Below are positions 1 to 64,000 of a stretch of 64,000 nucleotides of DNA, piece by piece. Origin of the DNA: Symbiodinium natans (taxonomy: Eukaryota; Sar; Dinophyceae; Suessiales; Symbiodiniaceae); the NCBI GenBank assembly GCA_905221605.1, contig CAJNDS010000024.1, positions 62,001 through 126,000 of the forward strand. Direction: 5' to 3'. Position numbers and translations under genes: made by a program. Within the stretch, counting starts at the first letter, position 1. Every line of letters begins with the position of its first letter. The notes below the pieces were generated by a model. It saw nothing but the letters and a program-made list of their open reading frames with translations, was not told where the DNA came from and did no database searches.

Positions 1-2619
1 CTTGAATCATGCAGGGAAGATGCAGGGGTGGGACCCCAGCCTGCAGAGTTCTCTGATGAGTTGGGCTGCACCCTACACTACAACACCCACGAGGGCAGTG
101 AAGAGGCAGCCGCGCCAGCGCATCCAGAAGCACCTGCAGCAAATGTGGTCGAGACAAGCCGCCCGGAGATTTTGCCACCTCGGCAGTGCAATGATATGGC
201 TTGTACCCAGGCATACAATGACGAAAGCGAAGATGATTTCACAGCCGATCTCTTGCAAGCTGGAAAAGCAGAGCAACCGACAGAGATGCCCGAAGCATCG
301 TCAACGGAGACCAAAGCAGCATGGAAACAGGACGAGCCTGACAAAGCGCTCGTGCCAGGCAGTGCGTGCGGCCAGCGTCCTGTTATCAGTGGCGGCGGTG
401 AGATTCAGTCATCTGCAGTGAGTGGGGCTCTTGAATCATGCAGGGAAGATGCAGGGGTGGGACCCCAGGCTGCAGAGTTCTCTGATGAGTTGGGCTGCAC
501 CCTACACTACAACACCCACGAGGGCAGTGAAGAGGCAGCTGCGCCAGCGCATCCAGAAGCACCTGCAGCAAATGCGGTCGAGACAAGCCGCCCTGAGATT
601 TTGCCGCCTCGGCAGTGCAATGATCTGGCTTGTACCCAGGCATACAATGACGAAAGCGAAGATGATTTCACAGCCGATCTCTTGCAAGCTGGCAATGCAG
701 AGCAACCGACAGAGATGCCCGAAGCATCGTCAACGGAGACCAAAGCAGCATGGAAACAGGACGAGCCTGACAAAGCGCTCGTGCCAGGCAGTGCGTGCGG
801 CCAGCGTCCTGTTATCAGTGGTGGCGGTGAGATTCAGTCATCTGCAGTGAGTGGGGCTCTTGAATCATGCAGGGAAGATGCAGGGGTGGGACCCCAGCCT
901 GCAGAGTTCTCTGATGAGTTGGGCTGCACCCTACACTACAACACCCACGAGGGCAGTGAAGAGGCAGCCGCGCCAGCGCATCCAGAAGCACCTGCAGCAA
1001 ATGTGGTCGAGACAAGCCGCCCGGAGATTTTGCCACCTCGGCAGTGCAATGATATGGCTTGTACCCAGGCATACAATGACGAAAGCGAAGATGATTTCAC
1101 AGCCGATCTCTTGCAAGCTGGAAAAGCAGAGCAACCGACAGAGATGCCCCAAGCATCGTCATCAGAGACCAAAGCAGCATGGAAACAGGACGAGCCTGAC
1201 AAAGCGCTCGTGCCAGGCAGTGCGTGCGGCCAGCGTCCTGTTATCAGTGGCGGCGGTGAGATTCAGTCATCTGCAGTGAGTGGGGCTCTTGAATCATGCA
1301 GGGAAGATGCAGGGGTGGGACCCCAGCCTGCAGAGTTCTCTGATGAGTTGGGCTGCACCCTACACTACAACACCCACGAGGGCAGTGAAGAGGCAGCCGC
1401 GCCAGCGCATCCAGCAGCAAATGTGGTCGAGACAAGCCGCCCGGAGATTTTGCCACCTCGGCAGTGCAATGATATGGCTTGTACCCAGGCATACAATGAC
1501 GAAAGCGAAGATGATTTCACAGCCGATCTCTTGCAAGCTGGAAAAGCAGAGCAACCGACAGAGATGCCCCAAGCATCGTCATCAGAGACCAAAGCAGCAT
1601 GGAAACAGGACGAGCCTGACAAAGCGCTCGTGCCAGGCAGTGCGTGCGGCCAGCGTCCTGTTATCAGTGGTGGCGGCGAGATTCAGTCATCTGCCGTGAG
1701 TGGGGCTCTTGAATCCTGCAGGGAAGATGCAGGGGTGGGACCCCAGCCTGCAGAGTTCTCTGATGAGTTGGGCTGCACCCTACACTACAACACCCACGAG
1801 GGCAGTGAAGAGGCAGCCGCGCCAGCGCATCCAGAAGCACCTGCAGCAAATGCGGTCGAGACAAGCCGCCCGGAGATTTTGCCACCTCGGCAGTGCAATG
1901 ATCTGGCTTGTACCCAGGCATACAATGACGAAAGCGAAGATGATTTCACAGCCGATCTCTTGCAAGCTGGAAAAGCAGAGCAACCGACAGAGATGCCCCA
2001 AGCATCGTCATCAGAGACCAAAGCAGCATGGAAACAGGACGAGCCTGACAAAGCGCTCGTGCCAGGCAGTGCGTGCGGCCAGCGTCCTGTTATCAGTGGT
2101 GGCGGCGAGATTCAGTCATCTGCCGTGAGTGGGGCTCTTGAATCCTGCAGGGAAGATGCAGGGGTGGGACCCCAGCCTGCAGAGTTCTCTGATGAGTTGG
2201 GCTGCACCCTACACTACAACACCCACGAGGGCAGTGAAGAGGCAGCCGCGCCAGCGCATCCAGAAGCACCTGCAGCAAATGCGGTCGAGACAAGCCGCCC
2301 GGAGATTTTGCCACCTCGGCAGTGCAATGATCTGGCTTGTACCCAGGCATACAATGACGAAAGCGAAGATGATTTCACAGCCGATCTCTTGCAAGCTGGA
2401 AAAGCAGAGCAACCGACAGAGATGCCCGAAGCATCGTCATCAGAGACCAAAGCAGCATGGAAACAGGACGAGCCTGACAAAGCGCTCGTGCCAGGCAGTG
2501 CGTGCGGCCAGCGTCCTGTTATCAGTGGCGGCGGTGAGATTCCGTCATCTGCATTGAGTGGGGCTCTTGAATCATGCAGGGAAGATGCAGGGGTGGGACC
2601 CCAGCCTGCAGAGTTCTCT
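1..2619 (+). repeat. 429-bp coding tandem repeat, six units plus partial seventh
   Basis: Units start at 1, 430, 859, 1288, 1708, 2137, with a truncated unit at 2566-2619. Five units are 429 bp (143 codons). Unit 4 is 420 bp because it lacks nine bases encoding EAP. Units are nearly identical, differing at a few codons such as VVETS/AVETS, NDMAC/NDLAC and EASSTE/QASSSE. All length changes are multiples of three, which argues for selection on the protein. Confidence 0.97.
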
Positions 2620-4578
2620 GCATCGGCCCAGAACCTGCTTTTTGAGCCTGCAGCTTGTGGCGTCGGACATGGCGCGGTGACTGCAGAGGCGGGCCTCAGC
2701 AAGGAACCGCGTCAATCCCTGATTCATCAATCACACTTGTACGGCGCCCACTACAGGCACCGTCCCTGCATGGTTTCCGTGATGGTGCAAACGGGTGAAA
2801 CAGATGATGGTGACCTTGAGCGTGAAGCTGTTGCCATGCCTTCCGTGAAGGTAGCCAACAGTGTGCCAACACTCAAGAAACCGCAGCCGCCACGGTTGAG
2901 CCTGCTGATTCCGAAGAGGCCTCGCGATGAAAACATAGAGCTCGTGGATGTGGATGCCTACTCTGCAGCCAGTCACGCCCTGTGGGGTGGGCGCACTCCG
3001 AAGAAAGCTGCAGCGCCTTGTCTGCGCGATTTCCTGGCGGCAAAGCAGGAGGAGGCAGAGGAGGCAGATGAGCCGCTGCTGGGCACCGCTTTGGGCAGCA
3101 GCTCGATGTCGCCGATGTCGCCGATCTCTGAAGGGCGCGGAAGCAGCCCGAATGATCTTTGGTGCAGCCAGCGAAGCCACGTGAAGCAAGAAGACCTTTC
3201 CGTGAAGCGCGGGCTCGAGTGCACTGCGTCCAGCGCGCCTACCACTGGGGCACCTGGGATACGAGATCGCTCCAGGTCTCCGCATGCATCAGGCCCCCAG
3301 CAACCCTTGCCTTGGGTGCCACTGGGGCCAAAGCAAGAGAGCCCTCAGCAGGTCTGGTTGGTAAGCCATGGTAAACTTCTTTGAATATCTTTGCGCATCT
3401 TTGCACATCTTGTACACATGCCTGCCAGTTGTCCCTGTCAGGTTTCCAGGGTGGAGTCGCCGGTCAGCCTGAGCACGCGCCGGGCCCTTCATTTCGGAAC
3501 GCCTTCTCCGTCTCCGAAGTACGATGCCAGTCGCGATGTCGTTCCTTCATGGCTGCAGCAAGTTCGTGATGTGAAGGGAGGGCTGAAGCCAAACACCAAG
3601 CAGGACGTCACGGCTGAGCCTTTGGAACTTGCAAAGGGCTTGCCAGCCGACGAGATCCCAACTCCTTGCCGCGGGGCAGGTCGCGCAAGGCTGAACTCCT
3701 TGAGATTTGGTCGATCAAGCCGACCAGCGTCGCCCGGCTCAGATTCGCATTCAACTTTGGCGGCCTCTCCGCGGGTGGGTGAAGGGGCGCCAGGCACGGA
3801 CGCAGCCCCGACGGCCTCCACAGCCAAGGAAAGCTCGACACCATCGACCGCACCTGCCACTCCCACTGGGTCGCCTTCCCCTCTTGGAGCGAACGTTCTG
3901 TCTATCCCATCACCAGCTGCACAGGCCGAAAAGGTCGCGAAGGCGCCTGTGCTACATGGGCTACATGAGCCTCAAGGTGAGGTGGAAGCGCCCCCAGCGT
4001 CCCAAACGTCCCAGTGCTCTGAAGCACTTGAGCCCTTGGCAGCACCGGTGGAAAGCCTGGGCATGTCGGTTGCACCCTTAGAAGAGTGTGATATACCGCA
4101 GCACGTGGAGCACGACGAGCAGGTCGATGACGTCGAAGATGATGCCTCCGGAGTGAGTGCCGAGGACGTGGCTGCCGTGGCTAAGCAGGATGAGCGTGAG
4201 GACAGCGATGAGAAAGGTGGCAAGAGGGCCTTGGGTTCGCCGGGCTCAAGCTCGCAGGGCGAGGATGGCCCCGAACGCCTCAGTCGTCTCAGTCAGTTTT
4301 GCTTTGCGAAGACGACCCAAGAGGAAGCACACGCGCGCCAGCGTGCGCCGAGAGGGAGCCCGGTTGCGTCTGATGGAGCCAAGGATGTTGAGGTAGCCAG
4401 CGCGCCTATCAACCTCAGCCAGTTCGCGTTTGCGAAGACGACGCAAGATGAGCAAGATGAGGGACGTGAGGGCCATGAGGGACGTGCGACCGGAGGGAAG
4501 GTGCACAACGTGCCCTCAGAATCGAAGACGCCGGAAGTGGCCACCTCCGCTGAGGCCTGGATTCTGGAGACTCTGTAG
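1..4578 (+). CDS. Tandem-repeat protein, 5' partial, two exons (1-3360, 3442-4578)
   Basis: The reading frame is open from base 1, so the start lies upstream of the window. Exon 1 holds six copies of a 143-residue repeat plus a partial seventh, then a unique region rich in Ser, Pro and acidic residues with basic patches (PKRPRDEN, RDRSRSPH). The intron 3361-3441 is GT-AG, phase 0 on both sides, and joins QQVWL to VSRVESP in frame. Exon 2 ends at TAG 4576-4578 and carries two copies of an LSQF(C/A)FAKTTQ(E/D)E motif. No catalytic domain, signal peptide or membrane segment is seen. The acidic, repetitive, SR-flavoured composition would suit a nuclear or scaffold protein, but that is only inference and I do not recognise the family. 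Confidence is high that it is coding, because six repeat units keep the frame. Confidence 0.8.
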
Positions 4579-5140
4579 GGTTCTGTGATCTTGCTGTGAT
4601 GTTTCTGTGATCTGCGCAACTCCTGACGCATTCTGGATCGTGTGAGGAGATTCTCAGTGCCGAGGCCAGCTCAGCATTGAGCGCGACTTGAGCTCAGAGC
4701 GTCTGCCGCAACAGAATGAAACAGATTCAAGACAGGAAGACGCCCCCAACTTACATCAGCTCACTCGATCTCTTTTCGTGGTGTGATTCCGCTGTCAGGT
4801 TGGTCAGCTTGAGCGACGATCCTCCAAAGAAGGCCGTGTGGGCTTCAGAACTCAGAACTCGGGCGCTCGATTTTATTTGTGTGGAGAACAGGTCAAGCGA
4901 ACGGCCGCCAAGAGCCATGCCAAGGGCAGGCTGGAAGTCCTGGAAGTCCAGAATGGCAAAAGGTTTTGTCGAATGCTGTCGTCGTCGCGAGGAGCAAGAC
5001 AAGTGTTCCTCCAAAGTGGCAGAGGCTGGTGATTGCTGAGCATGTCTTTGGAGACATAGACGCTGTGAACCCAGAACAATTTGCCGGCAAAGAAATCTGT
5101 TGCAAGGAAGCAGAGGAGCTTGAACTGGGCCCTCACTGAC

Positions 5141-5162
5141 ACTTGCGGCATGTTGGCTCAAG
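5141..5162 (+). other. Possible relict of the dinoflagellate spliced leader
   Basis: The bases ending in TTGGCTCAAG match the 22-nt DinoSL at 16 of 22 positions, and at 14 of the last 16. It lies 12 bases before the ATG at 5174, just ahead of the mitochondrial carrier exon. Relict leaders next to start codons are known in dinoflagellates, where mRNAs are reverse-transcribed back into the genome. The short match could also be chance. Confidence 0.45.
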
Positions 5163-5173
5163 CCTATTCACTG

Positions 5174-7110
5174 ATGACTCTGGGGCAAGGGGGACTCGTG
5201 ATGGCCGAAGTCGCGGATGCTCGCATTCTTCGCACGCTCAATGCTGCCATAGTCAGTGGGCTGGCAGGAGGTTGCGCCCAGATAATGTACGTACTGCCAT
5301 TGATGTGGCTGCGCACCATTATGGAGTACCAGTACAAGAATGGCCAGGGCATGCGGACAGTCGCCACCACTCTCTACCGAGAGGGTGGAGTTGCGAGATT
5401 CTACCGGGGTTTAATGCTGCTCAGCTGAAAAGCGTATATTGGACACAACTTGCAAGCCAACATATTGTGGAGTTGCTGTAGAGCCTTACAGTAGGACCTA
5501 GACTAGGGACAAGGCCGACAACGCCACAACGGGCAGAGAGTCAACTCAGAGTCAACTCAGAGTGAACTCAGACGCTTGGAAGTCCCAGAGGCCAGCGCTG
5601 ATCCTGGCTCCGACAGCTAGGTTTGGGGATACCGCAGCTTGGCCGAGATGTGCATGTTTCTCATGTATGGCCGCTGTGCTGTTTTGCCTCCCATCTTTGC
5701 TTGGCAGAGGTCACGAAAGGTCATATGAAAGGTCATATGAAAGGTCAAGACATATCAGAAAGCAGATGCACCCGAGGCAGCAAACGAGCTTGCGCTCTCT
5801 AGCGCCTGTTCTGCAATAATTCTGTCGCTTGTGTCGCAACATGACCGTACTGTAGTGCCTGCGGGAGCTTTGGCATGCACTACCATGCACTCCTTCTCTG
5901 CATGAGCCAAGGCTTGTCAAAAGTCGAAATGAGCTTGGCGTTGAAGACTCTTTGTGTCTTGGCTTGCACCAGGCCGGATGAACATGACAAGTGCAACCAA
6001 GCAGGAGGCCTGTGAAGTGTGGCTGAGGTGCCTCTGTGACGGCTGCCGCCTTTCGTGTGATCATTCTGCCACTGGATGCCTGGAAGGCACTCGACGGATC
6101 TCTTGTCTTGCTACGAGAGCCGACGGGTTGAAATGTGCCATTAATGCGCCCCAGGTGAACAAGCAGGTGCATGGCAAGGTGGCTCGTTTACTTGATCACT
6201 TGTTGACGGCTTGCCCTCTGATCCTTGTTCTTGTCCTGCAAGGCTGGCCTGGAACATCTTCTGAGAAAGGCTTGGAGGGTTGCCCACTGCCAGTCTTGTA
6301 GACTTGTAGAACTCTTCATTCTCTTGAAACATTTTGATGCTTCGTGTGTCAGGCGAAGGCAAGCCCGCTGTCTCTCTGGCATGGTGGCATGGGCGTGCTG
6401 GTCACAGGAGGTTTCGGACATTACCCGCACCACGGCTTGAACCAGATGGTGCTTGTGCTTGAGAGATCATGCCATAAGGAGGCACACATCCTGCAAGCGC
6501 TGCATCGATCCAGGTGGTTCTACACCAACAATCTTCTTCGTGAGATTCTTCCTCCCTTCGAGATGAGGCAAGCTGGCTTGCTTCCCTCTTCATTCGATGT
6601 ACAGCGCTCTACCACTTTCAGCCTGTAGGCCAGTATGTCGACCATGTAGCTCAACCATGCAGACCGTTGAAATGTGCGTGCGTGGTACGCTTTGCTTCCC
6701 TCTTGTTGGGACACTGAGGTATGGGAAGCATGTGCGGCATGCCTTCATCGGATTCACCTCATCTGTGGTGGCGGATGCAATATGCAACCCCATCCGAGTT
6801 CTGAAGGTGAACCGACAGACATCACTGACCCGCATCAGCACCTCGCTTGCAGCAGCTTGCATCTTTAAACTTGTGCCGCCAGCCTGTCCCAGCGGCTCTG
6901 GGCGAACGGGCACTCGTCTCAGGTTACTTGGACGCAGCAGCTTGACCGCATCCGGGCACTGCTCTTGTGCTCACTCTGTACTCTCTTGAAGCGCACGCAG
7001 GGCTGCGCCTACGCTCTCCTAATCGCTGTGAGGCGCAAGGCATCATCCAGAAGGAGGGCGTGATGGGACTCTGGTCCCGTGGTCTTAAGACTCGTATTCT
7101 GGCCAACGGA
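5174..7110 (+). CDS. Mitochondrial carrier family protein, multi-exon
   Basis: Solute carriers of this family have three repeats of two membrane helices in the inner mitochondrial or another organelle membrane. Exons recognised in order: 5174-5413 (IVSGLAGGCAQ, LPLMWLRTIMEYQ, EGGVARFYRGL), about 5590-5640 (LAPTARFGDTAA), 6028-6092 (AAFRVIILPLDAWKALD), 6353-6441 (LWHGGMG, GHYPHHG), 6514-6561 (WFYTNNLLREILP), 6719-6828 (HAFIGFTSSVVADAI, NPIRVLKVNRQT), 7033-7110 (EGVMGLWSRGLKTRILANG). The PX(D/E)XX(K/R) signature is kept in repeat 2 (PLDAWK) but altered in repeat 1 (PLMWLR) and repeat 3 (PIRVLK). The ATG at 5174 follows the leader relict; ATG 5201 is an alternative. The last C-terminal exon was not found, and some junctions are unresolved. 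Substrate unknown. Confidence 0.75.
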
Positions 7111-8475
7111 GACCAGGCTGCAGATTGATGTGCAGTTTCCCAACATTGTTATGAAATGCTATGAATTCTGATCCTTGGTCAAGATTTTGTGTCAAGGAGT
7201 GCAGGGCTCGCTGTTCACTGTGGGCTGGAGATATTTCTCTGAGCTTTTCAGTGGTGGCCTCACAACCTAAGCGAAGCTCGAGAGGACAAAGCCGCACAAA
7301 GCCGCACAAAGCCGCAACAAAGCCGCCATCCCGAGACCAAAGAGGCCCCCGTGCCAGGCCCCGAGACCTGAGGGCGGGCAGTGGAGGAGATGGAGATGAC
7401 GATGAAGGACGGAGCATCACCAGCGAAGCGCAGGTCAGGCAAAGTGGCGGATAGCCTTTTTGCCACATCAAGGGTTCAAGGATGGAACGTCGGAGGCGAT
7501 TGTCCCCTGAGAACTCGTGCGTTCCTCCGACGGCTCCGAGGCTCCCTGTGACAAAGCGCTGAGACGCCCGTGCAAAAATGGTTGAGAGAGGAGAGGTTCG
7601 GGTACAGGGCGGAGTGCATGTGAGCGTGTGTCAGTGCACTGCGTGCAGCTGCAACTGTCGGCAAGTGAGATCGAGTCGAACATGACAGGCCGCTGCCTGC
7701 CGAGCTTGGCGGCCCCGTGGCCCTGACACCCATGACACCCACAGGCCACCTTGCCGTGCTGTGGGGGTCATGTGTATAGTGCGAAGCAGTGCGCCTATAG
7801 CGGCTGCATAGATCTCGAAGCTGCTCTGTGTAAGGTTGCTGCAGAGTAGCACATTGGGGGAAAGGCTTCAACCTATGTCTCTGTGATGCGACTTTACGCG
7901 GGGTGATGTGACTTCGCTCGCAGCCGCATGTCACTGGGGAGATGTGACTTCACATGCGAAGATGTAACCTACCCGCTTGTATGCGTGTGCAAGTAGAGCC
8001 CGGTTTGTGGATGTGCACTTGTGCTCCCTTGTGCTCCCTTCAAGACTCCCTTCAAGACTCCCTTCAAGACTCCCTTCAAGACTTGGAGAGGCTTGGCCAG
8101 CGCCAAGGACAGCCGACGAAACTCCGTGGGTCGGCTCTGCACTTGTTCACGTTGCGGTGCAGAGGAGAGTGCCAACGAGAAGGGCAAAAGCAAAGCGGGG
8201 GATTCCAAGAGAGGTGCCTGCCGACTGCACTGACTGCACCCCAATGGCCTGCCGAACGGGGGGGGGGCGGGGGAATTCTAGGCAAGCGAGGGCCTCCTGG
8301 CTTGCTTGTGCCCGCGGAGTCGGAAGCTCTCTGCTTAGAGCTGGTGTGGAGCACTCCGTAGTCCAACGTTTACTCTTCTGCGCCTCGTGCGCTGCCAAAG
8401 GTTGCTGCCAGCATGCGGGAAGTGAGGTGGGCTGCCGCCTGGAAAGTCTTCGATTTTTGGATGAGCCCGCACCAG
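7111..8475. other. No recognised gene; short tandem repeats
   Basis: I see no protein family here. A 10-bp repeat (AAAGCCGCAC-like, about four copies) lies at 7290-7325. A 12-bp repeat (TTCAAGACTCCC, about four copies) lies at 8037-8085; it translates as SLQD repeats but no surrounding coding evidence supports that. Confidence 0.5.
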
Positions 8476-9180
8476 ATGTCCAGGGGGATCAGTGACGACG
8501 ATTCCGACGCCCCTCTGGCAAAGATGATCAAGAAGCGCCGTGCAACAGCGCCGGCCAGGCAGGACATTGAGTCGGAACTTGACGTCTTTCCTCATTTAAA
8601 AACGCAGACTGTGCAGGTTGACCCCGGCGAAGGCGACGGCTCAGCTTAGCAGAGGTGCCAGCAGTGAGCCGGAGCCCACAGAGCCCCCACAGCAGGCCAA
8701 GCAGGCCAAGTCACGGGCGACCCCAGGGGCGACCCCAGGGGCGACCCCGGCAGCGACGCCCCTCGGCTTAAACCTGCAATGCTAAGCTCGGCTTCTCGAC
8801 TTCTCGGCTGCAAGTGAGCACCCAGTGTTTCCTGAGGCCAGTGAAATCGACTGCAAAAGCCCGCGAGGCTCGTGATGATCCAGCGGCATCTGAGCTGAGA
8901 CTAGTGGCAGCGGCAAAAAGAACTCTTTCCAGTCCAAAGCTACCGGCCGGTCCAAGCGCACGATCGTGGTCTCACAGGAGGAGCCTGGTGCTCCCAGAAG
9001 ATTTGACTTTGAGTCGAGAGAACAAGATCGCAGGATGCGAATCCCTCGAAGAAGCCTCGAAAGGCTCCTGCCCGGAGCATGGAATACGTATAATACGTAG
9101 ATTTCATGCCGTGTTGCGGCATGTTGCGACAGCCGAACACACCTCCCAGGATCCTACGAAGAAAGCCAAGGTCGCAAGGC
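8476..9180 (+). CDS. Possible exons of an unrecognised basic/acidic protein
   Basis: The stretch 8485-8649 reads SDDDSDAPLAKMIKKRR and continues to a TAG at 8647-8649, though a splice may precede the stop. A short piece at about 9151-9182 reads DPTKKAKVARQ between an AG acceptor and a GT donor. Both are charged and NLS-like, suggesting a nuclear protein. A Thr-Pro-Gly repeat (GATPGATPAATP) can be read at 8708-8760. No domain is recognised, and whether these pieces belong to one gene, or to the possible exons at 9.7 and 12.7 kb, is not known. Confidence 0.25.
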
Positions 9181-9734
9181 AGGTGGGCATCACCAGGGGT
9201 TCCACACCAGGGCTTCAACAGAGCATCCACGCACGAGTGCCCACACATGAGTCCATGACATGAGTCCGCACATGAGTCCGCACATGAGTCTATGCATGGG
9301 TCTGTGAGTTCGCACGAGTGCATCTCCAGGCTGAAAGATTCGGCCTTTGCCAACCCTGCGGAAGCAGCTGTGGCCGCGGCGAATGGGCGGCCAGTCTTTG
9401 CCACTTGGATACAATATGGCATTACTTTGGCATACCTTGGCCTACTTTGGCATTACTTTGGCAGTACTCTGGAATCCTTTGGCATTCCTTGGCCTACTTT
9501 GGCATACTTGCAGCTGATTGCAGCCCACACCGTAGCTGCTGCAAGCGGAGGCCACCACAGGACTTGAGCTCAGCGGCAGGCTGCCCCCATCCAACTCAAT
9601 GGAGCTGCTCACATGCTTGTGAATCTTGTGGTTCGAAGGCAGAAGCAGTTCCTGCTTGATCTGCAGGGATTACTTGTGGTGAGCTTACAGCGCTTGTGTG
9701 GAGCCATTCCTTCACCTGCTTTCGCCGTTGCAGG

Positions 9735-9890
9735 GATGCAAGTTGTCAGGTTGAAGACTGGAGTCCTCATGTGTCGCCGCTCTGGCAAGCATTCTCTCAG
9801 GGCCCGATGGAAACTCAGTACATACATGCAAATCAGGCACCTGATCGCAGATACGTTTCGAAGGACAACCAAGGCATGCTGGCACAGGTT
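9735..9890 (+). CDS. Possible internal exon, unknown protein
   Basis: An open stretch starts after a CAG at about 9735, reads DASCQVEDWSPHVSPLWQA and ends before CAG/GT near 9890. Codon use is like that of recognised exons in the window. No family is recognised. Short ACTTTGGCAT-type repeats at 9415-9510 lie upstream and look non-coding. Confidence 0.25.
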
Positions 9891-10229
9891 GAAGATGTTG
9901 CCTTCAACCCCTCAAGCATGACTCGCTCGTGTCATTCTTGACCTGACTGCCAGATGATGTGCGCTATCTGCAATGGCGCACACATCCTCTCCACACAATA
10001 CGCCTCGTCGGCACGTGTTGCTGAGGTCTTTCGAGGTCTAGAATCTAGAAGTAGTTCAATGTCGTTGCACGCTTTCAGGTGAAGGCCTGCCGCGAGGCCG
10101 GAGAGTCTCATGCCCTCGACGACCTGTCCAGAGCGGAACATAATGTTGCCCAGTAAACACTCCACGGGAAATCAAGTGCCAGTGGCAACGAACCCCTGCA
10201 CGCAAGCCGTCCCTCTTGTGATTCATGAT

Positions 10230-12430
10230 GCTCAGCCCACTTGTCTGCTGGACCCTAGACACCTCCCCGCGGATGCTCGTGATGTGCGCGTGCTTGCTCG
10301 CTCGGGCCAAGAGATCTCCCAGCTGTCCCAGCGGATGCTCATGATGCGCTCTCCCGCTTGTATTTGGTCAAGACACAAGCTGATGCTGATGATGCACAGC
10401 CCCTTGCCTGCTGGGCTCAGGATGCGTGCCCCTCTTGCCTTCTGCCCGAGACACCTTCCAGCTGATGCTCATGAGCGCGGCCCTCTTGCTTGCTTGGGCC
10501 ACGATGCTTCCCAATACCCAAACATGCAAATGACCTCCTAGCTGGTGCTCATGAAGCGCCCTTCTTGCCAAGACAGCTGATGCTCATGCGCCCTTTTGTT
10601 TTCTCGGGTCAAGACACTTCCCAGCTGATGCTCATGATGCGCGCCTTCTTGCTTGCTCGGGGGCAAGACACCTCCCAGCTGATGCTCATGATGCGCGCCC
10701 TCTTGGCAAGACACCTCCCAGCTGATGCTCATGATGTGCCCCTGTTGCCCAGACACCTCCTGCTGATGCACATGATACATGATGCTCACCTTCTTGCTCA
10801 GAAATTTCAGTTGAGGCCAAGACCTCCTGACTGATGCTCATGATTTGCGCCCGCTTGCTTGGTCGGGCCAAGACACCTCCCAGCTGATGTTTATCATGCG
10901 CCCCTCTTGCCCAGACACTTCGCAGCTGATGCTCATGATGTGCGCACCCTTCCTTGGTCGGGCCAAGACATCTACCAGCTGATGCTCACGATGCGCTCCC
11001 ACTTTGCTCGTTCGGGGCAAGACACCTCCAGCTGATGCTCATGATGCGCATCCTTCTGCCTGGTCGGGCCAAAACAGCTCCCAGCTGATGCTCATGATGC
11101 GCGCTTTCCCGCTTGGTCTGGCCAAGACACCTCCCAGCTGATGCTCATGATGCACGCCTTCTTGTTGCTCGGGCCAGGACACCTCCCAGCTGATGCGCTT
11201 CTTCTTGTTCGCCGGGGCTAAGACGCCTCACAGCTGACGCTCATGATGTGCTCCTGTTGCCCAGACCTCCCGCTGATGCATCATCGCATGATGCTTGCCT
11301 TCTTGCTTAGAAATTTCAGTTGATGCTCAATGCGCGCCTTCCCCTTGGTCAGGCCAAGACACCTCCCAGCTGATGCGCGCCCTCTTGCTTTGGTCGGGCC
11401 AAAATGCCTCGCAGCTGATGCTCATGATGCGCTCCCATGTGCTCGTTCGAGGCAGGATACCTCCCAGCTGATGCTCATGATGCGCACCATCTGGGTCGGG
11501 CCAAGACACAGCTGATGATCATGAACCCCTCTTGTCCAGACACCTCGCAGCTGATGCTGATGATGCGCACCATCTTGCTTGGTTTGCTCAGGCCAAGACA
11601 CCTCCCACTTGATGCTCATCATGCACCCCTCTTGCCTAGACACCATAACCATCAGCTGCGAGGTGTCTAGGCCCGACCAAGCAAGCGGGCGGACGGCATT
11701 TGCATCAGTTGGGAGGTGTCTTGGCCCGACCAACAAAAGGGCGCGCCTCACAAGCATCAGCTGAGAGATCCAAGAGGGTGAGCATGATTAGCACAGCGAC
11801 TGGTGTCTGAGCAAGAGGGGCGCATCATGAGAACAGCTTGGAGGTGTCTTGGCCCGAGCGAGCAAGAGGGCGCGCATCATGAGCATCAGCTGGGAGGTGT
11901 CTACCCCCGAGCAAGCAAGAAGGCGCGCATCATGAGCATCAGCTGGGAGGCGTAAGAGAGGTCCGTCATGAGCATTGGCTGTGAGGGCTGTTTGGCTTGG
12001 GCCAAAGACACCTCCCAGCTGACACTCATCATGCACCCCTCTTGCCCAGACACCTCGCAGCTGATGCTCATGCACCCTTCTTGCCCAGACGCCAAGACAT
12101 CTCCCAGCTGATGCTTGATGCTTGATGCTCCAGTTGATGAGCTTGGAGCAAGACACCTGGCAGCTGATGCTCACGATTCGTGCCCGGTTTGCTTGTTGAA
12201 GACACTTCCCATTTTCCCATTTTATGCTCATGCCATCTTCCCTGCTTAGTGCAGAAGCTGATGAACCGCCACTGTTGATGCTCACGATGCGTGCCTGCTT
12301 GCCTGTTGAGACCAAGACACCTCCCATTCACCCAGCTCATGTTCGTGATGCGCTAGCTGATGCTCATGATGCGTTCCACTCTGCCAAGACATTATTCAGC
12401 TGACGCTCATGATTCGCACTTTTCGCAGCA
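10230..12430. repeat. Minisatellite field (about 45-60 bp units) with an inverted middle block
   Basis: The recurring core is CCAGCTGATGCTCATGATG followed by a C/T-rich stretch with CTTGGTCGGGCCAAGACACCT. Units run in this orientation from about 10,230 to 11,640, appear as the reverse complement (CATCATGAGCATCAGCTGGG) from about 11,645 to 11,985, and return to the first orientation from about 12,000 to 12,430. Unit length varies and units are diverged, so this is an old array. Open frames here are by-products of the repeat. Confidence 0.9.
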
Positions 12431-12727
12431 GCTGATGCGCACAATGGTGCCTGCACTTTACCCCCTTTTCGAAGAAGCTCTTTGCGTGGGTTTGGTTGCC
12501 CGGAGGCTGGCCGGCTCGTCGATGAAGCCGCCTTTGTGCTGAAGGACACCTGGCTCGTGCTTGAATTCAGGCTGACATTTGATGAACCTGCATGCGCTCA
12601 AAGGACGAACTGTGCGAAGCTGCATTTGCTCGGAAGCGCGGAATCTCAGAAGGTGCGGGATAGTAGCAAGGCGACGTGCGAGGTGAAGTGCTGGAGGTGC
12701 TGTAAATTGCTGTCATGTGGGTGACAG

Positions 12728-12941
12728 GATACTCCTTGGCAGCAGCGCTCCAGCGTGCACGTGACAACGGCCCTCTGCTGCGGGGAATATCAGTGGGTGG
12801 CCAAGATTGGGGCTCACTGGCACTGAAGGCATGGCAAGTGCGTGCAGAGGTCTACTGCTTTCCTTCCGTCGGGGAGAAGCGGGAACTGCCAATGCTGGTT
12901 GCTGCTGCTGGAGGAACATGGCTCTCTTCTAAGAATGGCAG
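12728..12941 (+). CDS. Internal exon, possibly BRCT-like
   Basis: The exon lies between CAG at 12,727 and CAG/GT at 12,941. It reads GYSLAAALQRARDNGPLL, then VYCFPSVGEKRELPMLV and AAAGGTWLSSKNG. The pattern of a hydrophobic strand, S-x-G-E, a helix and a GG turn resembles the first half of a BRCT domain, a phosphopeptide-binding module of DNA repair proteins. The match is by eye only. An upstream open piece at 12,505-12,560 (RLVDEAAFVLKDTWLVLEF) could be the preceding exon. Confidence 0.4.
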
Positions 12942-13268
12942 GTGACCGACTGTTCGCGTTTTCGTGTCGTTCTAGTGAGCCTAGAGAGGCTTAGAGGGAA
13001 TCACGAAGCAAAGCGGCCGCACCTCAGGTTGAAACGCTTCCCTCTACAGCCAGCTTGCCCGTCTGTGCCATGTTCAATCGTTGAGTTGCAGATGATGAAA
13101 TGCACCTTTCGACGTTCTCCGATGTTCCCGTGCGCGGAGGTGCTGCTGCTGGCCGAGCGCTGTGTCAGCAGTGCCTGATGCTTGGGGGAGGGACATCAGA
13201 TTCATCGAGGCTTAATTTTTTCGGTCGGGTGCAATGCGTGCATTGCTTGCACTGCTTGGGCCCCTCGA

Positions 13269-13473
13269 GGAGAGGGAGCAGCAGCGCCGACGGGTCTACG
13301 AGGTCTACGATGTGGAACTCCTGCGTGAGGCAAGACGCATGCAAAGATATGCAAAGGGCTGTTGGTTTCATGCCTGCAAAGTATCCGTGCCCAGGCTGCA
13401 TGTACGCAGGAACTTCGACGGGCAGCATATCGACTTCAGTGAGCTTTCAGTCCAGCAGACTCAGCAGACATAA
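13269..13473 (+). CDS. Terminal exon, probably same gene as 12,728-12,941
   Basis: After CTCGAG at 13,268 the frame reads EEREQQRRRVYEVYDVELL, then REARRMQRYAKG, and ends at TAA 13,471-13,473. VYDVELLREA would fit the last helix of a BRCT domain, supporting a link with the previous exon. The C-terminus is Gln-rich (SVQQTQQT). Assignment is tentative. Confidence 0.35.
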
Positions 13474-14078
13474 TTCGACAATTTGTAATTCGCACGTTGC
13501 GGTGGTGTGGCTTGCTCTTAGAGTGAGTCAGAGAACTTGCATGGCAGTTTTTTCAAAAGAGCCCTGTTGACCTGAGCATACCGTCGTGACAGCAAGCTGT
13601 GGCTGCTCTTTCGACTCGCATGACTCATGACGTGCGTTCGAAGCCTTACCGCTTCCTCGCAGGTGTTGGCTCAGGCACAGGTCTTGGACAACGCATCGCC
13701 GCTGTGGAATCCATGTATGTTAGCTGCTGTGATCCCTACCAGCCCCTTCAGAGCGAAAGCAGCCGGCAGCTGCAAGGAGCAGTGGCCATCTCACGGCAGA
13801 GGTTTTCGAAGATTTCTCAATGTTTTCGAAGTCGGATGCAGGAGGTATAACATCGGGCAGCAGCGGTCGCTTGAAGCGCACGCGCACAGATGCTGTTACA
13901 AAGCTGCAGCTGGAGCTGTGCATTGCGTTTAGAAATTCATAAACATACATGTGGCCATGTAGACAGCCGAGGATATTGTGCAGTTTACCACTGCGACTCT
14001 TCCAATGCACTGAAGATGACCCCAGTGTAGTGCTTGAGTGTGATGTTGATAGTTTCAAGATCCTCGGGCCTTGCCAAG

Positions 14079-17000
14079 GATCTACTATGTCGAGGAGGAT
14101 GAAGGGCGTCTGACAGTTGACATTATGCGACTGGGATCCATGAAAGGTGCCATCAAGGTTCGTTTTGCAACAGCCTCCTGGCGCAAACAATCGCTTTGAC
14201 GTCGATGTCGCTCATTGCTGTGTTCCTGCAGTCTGGCTGATCCGTTTGCACATGCGGTAGTGCCGCAATTGGCATGACGGTCTGCAAAAGTCGAGGAAGA
14301 TGGCTCTGCAAAAGCTGGGCTATCATACGAGGAGACGTTTGGGGAGGTCCTCTTCGAAGATCAAGAGCACCGTGATTGCATTGGTTTCAGTTGTTTCACT
14401 GTATTTAGCTTGGTGGCATCTTGGCAGCCTTATCCGTAGCGTTATCCGAGTTTTCTCGCTGCTGTTAGGTACCGGAAGTCTATTGACATCAACACGATTG
14501 CGAGCGCGTACTGGACAGCGACCATGGAGTTTAAGGTGCCTTTCAGAGAGACTGTTGCAAAGGCAAAGCACGCTGAGAGCAGGCTGAAAGAATTTGAAAG
14601 CCCAGAGAGATCTGATGAGTGCCTGGAGGTGCGCCTACTTGACCCCGAAGGCTGCAATCTGGGCCCTTTGGCCCAGAGAAATCCTGTTGAGCACGGAGGC
14701 CTCTGGACAAAATCCGAAGGTTCTTTCCGAGCAGCTGAGGAAATCACCTGCACACCTGCCGTGTCAAGATCATTGATACAGGGACCTTTCCTTCAGTCAA
14801 GTACGAGGACCAGCTCCGGCTCCTTAATGGCAAGACATCAGAATAGGAAGTTTCCGACATCAGGGATACCTTACATTGGGTCCTTATGAGAAGGGGATCC
14901 GATTATTTGGGGATCTACATTGGGGTCCCCTATTCCCTGCATCCCCAGAACTGTTTGGCTATCAGTCCGGAGAAGTGGAGAGGGCGTGCATGCCTCACCG
15001 AAGCTTTGCCTCGAGGCTGGGTCATGATGGACTGGACCAGATCAGCACCTTGTCATCACATGCCCGCATTCATGTCGTTTCTCGTCGCTATGTTTCGTGG
15101 AGTCCCTTTGTGGGGGGGGCAGGGCGGCAGCGCAGGTCCGTCAGGCCTATTCTGGGAGTACTGGAAGCTCTGCTTCTACCAGGTCCCGGGTATTGCTGTT
15201 CGGACAGTCTTCATGCTGATCTTCGATCAGCTGAAGCCACTGGGATGCAAAATTCATCTTGGCTGGTGCCAATTGTGCTCCGCGAAAGCCCACGAAATAT
15301 CGCGGAATCCGAGGCAGAGTTTCAGGGTTGCCCGAAATGGACTTGTCCTAAGACGGTGTTGGTTGTTCGATATATTGTTTGGGGGAGGTCTGCGCATCGT
15401 TTGAGTTCCACGCAGTGCGCAGTACAAAGTCCCAACAGCTGAAGCAGAACCACCTCTTCATGAGACTTCTGCCTTCCTTCAGGAATGTCTACCGCTACTT
15501 CATCCTGTGCCTCAACATCTACCTGGTTGACGTTCTGTTCAACATGGAAGCGTCAGAAGATCGTCTTTGGATGTCCACACGGCTCCGTACGGCCTATGCG
15601 GTCGCCATCTCTTATGTGGCTCCTATGTTGGTGCTGCATGCCTGGGATCTCATCAAGGCAAACATGGACGTGCAAGGACACCTGCGCCTGTATCTGCAAG
15701 CCAGCCTTTTTCGGCGATACCTGAACTACAGCAACTTGGCCAGGCATTTTGCAAGTGTAGCAAAATGGACTTTAGCAGGAGCTGGGTCGAAGGGTTTTAC
15801 ATATTGCCGAGGTGAAGAATCCCGGGTATCAGTGCCTCCTGCAGACATGCAGCATGCACTGAGCCTGGGATCAAAAAGTGCAGCAGAAGGATACACGAAG
15901 GTCATGGATCTTTTCCAAAAATTCGGACAGCCACTTCTTTGCAATTATGCGGAACTTCCTTCTCGTCCACTCTGTCAAGCATTCGTCTTGTGAAGCGTCA
16001 CTTACACTTGGCGTGAGGCTGGCAGTGTTCACCTACTTTACGCTGCGTGAGAATCCAGACGCCATCTACCTGATACTGGCAATGCCCTCTCTCATGGCGA
16101 TATTCCTCGCGTGACGCGGCCATGTTGGAGCTGAAGAAATCCTGCAGACTTGTTCCTGCCCCAGCTCAGGTTCAAGGCGTGTATGCCGTTGGATCGGGAG
16201 GGCCGCAAGGACATTGAGGCATCTGTTCTATCCCTGGCTGCGGAAGTTTGCCAGCGCTATCGCCTCATTGCCGACTATTTCCAGCGGCCCCAGATGAACG
16301 AAATCTTCGCCCGGCAGACAAATGAGCTTCGCCGTGAATATATCCCGGAGAACATCGAAGGTGTGAATAACGAGTATTTTCCCAAATGGCTGGGGCCTGT
16401 GTTTGTAGCCGCTTACATTGCCTTGGATGCCCAGAACGTCTTTGATGCCACGATCTCACTGGGAACCTTCCTGGCCACCATCTCCGTGATGAAGGACATC
16501 AGTTCGGAGTTCGCCGATGCGTATACCTTGATCCTCGACTTGGCGGGCACCTTCGGGTCCATTCAGTACTTAACAACTTACTTCAACAAGGAGACGGACC
16601 TTCTGACCTGGAAGGGTGTCAACCGGACGCGCCGAGAGCTGACGCCACTTTCTGGCAGTGATCGTAGGAGTGATAGTGATGTCGGGGCCCCAAGGCATCA
16701 AGGCATCCAGGCTCTTCCCGTCCGCAAGCGTGCCAAGGGAGATGAAAGGAAAACGACACAACTTGACACAGCAAAATCACAAAAACAAACGGTCCGCCAA
16801 AACTCCGCGGGTCATCTCAGAGAATGAGAAGGGAGCGACGGCAACAAGTTAAGGCTCATGAATCCGGGGTTTGGGTGGCCAAGAACTACCCGGACGTGGG
16901 TCTCCTTGGGCCAGGCGGGGGGGGGGGGTGGGTTAGGGCTTGCCACCCAACACCTCATTGGGCTCGATGCCCTTTTCTTGGGTGGCAGGCGGTAAACCCG

Positions 17001-18967
17001 AAAAGGGGGTCCTTAAGCCCTGAGCCCTGAAAACTCTGAACCGCAAAAGGCGATGTTGGGTGGCAAACCCTAAATTTTCAAGGGGGGGGATGTTGGTTGG
17101 CAGGCCACAAGCCCTAAAAGGAAACGTGGGGCGACCCTAAACGGTGGCAAGCGCGAAAAACTTCAACTAAGCAACATCTTTGGCACCCCCTTTGAGGGAT
17201 CTGGCCGTTCGAAACAAACATGAGAAGGTCCAGCTAAGCATTTTGGATTGTCTCAACAGTTCCAAGGGAACAACAAATGTTAGAATCCATGATGTGCCAT
17301 ATGCTGCGCCATGCAGTGATCGGCGTGAATTCCGGTGATGTGCTGTTGCCCTCCACCTAAGGAGGCAGGCACGAGACAAGGCCTTCGCCAAGGCAGAAAC
17401 ACCTGCAGATGGCATCGAAGACAGGTCCGCGGTCTTGTACAAGACGGACCTCATTCCGATTCAGAAGCTCGGTCGAGCACCCTCCTGATTATGGCCATTA
17501 ATGGGCCCTAATTCCCACGATCATCTGCCGCAGATGCTTTGAAGAGCTTGTCTAGGTTCTGCGCAGCACCGAGGCTCTCCAACATGTGCTACGGATGGAT
17601 CCGGCATGAGCCAATCTTTGAGAATGTCAACGTGTCCGTGGACCAGGGCAAGCTGGTGGCTGTCATGGGATCGCACGGGTCTGGGAAGGCGAAACCTGCC
17701 AGAATTCAGCCAAGGGGTTAGGCTGGGTTTACCCTGCCGCAGACGACCACAGCTTGATTGAAGGATGCACCAACATGTCCTGACAGGAGTAGCCGCCGAT
17801 CTGTAGTTTTGAGTCGGGGTGAAGCTGGCATTGAAGTGGCGTGGCAAAGGATGTGTAGAGAAAGGAACTCAACTCATGTTACCTCATGTTCCGTGATGTT
17901 CCTCCGCACACTCTCGAGCTTATCGAGTCATCGACGGTGTAATGATGCCAAGGCCAAGCGTACCTCTCGAAACATCCATCGTATGTTGCAGCTGAGGACT
18001 CTCCTCAAACTGCTTGGACACATGGTCTTTCCGACGGATGGAGCCATCTTCATTCCCTCACACCTGAGGATCTTGCACGTGACCCAGGAGGCTTTCATTC
18101 TCAATCTTTCCGCATGGCAGAACCTGATCTTTGGTTGCCCAAACCCGCACACCGTTGATCCACGTCGGGTTCGAAGAATCTGCGAGCGACTGAAGATGAA
18201 GGTCACACTTGAGTTGATCAAAGACGACTTGGAAAAGCAGGAGAAACTGAGGGGGTCCCCCTCAAATGCGGATGAGGAAGACTCGGAGGAGGAGGAAGAG
18301 GGAGAGAAGGATTTCAGGGGCGCTGGCAGCGCATGGCAGGAGAGCCTCACGTATTCGGAGAAAGTCAAACTCCACCTGGCGAGAGCTCTGATCATGAACC
18401 CGGAAGTTCTGGTCTTGCAGCGACCGCTGCTCCTTGCCTTAAAAACTCCCTCTTTACCCTCGGCGTAGAGATGTGTGGCTTTGTGACGTGTAGATTTCTG
18501 GCTCCGAGGCATCACTACGACAAGAAGACGGGCGAGCTGGTCCTTGACCTTCTCAAAGAGAACGTGCAGTCAAGGGGCCTGGAGCTGCCAGAGAAGAACC
18601 GGGTGCACCGCCGACCGCGCACCTGTGCCTCGGCAAAAGGGCTCGGGATCGGGGTTGAAAACAATATTAGAGCTGAAGGATGTTTAGGGTTTGGGCTTAG
18701 GGTTCAGGGTTCAGAGGCCCTAGACCGGACCCCTAACTTTCAACGAAACCCTGAATCCTCAATCCTGCAACCCTAAAGCCCTGTTCCTGGTTCCTGCCCT
18801 TGTCACTTCAAGGTTTCTTCACGGTGGAAGCCGAAACCGACGCGCACAGAGCGGATGTTGTGTGGTACATTGACCGCTCAACGGTGAGGAACTACGATGA
18901 TCCTGGCACTGTCACATCTGAGTTCTTCAAAGCCAAGACCCTGGGCTCCTTTCACATGAACGACTGA
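14079..18967 (+). CDS. Calx-beta plus ABC transporter protein, multi-exon
   Basis: Exons in order: 14,079-14,180 (IYYVEEDEGRLTVDIMR, Calx-beta-like); 14,468-14,690 (YRKSIDINTIASAYW, CLEVRLLDPEGCNLGPL) and 14,752-14,850 (CRVKIIDTGTFPSVKYEDQ), also Calx-beta-like; about 15,140-15,240 (WEYWKLCFYQVPGIAVRT); 15,483-15,733 (membrane segments FILCLNIYLVDVLF and AYAVAISYVAPMLVLHAW, then LQASLFRRYLNYS); about 15,825-16,114 (VPPADMQHALSLG, LAVFTYFTL, YLILAMPSLMAIFLA); 16,169-16,650 (cytosolic linker, YFPKWLGPVFVAAYIALD); 17,540-17,690 (ABC nucleotide-binding domain start, VAVMGSHGSGK Walker A); 17,980-18,460 (VTQEAFIL Q-loop, TYSEKVKLHLARAL signature region, EVLVLQRPL Walker B region); 18,505-18,630; 18,813-18,967 with TGA 18,965-18,967. 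The signature is not LSGGQ and the Walker B acid is Gln, so ATP hydrolysis at this site may be weak. The start was not found. Calx-beta normally binds calcium or mediates adhesion. Confidence 0.75.
18660..18790. repeat. Degenerate TTTAGGG-like intron sequence
   Basis: Within the last intron of the ABC gene the sequence contains TTTAGGGTTTGGGCTTAGGG and then the opposite strand version (ACCCCTAA, AACCCTGAATCC, AACCCTAAAGCC). The plant-type telomere repeat TTTAGGG is used by dinoflagellates; interstitial degenerate copies are common in such genomes. Confidence 0.7.
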
Positions 18968-20470
18968 AGCAAGCCGTTGGGCTGCTAGCGTTGCTCGTAG
19001 CTGCCACCTGTGCAGCTCCGGGGCCATCGAGAACCTTCGATCGTCCTTTCAACGCACCGCGTGCACTGCCAAAGAGAGCTCGAAATGTTTGGTACCATCC
19101 GCCCCCCGGTAAGCCACATGCAACCTAAGCCGGTACCTCACAGGACCGTCACGAAGACACCGGGCCCGTCTCTCAAATGTCGCCGCCCCCCCCCCCCACC
19201 CTACATAAATGAATAAAGGTCTGAAGCTTCCATATTTGAATGGCTGCCCGGGGCCCTGCGGATTTTGGGGTCCTATCCGCACCATATACACGCAAGTTTG
19301 AAACTGAAGAGTGTTTTCAATTGTGAATGAAGCTCAGGGGCCATAGTGATTCGAGGCTCCAACCTCTATGCAAGCTTTAATTTTAACGCTACGCGACCCG
19401 CCTCGGCCCGGCCCAGCGCATCCGCGTGAGCATGGTGATTCCGCAGCGCCCAAGTCGCTGGACCCCAAGCAATAAGGGTTGGGTTGAGGGTTGAGGGTTG
19501 AGGGTTCCGGGTTTATGGTTTATGGTTTGGGGTTTGGGGTTGAGGGTTAGTTTAGGGCTCAAGGTTCACGCTTTGGGGTTGAGGGAGTGATCGTAGGGTT
19601 GAGCCAGGCCCCTTAAACCCCTTAAGGTTTAAGGCGGCTCTTCGGCAGGGTGGGGGAGGGGGGAGGTGGGGTGGGGGGAGTGGGGGCGGGGGGGGTAGGG
19701 GTGGGGGGGGGAGGGTGGGGGGGTGGGGGGGGGTGGGGGGGGGGCGGAGGGGGGGGGGGGGGGGGGGGGTGGGGGGGGGGGTGGGGGGGGGGGTGGGGGG
19801 CGTCCGAAAAAGGGCCTTTGGGTGTGGGGGGGTGCCTGTTCTGACAACCTATACACCTCCGGCCCGAGGCCTCGGCGGATGTTGAGGAGAAATCTCCCTT
19901 GCCATGAGAAGCTGAATCATGCCCTCTAAATTCACTAGTCAAAGCAATGCAAGGATTTGTGTTTCTCCAAAAGCTTGAGGAATTTGAGATTTTCGATTGA
20001 ATCCTTGAGGCTGAGACTTTGGGCCTCGATTGTAAGCTTCGGTATCCCAACTGATTTCGTGTTGGCGGAGCGAAATGCTTAATCTTGATGCTAAAGAATT
20101 TGGAGACTAATATTTGCGCATTTAGACAGTTTTGAACGAAGCGCCAACGTTTCTTGGATTTGAAGCAGAGGCTGTCTTGCGCAACATCAATTTAGATTCC
20201 TCTTCGTGTTCAAGCTTTACGGGAGGATTTGGCGAGCCTCAAAAACTATAGGGTCTGTTTTGTCGGAGGGCTTGGAATGAACATGTTGCGACCGAAGTCA
20301 GCTCAGCCCCGAGATCGTGACATCGGAAATTCTTGTTCGAACAGAATTCAACCGTTTTCGCAATGAACAGGTCTGCAAGCTCTAGACGTATTCTGATGGC
20401 CAACAGGAGCGTAGGAATTTTGAAATGAGTCGAGCCGTTTTGAGTTAAAGCATCCAACTCTGGGGGTAAT
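18968..20470. other. Non-genic: telomere-like and G-rich repeats
   Basis: No gene is recognised. 19,475-19,620 is a degenerate TTTAGGG/TTGAGGG repeat. 19,640-19,800 is almost pure G with scattered T and A (long G runs), followed by moderately AT-rich sequence. Gly- or Pro-only open frames across the G run are composition artefacts. Confidence 0.8.
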
Positions 20471-21600
20471 CTCTGCATGCGATTTGCATTTGCATGGAGA
20501 AGCGTGTTGCAGCATTGCGGGAGTTGGATGCCCAACATTTGTTCAGCACCAGCTTTTGTTCACAAGGCTGCAGGGTGTTTTATGGGGGCAGATGCTTACC
20601 TTACTTACCTCAGCTTGGAGCATGTTGCGGCCTTCCAGCACGAGGTCTACCAGCCAATTTGCGTCTTGCTCCAGTGTCCAGCTTCAGAATTTCGGCTCCA
20701 CGCTTTGCAGCCCGTTGGTTTAGGCATCTTGAGAAATGCCGCCTATCGAAACTTGCACTATAACGGGCTTTTGATCAAAGCACAGCAACATGCAGAACTT
20801 CGATTTGGGCAGCAACGTATCAGCATAGGCATCTGGCACTTCTACATCCAAGGGCTCGTTCGAAGCCGATGCATCGAGATGTCTTTGAAGATGCAAGTGC
20901 CTCTGCAAGACCGCCATGTTTGTCCGAGTGTGGAGCTTCATTACCTGACGGTCTGTGATATGGTGCACTGCATGTCAGGGATTTCCGATGGCTATGGTTA
21001 TGGCGGAAGTTGAGCGTCTCGTCCTTAGAGTTGCCCCGCATCTGCTGCAGCACCGGGAATCGGACTTGCTCATCTCGAGGTTCCGTGCAGGCGATCTGCA
21101 CGCGGCTCATGGAACCGCATGTAGAGGCGCTTCAGCAGCTTAAAACCACCCCCAAGCCCAGGGAGACCTCCGAGTGAGGTGCCGTGGCTTGTTTTCCCTG
21201 AAAGGCGGCAGCAGGGACCCTCGTGCAGATCGAGGGCTTGTGGGATCTTGCCAAGGCCGTGTTCCCAGCATCGTCAATCTACCACCACTATCATAGCAGA
21301 GAGTTTTCAAGCCCCCATTCTCTTTAGAGGCGAACTCGAGGAAGCTTATCGACATGGACCATGCCGGTACCTCGGGCCACTTTCACCACTGCCTGTGCAC
21401 TTCATTCGTGTTCTGCTTTGAGTTAACTTCGGTATTTGTTCATTCCCTCATTTCGTCTGAGGTCTTCCGCAATATGCAGGAGGGGCTTCTGAAAATGGAT
21501 GGTTTTCGCATCCTGGTCTTGAAATTTTTGGGGAGTGTTTGGGGGAGGGGAGGGGGATGTGGAGACTTGCGACTAAGGCACGGAACTTGACCGATTCGAT
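20471..21600. other. Unassigned stretch with a 178-codon open frame
   Basis: The longest + strand frame runs 20,477-21,013. It has mixed composition, no recognised domain and no convincing splice-bounded blocks, and other frames are open over parts of it. I do not call it a gene. Confidence 0.3.
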
Positions 21601-21615
21601 TCCACTCTCAACAAG

Positions 21616-21734
21616 CAGGCGGGCACAGCGGGTTTAGAGTGGCGCTGTCGTGGGGAAGATGGCGCGGCACCATCGTCAAGGCTGTCGAGACGGAGAGCCT
21701 GATTGAGCGCTACGAGGCGTATGCGATGCTGTAA
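21616..21734 (+). CDS. Possible terminal exon, unknown protein
   Basis: The frame reads HSGFRVALSWGRWRGTIV then KAVETESLIERYEAYAML and stops at TAA 21,732-21,734. Codon choice (GTC, AAG, GAG, CTG, CGC) is like that of confirmed exons here. The alternative is that a splice donor lies before the stop and the exon joins the coiled-coil pieces downstream. No family recognised. Confidence 0.4.
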
Positions 21735-21780
21735 AGTTGTGTCATGTTGCTTTGGGGTGGAAGAGCAGAGATCACCAGAG

Positions 21781-21965
21781 AGTCACCAGAGGTCGAGTTG
21801 CAGCAGCTGAAGATGCTCACCAGGCAGAAGGATCGGCTTTCGTGTGCTATGTTCTAGGACGTCTGGTGTCCGTGTCTTCAGAGCAGGCAACTTGTGGACT
21901 GCTCAGGAGGAAGCAAATCTGCAGCAACGACGTGCCCTTGATGCATTGCGGCGCCCGCCCCATTT
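21781..21965 (+). CDS. Possible coiled-coil exons
   Basis: Two pieces read SPEVELQQLKMLTRQKDRLS (21,781-21,840) and AQEEANLQQRRALDALRR (21,900-21,955). Both have the heptad-like Leu spacing and charge of a coiled coil. They lie on the strand of, and upstream from, the better-supported coiled-coil pieces at 24.1-25.9 kb and may be the same gene. Confidence 0.3.
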
Positions 21966-22369
21966 GAGCGGAATGGACAGAAGAGATGTGATCGGAGATA
22001 CGCGCGGTTTAGGAGGGTCTAGGACTGCATCGCAGGCACGAGCTGCAGCACCTCCAGTCGCGCCCTCAAGTGCACTCGAAGGATCTCGAAGGCAAGTCTC
22101 CACACAGCAAGTTAATCATCCTGGGAGGAAGCTGCAGTCCGGCTGTGAAGAGTCCTTCTTTTCAAGCCCGGAGCTGAACCCTGCCCTCCGAAAGAACCCC
22201 CAAAACAGGGATGCGCCTGTGATGAGTCAGGGCGTCTTTTTCAACCTGAGCTGCTTTTTGGGATCCCCCCTTAGGCCTGGAGCAGAAGTTCGGAGAGGCT
22301 CCGAGAAGTCCTTTCGCACGTTGAGCCAACGTGAGCACATTCGCTGTTCTGCTGTGCCTTAAAACCTTC

Positions 22370-24110
22370 ATTGGGAAATCCCCCATACTCTTGTCCTTAA
22401 ACTCCTTAAGCCCGAGAATTCTCTCGTTGTGGCAGTTGTCGCCCCTCAAAGCGGAAGTGGAGGCGAGAGACTCAGCAAGCAGGGCTTGGAGGGTTGGATA
22501 AAGAGGGCTTTTAGGGTTTATGCAGGGAGTTCAAGGCTTGCTTCTGAGTAGACGGTAGAGGGGTTATCGGACTCGTTAAGGGTTTTGCCGGTTCAGCGCA
22601 GCCTGCGGGTTGCGGTGGCCAATGCGAATCAATGCTGATAGTCCACTGTAGCGATGCCTCTGTGGCTGGCGAAAGCCCAGTAGATCCTGAGCCCAAGTGG
22701 CTTGCCTTTCTGAGTGTGGAGTGCAGCAGCACATAGTAGCACATCGTTCAAGTGATGTTCAATGATGTTCAATGATGCAGTTTTCGTTCTGTGGGGGGCC
22801 CTTCTCTCAGTACGCTGCTGAAAAGAGTGTTGCAGGGCCGAGAAACACGCCTCGGAGCCGCAGGCGAGGATGACCTCCATGGACCTGAAGCACCACAGCC
22901 TCACGGATCAGGCTCAGAGACAGAAACTCTCCGTGTTTAACCGTTTAAGCTCATGAAGAGTTGAGGTCTGGAGCAGTGGCGGCCCTCAGGACACTCAAGC
23001 CTTCTCTTGAGTCTTGAAGAGAGTTTGACAGAAGGGTGCTTCCCCGACAAAAAGCTGAGGCGAATGTGCCATAGCCAAAGTGTCTGGGGAGCTCTGCAAC
23101 TTCCAAGATCGCTTCGACCAGTTGAAAGCAGTGGGTTCCTCGGAGCCCAAAAACTCCGGGTTAAAGAGACGGGTACGTGAGGCTGAATTAAAGGTGCTCT
23201 CTGAAAAAAGGTGCTCTGAAAAAGGGGGCACTTCGAAGGGCTCTCTGTCTGAGGTGGTGCACAGCCTGGAGAGTGAGCGTGACGGCCGCCAGAAGTCGGG
23301 TAGCCCTGGGAAGAGAGAGACGCATCATCTTTTGTTTGGTGAAGTAAGAGGCATCTTTTGTGATGTTGTATTGCTTTACCTGATTTGAAAACTATTTTTG
23401 TTGGGAAAGAAGGTGGGAAGAGGGGGCGCCTGTCGAGGCTGGAGAGCATGCAGCAAGAGCTGGCGGACTGGAGCGGGTCCCAGCAAGCGATTCTTTCCTT
23501 TTGGCTTTCTCCTCTTCGTCCCCTTCAACCTTCTATTCCCAGCTCCATCTTTCTGAGCTCCATCTCCGCCATGTGCCCCATCTCAGCTGCATCTTTCGCG
23601 CGGCGAGGTTGGGCCAATCTCGATTCGAGGCGTGAGATGAGTCGAGTTTTGACGCAGTTTCACTACCCTTCTCCCCGCCCCTCCCTCCCAAAAGTGCAGA
23701 AAGTGCTCCAGATGCCCCATGCCCCAAGGCTGCATCTGTGAGGAAGGCGAGGTCCATCAGTCCATCTTGGTCCATGCTCCGCTTTGTCTGAGACACTCCT
23801 GGCACGAGGCGTTCTCTGCAGCAGTAGAGGCCAACAAAGAAAGCCTTCAAATCGGGCGTCGCTGCCGAACTTGTCACTGGTCTGCGAGCCAAGTGAAACA
23901 TTCTTGTTCTTCATTGACAGGTTGGACGTGGCAGCAGTCTTACTATTTTTGATTCGCGCGTGCTGACACGCACAAGCCTCTCCTCAAGGGCTCGAGTTAC
24001 TCTAGTTCGCTAGGCTGCAAACCAAATAGCCAACTTTATGGACGAAGTGCGTGGCTGTCTCGGATGTTGGCGCCCTCACTGCAGCACTCTACAGCAGCAT
24101 GTCTCCGTCT
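22370..24110. other. No gene recognised
   Basis: Several frames of 80-170 codons exist on both strands, none with a recognisable domain or clear splice borders. Sequence is mixed and moderately GC-rich, consistent with a long intron or spacer. Confidence 0.4.
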
Positions 24111-24115
24111 CCAAG

Positions 24116-25865
24116 GTGCAGAAAACCAGAAGATCCTGGAGCAAACAGCTGACATTCAGCGGCAGACCGCTGCCACATGTAGCAGCTTCAGGACATCACC
24201 GCCATGCACCGCAATGCACCGCAGCTAGACGCCTGCCAATCTCTCACCTTTTCGTGGTTCCAGGGCGGAGCTGGACGAGCACCAGCGCCAGCGTCAATTC
24301 GCCGATGCACGGACTGAGGTGCTGCGCACGGAATGCTTCGTTGGTTGTGATGTTGTGCTGTTTTGTGAGAGGCCATCCTCCACGAGTTGCGAGAGGCACG
24401 AAAAACGGACACCTGCGCAGAGCTTGATTGTCGCAAGCCGAACGCAAACAAGTTAAGGCGCTGGACGAGTACGACCGCCGGAGGAAGTGACGACCTCGAC
24501 ACAGCACAAGGATGCAAAGAACCGAGGCATGGGTGTGGTGGGTGCCACTTAGGCGAGAAAAGACTACCCTCGAGCTGCAGATGAAGGACGGGGTCAATGG
24601 TGCTTGCTTTTGTCTCCATGAGCTCCATGAACAGCACGGTACTGGATCTGAGAGAGTGGTGGGAGAATGTGGGTGCCGATATAGGAGGTTGGGCAGCAAC
24701 TGGCCATCCTCCATGGATCCGTCGAAAATGCCGTCCGAGGTCATCTGATCTGACGTTGGGCGACTTTGTTTTAGAACTTTGTAGACTTTGCACGAACTGC
24801 GCAGCTTGCAAAAGCCTGGAGCCCCTCTGTGGCGCGCTCGTTGAGGCAGGGGCGGACAACTTGCTAAATGCTGCTAGAGCAGACACGGCTAGGTGTTGGC
24901 CATGCAAGTGTCCTTGGAGCGACAGGCGGGTACGGCGTACAGCCATACTGGCCCGTGTAGCTGCATGACCTCGTAGCCTCCATGTTGCAGGAATTTGCAG
25001 ACTGGCATCGGGTCTCGTTAGTCGGCTACAAGTCTGTCTCCACCACGCACAAGCCCGCTGAGGTTTGGGCATTGTGACATGATCCATGAATGTATCCAAG
25101 GATTATCATAGCAGCTGTAATCGAGCACTTTCCATGTGCGTTCCAACACATCTGCACATGAGATGCGAGGTCGATGACAGCGCCTCGAAGTCTCCCTCGA
25201 AGTCGCCACCGAAAGTCCCCAAGCAGCCGAAGCCACGAAGGGAAGGGGAAAAGAGATGGGAAGAGAAGAGCTCTGTGAGGGGATGCTCTCTGAGGGTTCT
25301 TGTTCTCCTTCAGTCTCAGGTCGCCTCGGAGGAAAGGGGACCCCTCTCAGGCATCTCAGCACGTCAAAGCCTGTTGGGGACGTCGCCTCTCAGCGCACAG
25401 CGCCTTGGGGAGGTAATCAGCCTGGACAAGCGGTGTTACTCCTGCTGCAGCCAGAGCCAAATGGTCATGGCCGGCTTCAAGCCCGGGGGCCCAGAGAACA
25501 ACAGCTCGCAGAGATTCGCAGAGAGCCGAGCTTTCATCGTGTCTTCGTCTCTCCGCTGCTTCGAGGATGGCATGTCTGCAGTACAAGCCCTCGCCCGTTG
25601 CCTGCAGCGGAGGACATGTGCTGGCACTTCTAGCAGAGTCTGGCAGCACTACATAGCTGAGCTCTGGTCGGGCTTGGAGGCATCTTCGAGCGAGTGGAGC
25701 TGTTCGATCACATGGCCAGCACCTTTCTCTTGCACAACGGGGCAGTGATGCGGCAGAGCCGCTGCTGCTCAGAAGCCAAGCGCTTGAGGAGCAGCTTCTG
25801 GAAGTCGCACGTGAGCGTGTTCGGTACAACCGAGACGAGGAAGCTTGTGCACTCCCGCGCGTGTG
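24116..25865 (+). CDS. Coiled-coil protein gene, scattered exons
   Basis: Pieces with coiled-coil composition follow one another: 24,116-24,178 (AENQKILEQTADIQRQTAA, after CCAAG), 24,264-24,331 (AELDEHQRQRQFADARTEV, after CCAG), 24,440-24,490 (AERKQVKALDEYDRRRK), and 25,780-25,862 (ALEEQLLEVARERVRYNRDE). A separate SPKK-like stretch (SKSPSKSPPKVPKQPKPRR) lies at 25,186-25,242. Short exons of Glu/Gln/Arg-rich helix separated by 100-1200 bp fit one dinoflagellate gene encoding a long coiled coil. The exact family, start and stop are not determined. Confidence 0.4.
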
Positions 25866-25869
25866 GTGC

Positions 25870-27230
25870 ACCCCCGACGGGGAACCCCTTAACAGCCAGT
25901 GCCGCTGTGTGTTCCAAGTGGAGGAGGTGCTGCTGCCGAGTCCGTTCGGTTCAACTGGCCCGGATCTCAGTTCTCATGAAGGAGAGATGAGGAGAAGAAG
26001 ACGGATGATGGAAAGACAGTTTGGAAGAGTACGTGTAGCAGAAAGTGTGGTGTGGCCTGCCAGGACAAGGGGCTGAGGCATTCGCCTTCGGCTTAGCAGC
26101 CTAGCTCGGCTTAGCCCGACTTAGCTGACATAGTGCGCACAGCGACGGGCATCACAAGGACATCACATCAGAGGGCACCACAGGGCACCACAGGGCATCA
26201 CAGGGCAACATGGTCGGCGAATCCGAGGCCGTTTCTGCACCGCCAAAGGCCCCTGCTCTGCCGATGTGTGGTCTCTGGGTCCTACTGTGTATCCCACGTC
26301 CTTCCTTCAACTCTCAGGCCAAAGCCCTTGCTTTGCCAGCGTTGTCTCCGAGGCTTGGATTTCTGAAAAGTTCCCTGTTCTCCGACAGCTTTCTCGGCCT
26401 GCAGGTGAGGTGAGAAATCCCTGCTGAAGGCAGAGGTTCTGACGTGCTTTGGAGAATCCAGCCCAGTGGCCCCGGTGGCTAGCATTGGCTAGCCACAAAG
26501 TGATACAAAGTGGAACCACGTGCCCTCGTCTCGCCATTTGGATTTTGGGCTTGATTCTTCTTGACGCCCCCTGGTGTGGCAAGTTGCTACCAGGATCGCC
26601 GTGTACAAATGCGAGGACCCTCGCTTTAACACCTTCCCCTGTGACTGTGGTCGCCTGGCCTTTTCCTCTAAAGCCCTGGCCCTTGCCAAACACTGGCATC
26701 CACTAGCCTCACCCGAGACCCCCTGCTCAGCCGCCTGGTGTTGACCAAAACATTGGGGGGGGGTTAAGGTAAAGTGGGTATGGCAACCTAGAGGCAACAT
26801 ATTGCTCTTGAGATTCGCTCGGTGACTCGTGCAGCCGCACACTTCCGTGCACGTCCCTGCACGTCCCTGCACGCCGTTGCCTGGTTTCTTGGTCCAAACC
26901 TGGAGACGGACCCTGGAGAGACCGCGTTCCAGAGGCGAAGTGGTGCTGTGAGGGGGCTTTGTGTGGGTTTTCCCTCGCATGAGAAGCCTCAATAGTTAAT
27001 GGCATTAACTTAATGCATGTTCATGTGGAGGAGACACAAACGGCAGCACTGCATTCCTGAACTGTAGGTTCAGGATACTCGGGTTTTCAGTGTCTGCCTT
27101 GTACTTATCTGTTAATTCCCATGGAAGTAAACCGAGCTTTCTGCGCCTGCTGCACAGGCTCCTGGCGATGCTTTCAGTCGCAAACTATTTGAAGTGTCTT
27201 GGCTGCGAGTGCTCGGTCTAGACTGGTCTG
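25870..27230. other. No gene recognised; small tandem repeat
   Basis: A 10-11 bp repeat (CACCACAGGG, about four copies) lies at 26,170-26,205. Open frames on both strands show no domain. Confidence 0.45.
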
Positions 27231-27233
27231 CAG

Positions 27234-27458
27234 GACCTGGGGCCTACGAAACCTGGAACGTCCAATGTTTTGGAAGCGCCAAGGAAGCCTCGACGTGGTG
27301 AGCCACCGCCCAGTGATGTAGGGCCAGGGTCCGCAACCGAAACCGGTTCGGGGATTGTGCCGGGGCCTGACGCTTTCTCTGGGCCAGTCCAACAGTATCT
27401 GATCTGCGAACCTGTCCTTGAGGCAATGCTTGAGAGTGAAGGGCTTCTGCGTCATTAA
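27234..27458 (+). CDS. Terminal exon, Pro/Gly-rich protein
   Basis: After CTGCAG at 27,233 the frame reads DLGPTKPGTSNVLEAPRK, then GEPPPSDVGPGS, and ends with FSGPVQQYLICEPVLEAML and a TAA at 27,456-27,458. The 74 codons have exon-like composition and a structured C-terminus. No family recognised and no upstream exon identified. Confidence 0.4.
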   Translation, partial: DLGPTKPGTSNVLEAPRKPRRGEPPPSDVGPGSATETGSGIVPGPDAFSGPVQQYLICEPVLEAMLESEGLLRH

Positions 27459-27954
27459 CCATGCCGTTTCAGAAAAGTGCTCCCCGCCTGCTTTTTTGCA
27501 GGTCCATAGCCATAGACTTTCATGTGACAGCGCCACAGAGCGAGCCCGTGCCAGGATGGTCACAAGCGCATCTTCCGAGCTGGAATCCCAAGAATGGTAT
27601 CAGCCCGCAGTCCTGATTCAGGCGCGTTGCGCTCGAAGAACTCTGGCCTTCGCTGGTTTCTAATGGCGTGGGCTGGTTCTTTCCGCTGCTGCCGGCCTTG
27701 CTCAGCCTCGTTTCTGCCAGGAAGGCCTGCTGGGCGTGGAGGGATCCAATCGAATTGCCAAAATGGCATCAATCGACTTTCCTGAAAGCAGCAGCGAGCA
27801 GTTTCAGGCCAGGCCATGTCTCGACACTGTGCACGTGGAGAGCTGTGGTTCATCACTCCCTCGTCCAGGATGGCCTCGCAGGTATAGATTTTGCAATGTG
27901 GAAGCTTGCGGAGGCCCGAGCTCTACAGTAGCGCCCAATTTCTGTCTTCTGAAG

Positions 27955-28005
27955 TCTATTGGAGCCTATTGGAGCCTATTGGAGCCTATTGGAGCCTATT
28001 ATGGA
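27955..28005. repeat. 10-bp tandem repeat
   Basis: TATTGGAGCC is repeated about five times head to tail. It also reads as EPIGAYWSLL in one frame, which I treat as a by-product of the repeat. Confidence 0.85.
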
Positions 28006-28341
28006 GCCTGTTGGATCCCTTCTGTTGCCAGGCCATCGGCCCTTTCCAGGATGAGATTGGCTTCCGATGCTGTGGTCGGAGCGTGGGGTTCCTGCACCAG
28101 GATCGGCCCCGTGACTGCCATGTCGCATCTGCCAAACTCGTGTGCATCACCGTGCAACCGCAGCAAGGCGAGCGACCCCGACCTAGAAGAAGCAGAGCTG
28201 ACCGACCAGGAAGCCAGCGACTGGCCCCTGAGTTGCATCAGTGGCAGGAAAACACAAAAAGTCGGTGAAGGGCCCGGTGTTTTGTGCACCTTTTGCACCG
28301 CCCTTGACTCCTAGGAGCGCCATTTTTACGAGCAGAAAGAT

Positions 28342-31300
28342 TCTGATTATGGTTTGTTTAGGCCGCTGGCTCAGCTTTTCGCCGGGCTGGGGCAGTGGGT
28401 GGCAGCACTTGTGGTGCGCCGAGGCCCTGGCAAAGGAACCCTTGAGATGCAGCCCTACGATGACGAGCCGGGGCCTCAACATGTCTTCGAGTCCATCGAA
28501 GTGGGTGCTGACCTTGAAATTCTCAGAATTTCTCAGAAATGGGCACTGAAAAATATGAGAAGATCTCACAAAGATCAACCTCCCACGATTCCCAGGGCGA
28601 ATGTCTCGGAGATCACCACCGTGCCCGGTCTTGTGGTCACAACCCAAGCAGCTATTCAAAGGGCCGGAATGGGGCAGCTGTCTTGTACCGTGACAGTGAC
28701 TGGCAGTGGCAATTTGCGTTGATTACAGGTCGTGCTCCGCACGGACCAGCTTTCCTTCAAGTTCTTCTGCAGAGGACGAGAGGCACTTCAAGAGCTGCAC
28801 CTACTGTACAGGAAACATACGCATGCGCGGTTTGCGGAGTTACAACAAGAACAGCTCGTGACCAGGCTACGCATGTGGCCACCTCCTTCATGCTGCAGAA
28901 CGACATTTTGCGAATGCACAGAAATAAGTCCCACCGGCCTGTTTTGTTCGCTCTCGTGAATTGAAGGTGGGCTCTGCGATGCTGTGCTAGTGCTGTGCTG
29001 AAGGCTCGAAGCACACCTCACCCCACCTGCCCAAGAACTAGATCAATGGATCGACCAGCGCCTGCGGGTTATGCCGGCAGACTTGACGCAACATATGAAG
29101 GGCTTGCTCTCATGTTTCCACCTGCACATGATGGAGCATCGCAGGAAATCAAAGAGATGGAGCCTGACGAGCCCACAGAGGAATGGACCGCCAAGGGGGA
29201 CGTTCCCAGGACAAGGGGATCAAAGGTTTGGAACAGGTTTGAGACATGTTTGGGAAAGTGCTTGGGACAGTGCAGAGACACAGTTCAAGAGTTCAAGAGC
29301 TGGCAGGAACTTCATCCACGCCGCCAATCGGACCTGGTTCAAACGCCAGACCACCGTCTGCAAGGGTGCGGCTGCCAGGCGGGGGCATCCCGGAGAGAGC
29401 CTGGACACGCCATGCAAGGCGCACAGTTGGCCTCTCGATCAGGTTACCGGTCACCTGGGAGCCGGAGGTGTTCTTCCTCGGTTGCACGGCAGGCCCAGCA
29501 CGCCGTTGCCGTTGTCTTCCTGCTTGAGCTTTGAGTAGTCAATGCATCTTCGAGGTTGCGACACGGTCATTGAAGTCCCGATCATGCGATGGGAACATGA
29601 CACCGTGTGTGTGCCTGAGTTCATTGCTACGCAGACTCGGCAGTGTTCCGCTTTGCTTGCCAAGACCTGTATGCTTCTCAGGTACGACCCTTCCCCTGAT
29701 GCGTGGAAGAAAGACCCGCCGATGACCAATTGCAGGCTGTGTTGGTGGTGGATGCAGTCCTCGGTAAGCTAAAAGCTGGCACCCGCTTTCGGGCCTTTGC
29801 TAGGCACGCTTCTTTCGTTGATGGAGTGGATCTGTTCGACAACAAGCTCTTTGGTTTGTCCCTGGCAGAAACCAAAGGCCGGGAGCAGTTCTCGGTAAGT
29901 TGGTTTCTGGGCGACTGCTGGGTTACCTAGGCATGGACCCCGGCCAGCGCTTGGTGCTGGAAGTCACCTACGATGCACTCTACAGGAGCCTTGACAAAGG
30001 CACATAAGTCTTTGCTTTTTCTCCGTGCTCTGCCCTCAAGGAGTGGCATGAGGAAGAACACGCTGATCAACTCCACCTGTGGTATGTATGTCGTGGGCCC
30101 AATGCATCCGATATGCTGAGCCGACATAGGAGCTCAACGACGACGACCGAAAGTAACACCAGAGTCAACGATGACAACAGCATGTTGCCTAAAAAGCGTG
30201 GTCCCAGGTGGGCACATCCTTTAGCGAGTGGAACTCTGCAGAGAAAGCAGCGGATGCCGGCCACCTGGTGAAGTCAGCGGGCAGGGACGGGTTTCAGCCT
30301 GCTGACCTTGTCAGGTTGGCATTTTTGGTGCCACAGGAGGAGCTCCCAGTATCACCGCTGGGCGTTGGGATCTCAGCAAAATCTCAGCTCAGTGGCGCTT
30401 GCACCCCATCCAATGCTCTGATGCATCCTTCAAGGTCTCAGTTTCTGCCTTGGATGCAAAGGGGCCAGTTTAGCCATTGACACGGAGGCAGGGCCAAGCG
30501 AGCGCCTGCTGGTGCTTGCACGTGACTCTTCAAGCAATGCGTGCCTGCCTCACGCACAGGCTGCCTCAGGGCTGTCTGCCGTATTCTGGGCGGCAGAAGC
30601 CGTTGAAAAGAAGGGTGCCGGTCACATACAGGCTTGCAGTCGACAGGTTCCGGAAGAGCTTCATGGGTCCATGCAAGTTCGCAGGAGCTGTCCTGTGGCA
30701 TCGGCGTGCATCTCTGCCTGGCCAAGGCCACCTGACGGAATCTTTTGAGCTGTCCTTGAGGTATTCTCGAAACACATATCTTTGAGATATCCTGGACACA
30801 CACACACAGACACATTTCGGACATCAGCATGAATATCACTGTGCAGATAAGCATAAGCATAAATATCAGTATAGACTTAGATATACATTCAGACAACAAG
30901 ATACACAAAGAACGAAAACTACCTGCAGCTACAACTACACAGATATCCGTCACCATGATTGGTTTAACAGTCGCGCAGGCATGGTGGCCGGCTCACACTG
31001 CAGCGGGCTTCCTTTGCCCGGGGGGCCGCTGCTTCACTTTTGACGCAAGTGCGCAGGGCCACGTGAGGCACGGGAGTTGCTGTGTCTTGAAGAAGGTAGC
31101 TTCTGCTGTGTTTTCCTACCTGCTTGCTTTGTTTTCGAAGCATCAATTGAATTTTGAATTGTATCTGTGTGTCCGGTGTATTGGTGTGTTCTTGTGGGCA
31201 CAGATTCTTGCGAAACACATCTGTGCAGGTCTGAGGGTGTTGGCACGGTTGTGCTCCGCTGCCAAGAGAAGATGGACGGACAAGAGGCACCAAGGGTGTG

Positions 31301-34300
31301 CGGCCTGTGCACATGTGCGGTTTACCCCACGGATGTTCAGGATAAGGAAGAGCTTTCGGTCGGCACGATTGTCGGTGGCGCCACGCAGAATAGCGGCAAG
31401 AGCGCTGGAATGCCGTGGCCTCAAGGGCCGTCTTCTTTGAAAGAAGTTTTTTGCTGTTGTGCATCCGGCAAGTTGAAGAGTTGAAGACTATATATAGGGT
31501 TGCGTGATGAAGCAGAGGAGCGCTCCTTCTGGCCCCGCAGAGCAGGCGGTGCTTGTGGAGGTGCGGAGAGCGTGAGGTGCTGCAGTTGAGCTGCAACATG
31601 CTGCAATCCATGTGAATTCAGATCCAGTAGGCCTGCAGAAAATCTGGCATCACCACCTTGGATGTGGATGTCGTTGAGTGCCACGGATCGGGCCGCTTCA
31701 TCGCGGATGCCATCGAGGTACGCTTTTTGATCAAGTGCTCTTTGTGAGTTGAGAGGTGACGTTCTGCGCTGCTGCAGCGGTCTGTGCCAGGCTGCATCGT
31801 GTGGTAGAGCCCTGAGAGAGGGTGCAGATTCGAACGAGGAGGAGATGCACGGAAGCTCAGTGCAAGGGGGCGCTGTGATATGGCATCTTGTCTCAGCGTC
31901 TGTGAGTGCTGGTCTGACGCTGGTAACTGCCCAAGATCGCGACTGCTAAGAGTTGCGGTTAGCTTTTGTTTGACATGCAAGACAGCCGCAATGGAAGCTC
32001 ATCATTCTTCCCCAAAACGCTCTGAAAGGCTACTTTAGATTGCGAGTAGACACGCTTTAGCTCAAGCCTTGCCATGCCAAGCGCCAGCAATGCGTCCGCA
32101 AGCTTTCGCCCATGTTGCAAGGGCAGTGGGTCAGGAGCTCAGCACAAGCTAAGGGTGGGATCTTGGACGTCGCATCATTGCCCATTGGCGTTTAAGTCGG
32201 TCTCGTTGCCTCTTTCCTGTCTTTTGCAGGGTTCACAACTTTTTGTGCACCAACTGCCGCACCGTTGCTTTTTGTTTTGGAGGTTTTCCCATTGGCTTTG
32301 TGGTTTGATTGAAGCGGCTTTCGACGAAAGTGCTGTGCCCTCCAATGTCACCAGCTGGTTCTTTGAGGGCTGCTCTGCTTTCGCAAGGGAACAGCTTTAA
32401 CTTTAGGCACGAAGTGCAGTCGTTGTTGCATCAATGGCCGGTCTCAGCTCCGGCCGCGTTTCATTTAGGCACCCGTGGTTCAAGCACCTGGCAGTTCAAG
32501 CACCAGGGTGGTTCCAGCAAACACGATTCAAAAACAAATCCCAATTCAAGCATTGGCGATTCAAGCACTGGCGATTGAAGCACGTGCGCTTCTTTTTTAG
32601 GCTTGAGAGACTAGCGTTTGGGGCTTTTGGCTGAGGATTTCTAGGATTTTCGGTTGTTGTTCAGGGTTTACGGCTGCAAGGGTTCAGGGTTTAGGGGTTT
32701 TGCGCCCCAGGCCATCTGGGTAATGCCAGATTTTTCACGTAAAGGTGCGGGTTTTCGAGTGCCTTTTGGTGTCATTATGTGTCTTTTGGGTGGAGGGCTT
32801 TTGGGATTTGGAGCTTTCAGGGTTTTAGGGTTTCTCGATTCCGTAGGTTTCAAGCTCATATGTTAGGGTTTAGGGTTTCGCATCACCCCCTTACTTCAAT
32901 CTCTCGATTTTGAGGGTTAGGGTGTCTATGGCTTGGGGGTTTAGAGTGGAGGGTTTTTCGGATTTGCGACTTTTCGGGTGTAGGGTTGCCAGGGTTGCTA
33001 GGGTTGGTTGTTGGGTACAGGGGTTCTAGGGTTGTGTTTGCAGACAATTTTTTAGGGTTTACGGGTTTGCACCAGGTTGAGGGTGTACGGCGGCTCAGGG
33101 TTTTTAGGGTTTTCGCGTTTAGGGTTAAGGGGTGTCGCACCCCCCTATCTCCTGATTTTAACTTGCTCTTTCAGGCTAGGATCCATAAAAAAGTGTGCCC
33201 CAATAGGATGCCTCCAACAGACCCTGAACTCCGTGAGCGGCATTGGGGGTTGTCGAGTGAGAGAAGTGCAATGAAGTGCAGGGAAAGGGGCCGCTGAGAA
33301 ATGCTCTCAGAGTATGCAACCTAGTCGCACCGAAATCGAAGAATTTGTCCTGGTCCGTGCATGAGTGAGGCTTGACAGGCCTGCTGACGGTCCAAGCCAC
33401 ATGGTTGCAAGTGAGGCTATCATATTAAAGTCACTTCTGCAAGGCCGGACTGGTTGCCTCAAAGATCGCTGAGAGGGATGATCTGACAGACAAGGCCTAC
33501 CAAACGCGCCGACAGCCAGTTCACTGTTTCTTCCCGCAAACCTCCCGGCAGCGCCTGGGCTTGTTTGCAGACCATCCTTGCTCCTTCTCTGGGCCATGCT
33601 GATACTACCGCATACTCGCTGCAGGCAACTGGGCTGGGCCGGTCAACGTTCCAGAAGATCCAGGGCATGCGTAGGTGACAGCCACCTGGCGGGGACTCGA
33701 GTGCCATTGAAATCTTCGAGTCATGCGCCTCTGCATCATGCATTGCTGAGCGTCTGGATGCAAGGAGAGCTTGTTCGAATTGCAACCCTTATCAACAAGC
33801 TTGTGGACATGGATGGCTGGGACGAGGATCAGGAGCAGGAGCTTTTTGAGAACTCCGTGTCGACTTGCCTCGAGGTGATTTCAAGGGGCTTGGCGCCCCC
33901 ACACTATGATATGCTGCACACTTCGAGGGGCTTCTTGGTGGCATCTGAGTCTATGAAAAGACAGGTGTGTCACAGGTCTGACCAACATTGCCAAAATGAA
34001 TCTCAAGAAAATACCCCAAATAATTTCAGTATTACAAGTCATACCGGCACACTCTCGGCTCGGCATTCAGCGGCCCGTGCAGTTCACGGTTGGGTTTGGC
34101 TTATATTTGTCACATCCCACAATCAGCTACAGAATGCTGCAGAGCAGGACCAGCATCTTTCTGGGTTTCTGCACGTGAATCATGCCTTGAGGGAAGCTCT
34201 CACATGCATGCCTTGCATGTTTGCTTTGTGGTGCTTTTTCACTGGCTTTGTCACGCTGTCGCTTTGGCAAAGTCTTCCACTGTCTTTCCTGTTCAGGGCC

Positions 34301-37300
34301 CCTCGGCGAGAAGTCCGTGGACCTCCTGACCGCCAACTTGGTGCAGCTTTGCAAGGCGGAGTGCCGCTTCCCGTACATGGATGAGCAGGACAAGATGAGG
34401 ACCATTCGTGCCGTTGTCTGGGTCATCGTGGGGTCCTTGCAGCCCGGCCGGACGCTGCGCTCCTACACCAAAGAGCTCTGTCGGGACGAAGAGTCCACCC
34501 AATCGGTGGTGGTGGAGGTCTTCATCGAGGGGGCCATGGATGTGTTCTTCGACAGTGAAATGCGGCGCTCCCTGATCCAAGACCTGAAATCCCACATTCC
34601 GGACTTGCCGTTGGTCCCGTTCCTCTTCGAGAACATCGCAGAGTTCCTCATGAAAACCTTCAGTGACACACTGCATGAAACACTCAAGGACGCGTACTTC
34701 ATCTTTGTCGATGCGCGGAAGCTCCGTGAAGACCTTCCGGTCCTCCCGACGGTTCTCTCTGGCGACCTACAAATGCAAGAGAGCCTGCTGATGCAGTACT
34801 GTGGCCGGCCTTTCATGCTGCAGCTCCGCCGTCTCCTCATCGACCGTCTCCTCGAGGATAACTCCAAGAGTCTTCCAATCTTATCCAAGCTGTCCTTGCG
34901 GAGACAGGCCCTGGTGCTTGGTCGGTTTGTGGACCTGCTGTTCAGTGCCTTGCCGGGCTTGGCCAAGATCGAAGATACTGTCCAACCTTTTCACCGGTAC
35001 ATGCACGATGCCACGAGTGGCTTGCAACTGCCGACTCCGACGCACCCAGTTCATGTGGAGGTACCGGTGCCGTTAGATGACCTCACCACTGCCTGGCACA
35101 AGCTGAGCGATTCGCTTGGAAGATGGCGAGACGCTTGCCACATGCTCTAGTTGCACTACACCAGTAGTATCTGTAGCTAAGCAGTAGCTGAACGCAGACA
35201 GTTTTCTGGTGTGATATGCCTGTGCCTCGTCGGCTGAGGATGCGTTTGCCAAATCGCGGAGGCCTGAGGAGTTGTCCCCAGAGATGATCAGGAGGTCGCT
35301 TGTCTCCCGGGACCTGGGTGACTTGGGTGACCTGGGTGACCTGGGTGACCTGGGGAGTTCCGGGAGGCCCCAACGAATAGCACGCGCCAACAGCTCTGAG
35401 AGCTTTGGCAGCGACGAGAGCCCGGGATCCTGTGCCACCCCGAAATCGAGTGCCGCGTATTTCGAACAGTACGACTCTGAGCTTGAAGAGTTCCGCTTTA
35501 ATTTTTCAATGAGAACTTGTGACACAGTGAGCCCATTTCAGGCAGCGAGCCCGAACAACTTGGAACGCTCGCCGAGCAAAAATTCAGTGCAGGTGTAGAG
35601 ACAGACATTTTGAAGTAGAGGCCGTGCTCGAGCACCTCCGGCTGATTTGCTGAGACGAGGTGTTTGGGTCTGCGAGATGCAAGAAGCGTAGAAGTGTGTT
35701 TTTCTTGGCCGGCCTCCTCCATGGAATGCCAGTCGGGGGAGACACGTGTGTCTTGTACAGGGAATACCTCCATACCTCCGGCATGCCATGAGCGTGCCAT
35801 GGTTAGCTTTGGACCGCAACGGCTATCCACTTTGTGACTTTGTGGGGAATGTCTGGATCGCCCAGTTGCCCCCCACGAGAAATGGCATGCTAGTAAGGCA
35901 TGGATGATGCCAGCGTCTGATTTCCAAGGGCTGTTTGCGCGCGATCAGGTTGCAGCTGTGCAGCATGAAGACCAACATTGGCAACTGCATCGAGACGTCC
36001 GGGATTGCAAGCTTGATCAAGACGTTCCACAGCATCAGGCAAGCTCCACCCGAAATAAGACCTATGCCATATGCACAGCTGAATGTGTGTGTGGGCAACA
36101 CTGATGTGATAGAACAATAGAGAATTGCGATATCAGCTTGTTCGCCAGGTGGGGCATTGTGTGTGCGAACAACCACCTGCACCAGCTGAACCCACACTTG
36201 GACATTTCAAGCTGCCCGTGGTGCTGGCATGTCAACATGCAACCGCGAACGAAGTGATGTTCAACACCCCGCCAGGCTTCTCATGTGCACTGAGCCAAGT
36301 GAACAAAAGCTCAGCGCCGTCTTCGTTGGCGTTAGCTCCTGGGGTTTCGGAGGAACTAATGCTGGCGGCCTACTGCTGCATTTGGCCGAAAGTGGTGTGA
36401 CCGGCTGCAAGCGTTGGATCGTCCTGGCAACAAGGTCCATTTGCATTGCTACGGTGGCGTCGACGAGGACCGCCAGCAACATGAAGCATGCTTCCAGCTG
36501 AGCTGTCCTTTGCCAGACTGCTGACATATGCTGACGCCAGGAGATTCGCCTCCCGCCAGAGCCCACCCCACAGGAGCTGAGACCCAGGCGTGCACGGCAT
36601 GGCTGCGTAGCCCTTCTCATGCAATTTGACATGCAGAGCTATGGTGTTTGGGTTGTTGTGGGGTTTAAGGACAGGGTGGGGTGGATATGAAGTGGTACCA
36701 GTTGTGCTTGTCCCTGCAAGGAGGGACTGCTTGAAGAGTGATCCGCAATGGCAGGCTGTCGTACTGGCCGAGTGGCGGCGGCGATTTGGGAAGCATGAGC
36801 CGACCCCGAAGGCATGATTGCTTTGCCTTTGCCTCCTTTTTTCTGCTTTTGTTTCGCATGTGGCGGGAGCAGTTCACGACAGCCCGAGACAGGGGCTTCT
36901 TCATCATCGGCTCATGGAGTGGCTGGACTGAGCCAGAGCCAATGGAGGCAAAATCTGCCAAAACCTTCCGAAAAACTACAACTCTGAACCCGAGCACCCA
37001 AAGCCCTTGTTGAGTTTTAACATCTCTCCCGGAGAACTAACATAGCATATGCACATGCATAGCGCGACATGGATGGGTGGCAGTCGGTTGCCCAAATGCT
37101 GAAGCTTGAACCCTGAACATCCCTAAGCCCTCCAGCCTACGCAATGCCAGGACGAAGGGGATGGCTGCAGCGGCCCTGGTGATCATGCGTGGGAATATAA
37201 GTGCGAATTTTCTAGGGCAAGTACGGGCATAAAGTCTGGATGCAAGATACTGCGAGGCTACGGGTACACGCTTGTCCTGGGCGATACCAGATGGGCCGGG

Positions 37301-39484
37301 GCCCCATGCCAGTATGCATCTAGAGAATCTATATCTGCATGTTCATGAATACAACTCGGCATCCTTGCTGCAGGAGCAGTTCCAGCTGCTCATTGACAAC
37401 AGCTATTCCAAGGCCTGAGAAAAGTTTCTTGCCAATCGTTGCAGAAGCTAGGGGCAGAAGTGCAGGTGCTGCACCCGCAGCGCTACAAGGCACCAAGGGC
37501 TCATGGTGGTCGCTTGCTTCTGTTCTGCCCTGGGAAGTCGGAGTGCAGGCGCCAAAGGGAACGGAGGTGTTTGGACCAACTCGGCAAGAGGAGGTCATGC
37601 AGGCACCAGACACTTGATAGAAGAGAGCGATGCCACTGGAGAACATTTCTTTGGGAAGCAGAGTCAGCTGGCAGTCATGATATCGGCCTGGCAGGACAGC
37701 ACTTGGTTCGTTGATGGACGGCCCTTTAGCACCCAGATCCGTGCCATCACGGCTTCAGCAGGTGCTGTCGATGCATTCTTAAGGGTAGAGCCGTGCTGTA
37801 ACTTGTCTCTTTCCATCTCTCCGTGTCGAATGCTATATTGAAGATGCGAAGTAGGTTCGACGGCGGTGGCGACTCCGGAGCCGTTGACCTTCACCAACGA
37901 GGACTGAGCATTGCACTGCCTTGCCACTCTCTGCAATCCCAGATGAACATCGAACGTATCAGGACGAGGGTCTGCCAGGTCAGCTGTACCGCATCCGTTC
38001 GGCTCTCGGGAGCATGCGGACTGTATGAAAAATCGCCACTCTGCTCTTTTTTTGATTGTTGGGGGGGGTCAGGCCTGCACATCGCTGGCAAGTGGAGAAC
38101 GGTCACATGGGCCAAAGCCAAAGAGGCCGGTCGGAGTCGGATTTCTTGTCTTCATCACATTGCAGTGCTGAAGAAGCCGATGCCCAGCCCTTGAGTCTGT
38201 GAGGCTCCCCAGGGTCTCCTGGCCCTCAAGGGACCTGAGGCCCTGCCCTGGGAGTTTCTTCATTTCCCTGTCCGTGTGTTTCACCGTCCTTTTGTAGAGT
38301 TGGCTTCAATCTGCAGGCCAAATACTATGTCGCAGGCAGTTGGAACGTGCGCATCTCAGCTTCTAAGCTTCCGAAGGAACATCTTGCTTGTGACAATCAG
38401 TGATGTGATTGAGTGATGTGGGTCTCCCTTGCCAGAACTATCGGTTCGAAGAGATGACGGCCGCTAGCGAAGGCACCTACACTTGCGAGGCAAGTCTGCC
38501 TACGATGCCTATGGGATACACATGGTCATTAGAGACGTGCAGCAGCGACTGCTTTTTGGCGTGCCAAAGCGTGTTAGGTATCCCTGACCTCTGGTCCTAA
38601 TCGGTTCCAGATTGCGAGAAATGGTGACTGGCACCAGGCTGTCTCAGACTCAGGCGTCAGTTTCTTGTCCACTGTATTTTGAGGGTTTGGCGTTTGCACT
38701 TTGTTTTCCCAGATGGTGCCGTGGTTGCTAAGATTTTCCCGGTATCGCCAAATGCTGGTCCGACCGTCGCGTGCTTGGCCAACTCAGCGAAGTGTGCACA
38801 AAGGGCCCTAACATGAAGGTCCAGACTCAGTGTGAACCCAGGCTGAGATAGAAGGGCCAATCGACCGGAAGGATCGACACTGGCCTGGTGCTGAGCATAC
38901 CCAGAAGAAATTCATATGGCCGTTGTTGCAAGTCCTCTACAAGTGCTGGCGCAGGGGCCTTTCTTGCGCATCAGGTTAGTCAGCGCAAGCACGGGAGACA
39001 AGCTCAAGATTACTTTCCAGCGCACCATCGATGCCTCGGGCAGCAGCAAAATGAAGGCCATCCTTTTGATAAGGGTTGCTTAGCTCGGCCAACTTGACAT
39101 CGTAGTTAGAACAGACTCTTGCCTTGCCTTGCTGGCACAGGTGCTCTGGGAGAAGTTCTAGTCGGAAGGCCCCATGCCACCTGCAGTACTTTCGACACTG
39201 GCATCTGACTTGCCTGGAGGCCCTGAAGGTGCGCACGGGACTCGGGCTGCCAACATCTTCGTAGAATCCTACGATTTCCATGCTTCTGGTCGGAGAAAAA
39301 GATCGTGCACGCGAGCGGGCTGCAGTTCGGAGCCCGCATGCATGAATCGCTCACGGAGATGACAGCGGAGACCAACACTTGCGCTGTGAATGGGGCTGCA
39401 GACATGCCGCTACCTCCGCCAGAGTACTCAGCGCATGGTGCCAGCATGCAAAGTCTCATGGAGATCAGCCAGCATCCAACATGA
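28342..39484 (+). CDS. Ketosynthase-like protein with GSW-type C-terminal domains, many exons
   Basis: Beta-ketoacyl synthases condense acyl units in polyketide or fatty acid synthesis. Exons seen: 28,342-28,540 (GTLEMQPYDDEPGPQHVF); 28,729-28,878 (LRTDQLSFKFFCRGREALQ); 29,556-29,606 (CDTVIEVPIMRWEHD); 29,682-29,735 (YDPSPDAWKKDPPMTN); 29,804-29,877 (HASFVDGVDLFDNKLFGLS); 29,931-29,985 (MDPGQRLVLEVTYDALY); 30,041-about 30,110 (SGMRKNTLINSTCG); 30,435-30,487 and 30,560-30,646 (KGASLAIDTEAASGLSAVFW across the join); about 30,965-31,075 (GRCFTFDASAQGHVR); about 31,342-31,446 (NSGKSAGMPWPQGPSS); 31,631-31,717 (LDVDVVECHGSGRFIADAIE); 35,950-36,038 (MKTNIGNCIETSGIASLIK); 36,149-36,255 (NNHLHQLNPHLDIS); about 36,280-36,395 (VGVSSWGFGGTNAGG). 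The tail (36,842-39,484) follows. Joins from 29,556 to 30,041 and at 30,487/30,560 and 36,038/36,149 are phase-checked. Active-site Cys is Ala and the KTNIGH His is Asn. Start not found; one exon between 31,717 and 35,950 is missing. Confidence 0.75.
31718..33600. other. Ketosynthase-gene intron with telomere-like sequence
   Basis: About 15-30 residues of ketosynthase should lie between the exon ending at 31,717 (phase 0) and the one starting at 35,950 (needs two preceding bases), so a small exon is probably hidden somewhere in this gap. Bases 32,420-32,590 have TTCAAGCA-type repeats, and 32,640-33,150 is a degenerate TTTAGGG array. Confidence 0.5.
32640..33150. repeat. Degenerate TTTAGGG array
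   Basis: Motifs TTAGGGTTTAGGGTTTCG, GGGTTTACGG, TTTTAGGGTTT recur on the + strand with many substitutions over about 500 bp. No protein evidence overlaps. Confidence 0.8.
33623..35150 (+). CDS. Intact-looking gene of unknown function inside the ketosynthase gene
   Basis: The main exon, about 34,297-35,150, gives some 284 codons ending at TAG 35,148-35,150. It begins GPLGEKSVDLLTANLVQLCK, continues through VVWVIVGSLQPGRTLRSYTK and FIFVDARKLREDLP, and ends with SLGRWRDACHML. Codon use is strongly exon-like throughout. An upstream exon, 33,765-33,964 (GELVRIATLINKLVDMD, WDEDQEQELFENSVSTCLEV), sits between CAAG and CAG/GT, and a short one may lie at 33,623-33,672. The junction 33,964/34,297 is not in phase as drawn, so a small exon or a shifted splice site is missing. 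The protein looks alpha-helical, soluble, without signal peptide; I do not recognise the family. It shares no motif with ketosynthase and has its own stop. Confidence 0.6.
35250..35598 (+). CDS. Possible exon with Gly-Asp-Leu repeat
   Basis: The frame reads SSAEDAFAKSRRPEELSPEM, then a GDL tripeptide repeated from a nine-base unit at about 35,318-35,352, then Ser-rich SSESFGSDESPGSC and AYFEQYDSELEEFRF, with TAG at 35,596-35,598. Composition is coding-like, but no acceptor, start or family could be fixed. It could be a 3' part of another gene or an alternative tail of the nested one. Confidence 0.35.
36842..39484 (+). CDS. Tail of the ketosynthase-like gene: two GSW/EQFQ-type domains and C-terminus
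   Basis: Domain 1 pieces in order: 36,858-36,960 (GFFIIGSWSGWTEPEPME), 37,373-37,411 (EQFQLLIDNSYSK), 37,550-37,605 (APKGTEVFGPTRQEE), 37,700-37,730 (TWFVDGRPF), about 37,965-38,005 (DEGLPGQLYRIR) and 38,071-38,133 (LHIAGKWRTVTWAKAKEAG). Domain 2: 38,304-38,360 (AKYYVAGSWNV), 38,436-38,500 (YRFEEMTAASEGTYTCEASL), 38,605-38,640 (RFQIARNGDWHQAVS), 38,712-38,800 (DGAVVAKIFPVSPNAGP), 39,000-39,065 (KLKITFQRTIDASGSSKMK). The last exon ends LPPPEYSAHGASMQS...QHPT with TGA 39,482-39,484. Similar GSWNDW modules accompany dinoflagellate ketosynthases in my recollection; they resemble carbohydrate-binding or E-set folds. Whether the tail is truly joined to the ketosynthase is inferred from order and strand. 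Confidence 0.6.
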
Positions 39485-39771
39485 CTTGAAACACTAGCGA
39501 AGAACTGTATATGAGCACATTGCAAAGTGCGGCTCAATTCAAGCTTGAGCCCTTGCCAAACACATCGTCATCGCGTGCAAGTTGTAGCCGGCTGAGCGAG
39601 CTCCTCATCGCCATGGCCGGATGAGAGCATGGGCGAGAAACCTGATCCAAATGACTTCCTTCCCTGGCTGGGTCCAAGGGAGGCAGGAAGCGGCACGGCA
39701 CATGACGCAAGATGGCTTCGGAACCTTGCAACAAGTAGTAGTCGTTGTCGTCGGGCAGTGATGGTATGTGG

Positions 39772-39808
39772 ATGTGGTGGTGGTGGTGGTGGTGGTGGTG
39801 GTGGTGGA
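39772..39808. repeat. GGT microsatellite
   Basis: About eleven GGT/TGG triplets in a row. His- or Gly-only frames across it are artefacts. Confidence 0.95.
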
Positions 39809-40010
39809 CATGCTCAACGTCAGCCGTCACCTTCGCTACAGTCGGTGACGTCCTTGCTGTGTATGCAACAAGTGGACTTGCGCTTGAGTGATGGAGTTTG
39901 CTGCTTGTGTCACTGCTTCCGACTTAATAACTAAGAAGGGTCAGGAACCCTTCTTAGGACTATGTGAGACCGGCACAAGACTATTCACCCATCCGATGCG
40001 CCCGGTGCAG

Positions 40011-41000
40011 GTATTCGAGCCACCCGCAGCCCTGGACGGCTTTGGGTTTCCAGATCTACTAGGCGCACTCGTCGGGAAAGGGCACAACAAAGTAAGACCT
40101 CAGATAAATTACGTTGCTCGTAGTAGAAAGTAAGCTGATCTCGAAGACCCGTTTCCCAAATCCCGTGAGCAGGACTCAGGCATTCTTGACCAGCCTTGCT
40201 GGTTGATGGCATCATCAGTTCGGGTGCGGGCAGCGCTAAGAGATGTTCAGCAAATCCGGCAGGTCCGCTGGCACCCCCCGATCCACCGGGCAGGTCGGGC
40301 TGCCGATCTCGCTGATCAGTCTGACCCTGTTTGAGACTGATCCCCATTCTGCCTGCACAGACCGGGGTCAGCGCCGCCAAATCTTGATCCTGATGGCGCC
40401 CTGCTGAGCATCCTGTCAGTGGCAAGTGTGAACAAGTTTTTCCATGAATGCGAATGCGATGCAACGTGTCGCCTCGCAGACTATGCATTCCGGGCCGCGG
40501 CTATTGAGGTGGGCATGATTTGCATGACTCGCATATACTCGCATGGTTCGAAAGCACTGCGTTTACTTGATGTTTACTTGTGTCCCATAGCGGCGTAGCG
40601 CCACTATGATGAGCCATGATGAGCCATGTCTCTTCCCACATCTTTCAGGCACTCGAGCCGGGGCGCGGCCTGGATGGCCTTGCGATCACAGACCTACTAG
40701 GTGCGTTCGTTGCGAGAACGCAGGGCATCTGAAGGCATGGCTCTCGGAGCAATCTCGGAGCAGGCTCAATGCCTCTGCAGCTCGACCCTCCGGGCAGGCC
40801 ACAAAAAATATCCGAACACCTTCGTTCGAACACCTTCGAACACTTCGGCTTCTGCTTCGGTTGCCTTCCCTTGCAGACCGGGCTCGGCTCCGCCCATCCT
40901 ACATCCCGATGGTGCAAGCCACAGATAAACACGGTGGCAGCAAAGGGCGCATGGTTCTTAGAGGCATGTTGAAGTGTGCAAAGCAGGCTACCCCTTCCAA
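40011..41000 (+). CDS. Unrecognised gene with a duplicated exon pair
   Basis: Copy 1: 40,011-40,080 (VFEPPAALDGFGFPDLLGAL) and 40,361-40,508 (PGSAPPNLDPDGALLSIL, then SVASVNKFFHECECDATCRL and ADYAFRAAAIE), each flanked by AG and, for the second, GT. Copy 2: 40,649-40,724 (ALEPGRGLDGLAITDLLGAF) and from 40,877 (PGSAPPILHPDGA). The pairs align by eye at roughly two thirds to three quarters identity in their cores. The ALLSILSVASVNKFFHE stretch is vaguely F-box-like, not enough for a call. Copy 2 loses its frame after HPDGA, so it may be a decaying copy or have a different splice. Confidence 0.45.
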
Positions 41001-41227
41001 ACTGCGGCGACCTTCGAAGTGGGCACCCCGGCACCCCGGCATCCCGAACCTCCCGTGGGCTGGCTGGCATGTGGAAAGCTTGGATGTGTTTACACCGAGG
41101 CGGCACGGAAGGCGGCGTACCGGGAACAATTGGAGTTGCCAAGCAGACCACGATCTGCACCACTTGAGGAGGCTTGGAAGAGGCCAAGGCAGTGAAGGCT
41201 GTGATGTGTGTTGTCGCTTGCTTTCAG

Positions 41228-41430
41228 GAGATCGTCAACGTGCTGCATGAAGAGGCCCGAATCCTTCAAATTGTTGTCAGCTCAGGAGTGGTAGACGTTC
41301 GCTGCCAGGCCTTCCGTGTAGATCCGCGAGACAAAGATCTGTTCGCGTTCCAGGCTTTTTTTCTTATGTTTTGTGTCAGAGCGCAGTGGGCATCCAGGGT
41401 CGGATGGCATATGGATGGCATATGATGAAG
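41228..41430 (+). CDS. Possible internal exon, unknown protein
   Basis: After TTTCAG at about 41,227 the frame reads EIVNVLHEEARILQIVVSSG and continues to FRVDPRDKDLFAFQ. It follows the duplicated exons on the same strand and may belong to that gene. No family recognised. Confidence 0.35.
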
Positions 41431-41648
41431 CTGCCTGGTGAAGGCTCCAGCCGTGCCACCTCCAAGGTCGCCCTCCCCGTTCATGGGAGAAGGTGCAGAC
41501 AACGTGCAGCTGCCAACAGAGTTCCAATAGAGTCACTAGAGCGTGTAGTGTTTACATGTGCTACGAACTGCTGAGAAGCTTTAACTTGCTTGGAGGCACG
41601 CGGGCGCTCTATGGACTAGCGTCCGCCGCGTCTGCAAGATCCTTGCAG

Positions 41649-41842
41649 GTGCCGTAGTTCCTACTGCAAGCACGGATTTGACTCGACTTAGCATATCTGT
41701 TGCAAAGAGAGTGTGGAACCTTCAGCACGGAGATGCGGATCAGGCGGCTGCCATGGCGCTGGAGGCAGCACCTGACTCGGTCACGAAAGTCAGCCCTGCC
41801 ACTGCTGTAGCTGATGCTGTTAAACCGACTCTTCATCCATGA
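41649..41842 (+). CDS. Terminal exon, unknown protein
   Basis: After CTTGCAG at 41,648 the frame reads GAVVPTASTDLTRLSISVAK, then RVWNLQHGDADQAAAMALEA, and ends KPTLHP with TGA 41,840-41,842. The frame is Ala/Thr-rich with exon-like codons. Likely last exon of the gene starting near 40.0 kb, but this is by position only. Confidence 0.45.
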
Positions 41843-44690
41843 GATGTGGGAACAATTGGAGTTAGCTCGATAGAGTGTACAGTCTAGGAGACGGAAAGTG
41901 GAGAGTCTTCACCCGAGGATCGCTTCACTCCACCACCCACGCAGGCAGCTTCAGACAGAATTTAGTGCTAGTGATTCTCAGCCCTTGACAGCCCTTGTGT
42001 GCCGCTGCATATGCGACACCGCTGCAGAAGGCAGACATGGCTAACGAAGGTGTGTAACGTGCCACAAACCGGAGGTGCATCACAGCCTTCTCTCGCAGGC
42101 GCCTTGTAGTGGGTATGTTGCAAGAGTAAGGCGGCATGAGATGGCATGAGATGGCATGAGATGCCAAATTATTTTGCCAGTCTCCGGCACCTCACTCGCA
42201 GTCGCCTTTTGGCGTGCGCCTGGCATATTTGACGACTCTCAGCGCCTTCTTTGAGATTCCGAGATTCCTTGGGGTCTTTCCATGGTCTGCTCCAGTCTCC
42301 CGGCCTCCACGTCCCCGTCACGCGGCAAGCTCAGTTCCCACGCCGTTGGGTCATGGGAATTTTTGTATTGTACTGTACCCCCGCTGGGAGGAAGGAACAC
42401 ACCTGCTATGTTGGGGTGATGTTGGTTTTGATGGTGGAACGACGCAACGACTTGTAGGCACCAGCCGTTTGGTGATGATGCGCCGGCTCTTTTGCACCCT
42501 GGGGTGCGACACTGAGCGCGTGACACGTGCACTTGGAGACTGGAGACTGCTCGGGTGATGTCATGGCGGAGGCTGTCCGAGCCTTTGATCCCATCAATCG
42601 GCCCATATCGGCGCCACCTGCGCCAGAATCCAGCCTGGAAGGGCATCAGGTGGGACGTAACTTAAAGCCCCAAAGATGTTCAAATGGGTCGTGCAACTTG
42701 GCACAAGAGAGGCTGAATACTCTGGGGACATTCGTGGCAAGCTCAGCGGCGTTCTAGCTCTTGTAGCCGTCGGGCCCACTTGTAAATGTCGTGCCGAATT
42801 CTGCGTTCACGCGAGGTTGTGACCCTCTCTATCCGCACTTCTGGCAGATGAAGAAGGGGCAGAATGTGAGCTCCTACAGACATGCGGGGTCGATAAAAGT
42901 TCTGGGCCCTTTTGGGAGTTCCTAATACTTTCAAGTTGCACGCGACGAGGTCAATTTGCCGAAGCCCTTGGACCCCTGCGAGGCCTCTGAACAGCTCAAA
43001 ACACGCAGTAATCGTACTCGCAATGAAGTGGCTGTGCGGGTGAGTGGCTCGGTGAGTTTCTTGCGGCCAGGAAATTGTCAATCATAGGGCCAACTGTACA
43101 GGGTTGCTGCCTCAGATCCCTTGCCATTTCAGAAAGCAGGCCAGAAAATCATGATGACGCTCTCTCTCTCTCTCCCTCTCTCTCTCTCCCTCTCACTCTG
43201 TGGAAGTGCAGAAGGAGTGGAGCAATGCCTTGTCAGGTCCGAATTTGGACAGTCGCAGCTGGCCTCGGAATCTCTGGACGTGGCAGGCCGACACAGCTTG
43301 ACACTGCGGCATGTCTGCTGCTGCAAAGCAATAGCTTAGTAGCTTGTGTGCACTGCAAAGCTGAGCACTGTATACCTATGGCCCACGGCAGCTCAATCAC
43401 CGCTGGGCCTGGGCTTCGCACCTGCGCAAATCTGAGATCACCTTCGTGCTGTGACAAATTGCATCTCTGAGTTGTGACCGCTGGGCTGTTGTGCCAACGG
43501 TTCCGACGAAGGCCACGGGCTTCTCGACATATGGGCATGTGCCTAGCATCTCGGTTCACAACGGCTGCTGGCAAACCATCTCTGGTCGGTAGAGCGTCTC
43601 CGGCACCGAAACAGGAAAGTGAGAGGAGTACGGGTGAGGACTGGACAGGCAGCGCAGAGCTCTGAAAAGATTCCTGGCCAAGGATCCCCCTCGCCGCCGT
43701 GGGACAGCAGGCCTCAGAATCTGTCTGGTTACAGATGCTCTAGCCGGCTGTTGATATGGTCTTGAAAAGCATTCACAAGCGCACATCTTGCCTCAGAAGG
43801 GGCTCAAGCTGTGGACACTTTGGGGCGCCATGGGGCAGAGCTATTCCTTGTCGACGTCCTGTTGCGCATCACGGGAACGGTTGAACTCGGACTTCAAGGC
43901 AGCCTGAGTTTGCATTATGTTACATTGGAAAATTGTGGTTTAGGTTTACCTTGCCAGGCTCGCGGCGCGAGCCCTCTGCGGAATCTGGATTCGCACTGGC
44001 CTTTGTGTAAATTTGTATCTTGATCATCTTGCGCTTGTGCCGCCATAAGACTCCCAAGGAAACTTTCCCCAACCAAGTCCAGCACCTGCAAAAGCAGAGA
44101 TGAGTGGGCAGTTGCCCCAGCCGCACTGCGTTTGTTCTGATTGTTGCTGGCCAGTTTTGGGGGAAATCGTAGCAAGAGCCTAAGCTTCGAGCAGCAGGAG
44201 CTGGCAACTGAGGCGGATGATGTCGAAGCTGGGTCGCCTTCGTACTTCGGCTCCCATTTGGGCCCCTTTTCTCCTCTCCTTTCTGACGCTTAAGGAGTCT
44301 GTTTTTGTGCAGGCTGAATGTGGAGATGGCCCCAGAGAGTGAAGGCCACATGGCCATGGCCCCGGGCATCTGTAAGAACGTGCTAATTTCACAATATTTG
44401 ATCTCCACCACTCGCAAACGAGCCCAGGCTCCTGAACCCGCACAGATGGAGCCATCTGGAGGAAGTTGGGGGGGGTGGGGGGGGTGGGGGGAAGGCACCT
44501 TACTGAAGCATCTCAGGGCTTGCCTCCCAAGCTTGCAGGATGTGGAGCCGAGGAGTGCCAGAGGCACCCGGAGTGTGGGGGGGGGGGGGGGGGGGTCAAT
44601 CGGGGTGTTGAGCTTGAGCTGATGTTGCATCACCCCCGCCAGGTCCCAACGCAGGCGACTGGTGACCTTTCAAGCTGGTGGTGAGTCGCC
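41843..44690. other. No gene recognised; simple repeats
   Basis: A GAGATGGCAT repeat (about four copies) lies at 42,130-42,165 and a CT microsatellite at 43,160-43,198. A short exon-like piece at 42,548-42,632 reads VMAEAVRAFDPINRPISAP. G runs at 44,467-44,492 and 44,577-44,596 inflate Pro-rich frames on the minus strand. Confidence 0.5.
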
Positions 44691-45240
44691 TATGCCAGAA
44701 ACTTTGCCAGAAATACAAGCCGCCCAGACCTTGATGGAATCTCTGCTTGGCGTCAAGGCCGTCCGCATCAACCACTCCTCGTTTTCCAGCCGCTCCACCG
44801 CGCATATTGCGGCGACATCCACTTCGAAGCCTCCCCAGCAATTCCTCCGCTTGCCGAGGAGTCAACGCACCAAGACAGCATGCACTCGGACGAAGGTGCT
44901 GTCCAAAGAGAAAAGCTGGGGGGCTTGTAGATGCATATGATGCATGTAATGCATATGCAGCAGCTGATGCCTTTCAAAATGTAGCCTTTGCGGGCCTCGG
45001 AGGCCCTCTGCGTCTTCGAGGGATGTTCGAGAGCAGCCAGGTCAGCCAGGTGCCTCACATATTGCCCACGCATCGGGTGCTGCTCATGTACGGCTGTTGC
45101 GAACATGTGCAGGATCCGGACGGACAGTGTCGATACCAGACAAAGTCCGAGCCACCTTGCAGGCTCACTTGCCGAACTTTGCCGTGTTCAATATCTAACT
45201 CCCATTTCGTGAGAGCGTGCGGTTGTTGGTGTTCTTGACT
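44691..45240 (+). CDS. Possible exon region, frame uncertain
   Basis: Between 44,692 and 44,940 two + frames stay open; one reads LPEIQAAQTLMESLLGVKAV, the other ISAWRQGRPHQPLLVFQPL. Composition is exon-like but the frame cannot be chosen without a homologue. A further open stretch at 44,985-45,060 reads FAGLGGPLRLRGMFESSQVS. Confidence 0.25.
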
Positions 45241-45729
45241 CGTCCTGAGCGAAAGATTTTCAGATCGATTTACTTGCTCAACGCTGGGCCAGCCATTGGG
45301 GGCAGTGCATCTCCGGACGTCGACTTGCGAAATCCCATGACGGGGCTACTTCACCACGCGAGTTGCGTTTGGGGTGCGTGGGAATGTCTTGGTTGCTTTT
45401 GGGGTGTGTGGGCTGTGGTTTTTCGCAGTCTTTTTCTGTTTTTTTTGTCGCTCTGGACTCAACCCTCGATGCCACCATCCAAAACAGAAAACCCGGAACT
45501 TTGAGTTGGCTAGGCCTAAACTCGGAACCTGAGACGGAAAGTCGCAGTGGCAGTTCCAAACGCAAAGCTGAAGCTATGTGAAACCTGCAAGAAGCCGTAT
45601 CCTGAGCAACAGACGCTGGGCTTGTGTAATTCGTAGGGGCCTCCTGCTACCTGCCTGGAACTCAGGCCCTGACAAACATTCTAGACCCCTCATCCCTGCT
45701 CAAATCCACTCCGCTTAAACACACCTAAC

Positions 45730-46045
45730 CCCTTCCCCGGAACTCTTCGAACTTGTAGAACACACTTACCCCCTCCCCGTAGAATGTAGAACTTGTCAGA
45801 ACTCTGAGAACTTCGAGAACTTTTGAAAGTTTAACACGTATGAACTTTTCAAATATTCAGAACTTGAACTTTTGGAAGTGTGAGAAGTTGAAGACGCTCT
45901 GAGATCCTGATACGGCTGAAACTTTTAGAGCTTGTCATGCTTTTGGAACTTCTCGAAATTTTAAAAGTTGTAGAACTTCTATTTTAGAACCTTTAGACTT
46001 TTAGAACTCTTAAAACTTTCAGAACCGTTAAACTTGTAGATGGGA
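45730..46045. repeat. Degenerate AGAACTT repeat
   Basis: The heptamer-like motif AGAACTT or GAACTTTT recurs some twenty times with variable spacing over about 300 bp. Locally more AT-rich than flanks. No coding signal. Confidence 0.75.
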
Positions 46046-46197
46046 GCAGATCTTGACTGGAGTGAATTTCCTGTGAGAACCCGTGAAACGTAGGGTTTCT
46101 AGGCTTAAAATCCCACGCGCCCCAAATGCAACCAAGACATTCCTACGCAGCCCAAACGCAACCACCCCACTTCACCATCCTCAGCACATGGACCTTG

Positions 46198-46365
46198 TGT
46201 ATAGGGCTGACAGAGCAGGGTGCCATGGTCCATGCGCAGATGCTTTGGGTCAATTGGGGCGTTTCGGGCTACTTCCAGCAGACTGTCCCCGCTCAAGAAG
46301 ACATGGCGCCAGGAATACATACCCATCAGCAGCATGTGAATGATCAGCTATTGCGAGCCCAGTGA
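46198..46365 (+). CDS. Possible exon, unknown protein
   Basis: The frame reads AMVHAQMLWVNWGVSGYFQQ, then TVPAQEDMAPGIHTHQQHV and LLRAQ to TGA 46,363-46,365, which could also be a CAG|TGAGTA boundary. The composition looks coding. No family recognised. Confidence 0.3.
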   Translation, partial: CIGLTEQGAMVHAQMLWVNWGVSGYFQQTVPAQEDMAPGIHTHQQHVNDQLLRAQ

Positions 46366-47640
46366 GTAAAGAACAAGCGTCGAAGAACATGCTCTTGCCC
46401 GCGCTACTTGCAATAGGTTCCTTTCACAGGACAGTACGCTCAGTCTACCCGCTCGTACTCTCCCACAATCCTGCAGCTTCTACACGCGCTGCTGGAGGGT
46501 TCAGGCATGTTTGCAGCTGGGTGGGGAAGAAGAGCCTTGACTTGCAAGCACAGCTTGGACACTTCAAAGGCTGGTCGGGAGTCTTCTGGGGGGTCTCTCA
46601 CGGGGTCCTTGGTGGCTGAGCCCAGAAAGCCACAGATGAGATTGGAGATTGCCGGAAAGATGATGGGCATGATCAAGAGCAAAGTCAGAGGGGACTTCAG
46701 CTTCTTGTTTCAGCGCGCCCTTTGAGCCGAAGAGGCCAACTTAAGGCCAAAGTGATGCAAAAGAGTAGAGGGTAGATCGGGGATCGGAGATCTGATTGTT
46801 CTGAACTTGCCACTGCGCAACCGCTACAACTGGTTCCACTTGAGTACAGACTTTTCTCAGCCTTCCAAGAGGCCCATGACGGTCACGTGCGAGAGCGCAG
46901 GCTCCCTCATCGCCGTGATGAGAACATCATGGTCTGCAGGCGCAGATGAGCCTGTCAAGTATAGATGCGGGTTGTGTCGGGTTGGAGTGGACGACGGGTT
47001 TCTGCTCATCTGGTCAGCTCCATCTTTTTTCACATGGACCATGTTGAACAGGCATGGCTGCTGTCGAGCATATCGCCCAGACGGAGTGGCAAAGATTGAC
47101 AGGCAAGCTGCACACAGAACAAGTTCCATCTTGAGACATTGTTGCTGCCTTGCAAGGTTCAGCAGAGTAACATCAGGGTTGCTGGGATCATGGGCTTTTT
47201 CTGTCCGTAGATCTTGACTTGGCTCATTGTGGAAAGCCTTGTGCCAGGTTGGTGCAAATCATTCGCCGGGAAGCTGGCTTGCACTTGTCTGCCATATGTG
47301 ACATGTGCTGAGTGTGCACGTGGGAATTGCGCCCGTGCTGCGAACTAAGGAACGGCAAACACACAAAAGAGTGCTTGATTTCCTTGCAGAACACGGCTTC
47401 AAAGGCCAGGGACTGGTGTAAGTGTCCGTCTCTGTCTTTGTGTGTGTGTGTGTTGTCGCTGGACGTGGCTGCATGTCGCTGCGTGTTCGCCCGTGCAAGG
47501 TGTGAACGACTCGCGCCGTCCATCCCTAGGCCAGAAATGGCTTGCGAATGCTGCTGAGCATGGGTTGGCGGATGTTGGCAATTGCAGCCTGCTCCATTCA
47601 AACCCGGACATGAAGAAGACAATGATCGATTTTGACATGG
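46366..47640. other. No gene recognised
   Basis: One 136-codon + frame at 46,807-47,217 starts LPLRNRYNWFHLSTDFSQ and has mixed composition, without domain or splice support. A short GT-rich stretch lies at 47,438-47,452. Confidence 0.35.
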
Positions 47641-47649
47641 GTTGTGCAG

Positions 47650-47955
47650 GCTGCCCTCGCTGGTTTCCACTACATGCGGCCGTCAGTCGATCCGATGCAG
47701 AGATGGCTCGGTCCCAAACGCCTCTTCTGCTTCTTCTGCTAACCTGGTGAGATCTCCGGCATCAGAGGTCAGGATGCTGCTGCACATGGGAGCCGACTCC
47801 TCCAGGCCTGTTGCCCAACGGGGCCCCACGTGTGGGGGAATCTCTGCTTCTGGCGCACGACGTGCACGAATGTGCACGAAGGAGGAACGGCAACGGGCTC
47901 ACAGCGGGCGAGCTGGCCTTGCGACTGCGCCCAAGAGACCTCGGAAACCACATGT
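47650..47955 (+). CDS. Ankyrin-like fragment
   Basis: Pieces read WFPLHAAVSRSDAEMAR (47,660-47,710), EVRMLLHMGADSSRP (47,766-47,812) and RNGNGLTAGELALRLR (47,884-47,933). Together they follow the ankyrin pattern: (T/S)PLHAA, then a helix ending LL-x-x-GAD, then GLTA-x-ELA. Two short introns or frame changes separate them. Ankyrin repeats mediate protein binding. The rest of the protein was not found. Confidence 0.45.
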
Positions 47956-47959
47956 GACT

Positions 47960-49290
47960 CTGGACCGACTGCCCTGCGGAGGTCAGACTAAGACGGGCCA
48001 CAGGTGCGCTTTCGATGTGCTTGCAGCATCGGCCCTGGTGCGAGACACTCATGTTGTACATGACGGCACAAGACGTAGAAGACTACTTGACATTGGCGGA
48101 TGAAGCAACTTCCCTGTTGGATCTAGGGTCTTGGTTGAGTGGTGGGAGGTTCTCGTTCATCAGTGATTCATCAGGCATCCTCCGAGCTTCTGATTAGTCC
48201 CTTACTAGACTAAACGAAGTAGACCCCCCCCTCCCCCGCCCCAAAAAAACAAACCAAAAAGAACACACACACACACACAAAGAATGGGCTGGGCTTGGGG
48301 AGCATTTTTTTCCCGCTTCTCTTCTCCTGTACTCCTGTTCCTCTCTTCCTCTTCTCCTATTGTCATATTCTTCTCTTCTCCTCTTGCCGGAACAAAACAG
48401 TTGAATCGTTGAAGCGGGGAGGAGAGTGCAGGCCAGGTCTAGCGGCAGATCGCCAGCAGCTCTCCAGTCGTGTGCAGCCAACAAGTGGGCTCACGTCGTT
48501 TTCGGTAAGAAAGGTAGTGAAGAACAAAGGAAGAATGGGAAAAGACCATGCTGTGATCAGATCTCTTTTCAAAGGGGAGTTTGCTTCCTAACAAGCTACT
48601 TGAAGGCAGACACCGTTCATTTTCCTTGCTTCCCACAGGCAGGCAAAACAAAGTTACAAGCAACCACTCTTCCGGTCCACATGCCCACGGGGTTGGCGAG
48701 GGGGCAAGCCCGCATACAGTCAGGGTGCTCGTGGTTGTAGGCACCGAAGGAAAATCTGCCACGTCATGCTGTCGAGTCCAGCAGCCAGAACATGCAGCAG
48801 TGTTGCCTTCGCGCCGCGTGATCTTCCGGTCGAGCTGGCCTTCGCCGTCGCCGTTCATGTCTCTGATCCACCTTTGACATGCATCAGCGACACAATGTCT
48901 CTAAGACGCATGACTTTTCCACGAATTTGGTGCATGGCAGCATCGAATTTGACCGGCCACAGGACAATGTGTAAAATCGCCCGACTCGCTGCAAACAAGA
49001 GCCCAGCTTCGGCAACTGAAAGCGTTTTAGCTGGTCAGGGAATGGCTGTGGATGAAGTTAAGCACGACCGGGCCGTGACCCTTCGTCTTCCACAGCTGGT
49101 CATACGTGCCCGATCACGGAGACCTGAATTTCCATGGCTCTTCAGCATGACGTGATTTCGGGCGGATGGGGGCGATGAGCAAATGGTCGGGCCATCATGT
49201 GCCGATCAAACTCCCGCTGAACGCAGAGCACCCATACAGAGCCAGCAAATGAAGCAACAAAGCATCAAGTCAACACATACAATGACATAC
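47960..49290. other. No gene recognised; CA and CTTCT simple repeats
   Basis: A CA microsatellite lies at 48,262-48,280 and a TCTTCTCC-rich tract at 48,310-48,385. Open frames on both strands over 48,430-49,150 lack any domain. Confidence 0.45.
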
Positions 49291-49429
49291 AAGTAAGTGT
49301 GTGGCTTCTGTTGCACGTGTTGTAGTTGTGGTGGTGCACCATGGGGACTGAGGAGGAGGGGGGGGGGCATTTTGTACTCCAATATATCTACCTATATGGT
49401 CTCGGGCTCCGGGGCCCAAAACCTCCCCC

Positions 49430-49915
49430 CCCAGGGTATCCTCCCCCCCCCCCCCCAATGGTATGCCCCCCTCCCCCTCCACCTAAACCTTAAACCCTTA
49501 CCCCTAACCCCTCAACCACACCACAGGGGAAGGGGGCGCGGACCTTAAACCCCAAACCCGAACTCCCCCAACCACGCCCGAATTAAACCTTAAACCCTAA
49601 CCCCCCAACCACACCCACACCACGGCAAAGGGGGTATTAAACCTTAAACCCTGAAGCCCCAACCACACCCACACCACATGGGGGGCGCGGGGTTTTTAAA
49701 CCTTAAACCCTGAAGCCCCAACCCCACCCACACCACAGGGGGGGGTATGAAACCTTAAACCCTCACCCCCCAACCACACCCACACCAACACCACAGGAGG
49801 GGCCCGGGGTTATTAAACCTTAAACCCTGAACCCAAAACAAACCCACACCACAGGGGGGGCGCGGGGGTGGGCCCTAACCCTTAAACCTTAACCCCTCAC
49901 CCCCAACAACACCCT
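49430..49915. repeat. About 60-bp minisatellite built on CCCTAAA-like units
   Basis: Each unit has TTAAACCTTAAACCCTNA, then CCCCCAACCACACCCACACCACA, then a G-rich stretch. About seven units follow one another. The core TTAAACCCTAA is the reverse complement of degenerate TTTAGGG. Non-coding. Confidence 0.9.
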
Positions 49916-49919
49916 ACAT

Positions 49920-50195
49920 CGCAGGGGGAGGGGGGGGTGGGGGTAGGGATACAAGGGAGGGGGGGGATACTGTGCCATGGGGGGGGGGGGGGGGGGTGGG
50001 CGTGGCAGCCCTGGACCATATATATATATATATACACATATATCTCTCTCTCTGCATATATATATACACATATATATGTATATATGTACATATATATATA
50101 CACATAAATAAATAAATATGTAAATATAAATAAATAAATATAAATAAAAATATATATATATATATATATGTATATGTATATATGTATATATGCTA
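49920..50195. repeat. G runs and TA-rich microsatellite
   Basis: G runs at 49,926-49,938 and 49,979-49,997 are followed by TA, TATATACA and TAAA repeats to 50,195. The element starting at 50,196 is inserted at the end of this TA tract. Confidence 0.9.
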
Positions 50196-50223
50196 CCCCC
50201 CCCCCCAGCGACCTACCCTTTTT
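50196..50223 (+). repeat. Left terminal inverted repeat
   Basis: C11 followed by AGCGACCTACCCTTTTT, directly after TA. Confidence 0.8.
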
Positions 50224-50399
50224 AGGCCTTTTTAGGCCTTTTTAACAAAAAATGACAAAGAAGGCCCAAAAGTCGCGTAGTTAATCACCGGGTAATGAAG
50301 GATAGTTACTGGGACACCCACCTCACAGACCCCGATAAGCCAGCATTGGAAGAATCTACATTTTGAATCTGAAGCGGACAATGCTGTTTTTAGATGTTT

Positions 50400-51180
50400 A
50401 GCTCAGTGTTTTTCTATGCAAATTGTGCGTTTCAAGGGCAATTAATGTTTTGTTGAGCAACTAATTTATTTATACAATTGTGTTTGTACAAGGCAAAGTA
50501 TTAATCAAATAGTGAAACATTTTTCTTGGTTCTATGCGAATTTAGCTACTAGAGTAATTATTAAGCAAAGAGCCCAATTTGACTCACGTGAATACTATTT
50601 AAAGGAGCATACTCAACCAAGATACGAAATAAACACCATTCTCAACCAAAAAATGGCAAAGTGTGCGTTTAAAGTGCAAATACTGTATTTATACAATTGT
50701 GTTTGTACTAGGCAAAGTATGCTCTCTGAAAAGTCCACTGAAATACCTTATGTTTACATATTCATGAATCGTTTTTATTTTTGAAATAATCATTTTATGC
50801 GAATTTAGCTACTAGAGTAATTATTAAGCAAATAGCCCAATTTGACTCAAGTGAATACCATTTAAAGGACCATACTCAACCAAAATACGAAAGAAGTACC
50901 CTATTCAACCAAAATATGGCAAAGTGTGGTTTAAACGGCAAATAGTGCTTTGTTGAGCAACTAATGCATTGAAACAGTTGTGTTTATACCAGGCAAAGTA
51001 TTATTGAAGTACTATCTGCAAAGTCAAATGAAACACCTTATGTTTACATATTCATGAAACATTTTTTTGAAGTATTCATTCTATGTGAATTTAACTACAA
51101 GAGGAATTCTTAAGCAAATAGCCCAATTTGACTCAAGTGAATACTGTTTAAAGGACCATACTCAACCAAATATGAAATAA
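50400..51180. repeat. About 265-285 bp tandem repeat inside the element, partial plus two to three copies
   Basis: The anchor TATGCGAATTTAGCTACTAG recurs at 50,533 and 50,796, and in diverged form at 51,082. Other shared blocks are GCCCAATTTGACTCA, AAGGANCATACTCAACCAA and CAATTGTGTTTGTAC-AGGCAAAGTA. Confidence 0.85.
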
Positions 51181-51184
51181 ACAC

Positions 51185-51880
51185 TTGCGGAAATGGAAAC
51201 GGTTCTACCTACATAACAATGAGACAAAGATTGCTGAAGTATTCACGAAAGACCACTTATATACTATGTCTGAAAAAGCACAATTTGCATGAGCAAGCTT
51301 AAAAATGCACAATAATGGAAATAGAAGCGGCTCTACCTACATAACGATGAAACAAAGATGTCTGAAGTATTCAATAAAGACCACATATATACTATGCTTG
51401 AAAAACGCAACTTGCACAATCAGGCTTAAAAAATGCACAAGAATCCTAGAAAAGTACTTAGTGAAGGCCATACACAAGCAAATTCACAAATACATAAAAA
51501 CATCCAAAAGCGCCAGGAGAATCTCTGGTAAAGTTTGGATTATAGGGTTTTTGGGTATTCCTGGACGAGTAGGAGTCACTTTTTAAGCAAACAATTCTAA
51601 GCAATAAATGCTTTTTCTCAAGACAAGTATTGCAAATGCTGCTTCTAGATAATTAATCGCATTTACCAGGCAAATATTATCCATGCGAATTGAGCTACCA
51701 GAGCACCAAGTAATGGCTGAATAAGGTCTACTACACTTGAGTACAACCAAAGGATGCACTAAACACTAGCGGCTCTGCTTACATAATAACGAAACAAGTA
51801 GTTCTGAAGCACTAGAAAGACCACTTGTATACTATTTCTGAAAAGCACAATTAGCATAAGCACACTTAAAAATGCGTAGT
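51185..51880. repeat. About 128-bp repeat inside the element, two adjacent and one separated copy
   Basis: Copies begin near 51,189, 51,317 and 51,765. Shared blocks: CGGNTCTACCTACATAAC, CTGAAGTATTCA, AAAGACCAC, ATACTATG, and CTTAAAAATGC. Confidence 0.8.
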
Positions 51881-51934
51881 TGTTGCCTCGTGACCGTGAA
51901 GGTGAACCAAAAAGCCAAAAAACCAAAAATACCA

Positions 51935-52152
51935 AAACCAAAAAAACCAAAAATACCAAAACCAAAAAAACCAAAAAAACCAAAACCAAAAAAACCAAAA
52001 ATACCAAAAAAACCAATTTTCCGGGACTCTTGGAGAAGCCTCATAGGGATTTCCTGAGAGTCCCGGAAAATTGTTTTTTTTGGTGTTTTTGGTTTTTTTG
52101 GTTTTGGTTTTTTTGGTTTTTTTGGTTTTGTTATTTTTGGTTTTTCTACTGT
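51935..52152. repeat. Long inverted repeat (hairpin) with 26-nt loop
   Basis: The inner stem AATTTTCCGGGACTCT (52,015-52,030) pairs with AGAGTCCCGGAAAATT (52,057-52,072). The stem continues outward through CCAAAAA repeats on the left and TTTTTGG repeats on the right, about 90 bp per arm with few mismatches. Confidence 0.9.
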
Positions 52153-52258
52153 CCCGTGTATGCGATTTTAGTTGTATTTTAGTCTACGCCCTAGGAAATA
52201 CGCTATATTGCACACCGAGTTTTGCTTGCAGTGCAGCTGGGTGACTTGAGACAAGACG

Positions 52259-52287
52259 AAAAAGGGTAGGTCACTGGGGGGGGGGGG
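52259..52287 (-). repeat. Right terminal inverted repeat
   Basis: AAAAAGGGTAGGTCACT followed by G12 and then TA. It is the inverse of the left end except for C/T at one base and one extra G. Confidence 0.8.
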
Positions 52288-52289
52288 TA

Positions 52290-52348
52290 CCGTATATATA
52301 TATATATATATATATCATCATCATCATCGTCGTCGTCATCATCATCAT
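52290..52348. repeat. TA and TCA/TCG microsatellites
   Basis: A TA tract of about 24 bases is followed by TCATCATCATCATCG-type triplets. Asp- and Ile/Tyr-only frames here are artefacts. Confidence 0.9.
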
Positions 52349-52526
52349 AAATAGTAGCGATACGCAACTGGTAACAAACAATCGTCCTCTTGCCGGTCTT
52401 AGGCGCTGGAAGCTCACGAGTCGCGCATCGGCCGAGTCCGCGAGGGCATGTGCTCTGCCCCGGCCTGGGAAAGACGTGTTGTAAATACGTGTAAACTAGA
52501 CTTGAGGACTTGAGCTGTGGACTTGC

Positions 52527-52654
52527 CTCGTGCAGATATTCCTCCATTAGACTGGGCATGACAGGTTTCATGTTCAGTGAGAAAGAGGTGCAGATAGCCA
52601 ACAGTGCGGCACAGTGCACTTCTTGCTGCAGGTTGCTGATCTCGCCGCAGAGCG
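52527..52654 (-). CDS. Possible minus-strand exon
   Basis: On the minus strand a pyrimidine-rich TTCTTTCTCAG precedes a 128-base open stretch reading LCGEISNLQQEVHCAALLA, then ICTSFSLNMKPVMPSLMEEY and LHE, followed by a GC donor (GAG|GCAAGT). The helical pattern recalls a HEAT/ARM-type repeat, but this is only impression. If real, it is the best minus-strand coding signal in the window, and the element at 50.2-52.3 kb would lie in its intron or 3' flank. Confidence 0.4.
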
Positions 52655-52699
52655 CTGAGAAAGAACGGTGACAGCCCCAGAGAAAAGAACAAGCGACAG

Positions 52700-55600
52700 T
52701 GGACACGCTACTGATCAACAGGAAAAAGTCCAGAAGACAGGAAACCCACGCAACATGTTCACTGATTCACTTGCCCCCACTCTATTCCGGAGGCTTGTCC
52801 TTGAGGTCGGCTTAGTACCAGCAATTCGCCGTCAAGACGGCATGCGAAGATGGCGGCTACAAGGGGCGGGTCAGACGGGTGCAGGTAATGGCAGCATGCG
52901 CAGTGGCCCGGGCTTTGCATTCGACATCGTGCTTTTCCGTGTTGTCGGTTCTTTAAAACGCGCCTCAGGTGCCAACGACTTGCTGCGGCCAGTTTTGCTT
53001 CGGCCGTCGACTGAGAATGGCTTGTGAACTTCTTCGGGCATTGAGTGTTCGCTTGCACAAGGACTGATCCTCACGGATCTGGACTTTCTGAATCTAAAGG
53101 AATGCTTCCTTTTCACGTATGAAGATAGTGCAAGATCAAGTGTTTTGAGCGTGAAGTTCAGGGATCTGGGAGTAACAAGATCGGTGAGGTGGGTAAGGAC
53201 GCATCTAGATTATCTCCATCCTTGTGGACAGACTCAGTACATTTGGCGACTACTGACAAATCACGATCATGACCCACTACAATATCATTCCCAAATCACC
53301 AAACCTTTTTTTCATTCCAATGGTTGCAGGCAATTCACAAAAATAGAGTAACATGGAGAGATGTTGCACACGTAGCATGTTCTCGAAGTCTTACACATCT
53401 TACGGGGTATGGGCACTCAACTGGATTGCATTAGAGTACAGTGTTACATCAATTCCCCCTTTGCCTTGTGATGCACATGGCAAGCTCGTCTTGGGTCGAG
53501 TGATCTAGCCAGCTTCTCACCTTTTACAACTTGCAACAAAACCGCTGCTGTGGGTGGGGATGCTACAACCATCTCTTGGTTTCGCGATAAAGGATGCTGG
53601 CACCCAAGCTTAGTCAAAGGCCTCATCCAATTCCATCTCACCTGGGACACTTACATGGGGTGAAGTTCCCCTGTTTTGCCATGCGATGTGCCAGATGCCC
53701 GAGGACGCCGCAAAGTGCAAAGGAGAGTATTGCGTATGTGCGCACACACACACGCTGCCTTTCGCCTGCTGAGAAATCATTCGTACCCAACTTGTCGACC
53801 AAGCTTGTCCCTGGCAATCTCCATCTAGATTCTTGTGCCTAGAGCTCTGTGTCAAGACAGTCGGAAAGAAGCTCAAAACACGTGCCTGCTTCATGAGAAT
53901 TCACACTGAGAAGCTTACCGACAATCGCCTGATTTGGTGGTAGCTTTTTAACTATGCACTGCCAGCAGGCCTTCGGTAAGAGCATGACCTCTCATGCTGC
54001 CTTGGAAAACTTTCAACCTTCTGGAAGCTGTGGAAGCCGCAAATGCGGTCCCCCATGGCTCTCCAAAGCACGATTTGCTGAGAGATGCTGTCAGTCCAGG
54101 GGCTGTTTTCACGCATCGCCAGCCATCCAGCAAAACAAAAAGGAGAGAGCATATGCTCTCTAGGGAAGGGGTCGCTCACGCTTTGCTCAGGGTCATGTAC
54201 AAAGCCTTGCATGACAACTGTGCGGTTTGCGAAACCTTCCGACACTGGTCCTTCCATCTTCAGCGCTGACCCAGTGCTTGCTGATGGGGCTCGACTGTTT
54301 GATTGAGGCATGTCAACGCGACCCCACAGAAAACAGAAAGTGAGGGTTGCCTTGATCGCTGCAAATTCAATTTTACCTTCTTACGAGGCTCATGAGGCTC
54401 ACAATTTCAGTTCTCCTGGTCTGATGGCAGAATCACGGTAGAGTAGCAATTGTCTTTTCATGTGAGCCTCGACTTCACTGTCCGTACAGCTCAGCTGCAG
54501 GCCCGTAGGCGCAGGCCATGGACACTGCCTAGCTGCAAGTGCATGAATTAATTTGTTCTCGAAGATGACGGCTCACTTTGCGGTGCTTGACTCAGCTCAG
54601 GTCTCTTTGCTGCTCCAGTAGAGATCACTCCAGTACAGAGTCAGACCCTCCGCTTCAGAAGTTCATTCAAGCCTGGCTTCGCCGAGGCAGCTTGTGCTTA
54701 GGGTGCCCCACGAGAAGATTTGCGGCTGGGGGCTGCGTGCTCTGGCTGAGCCACAAAAAAGGTGTTGTGTGTGGGAACGGTTGGAACCGTTCGTTTGAAG
54801 GCAACATGCAATGGGTGAATGCTCCGGGGTGAAGGGAACGGAGCCTCACGGCCTTGCCCGAAAGGCTTTGGGAGACGCCAGGGGGATAATACGAAGCGAA
54901 GTTGGACGAATAAGCAAATAATGAATGGAAGTTGCCACTGACAGTAGCTCAATTTCAAGACAAGAAGGCCTGCGTCCCCACACCTCGTGCTTGTACAAGG
55001 CTACAAATCGCAGCTCGCAATGCAGCAGACACTTGATGCATTGACCGCGAACGATTTGCGCAGTGGCCTTTTGACCAACTTTTGAAGGGGGCATCGCACT
55101 GGCGTCACGCATGGCACTACCATGCATCTTGCTGGTTGGCAATGCGCTTCTTGGTGCCGCTGCTACAATGGCTTGTGCTGGTACGATCTGTGCAGCGCAA
55201 AGCGCCCACGACCATGGAAGAGAAATGTACTTTCCAGCGGCTGGGCTCAGTAGCTCAATGCATCGGCTTGCTGTGCGGACCTGCACAACCTGAAGCCACG
55301 TGGTGTTGTGATATGTACCAAAAGTATCGCCAACGAGCATTTAGTTCCGTTCCTCCTGTTGAGAAAAGGCCGACAGCGGGAGAAAACAGCGTAGAACCTG
55401 ATGTCTCGAGCTTCTGCACGCCTGGCCAGTTCGCTCCACTCCGCTGCGCAAGCGGCCAGGCATGGGAGCCTGGGAGCATCTGGGTAAAGCAGACTTGGGG
55501 ACTTCGGGCAGATCAGTTCAGTTCAGTGCATGATGCATGCTTACGTCGCGGCAATGGGGTGGCGATTGCTTGTGCAAGTGGGCAAAACATGACTGGCCTC

Positions 55601-58600
55601 TTTGCTCCCTGCTCTGTGTCTGCCAGTTCGCACGCAGCGTCGCAGGAGCTGAGAGCTGAACTGTGGGTTCGGCAGGAAGTTGGCAGTTGTTCACGGAGTT
55701 CCAGCGGCAATTAGGTTGAGACATCCGTTTGCTCAGGGAACCTGTGAGATTTGTACCCGTCCGCATCGTTAGGTGCACGATGACACAGTGATGTGGCCGA
55801 AAGCCGTTGTTGACCCTCATGTCTTGCAGGAATCTGTAGACCGAGCCATAAATCGCAAAGCTAAGCCAGCCACAAACGCAAGCCGGTCTGCACCCCCCCC
55901 CTCCCGCCTGTATCTACAGTATCTTTTCAGGTGCAGCCGGTCAGGCTGTAGAAGACCACAACATGTTTTGTACAAGTGGGTCTTTGTGTCTGCAATCTCG
56001 ACACGCGGTTGCACGCAGGACCCGCCAGCTGGGCAAACGCCGGGCCTGGGCGTGCCTGGGATCGGATACCTTTGGCTTGCCATCAGCTTGCTAAGTAGTT
56101 CTGTGAGAGACCGTGCTTGCCATCAGCATGCGAAAAGCCTAAGCACGAGTCATAAGAGTAACAAGAGTCAGAATCAACGGAAGCAACCGGGCTCGCTGCT
56201 CAAATGTTTCGCCAGAACATGGTGGGAAGGTGCCTCCGTTGCAACAAACCGGCTCGCTACAAGGACTCTGTTCATGCAGCCTGACTCGGTGCCACAATTA
56301 TGTGAGGCCACTAATTCGCAGAATTCGTCAGGGCTACCGCTACCGAGTACTTCCGGAGTGCACGGGCCCGGGTCTTACTTCCACCAGCTTGCCGCCGCAT
56401 TGGCAGCTGACTCAGGGCCTTGCATGAAGCACGCTTGTCATAGTCAGCCTCATGTCGTTTATCAGGTACCTGGAAGCAGCACTTTCCAGGCCAGAGCACT
56501 GCGAAAATAAGTGGGACATGATGTGCGATGACGTGCGCAGAGGCATCCTCCATTGCTTGGGACCTCGGGCTACCCCGCAGCACCCTGCCCAGATACAGAC
56601 CACAGCTTTTCTCGACTGCTTGGTGTGTTCTGTGTCAGATGTCAGTGGAGTTCGCGCAAGCTGAGGGGGTCTCACCGGCTTCGTTCCCCTGGGGGCAGGC
56701 ACGTGTGGTGAAGGGCAGAGGGGAGGCCTCTTCCAGAAGTGTTCAGGTGCCAATGCCGCTGCTCCCTTCTCACTCTCACCTTCCTGCCATGAGCCTACTC
56801 GGGCCTCTTCGTGTGTCACGTAAGTGTCACGTAAGCGCATGCAATCACATCGCATGGCGTTGCATGGCATTGTGACTTGGAGCACGCGGAATTGCGAGCT
56901 CCGAGGCTGGTTTGCCACCAGAGGTCGAAAACCCAGAGATGCAATTGTTCGGACCAAGGGCTCGTCTCAGTTTCTTAGGACGTGCTGCGTAGAGGGGCAC
57001 GCCAGAAAGCAGAAAACTGAGTCTAGAGTTGAGAGTTTAGCCGAAGCTAGGTGACAGCCACCTTAGCCAGCCGCACTCCAGAACGAGGCCTTTCGACAGT
57101 TTTCTTGTGCTCACATGACAAACTTCGCGCTGGTGTGCTGCAGGAGCTGTCGGCAGTAGACTACCATCGCAGGGCGCTTGAGCACTGAGTGGTCCCAATG
57201 GCCCCAAAAACATCAAAAGGTTGTTGCTTTGCAAGGTCCACCGCTGCCCCTTGTGGCCCCTGCGCCTGCGCTACGTCGCCTGAGTTGGAGGGCTCAGGGG
57301 CTGTTGCCGCGCATATTGTTTGCATGGACTTGCAGTTCTTGCAGCTGGTAGGCCAAAGGCAACGGCACGAGCCACCGCCTCAGCCGAGCATCGGGTGCCA
57401 GACGCGCGCTCCCACAATCTGCGGCATTGAGGTTCCTGTGCGTCCTGAAGGTGGAAAAGGCATCTGATGTCGAAGAGATGTGCCGCCAGTCATTGTGGGG
57501 TCTCGTCAGCGCCGCTTCGAGGTGCCACTGCAGCCAGAGTGGAGCATTCCTGGCCTGTGTTAACGTGTTAATAGCAGACCGTCTCGATGCTTCTCAACGT
57601 AGAGCCTCAGCTTGTCGGCCTTCCTCCTGTCTTCCAGGCCAGAAGCCGAGAGAAAGCCTAGGCCACTTCCCAAGCTACCCGAAGCTTTTCCAAGCTTGAT
57701 GAGAGATGACTGTTTCACATTGTTTTTTTGCACGCTTTTGCATGCTTTTGCATGGTTGTACATGGTCTTGCAGTGTTTGACATGGTTTGATATGGTTTTC
57801 AGTCTTTGAAGGAGCGCGTTCAAGCTCTCACAGCTGGAGGACCTCTTAATCAGACCTCTCCCGGGGATTTTCTGAGCTTTGCAATTATCTCTCGCTCCAT
57901 GGTGTTCCCTTGGCTTTCTGTCAGAGGACATGTTCAAAAGCAACGCGTACATCAACAATATCTATTCCATCGCTAAGGATCAGGCCTGACCGTGGGGGTA
58001 GGCTTTCATATTGAGAGCTTAGCCACGAAAATGAACATTTGCTACCTCGTACAGCTAGGAAGTGTTACTGGTAGGAATTGAAAGGCAATCTGTCAGCTTT
58101 TCCAGGCTGGCTGCAGGATGTTGCAGCACAAGCTCGACGAGGTCGAGCCCGTGGATTCAGTCTGGAACAAACAGTGTGCACTTCGCACGTGGCAAGGGCG
58201 GTGCTGACGTGTTCTCGGCGGTCTTCAATGAGGCCTGGAATGTGAGAATCGCCAAATGTGCTCATAAGCTACAGGGTGTGCTGCGCTGTATCCATAGTTC
58301 TGTGGGGTGGGCCCCACTTTGCATCTTGTCGATATCCCCTGAATTTTTTGGATCTTTTAAGGCTTTTGCGGCGGAGTCTGCATCCGGCGACACTAAGTTG
58401 TGAAGTGGTGAAGTGCATTGTTGAGTTGATGCTTGGCGTACTTTGCTCTCTGAGCTTTCTGGCATTTGTTGAGAGAACCCTCTGCTGGCGTGTGCTTCTT
58501 TTTCTTCTCATTTTTCTTGTGAAGTTCTAGACAGTTCTAGACGATGTTTTGCTCCTGACTCAGCTTTGGGCCTGTTGAAGCAATCGTGATCTGGTGCGTT

Positions 58601-58660
58601 TGTTTCTTCTGCTAAGTTTGGAACCTGACTGAGGTTGTGGCATATGCAGTTGAGCTCATG
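52700..58660. other. Long stretch without a recognised gene
   Basis: Several 80-245 codon frames exist on both strands (for example 55,082-55,714 and 55,773-56,510 on +, 56,412-56,957 on -) and overlap each other, so none is called. Short exon-like pieces: 56,455-56,560 (+; FIRYLEAALSRPEHCENKW) and 58,118-58,195 (+; MLQHKLDEVEPVDSVWNK). A minus-strand SPLHFAASSG piece at about 53,690-53,720 is ankyrin-like. CATGCTTTTG-type repeats lie at 57,730-57,805. Confidence 0.4.
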
Positions 58661-58859
58661 ATGGATCCTTTTGGGCCACTTGGCTCTGAGAGCTTCCTTG
58701 GTGTGCAGCCCATGGCAGCCCGTGACGTCTGAGGAACTACCTGTGCCAGAAGCTGATGGAGATGTCTACTGCCAGGCAGCTAGAGGCACTGCTCCGTGTG
58801 GGCATTGTGGGGATACGGTTTACCGAAGGCTTATCGCATCCTTTCGTGAGGTCTTACTT

Positions 58860-61800
58860 GAGGCGACCTATAGCAGCCTTGTGAACATCTCCTTGAACAT
58901 GCACGGCGCCAGAGCGGTACAGGACAGCTTACGGAGAAAGCCAACCCCCCCCCCCCCCCTCTGTCACCCATGGACCCATGGCTTTTCTAGCCTTCTTGCA
59001 TCTGCGCCAGAAGCTGATCGATGTGGTCCGGATGGTGCCCGTTTGCATGGGCCGGCTCGTGGTGCCCTGCTCGTGTCTTCCTTGCAAGCCGAGAAAGAAT
59101 GGCTTCACATCTTGCTGTGCCAGGCGGGCCTCGAGTATGCCGTAGTCACGCTCGCAAAGGCAGGGCCATTCAGCTCTCTCGTGTTTAAGGCACGATTTCG
59201 ACGCAGGGAACAGGACTATGACCAACACAGTGCTGATGAGTTTTGCCAGAGGGATTGTCATGTGAGAACATTCAGCGGCGTTCTCACGCTTGTGTGCAGG
59301 GGGAGCTTCTAGAGCTCATGGGTTTATCAGACGGTCCAACTCCAGAGCTCAGAGCCAGCATTGTAGGAGATGCACCTGCATCTACATAACCATATCCAGC
59401 GGCTTTGGTCATGACGAGAAGGGACACATGGGCCCCTTGAGTGTTGATACGTTATGAGGAAGCCCTGGCCGCCAGGACCCAAACGGGAACCACGTGGTAC
59501 AAAGATGCCTCGAGGTTCGGATCTCAGGGCGTGCTTGGATGTGCTTGGCTTGTACAGGTCCTGTACTTAAGTGCTACCGAGTCACTCCCGAGCGATGCCC
59601 ACGGCTTCATCTTCAGGCCCACTGTTTTGGGGCTTGGTGCCTGAAGCATCTGCGGCAGATTGTTACTAAGCGTCCAGGGCGGTGGCCAAAGACATCGAAG
59701 ATGTGGCTTCACACCGGCATGGATGCAGGACCAAGCAATTCAGCTGTCCCCTTCTCCCTCGGGGCAACACATGGATTCAGAGTTGCGCCGTCCAATGCAG
59801 GATTGTCCAACGGTGCATCGATGCCGCAAAGGGCCCTGAGCGAAAGATGATGATAGGCACGACGTCCTCAATGACAAGAAGCATGGTCCATAGTAGTAAC
59901 GGCAGTAAGAATACACCAAGTTGGCCCCATCACCCCGAAATCCGTGTCTCAGCATGTCCATGGGCGCACATTGGCCAGAGAATGCATGCCCGAACGATGA
60001 TCACGTTCGTGCCACCAGTGCATCCATTCGCGCAAGAGAACCCATGCTCTGAACGATGATTCCGAACCGAGCTTCATGCTTCTGCCTCACCTTAATCAGC
60101 CGAGTCCAGAAGCCCCAGAACCCTGAACCGTAAAAGCTGTGCCAGTCTGAGATTGCAAGTCTTGAGGCTTGAGGGTTGGAGGGGGTGGGGGGGGGGGGGT
60201 GGGGGGGGCTGCTGGGAGACTTCGGTCTGAGGTTTCGAGTTTGGAGACTCGAGGGAGGTTCAGGGTTTGGCCCGGCAGAGAGAGAACACAGTCTTGGACA
60301 GAAGAGATGCGCAGTTCTTGCCAAGCACCAGGTCAAACTTCGTTTGAAGTAATGGTTGACTTCCAAGGGGCTTTCCAGTATTCCCGACCTTTCAAGTAGC
60401 AGCACTTTATTTCGCTATGTGGCAAATGGCCCTTGAACTATTTAGTTGCATGTGCAATAAAACGACCGGATAGTCATCCAAGTAATTGAATTTGCTCACC
60501 TCCAACCATATTAAACAAATTAATGGGGCGATGTTCAGTTTGAACTTGGGGGGCGGTAAAAACAAAAGTGTTCTTTTTATAAGTTCTGTTCATGAAAACT
60601 CTGACAATGTTTGTTCCGAAAAGCAACAATGATTGCTAAATGTGCATAGCTGGATATCACAAAGGTTGAAAGTCATGAAACACCGAAGGCTCATCAACCC
60701 TAGTTCCGCGCAACAATGAGAATCGGGGGCTAGTTTGTTGTTTCGTATCTACAGGCGTCGTTATATGCATTGCAACAACATCAAATGGCCCATGGTGCTT
60801 AGATTAAAGCATGCATAAGCATCACTTCTAGAAGTCCACTCTTCATGCTTGCACTAGTTAAGCTAGTGGATGATACTAAACGTGGCCAAGCAGTATTGGC
60901 AGAGAATGAAGCACGGGGTATTGGGACAAGCCTACAGAGCGGGACAAGTAATTGTCGTGGCTTTAGCAGTGCAACGAATATACGTAGCCCTAGCTACAAT
61001 ACACAAAGCTAACATCCGATTATTAGAGTTCTTCAGTGAATACAGCTGGCCTCGCCCGAATTGAACAAAAGCCTAGCCGCAATGATCATGTCAAATTGTT
61101 GGCGCACCTACGTGTTTTTGTTTCTTGCGGCCAGACCGTTAGATACCATCCCGCAGGTGCCATATGCCAGGCTTCCCTGGCCCTGATTCAGGCAGGAACT
61201 CTTCATGCGATCGCGACTTGAAATGTTGCTGCTTTGTTTCTCACCCCCCTCACCTACCCCCAAAGCCCGAAACCTAAGCCAGGATCCCTTTGGCAACTAT
61301 GTCGTGCAGTACGTGCTCGGCCTGCAGGATCCGCAGGTGTGCCGGGACTTGCGGCAGGAAGCATAGCCCTAGTGGGGCCCTAGTATTCCTCGTAACAAGC
61401 AAGGACACAAGCAAAGACAACGACTGAACGCCCACATACTAGTAGCACGTACGACTAACACAGTCGCAAGCAACAGATACGGTCATGAACGACAAGAGTA
61501 CCAATAGATGCCGAGAATGTCAGCAGCAATGAACAATTAATGATATTGTTTCTGTAAACACTGTCTTCGTCGCGATGATTGTTATCGTTGTTATTGCTGT
61601 CATGTGTTTATCACGTCAGTATTGTTTTCAGTACTACTATTGTTTCTATGACTGTTATTCTTGTGTGATTGTGAATAGTGCTTGGTTGTTAGTCGTGCTG
61701 TTATTGCTGTTCTTGTTATTCTTATAACCGTTTTGGTTGTCATTCGTGTTACTATCGTTTTCACTGTCACTATTCTTATTACTACTATCATATTGTGGTC

Positions 61801-62690
61801 GTCGTCTTCGTCGTTGCTGTTGTGCTTATTCTTGTTGTTATTCTTTTCTTGTCGTTGTTCTTATCATTGGTGTTGTTGGATATTGCTGTTGCTGTCGCCG
61901 TTCTCCTTGTATTGCTTTTATTGTTGCTGCTATTGCTGTTTTTGTATTGCTCTTTCTTGTAGTTTAGTGGAGTTGGCAGTGTTTTTCGCACATATGTACA
62001 TATATAAATAAATATATAAATAAATATAAACATATGTATATATATATATATATATGTGTGTGTGTATCATAGACATGCATCTGCGTTGGAAACCTGTCCT
62101 GCTGTTTTGGTTGCAGGCCAGTTCGCTGATCGTGACCGCCATGATGGGACGATTGAATGCCATAGCCTCGGCGAAAAGAATCAGATCAGGTCAGCAGAGT
62201 AGTGCATTTGCAGCTGAACAAATCTTTTTGGCAGGTGCTCTCACGGCAGAAGTTTAGCTCAAACGTGGTTGAACGATGTCTTCAGCTTGCAAGTGACGAG
62301 GTGAGGGCAGGAGGTTTTGAATGGTTTTGAACGACATAAGGGCAGCTTTGTCTGCTTTGTGGGAGGACCGAGCCCGCATGATCACGGAGCTCGCCGATCC
62401 TCGAGGGTTAGGCCGTGAGCAAGACTGCTAGCGCAGGACACTAGAGTCACTAGGTTCACTAGAGTCACTAGAATTCAGCCTGATCAAGCGCGTGTCGTGA
62501 TGTGTAGTGTGCACCTTCCAGGTGATGCAAATAAGGGTTGAGCGTGGTAAGCAGTTGACTCTTTGGACAGTAAGGTTGTGAAGAAATTCGAAGACTCGTG
62601 CTTTGCGCCAATTGTCTCGATGTTCTGAATGCAGCCTATGCGAGGTGAGCTTCTCCGAGATATCTACGGGAACTATGTTGTCCCAGCCTC
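58860..62690 (+). CDS. Pumilio/PUF-family RNA-binding protein, multi-exon, partial
   Basis: PUF proteins bind 3' UTRs of mRNAs through eight helical repeats, each reading one base, and repress or localise the message in the cytoplasm. Repeats seen in order: R3-like 58,866-58,928 (ISLNMHGARAVQ); R4 from 59,476 (DPNGNHVVQRCLEV); R5 about 59,692-59,860 (EDVASHRHGC, joined over an intron 59,729-59,800 to RIVQRCIDAAKG); R6 61,283-61,336 (DPFGNYVVQYVLGLQDPQ, CAG..GT borders); R7 62,235-62,300 (VLSRQKFSSNVVERCLQLA, AG..GT borders); R8 about 62,645-62,680 (ELLRDIYGNYVV). A linker piece LRQKLIDVVRM is at 58,998-59,030. R1, R2, the start and the stop are not identified. Identity rests on repeat order and residue pattern. 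Confidence 0.75.
60170..60265. repeat. G-rich tract with TTGAGGG/TTCAGGG units
   Basis: A short G run within degenerate GAGGGTT repeats, inside the long intron of the PUF gene. The rest of 60,270-61,260 is AT-richer intron without recognised features. Confidence 0.7.
61400..62060. other. PUF intron: T-rich low-complexity and TA microsatellite
   Basis: 61,560-61,970 is rich in TTGTTATT, GTTGCTGTTG and related triplet-like words; 61,990-62,075 is TA/TAAA/TG microsatellite. Open frames rich in Leu, Cys, Ser or Thr, Asn here reflect composition. Confidence 0.7.
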
Positions 62691-62699
62691 CTCTTCTTG

Positions 62700-64000
62700 T
62701 GCATTGCGTAGACTCCCACAAAGCCCGACATCAATGCTCATGGAGGTTTTTGGCTGTGGCCCAAGGTTCAAAGCGCTTTGAACATTGCCGTGGAGCCGCA
62801 GATTTCAATTGTGCTAGGCCTCCACAGGGCTTACCTGGTCATTACATGGTCTAGCGACCCGGTGCTTTCCATGCAGCTGAGCAAGACCTGTGTCGATAAC
62901 CGTCGTGATCTGTCATGGTCATGCTCATTTTGTGGTACCATGTGTATCCCCAAGCCGAAGACTCAGAATGATCCTATTTGCAACCCCCAACCCCCTTTCC
63001 CTGCCTCAGCTGCCGTACGACCTTTGCTGCCATCGCTCCGGTCCAGTGGCCAGGGGAGGCCGGGAAAGGATTGAGTTCTTTTGAGTGCTTGATGAGGCAG
63101 TCTGCCTTTTTTTGCCAATACCGAGGCGGATCGCGCAGAAGCTGGAGAAGTGTCGCTGACATGTTTAGGTGTCCACCTGTGCTGGACTCTTTGCTATGTT
63201 TCTCTACCAGAGGAAGTTCCCACAGCTTCGAGAGCGAGGCCAAAATGGCGAGGTGCGCCCCAAAGAATGATCGGGACTATAGTTATTTTGGTATCCGTCT
63301 AGGGACTGATGCCACACTGCATGCCCAGGGGTCGAGCCGTGCGGGAGGCAGGTTCCGAGACGTCCACCATACTCCCCGACCCACGGTGTGCCTCGCTGCC
63401 TTTTGCAGAGTGGGGAGAAATGTGCGGAGGCCAGACCTCGTTCCCACAGGCCGCGCAGCTTGACAACACGTCGACAGCTAGGGCAGCTAGGGACCTGTTT
63501 CCAAGTTCACTGTCAGGCCGGAGGAGGTGGAGGCTCTGTTGCTTCAGGGAGGCGCGGGTCGGTCTTTGTGCTTCTTTTTTCAACCTGGTGAAGGTGATGC
63601 AGTGTCGTGGCCGCCTGCCGCCCAAGGCGGTCTGGACGGATCGCCAGGACTCGAGCCACGAGATACATACAGATACAGTATCCAATAGTGGGGAGTTGAT
63701 GCCTGGGCTCAGTGTGGCTCTGGCAGGCGCGTACCTGGTGCCTGGTGCTGTTACGCCTGGCATCTTGAATGCGGCCGGGCTAGGTGCCTTGTCGGTCTGT
63801 GAAGGGAGCCCCAGCACCGGCTTGAGAGTCTCCGGAACATTCCGGAACATGTAACGCTTGCGGCTGCAGCTTTTGGCTTCATCACGTCATGCGCGTCGCC
63901 TATGTGCAGCAACAAGCAGTCATCATAGACTGAGTGTTTGACTGCTTTGAAGCCTTAGACCCCAAAAGTGGAGACATGGAGACCTTCTACACACACGACT
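62700..64000. other. Right end: overlapping open frames, no recognised gene
   Basis: Frames of about 180 codons overlap on opposite strands (63,309-63,854 + and 63,299-63,850 -), so length alone cannot decide. The + frame contains AEWGEMCGGQTSFPQAAQ with exon-like codons at 63,407-63,520, which might be an exon. No family recognised. Confidence 0.35.

What the first reader, a model, noticed from the sequence alone, without database searches (positions are those of the whole stretch)
30435..36395. Ketosynthase-like gene with a dismantled catalytic triad
After a phase-consistent GC-AG join (30,487/30,560) the active-site region reads DTEAASGL where condensing enzymes have DTACSSSL, so the nucleophilic Cys is Ala. 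The first His motif EAHGTGT is ECHGSGR (His kept), and the second, KTNIGH, is KTNIGN (His to Asn). The fold-defining segments before, between and after are well kept (MDPGQRLVLE, GVSSWGFGGTNAGG). Loss of two of three catalytic residues with a preserved scaffold suggests a pseudo-enzyme, perhaps decarboxylating, regulatory or acyl-binding.
Basis: partly seen in the sequence, partly recalled or inferred. Interest (0 to 1): 0.8.

Follow-up and report, generated by a model that had tools for sequence, protein, structure and literature searches.

The report
Dead ketosynthase from a dinoflagellate family
This stretch of a dinoflagellate-type genome carries an intron-rich gene for a ketosynthase-like protein that has lost the parts needed for its chemistry; it belongs to a family of such silenced copies, a kind already noted in print but of unknown purpose.

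Summary
A ketosynthase (KS) domain can be read from 29,545 to 36,401 (+) in about 17 short exons, with a "GSW" C-terminal segment near 36,900. The joined 5' part (295 aa) scores 131 bits to PF00109, with no stop or frameshift if GT-, GC- and GA-AG introns are allowed. Cys is Ala (DTEAASGL), the first His is kept (ECHGSGR), the second is Asn (KTNIGN). Of 30 in-frame splice forms tested, one puts Cys in that column, by deleting the motif.

It is not isolated: among 18 KS models from this genome, six lack the Cys and form one clade (99/99 with the motif columns removed). Surveys already describe dinoflagellate single-domain KS clades that lack the Cys, function uncertain. So it is a new member of a known kind.

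Condensation is excluded on sequence; decarboxylation is unlikely (one His and both HGTGT Thr changed). A retained non-catalytic partner or acyl/carrier-binding protein is the best guess. A recently dying copy is not excluded: some 15-20 residues are unplaced in a 4.2-kb intron that holds another ORF, and no transcripts or orthologues were available.

The parts
29545..29606 (+). KS exon 1 (..GCDTVIEVPIMRWEHDT); intron GT-AG follows; 5' border not fixed
29682..29735 (+). KS exon 2 (VYDPSPDAWKKDPPMTNC); intron GC-AG follows
   Evidence: set by hand on L038 (VYDPNPTSWMQQKTSCRH), then found unaided by the profile, which includes L038
29804..29877 (+). KS exon 3 (RHASFVDGVDLFDNKLFGLSLAETK)
29931..29985 (+). 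KS exon 4 (GMDPGQRLVLEVTYDALY); GA-AG intron follows
   Evidence: without GA donors one frameshift is needed here
30041..30089 (+). KS exon 5 (RSGMRKNTLINSTCGMY)
30208..30255 (+). KS exon 6 (VGTSFSEWNSAEKAAD); 3' end uncertain
   Evidence: extends it to 30280
30315..30363 (+). KS exon 7 (VGIFGATGGAPSITAG); 5' end uncertain
   Evidence: starts it at 30337
30435..30487 (+). KS exon 8 (RLSFCLGCKGASLAIDTE); active-site block, first half
30560..30631 (+). KS exon 9 (AASGLSAVFWAAEAVEKKGAGHIQ); first codon GCT = Ala in the nucleophilic Cys column; 3' end uncertain
   Evidence: one search ends it at 30614
30943..31067 (+). KS exon 10 (..AWWPAHTAAGFLCPGGRCFTFDASAQGHV); borders uncertain
   Evidence: one search reads 30929-31107
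31229..31283 (+). KS exon 11 (RSEGVGTVVLRCQEKMDGQ); one of two rival models
   Evidence: and the run without GA donors skip it and run exon 10 on to 31107
31353..31411 (+). KS exon 12 (LSVGTIVGGATQNSGKSAG); 5' end uncertain
   Evidence: starts it at 31341
31518..31560 (+). KS exon 13 (SAPSGPAEQAVLVE)
31631..31717 (+). KS exon 14 (ACRKSGITTLDVDVVECHGSGRFIADAIE); His1 codon CAC at 31682-31684, HGTGT reads HGSGR
31718..35948 (+). long intron (4.2 kb) between exons 14 and 15; some 15-20 KS residues are not placed in it; holds telomere-like repeats and another ORF
35949..36038 (+). KS exon 15 (LQLCSMKTNIGNCIETSGIASLIKTFHSI); His2 column is AAC = Asn at 35983-35985; the Lys of KTN is kept
36149..36217 (+). 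KS exon 16 (RWGIVCANNHLHQLNPHLDISSC)
36276..36401 (+). KS exon 17 (..FVGVSSWGFGGTNAGGLLLHLAESGV); 3' end not fixed
36897..36944 (+). GSW segment (FFIIGSWSGWTEPEPM) of the C-terminal domain seen in other KS genes of this genome
   Evidence: tblastn 6.9e-6 from L031; 30.0 bits, with further doubtful exons, against 14.7 on the other strand

Best explanation
The locus is a spliced gene for a dinoflagellate single-domain, type I-like ketosynthase paralogue that keeps the KS fold but cannot condense. The nucleophilic Cys is Ala, the second His is Asn, and the HGTGT Thr pair is Ser/Arg. Shown from sequence: the exon chain, the open frame over 295 + 94 residues, the three columns, and membership of a clade of six altered-site KSs in this genome. 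Inferred: the protein is made and kept as a non-catalytic partner, either dimerising with or scaffolding the catalytic single-domain KSs, or binding acyl or carrier-protein ligands, in the way the chain-length factor (KS-beta) of type II polyketide synthases is a dead KS partner (recalled). The role is a guess; the lost chemistry is not.
For: Spliced alignment: 204 bits over 391 columns, 16 introns, no stop or frameshift; 271.5 bits with a profile built from 16 KSs of the genome without the window; 22 controls at most 24.3 bits. Joined 295 aa: PF00109 131 bits, E 6.6e-38, where of ten single pieces only two matched PF00109 at all, with 12-13 bits. Solved relatives: CurL 2.2e-47; a chain with two KS domains 1.2e-62. 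All 13 introns of the 5' part end in AG and start GT (4), GC (7) or GA (2). The six altered KSs are one clade, 100/100, and 99/99 with the motif columns left out. The window's end branch is 0.74-0.78 in three trees, under the median of all rows (0.89-0.97) and about equal to the median of the 12 Cys-bearing rows (0.77, range 0.28-1.82, my count), so it has not evolved faster than typical canonical kin. The five other clade members also align without stop or frameshift, to a profile that includes them; one (L025) lies in a 1003-aa open frame without introns. A GSW C-terminal segment is shared with other KS genes.
Against: No transcript, protein or orthologue was available. Some 15-20 residues between exons 14 and 15 are not placed; runs put different short exons there, or none. 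Forbidding GA donors brings in one frameshift. The intron model can hide damage: 7 of 15 simulated decayed copies showed no stop or frameshift, though one of those seven scored 187 bits and the other six at most 142. The N-terminal domain was not found in 9 kb upstream; the same search gave no clear match in the other altered members tried either. The partner/scaffold role has no direct evidence.
Confidence: 0.6

Rival explanations
1. A recently dead copy: the gene once belonged to the altered-site clade but is now breaking down, split by the 4.2-kb intron that holds another ORF.
Against: No stop or frameshift in 389 modelled residues; neutral decay of an intact paralogue by 15% or more left at most 55.9 bits (6 of 6 runs) against 204 for the window; end branch no longer than typical; L043 and L039 also have introns of 1.0 and 1.5 kb within a few residues of that place.
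Confidence: 0.22
2. A KSQ-like decarboxylase: without the Cys it decarboxylates malonyl-type carrier substrates to make starter units.
For: The first His and the Lys are kept. KSQ domains of GfsA are among the solved relatives. Recalled: Cys-His-Asn sites in KAS III also decarboxylate, and this site reads Ala-His-Asn.
Against: In the mechanism given in passages of PMC12267109 both His hold the carboxyl group and both Thr of HGTGT the thioester oxygen. The window has His/Asn and Ser/Arg, and none of the six members keeps the set: His1 column H,H,D,F,N,N; His2 N,N,H,M,Y,H; first Thr S,D,S,H,Q,E; second Thr R,S,A,L,A,R, in the order window, L038, L045, L039, L043, L025.
Confidence: 0.1
3. Artefact of splice choice: the real mRNA uses other sites and has a normal KS active site.
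For: GC and GA donors leave many choices; no transcript was seen.
Against: Of 30 in-frame stop-free forms, one puts Cys in the column and it deletes the DTE..AAS segment. The Asn codon at 35983-35985 and HGSGR lie inside exons. Five paralogues share the loss of Cys, among them L025, where no splice is involved.
Confidence: 0.03

Closest known systems
Dinoflagellate single-domain KS clade 1 of Gambierdiscus (PMC7159223, passages read)
   Same: Single-domain type I-like KS; active sites lack the Cys; function called uncertain; found as a clade.
   Different: Their sequences and logos could not be read here, so sharing a clade with the window gene is not tested; the state of the His and Thr columns is not given in the passages seen.
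Altered-site KS clade of Karenia brevis and Symbiodinium minutum (PMC3489724; PMC4647583; passages)
   Same: A separate dinoflagellate KS clade with alterations in the active sites.
   Different: The passages seen do not say which residues; no sequence comparison was possible.
KSQ domains of loading modules (solved: GfsA)
   Same: KS fold, Cys replaced.
   Different: Recalled: Cys to Gln with both His kept, decarboxylase. Here Cys to Ala, His2 to Asn, Thr pair to Ser/Arg.
Chain-length factor / KS-beta of type II polyketide synthases (recalled)
   Same: A KS paralogue that lost the Cys and acts as a dimer partner.
   Different: No evidence here of a partner; the spliced protein's best relatives are type I KSs.

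Membership tests
Dinoflagellate single-domain type I-like KS, altered-site (clade 1) kind | KS domain of the type I family | tested here: met
   PF00109 131 bits and PF02801 39 bits on the joined 295 aa; best solved relatives are type I PKS KSs
Dinoflagellate single-domain type I-like KS, altered-site (clade 1) kind | conserved active-site Cys absent | tested here: met
   Ala in the Cys column; A,A,S,G,G,G in the six members; Cys in 12 of 12 canonical rows
Dinoflagellate single-domain type I-like KS, altered-site (clade 1) kind | forms a clade apart from Cys-bearing KSs | tested here: met
   99/99 with motif columns removed, 18 own-genome rows only
Dinoflagellate single-domain type I-like KS, altered-site (clade 1) kind | same clade as the published clade 1 sequences | not testable with these tools
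   no dinoflagellate sequences of other species were at hand; the logos are in figures
Dinoflagellate single-domain type I-like KS, altered-site (clade 1) kind | N-terminal dinoflagellate domain with ExExGYLG-type motif | tested here: inconclusive
   no clear match within 9 kb upstream (17.7-26.8 bits); none either in L043, L039, L038 and L025 (at most 27.1 bits), while Cys-bearing L036, L026 and L031 match each other at 44-71 bits
Dinoflagellate single-domain type I-like KS, altered-site (clade 1) kind | no second PKS domain on the transcript | tested here: inconclusive
   no Pfam match above cut-off in 27 of the 211 stop-to-stop ORFs of at least 100 aa; exon-sized domains could be missed
Catalytic KS (Cys-His-His) | Cys, His, His triad | tested here: not met
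   Ala, His, Asn
KSQ decarboxylase | both His and the Thr pair of HGTGT kept | tested here: not met
   HGSGR and KTNIGN (role of the residues from passages)
Chain-length factor / KS-beta | forms a heterodimer with a catalytic KS | not testable with these tools
   needs protein
Pseudogene | reading frame broken | tested here: inconclusive
   no stop or frameshift in 389 residues, but 15-20 residues unplaced, one frameshift without GA donors, and the test is weak for recent decay

The most novel reading that the evidence does not exclude
The altered-site KSs are a eukaryotic counterpart of the type II chain-length factor: a whole clade of dead KS subunits that pair in trans with the catalytic single-domain KSs of dinoflagellates and decide chain length or partner choice, which would explain how polyketides are built from separate single-domain proteins.
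Probability: 0.17. Interest if true: 0.8.

Novelty: new member of a known kind. Interest (0 to 1): 0.38.

Why it matters
A review says that the Cys-His-His set was seen in almost two thirds of 2577 dinoflagellate KS domains (passage of PMC6722697), so a third or so lack it, and at least one survey used only sequences with conserved active sites (passage of PMC6361889). If such copies form one old family under constraint, as the six here suggest, they are not noise but a second class of KS subunit whose role in dinoflagellate lipid or polyketide building is an open, testable question.

Tried and rejected
N-terminal domain: four single-sequence profiles on 20501-29600 gave L036 21.5 (own nulls 19.0-24.9), L025 24.6 (19.5-21.4), L026 17.7 (16.3-20.6) and L031 26.8 bits (16.9-20.0). 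Two lie a little above their own nulls; I did not count them as found, since true pairs score 44-71 bits.

Decay test: 15 simulated neutrally decayed copies of L036. Stops or frameshifts were seen in 3 of 3 at 3%, 2 of 3 at 6%, 2 of 3 at 10%, 1 of 3 at 15% and 0 of 3 at 20%. Intron choice hides damage, so the absence of stops alone is weak evidence; the score drop is the more useful part.

Frameshift reading: by eye an extra base seemed to lie between 30424 and 30437; the spliced alignment gave an open exon chain (30315-30363, 30435-30487) and the idea was dropped.

dN/dS: not attempted. The closest paralogue (L043) is 40% identical over 373 columns, so synonymous sites are taken as saturated, and no orthologue was at hand.

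Structure prediction: not run, because the spliced protein is not one contiguous translation of the window, and the paralogue loci were not fetched by the tools that the rule names.

Literature: DTEAAS anywhere, 0 papers; EGASS with ketosynthase, 8 papers in the listing, none by title on dinoflagellates, none opened; chain length factor with dinoflagellate and ketosynthase, 2 papers in the listing, not opened. Other searches. Passages only were read of PMC10455422, PMC6361889, PMC7159223, PMC4445524, PMC6722697, PMC3489724, PMC4647583, PMC4316588, PMC12300183, PMC2866473 and PMC12267109; no paper was read whole.

Rows left out of the tree: 18 KS models were used. Not used: L028, L032, L033, L034, L035 (other KS types or partial), L044 (109 columns only), L007 and further C2141 copies; L040-L042 gave no match. 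PF00109 gave 41 exon-level places in the genome, none in the window.
Full report
What is there. The window is C24:62001-126000 of a 759-Mb genome in 2543 contigs. GC and GA intron donors and the KS relatives point to a dinoflagellate (inference; no tool named the organism). Raw frames show KS-like pieces from about 29.5 to 36.4 kb on the + strand. Singly they are weak: of ten pieces, five matched a KS-type Pfam model, with 12-22 bits. A profile built from seven KS frames of the same genome, aligned with a spliced-alignment script (introns GT/GC/GA-AG, frameshifts and stops allowed at a cost), covers columns 1-391 of 398 with 204.1 bits, 16 introns and no stop or frameshift. Controls: 7 other window stretches on both strands (two of them overlapping), the reverse strand and the reversed letters of the target, and 6 Markov sequences gave 18.1-24.3 bits (22 of 22). 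A second profile from 16 KSs of the genome, without the window, gives 271.5 bits, and one from five altered-site KSs plus L036 gives 278.9. If GA donors are forbidden, one frameshift appears near 29981.

Gene model. Fourteen exons (29545-31717) join into 295 residues and three more (35949-36401) into 94, without stops. The 13 introns of the 5' part start GT 4, GC 7, GA 2 and all end AG. Introns 1, 8 and 11 are multiples of 3 and stop-free. Exons 1-3 were set by hand on paralogue L038 and were then found unaided by the last profile, which includes L038. Borders of exons 6, 7, 9, 10 and 12 and the existence of exon 11 differ between runs. Between exons 14 and 15 some 15-20 residues, by comparison with L036 and L043, are not placed; runs disagree. 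The joined 295 aa matches PF00109 at 131.2 bits and PF02801 at 39.2, and solved type I KSs (CurL 2.2e-47; a chain with two KS domains 1.2e-62). Downstream, FFIIGSWSGWTEPEPM (36897-36944) matches the C-terminal GSW domain seen in L025, L026 and L031.

The catalytic columns. In an alignment of 18 KS models of this genome (12 with Cys, 6 without), the window has Ala for Cys, keeps His1, and has Asn for His2. Lys of the KTN motif is kept. HGTGT reads HGSGR, the first Thr change being conservative. L038 has the same Ala/His/Asn. L045 has Ser/Asp/His, L039 Gly/Phe/Met, L043 Gly/Asn/Tyr and L025 Gly/Asn/His. Of 62 columns conserved in at least 90% of the canonical rows and filled here, the window keeps 41: 12 of 25 in the three motif blocks and 29 of 37 elsewhere (p = 0.016). 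The block split was made by me after seeing the list, so the p-value is only a guide. Splice choice does not rescue the site.

One old loss. The six altered KSs form one side of a branch with 100/100 support, 99/99 when the three motif blocks are dropped, and 100/99 when the long row L037 is left out as well. With all columns the window groups with L038 and L045 at 89/86; without the motif columns that fork is open. The five relatives align without stop or frameshift, to a profile that includes them, and L025 lies in a 1003-aa open frame. The window's end branch is 0.74-0.78, under the median of all rows (0.89-0.97) and about equal to that of the 12 Cys-bearing rows (0.77, my count), which speaks against long neutral decay. 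A simulated decay of 15% or more leaves at most 55.9 bits in 6 of 6 runs, while decay up to 10% left 82.6-232.3 bits in 9 runs, so a recent death is not excluded.

What it most likely does. Condensation needs the Cys and is lost. In the decarboxylation mechanism described in passages of PMC12267109 the His pair and the Thr pair hold the substrate; the window lacks one His and has Ser/Arg for the Thr pair, and no member of the clade keeps the set. What is kept is the scaffold. I therefore take it as a non-catalytic KS subunit, a partner or scaffold for catalytic single-domain KSs or a binder of acyl or carrier ligands. This last step is inference by analogy with the chain-length factor (recalled) and has no direct support here.

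What is known (passages read). Eichholz 2012 (PMC3489724) reports a K. brevis clade with altered active sites; a 2015 S. minutum survey (PMC4647583) a clade of S. minutum and K. brevis with alterations, 21 of 25 S. minutum KSs keeping the residues; a 2020 Gambierdiscus study (PMC7159223) a clade 1 of standalone KSs lacking the Cys, function uncertain; a 2019 review (PMC6722697) says almost two thirds of 2577 KS domains keep Cys-His-His. Thus the kind is known and this is a new member. A GSW tail is clear in L025 and present in the window; L045 and L043 gave weaker matches (28.7 and 24.4 bits) and L038 none to speak of (19.3 bits).

Limits. The own-genome search works exon by exon and misses many pieces (with PF00109 it missed the window gene itself), so six is a lower bound. 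Further possible N-terminal exons on C2123, C2116, C2265 and C1884 could not be fetched.

Noticed in passing
window 34191-35150 (+), with an upstream open stretch about 33701-33964: A 319-aa open frame inside the long KS intron, same strand, found nowhere else in the genome and without a Pfam match above cut-off; possibly a nested gene or an insertion that splits the KS gene.
   Followed up: partly
window 32660-33127, also 16994-19535, 22510-22585 and 49485-49831: Telomere-like TTTAGGGTTT repeats, 35 matches at up to one mismatch against 2.5 expected; ten lie inside the long KS intron.
   Followed up: partly
window 1-2620: A 429-bp tandem repeat, 6.1 copies at 97% match, with five successive 139-142-aa open frames on the + strand; no Pfam match for the one tested.
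   Followed up: partly
window 50001-52000: A low-GC island (33% against about 55%) with AT and AACCAAAAA repeats.
   Followed up: no
L025 (C22) 3361-6369: An altered-site KS in one 1003-aa open frame without introns, while many KS genes here are intron-rich; perhaps a retrocopy. Its N-terminus matches TIGR04556 (PKS-associated domain) at 26 bits, below the cut-off of 80.
   Followed up: partly
L001, L004, L006, L007 (C2141:295-375 kb): A run of KS domains over about 80 kb of one contig, perhaps a large modular polyketide synthase.
   Followed up: no
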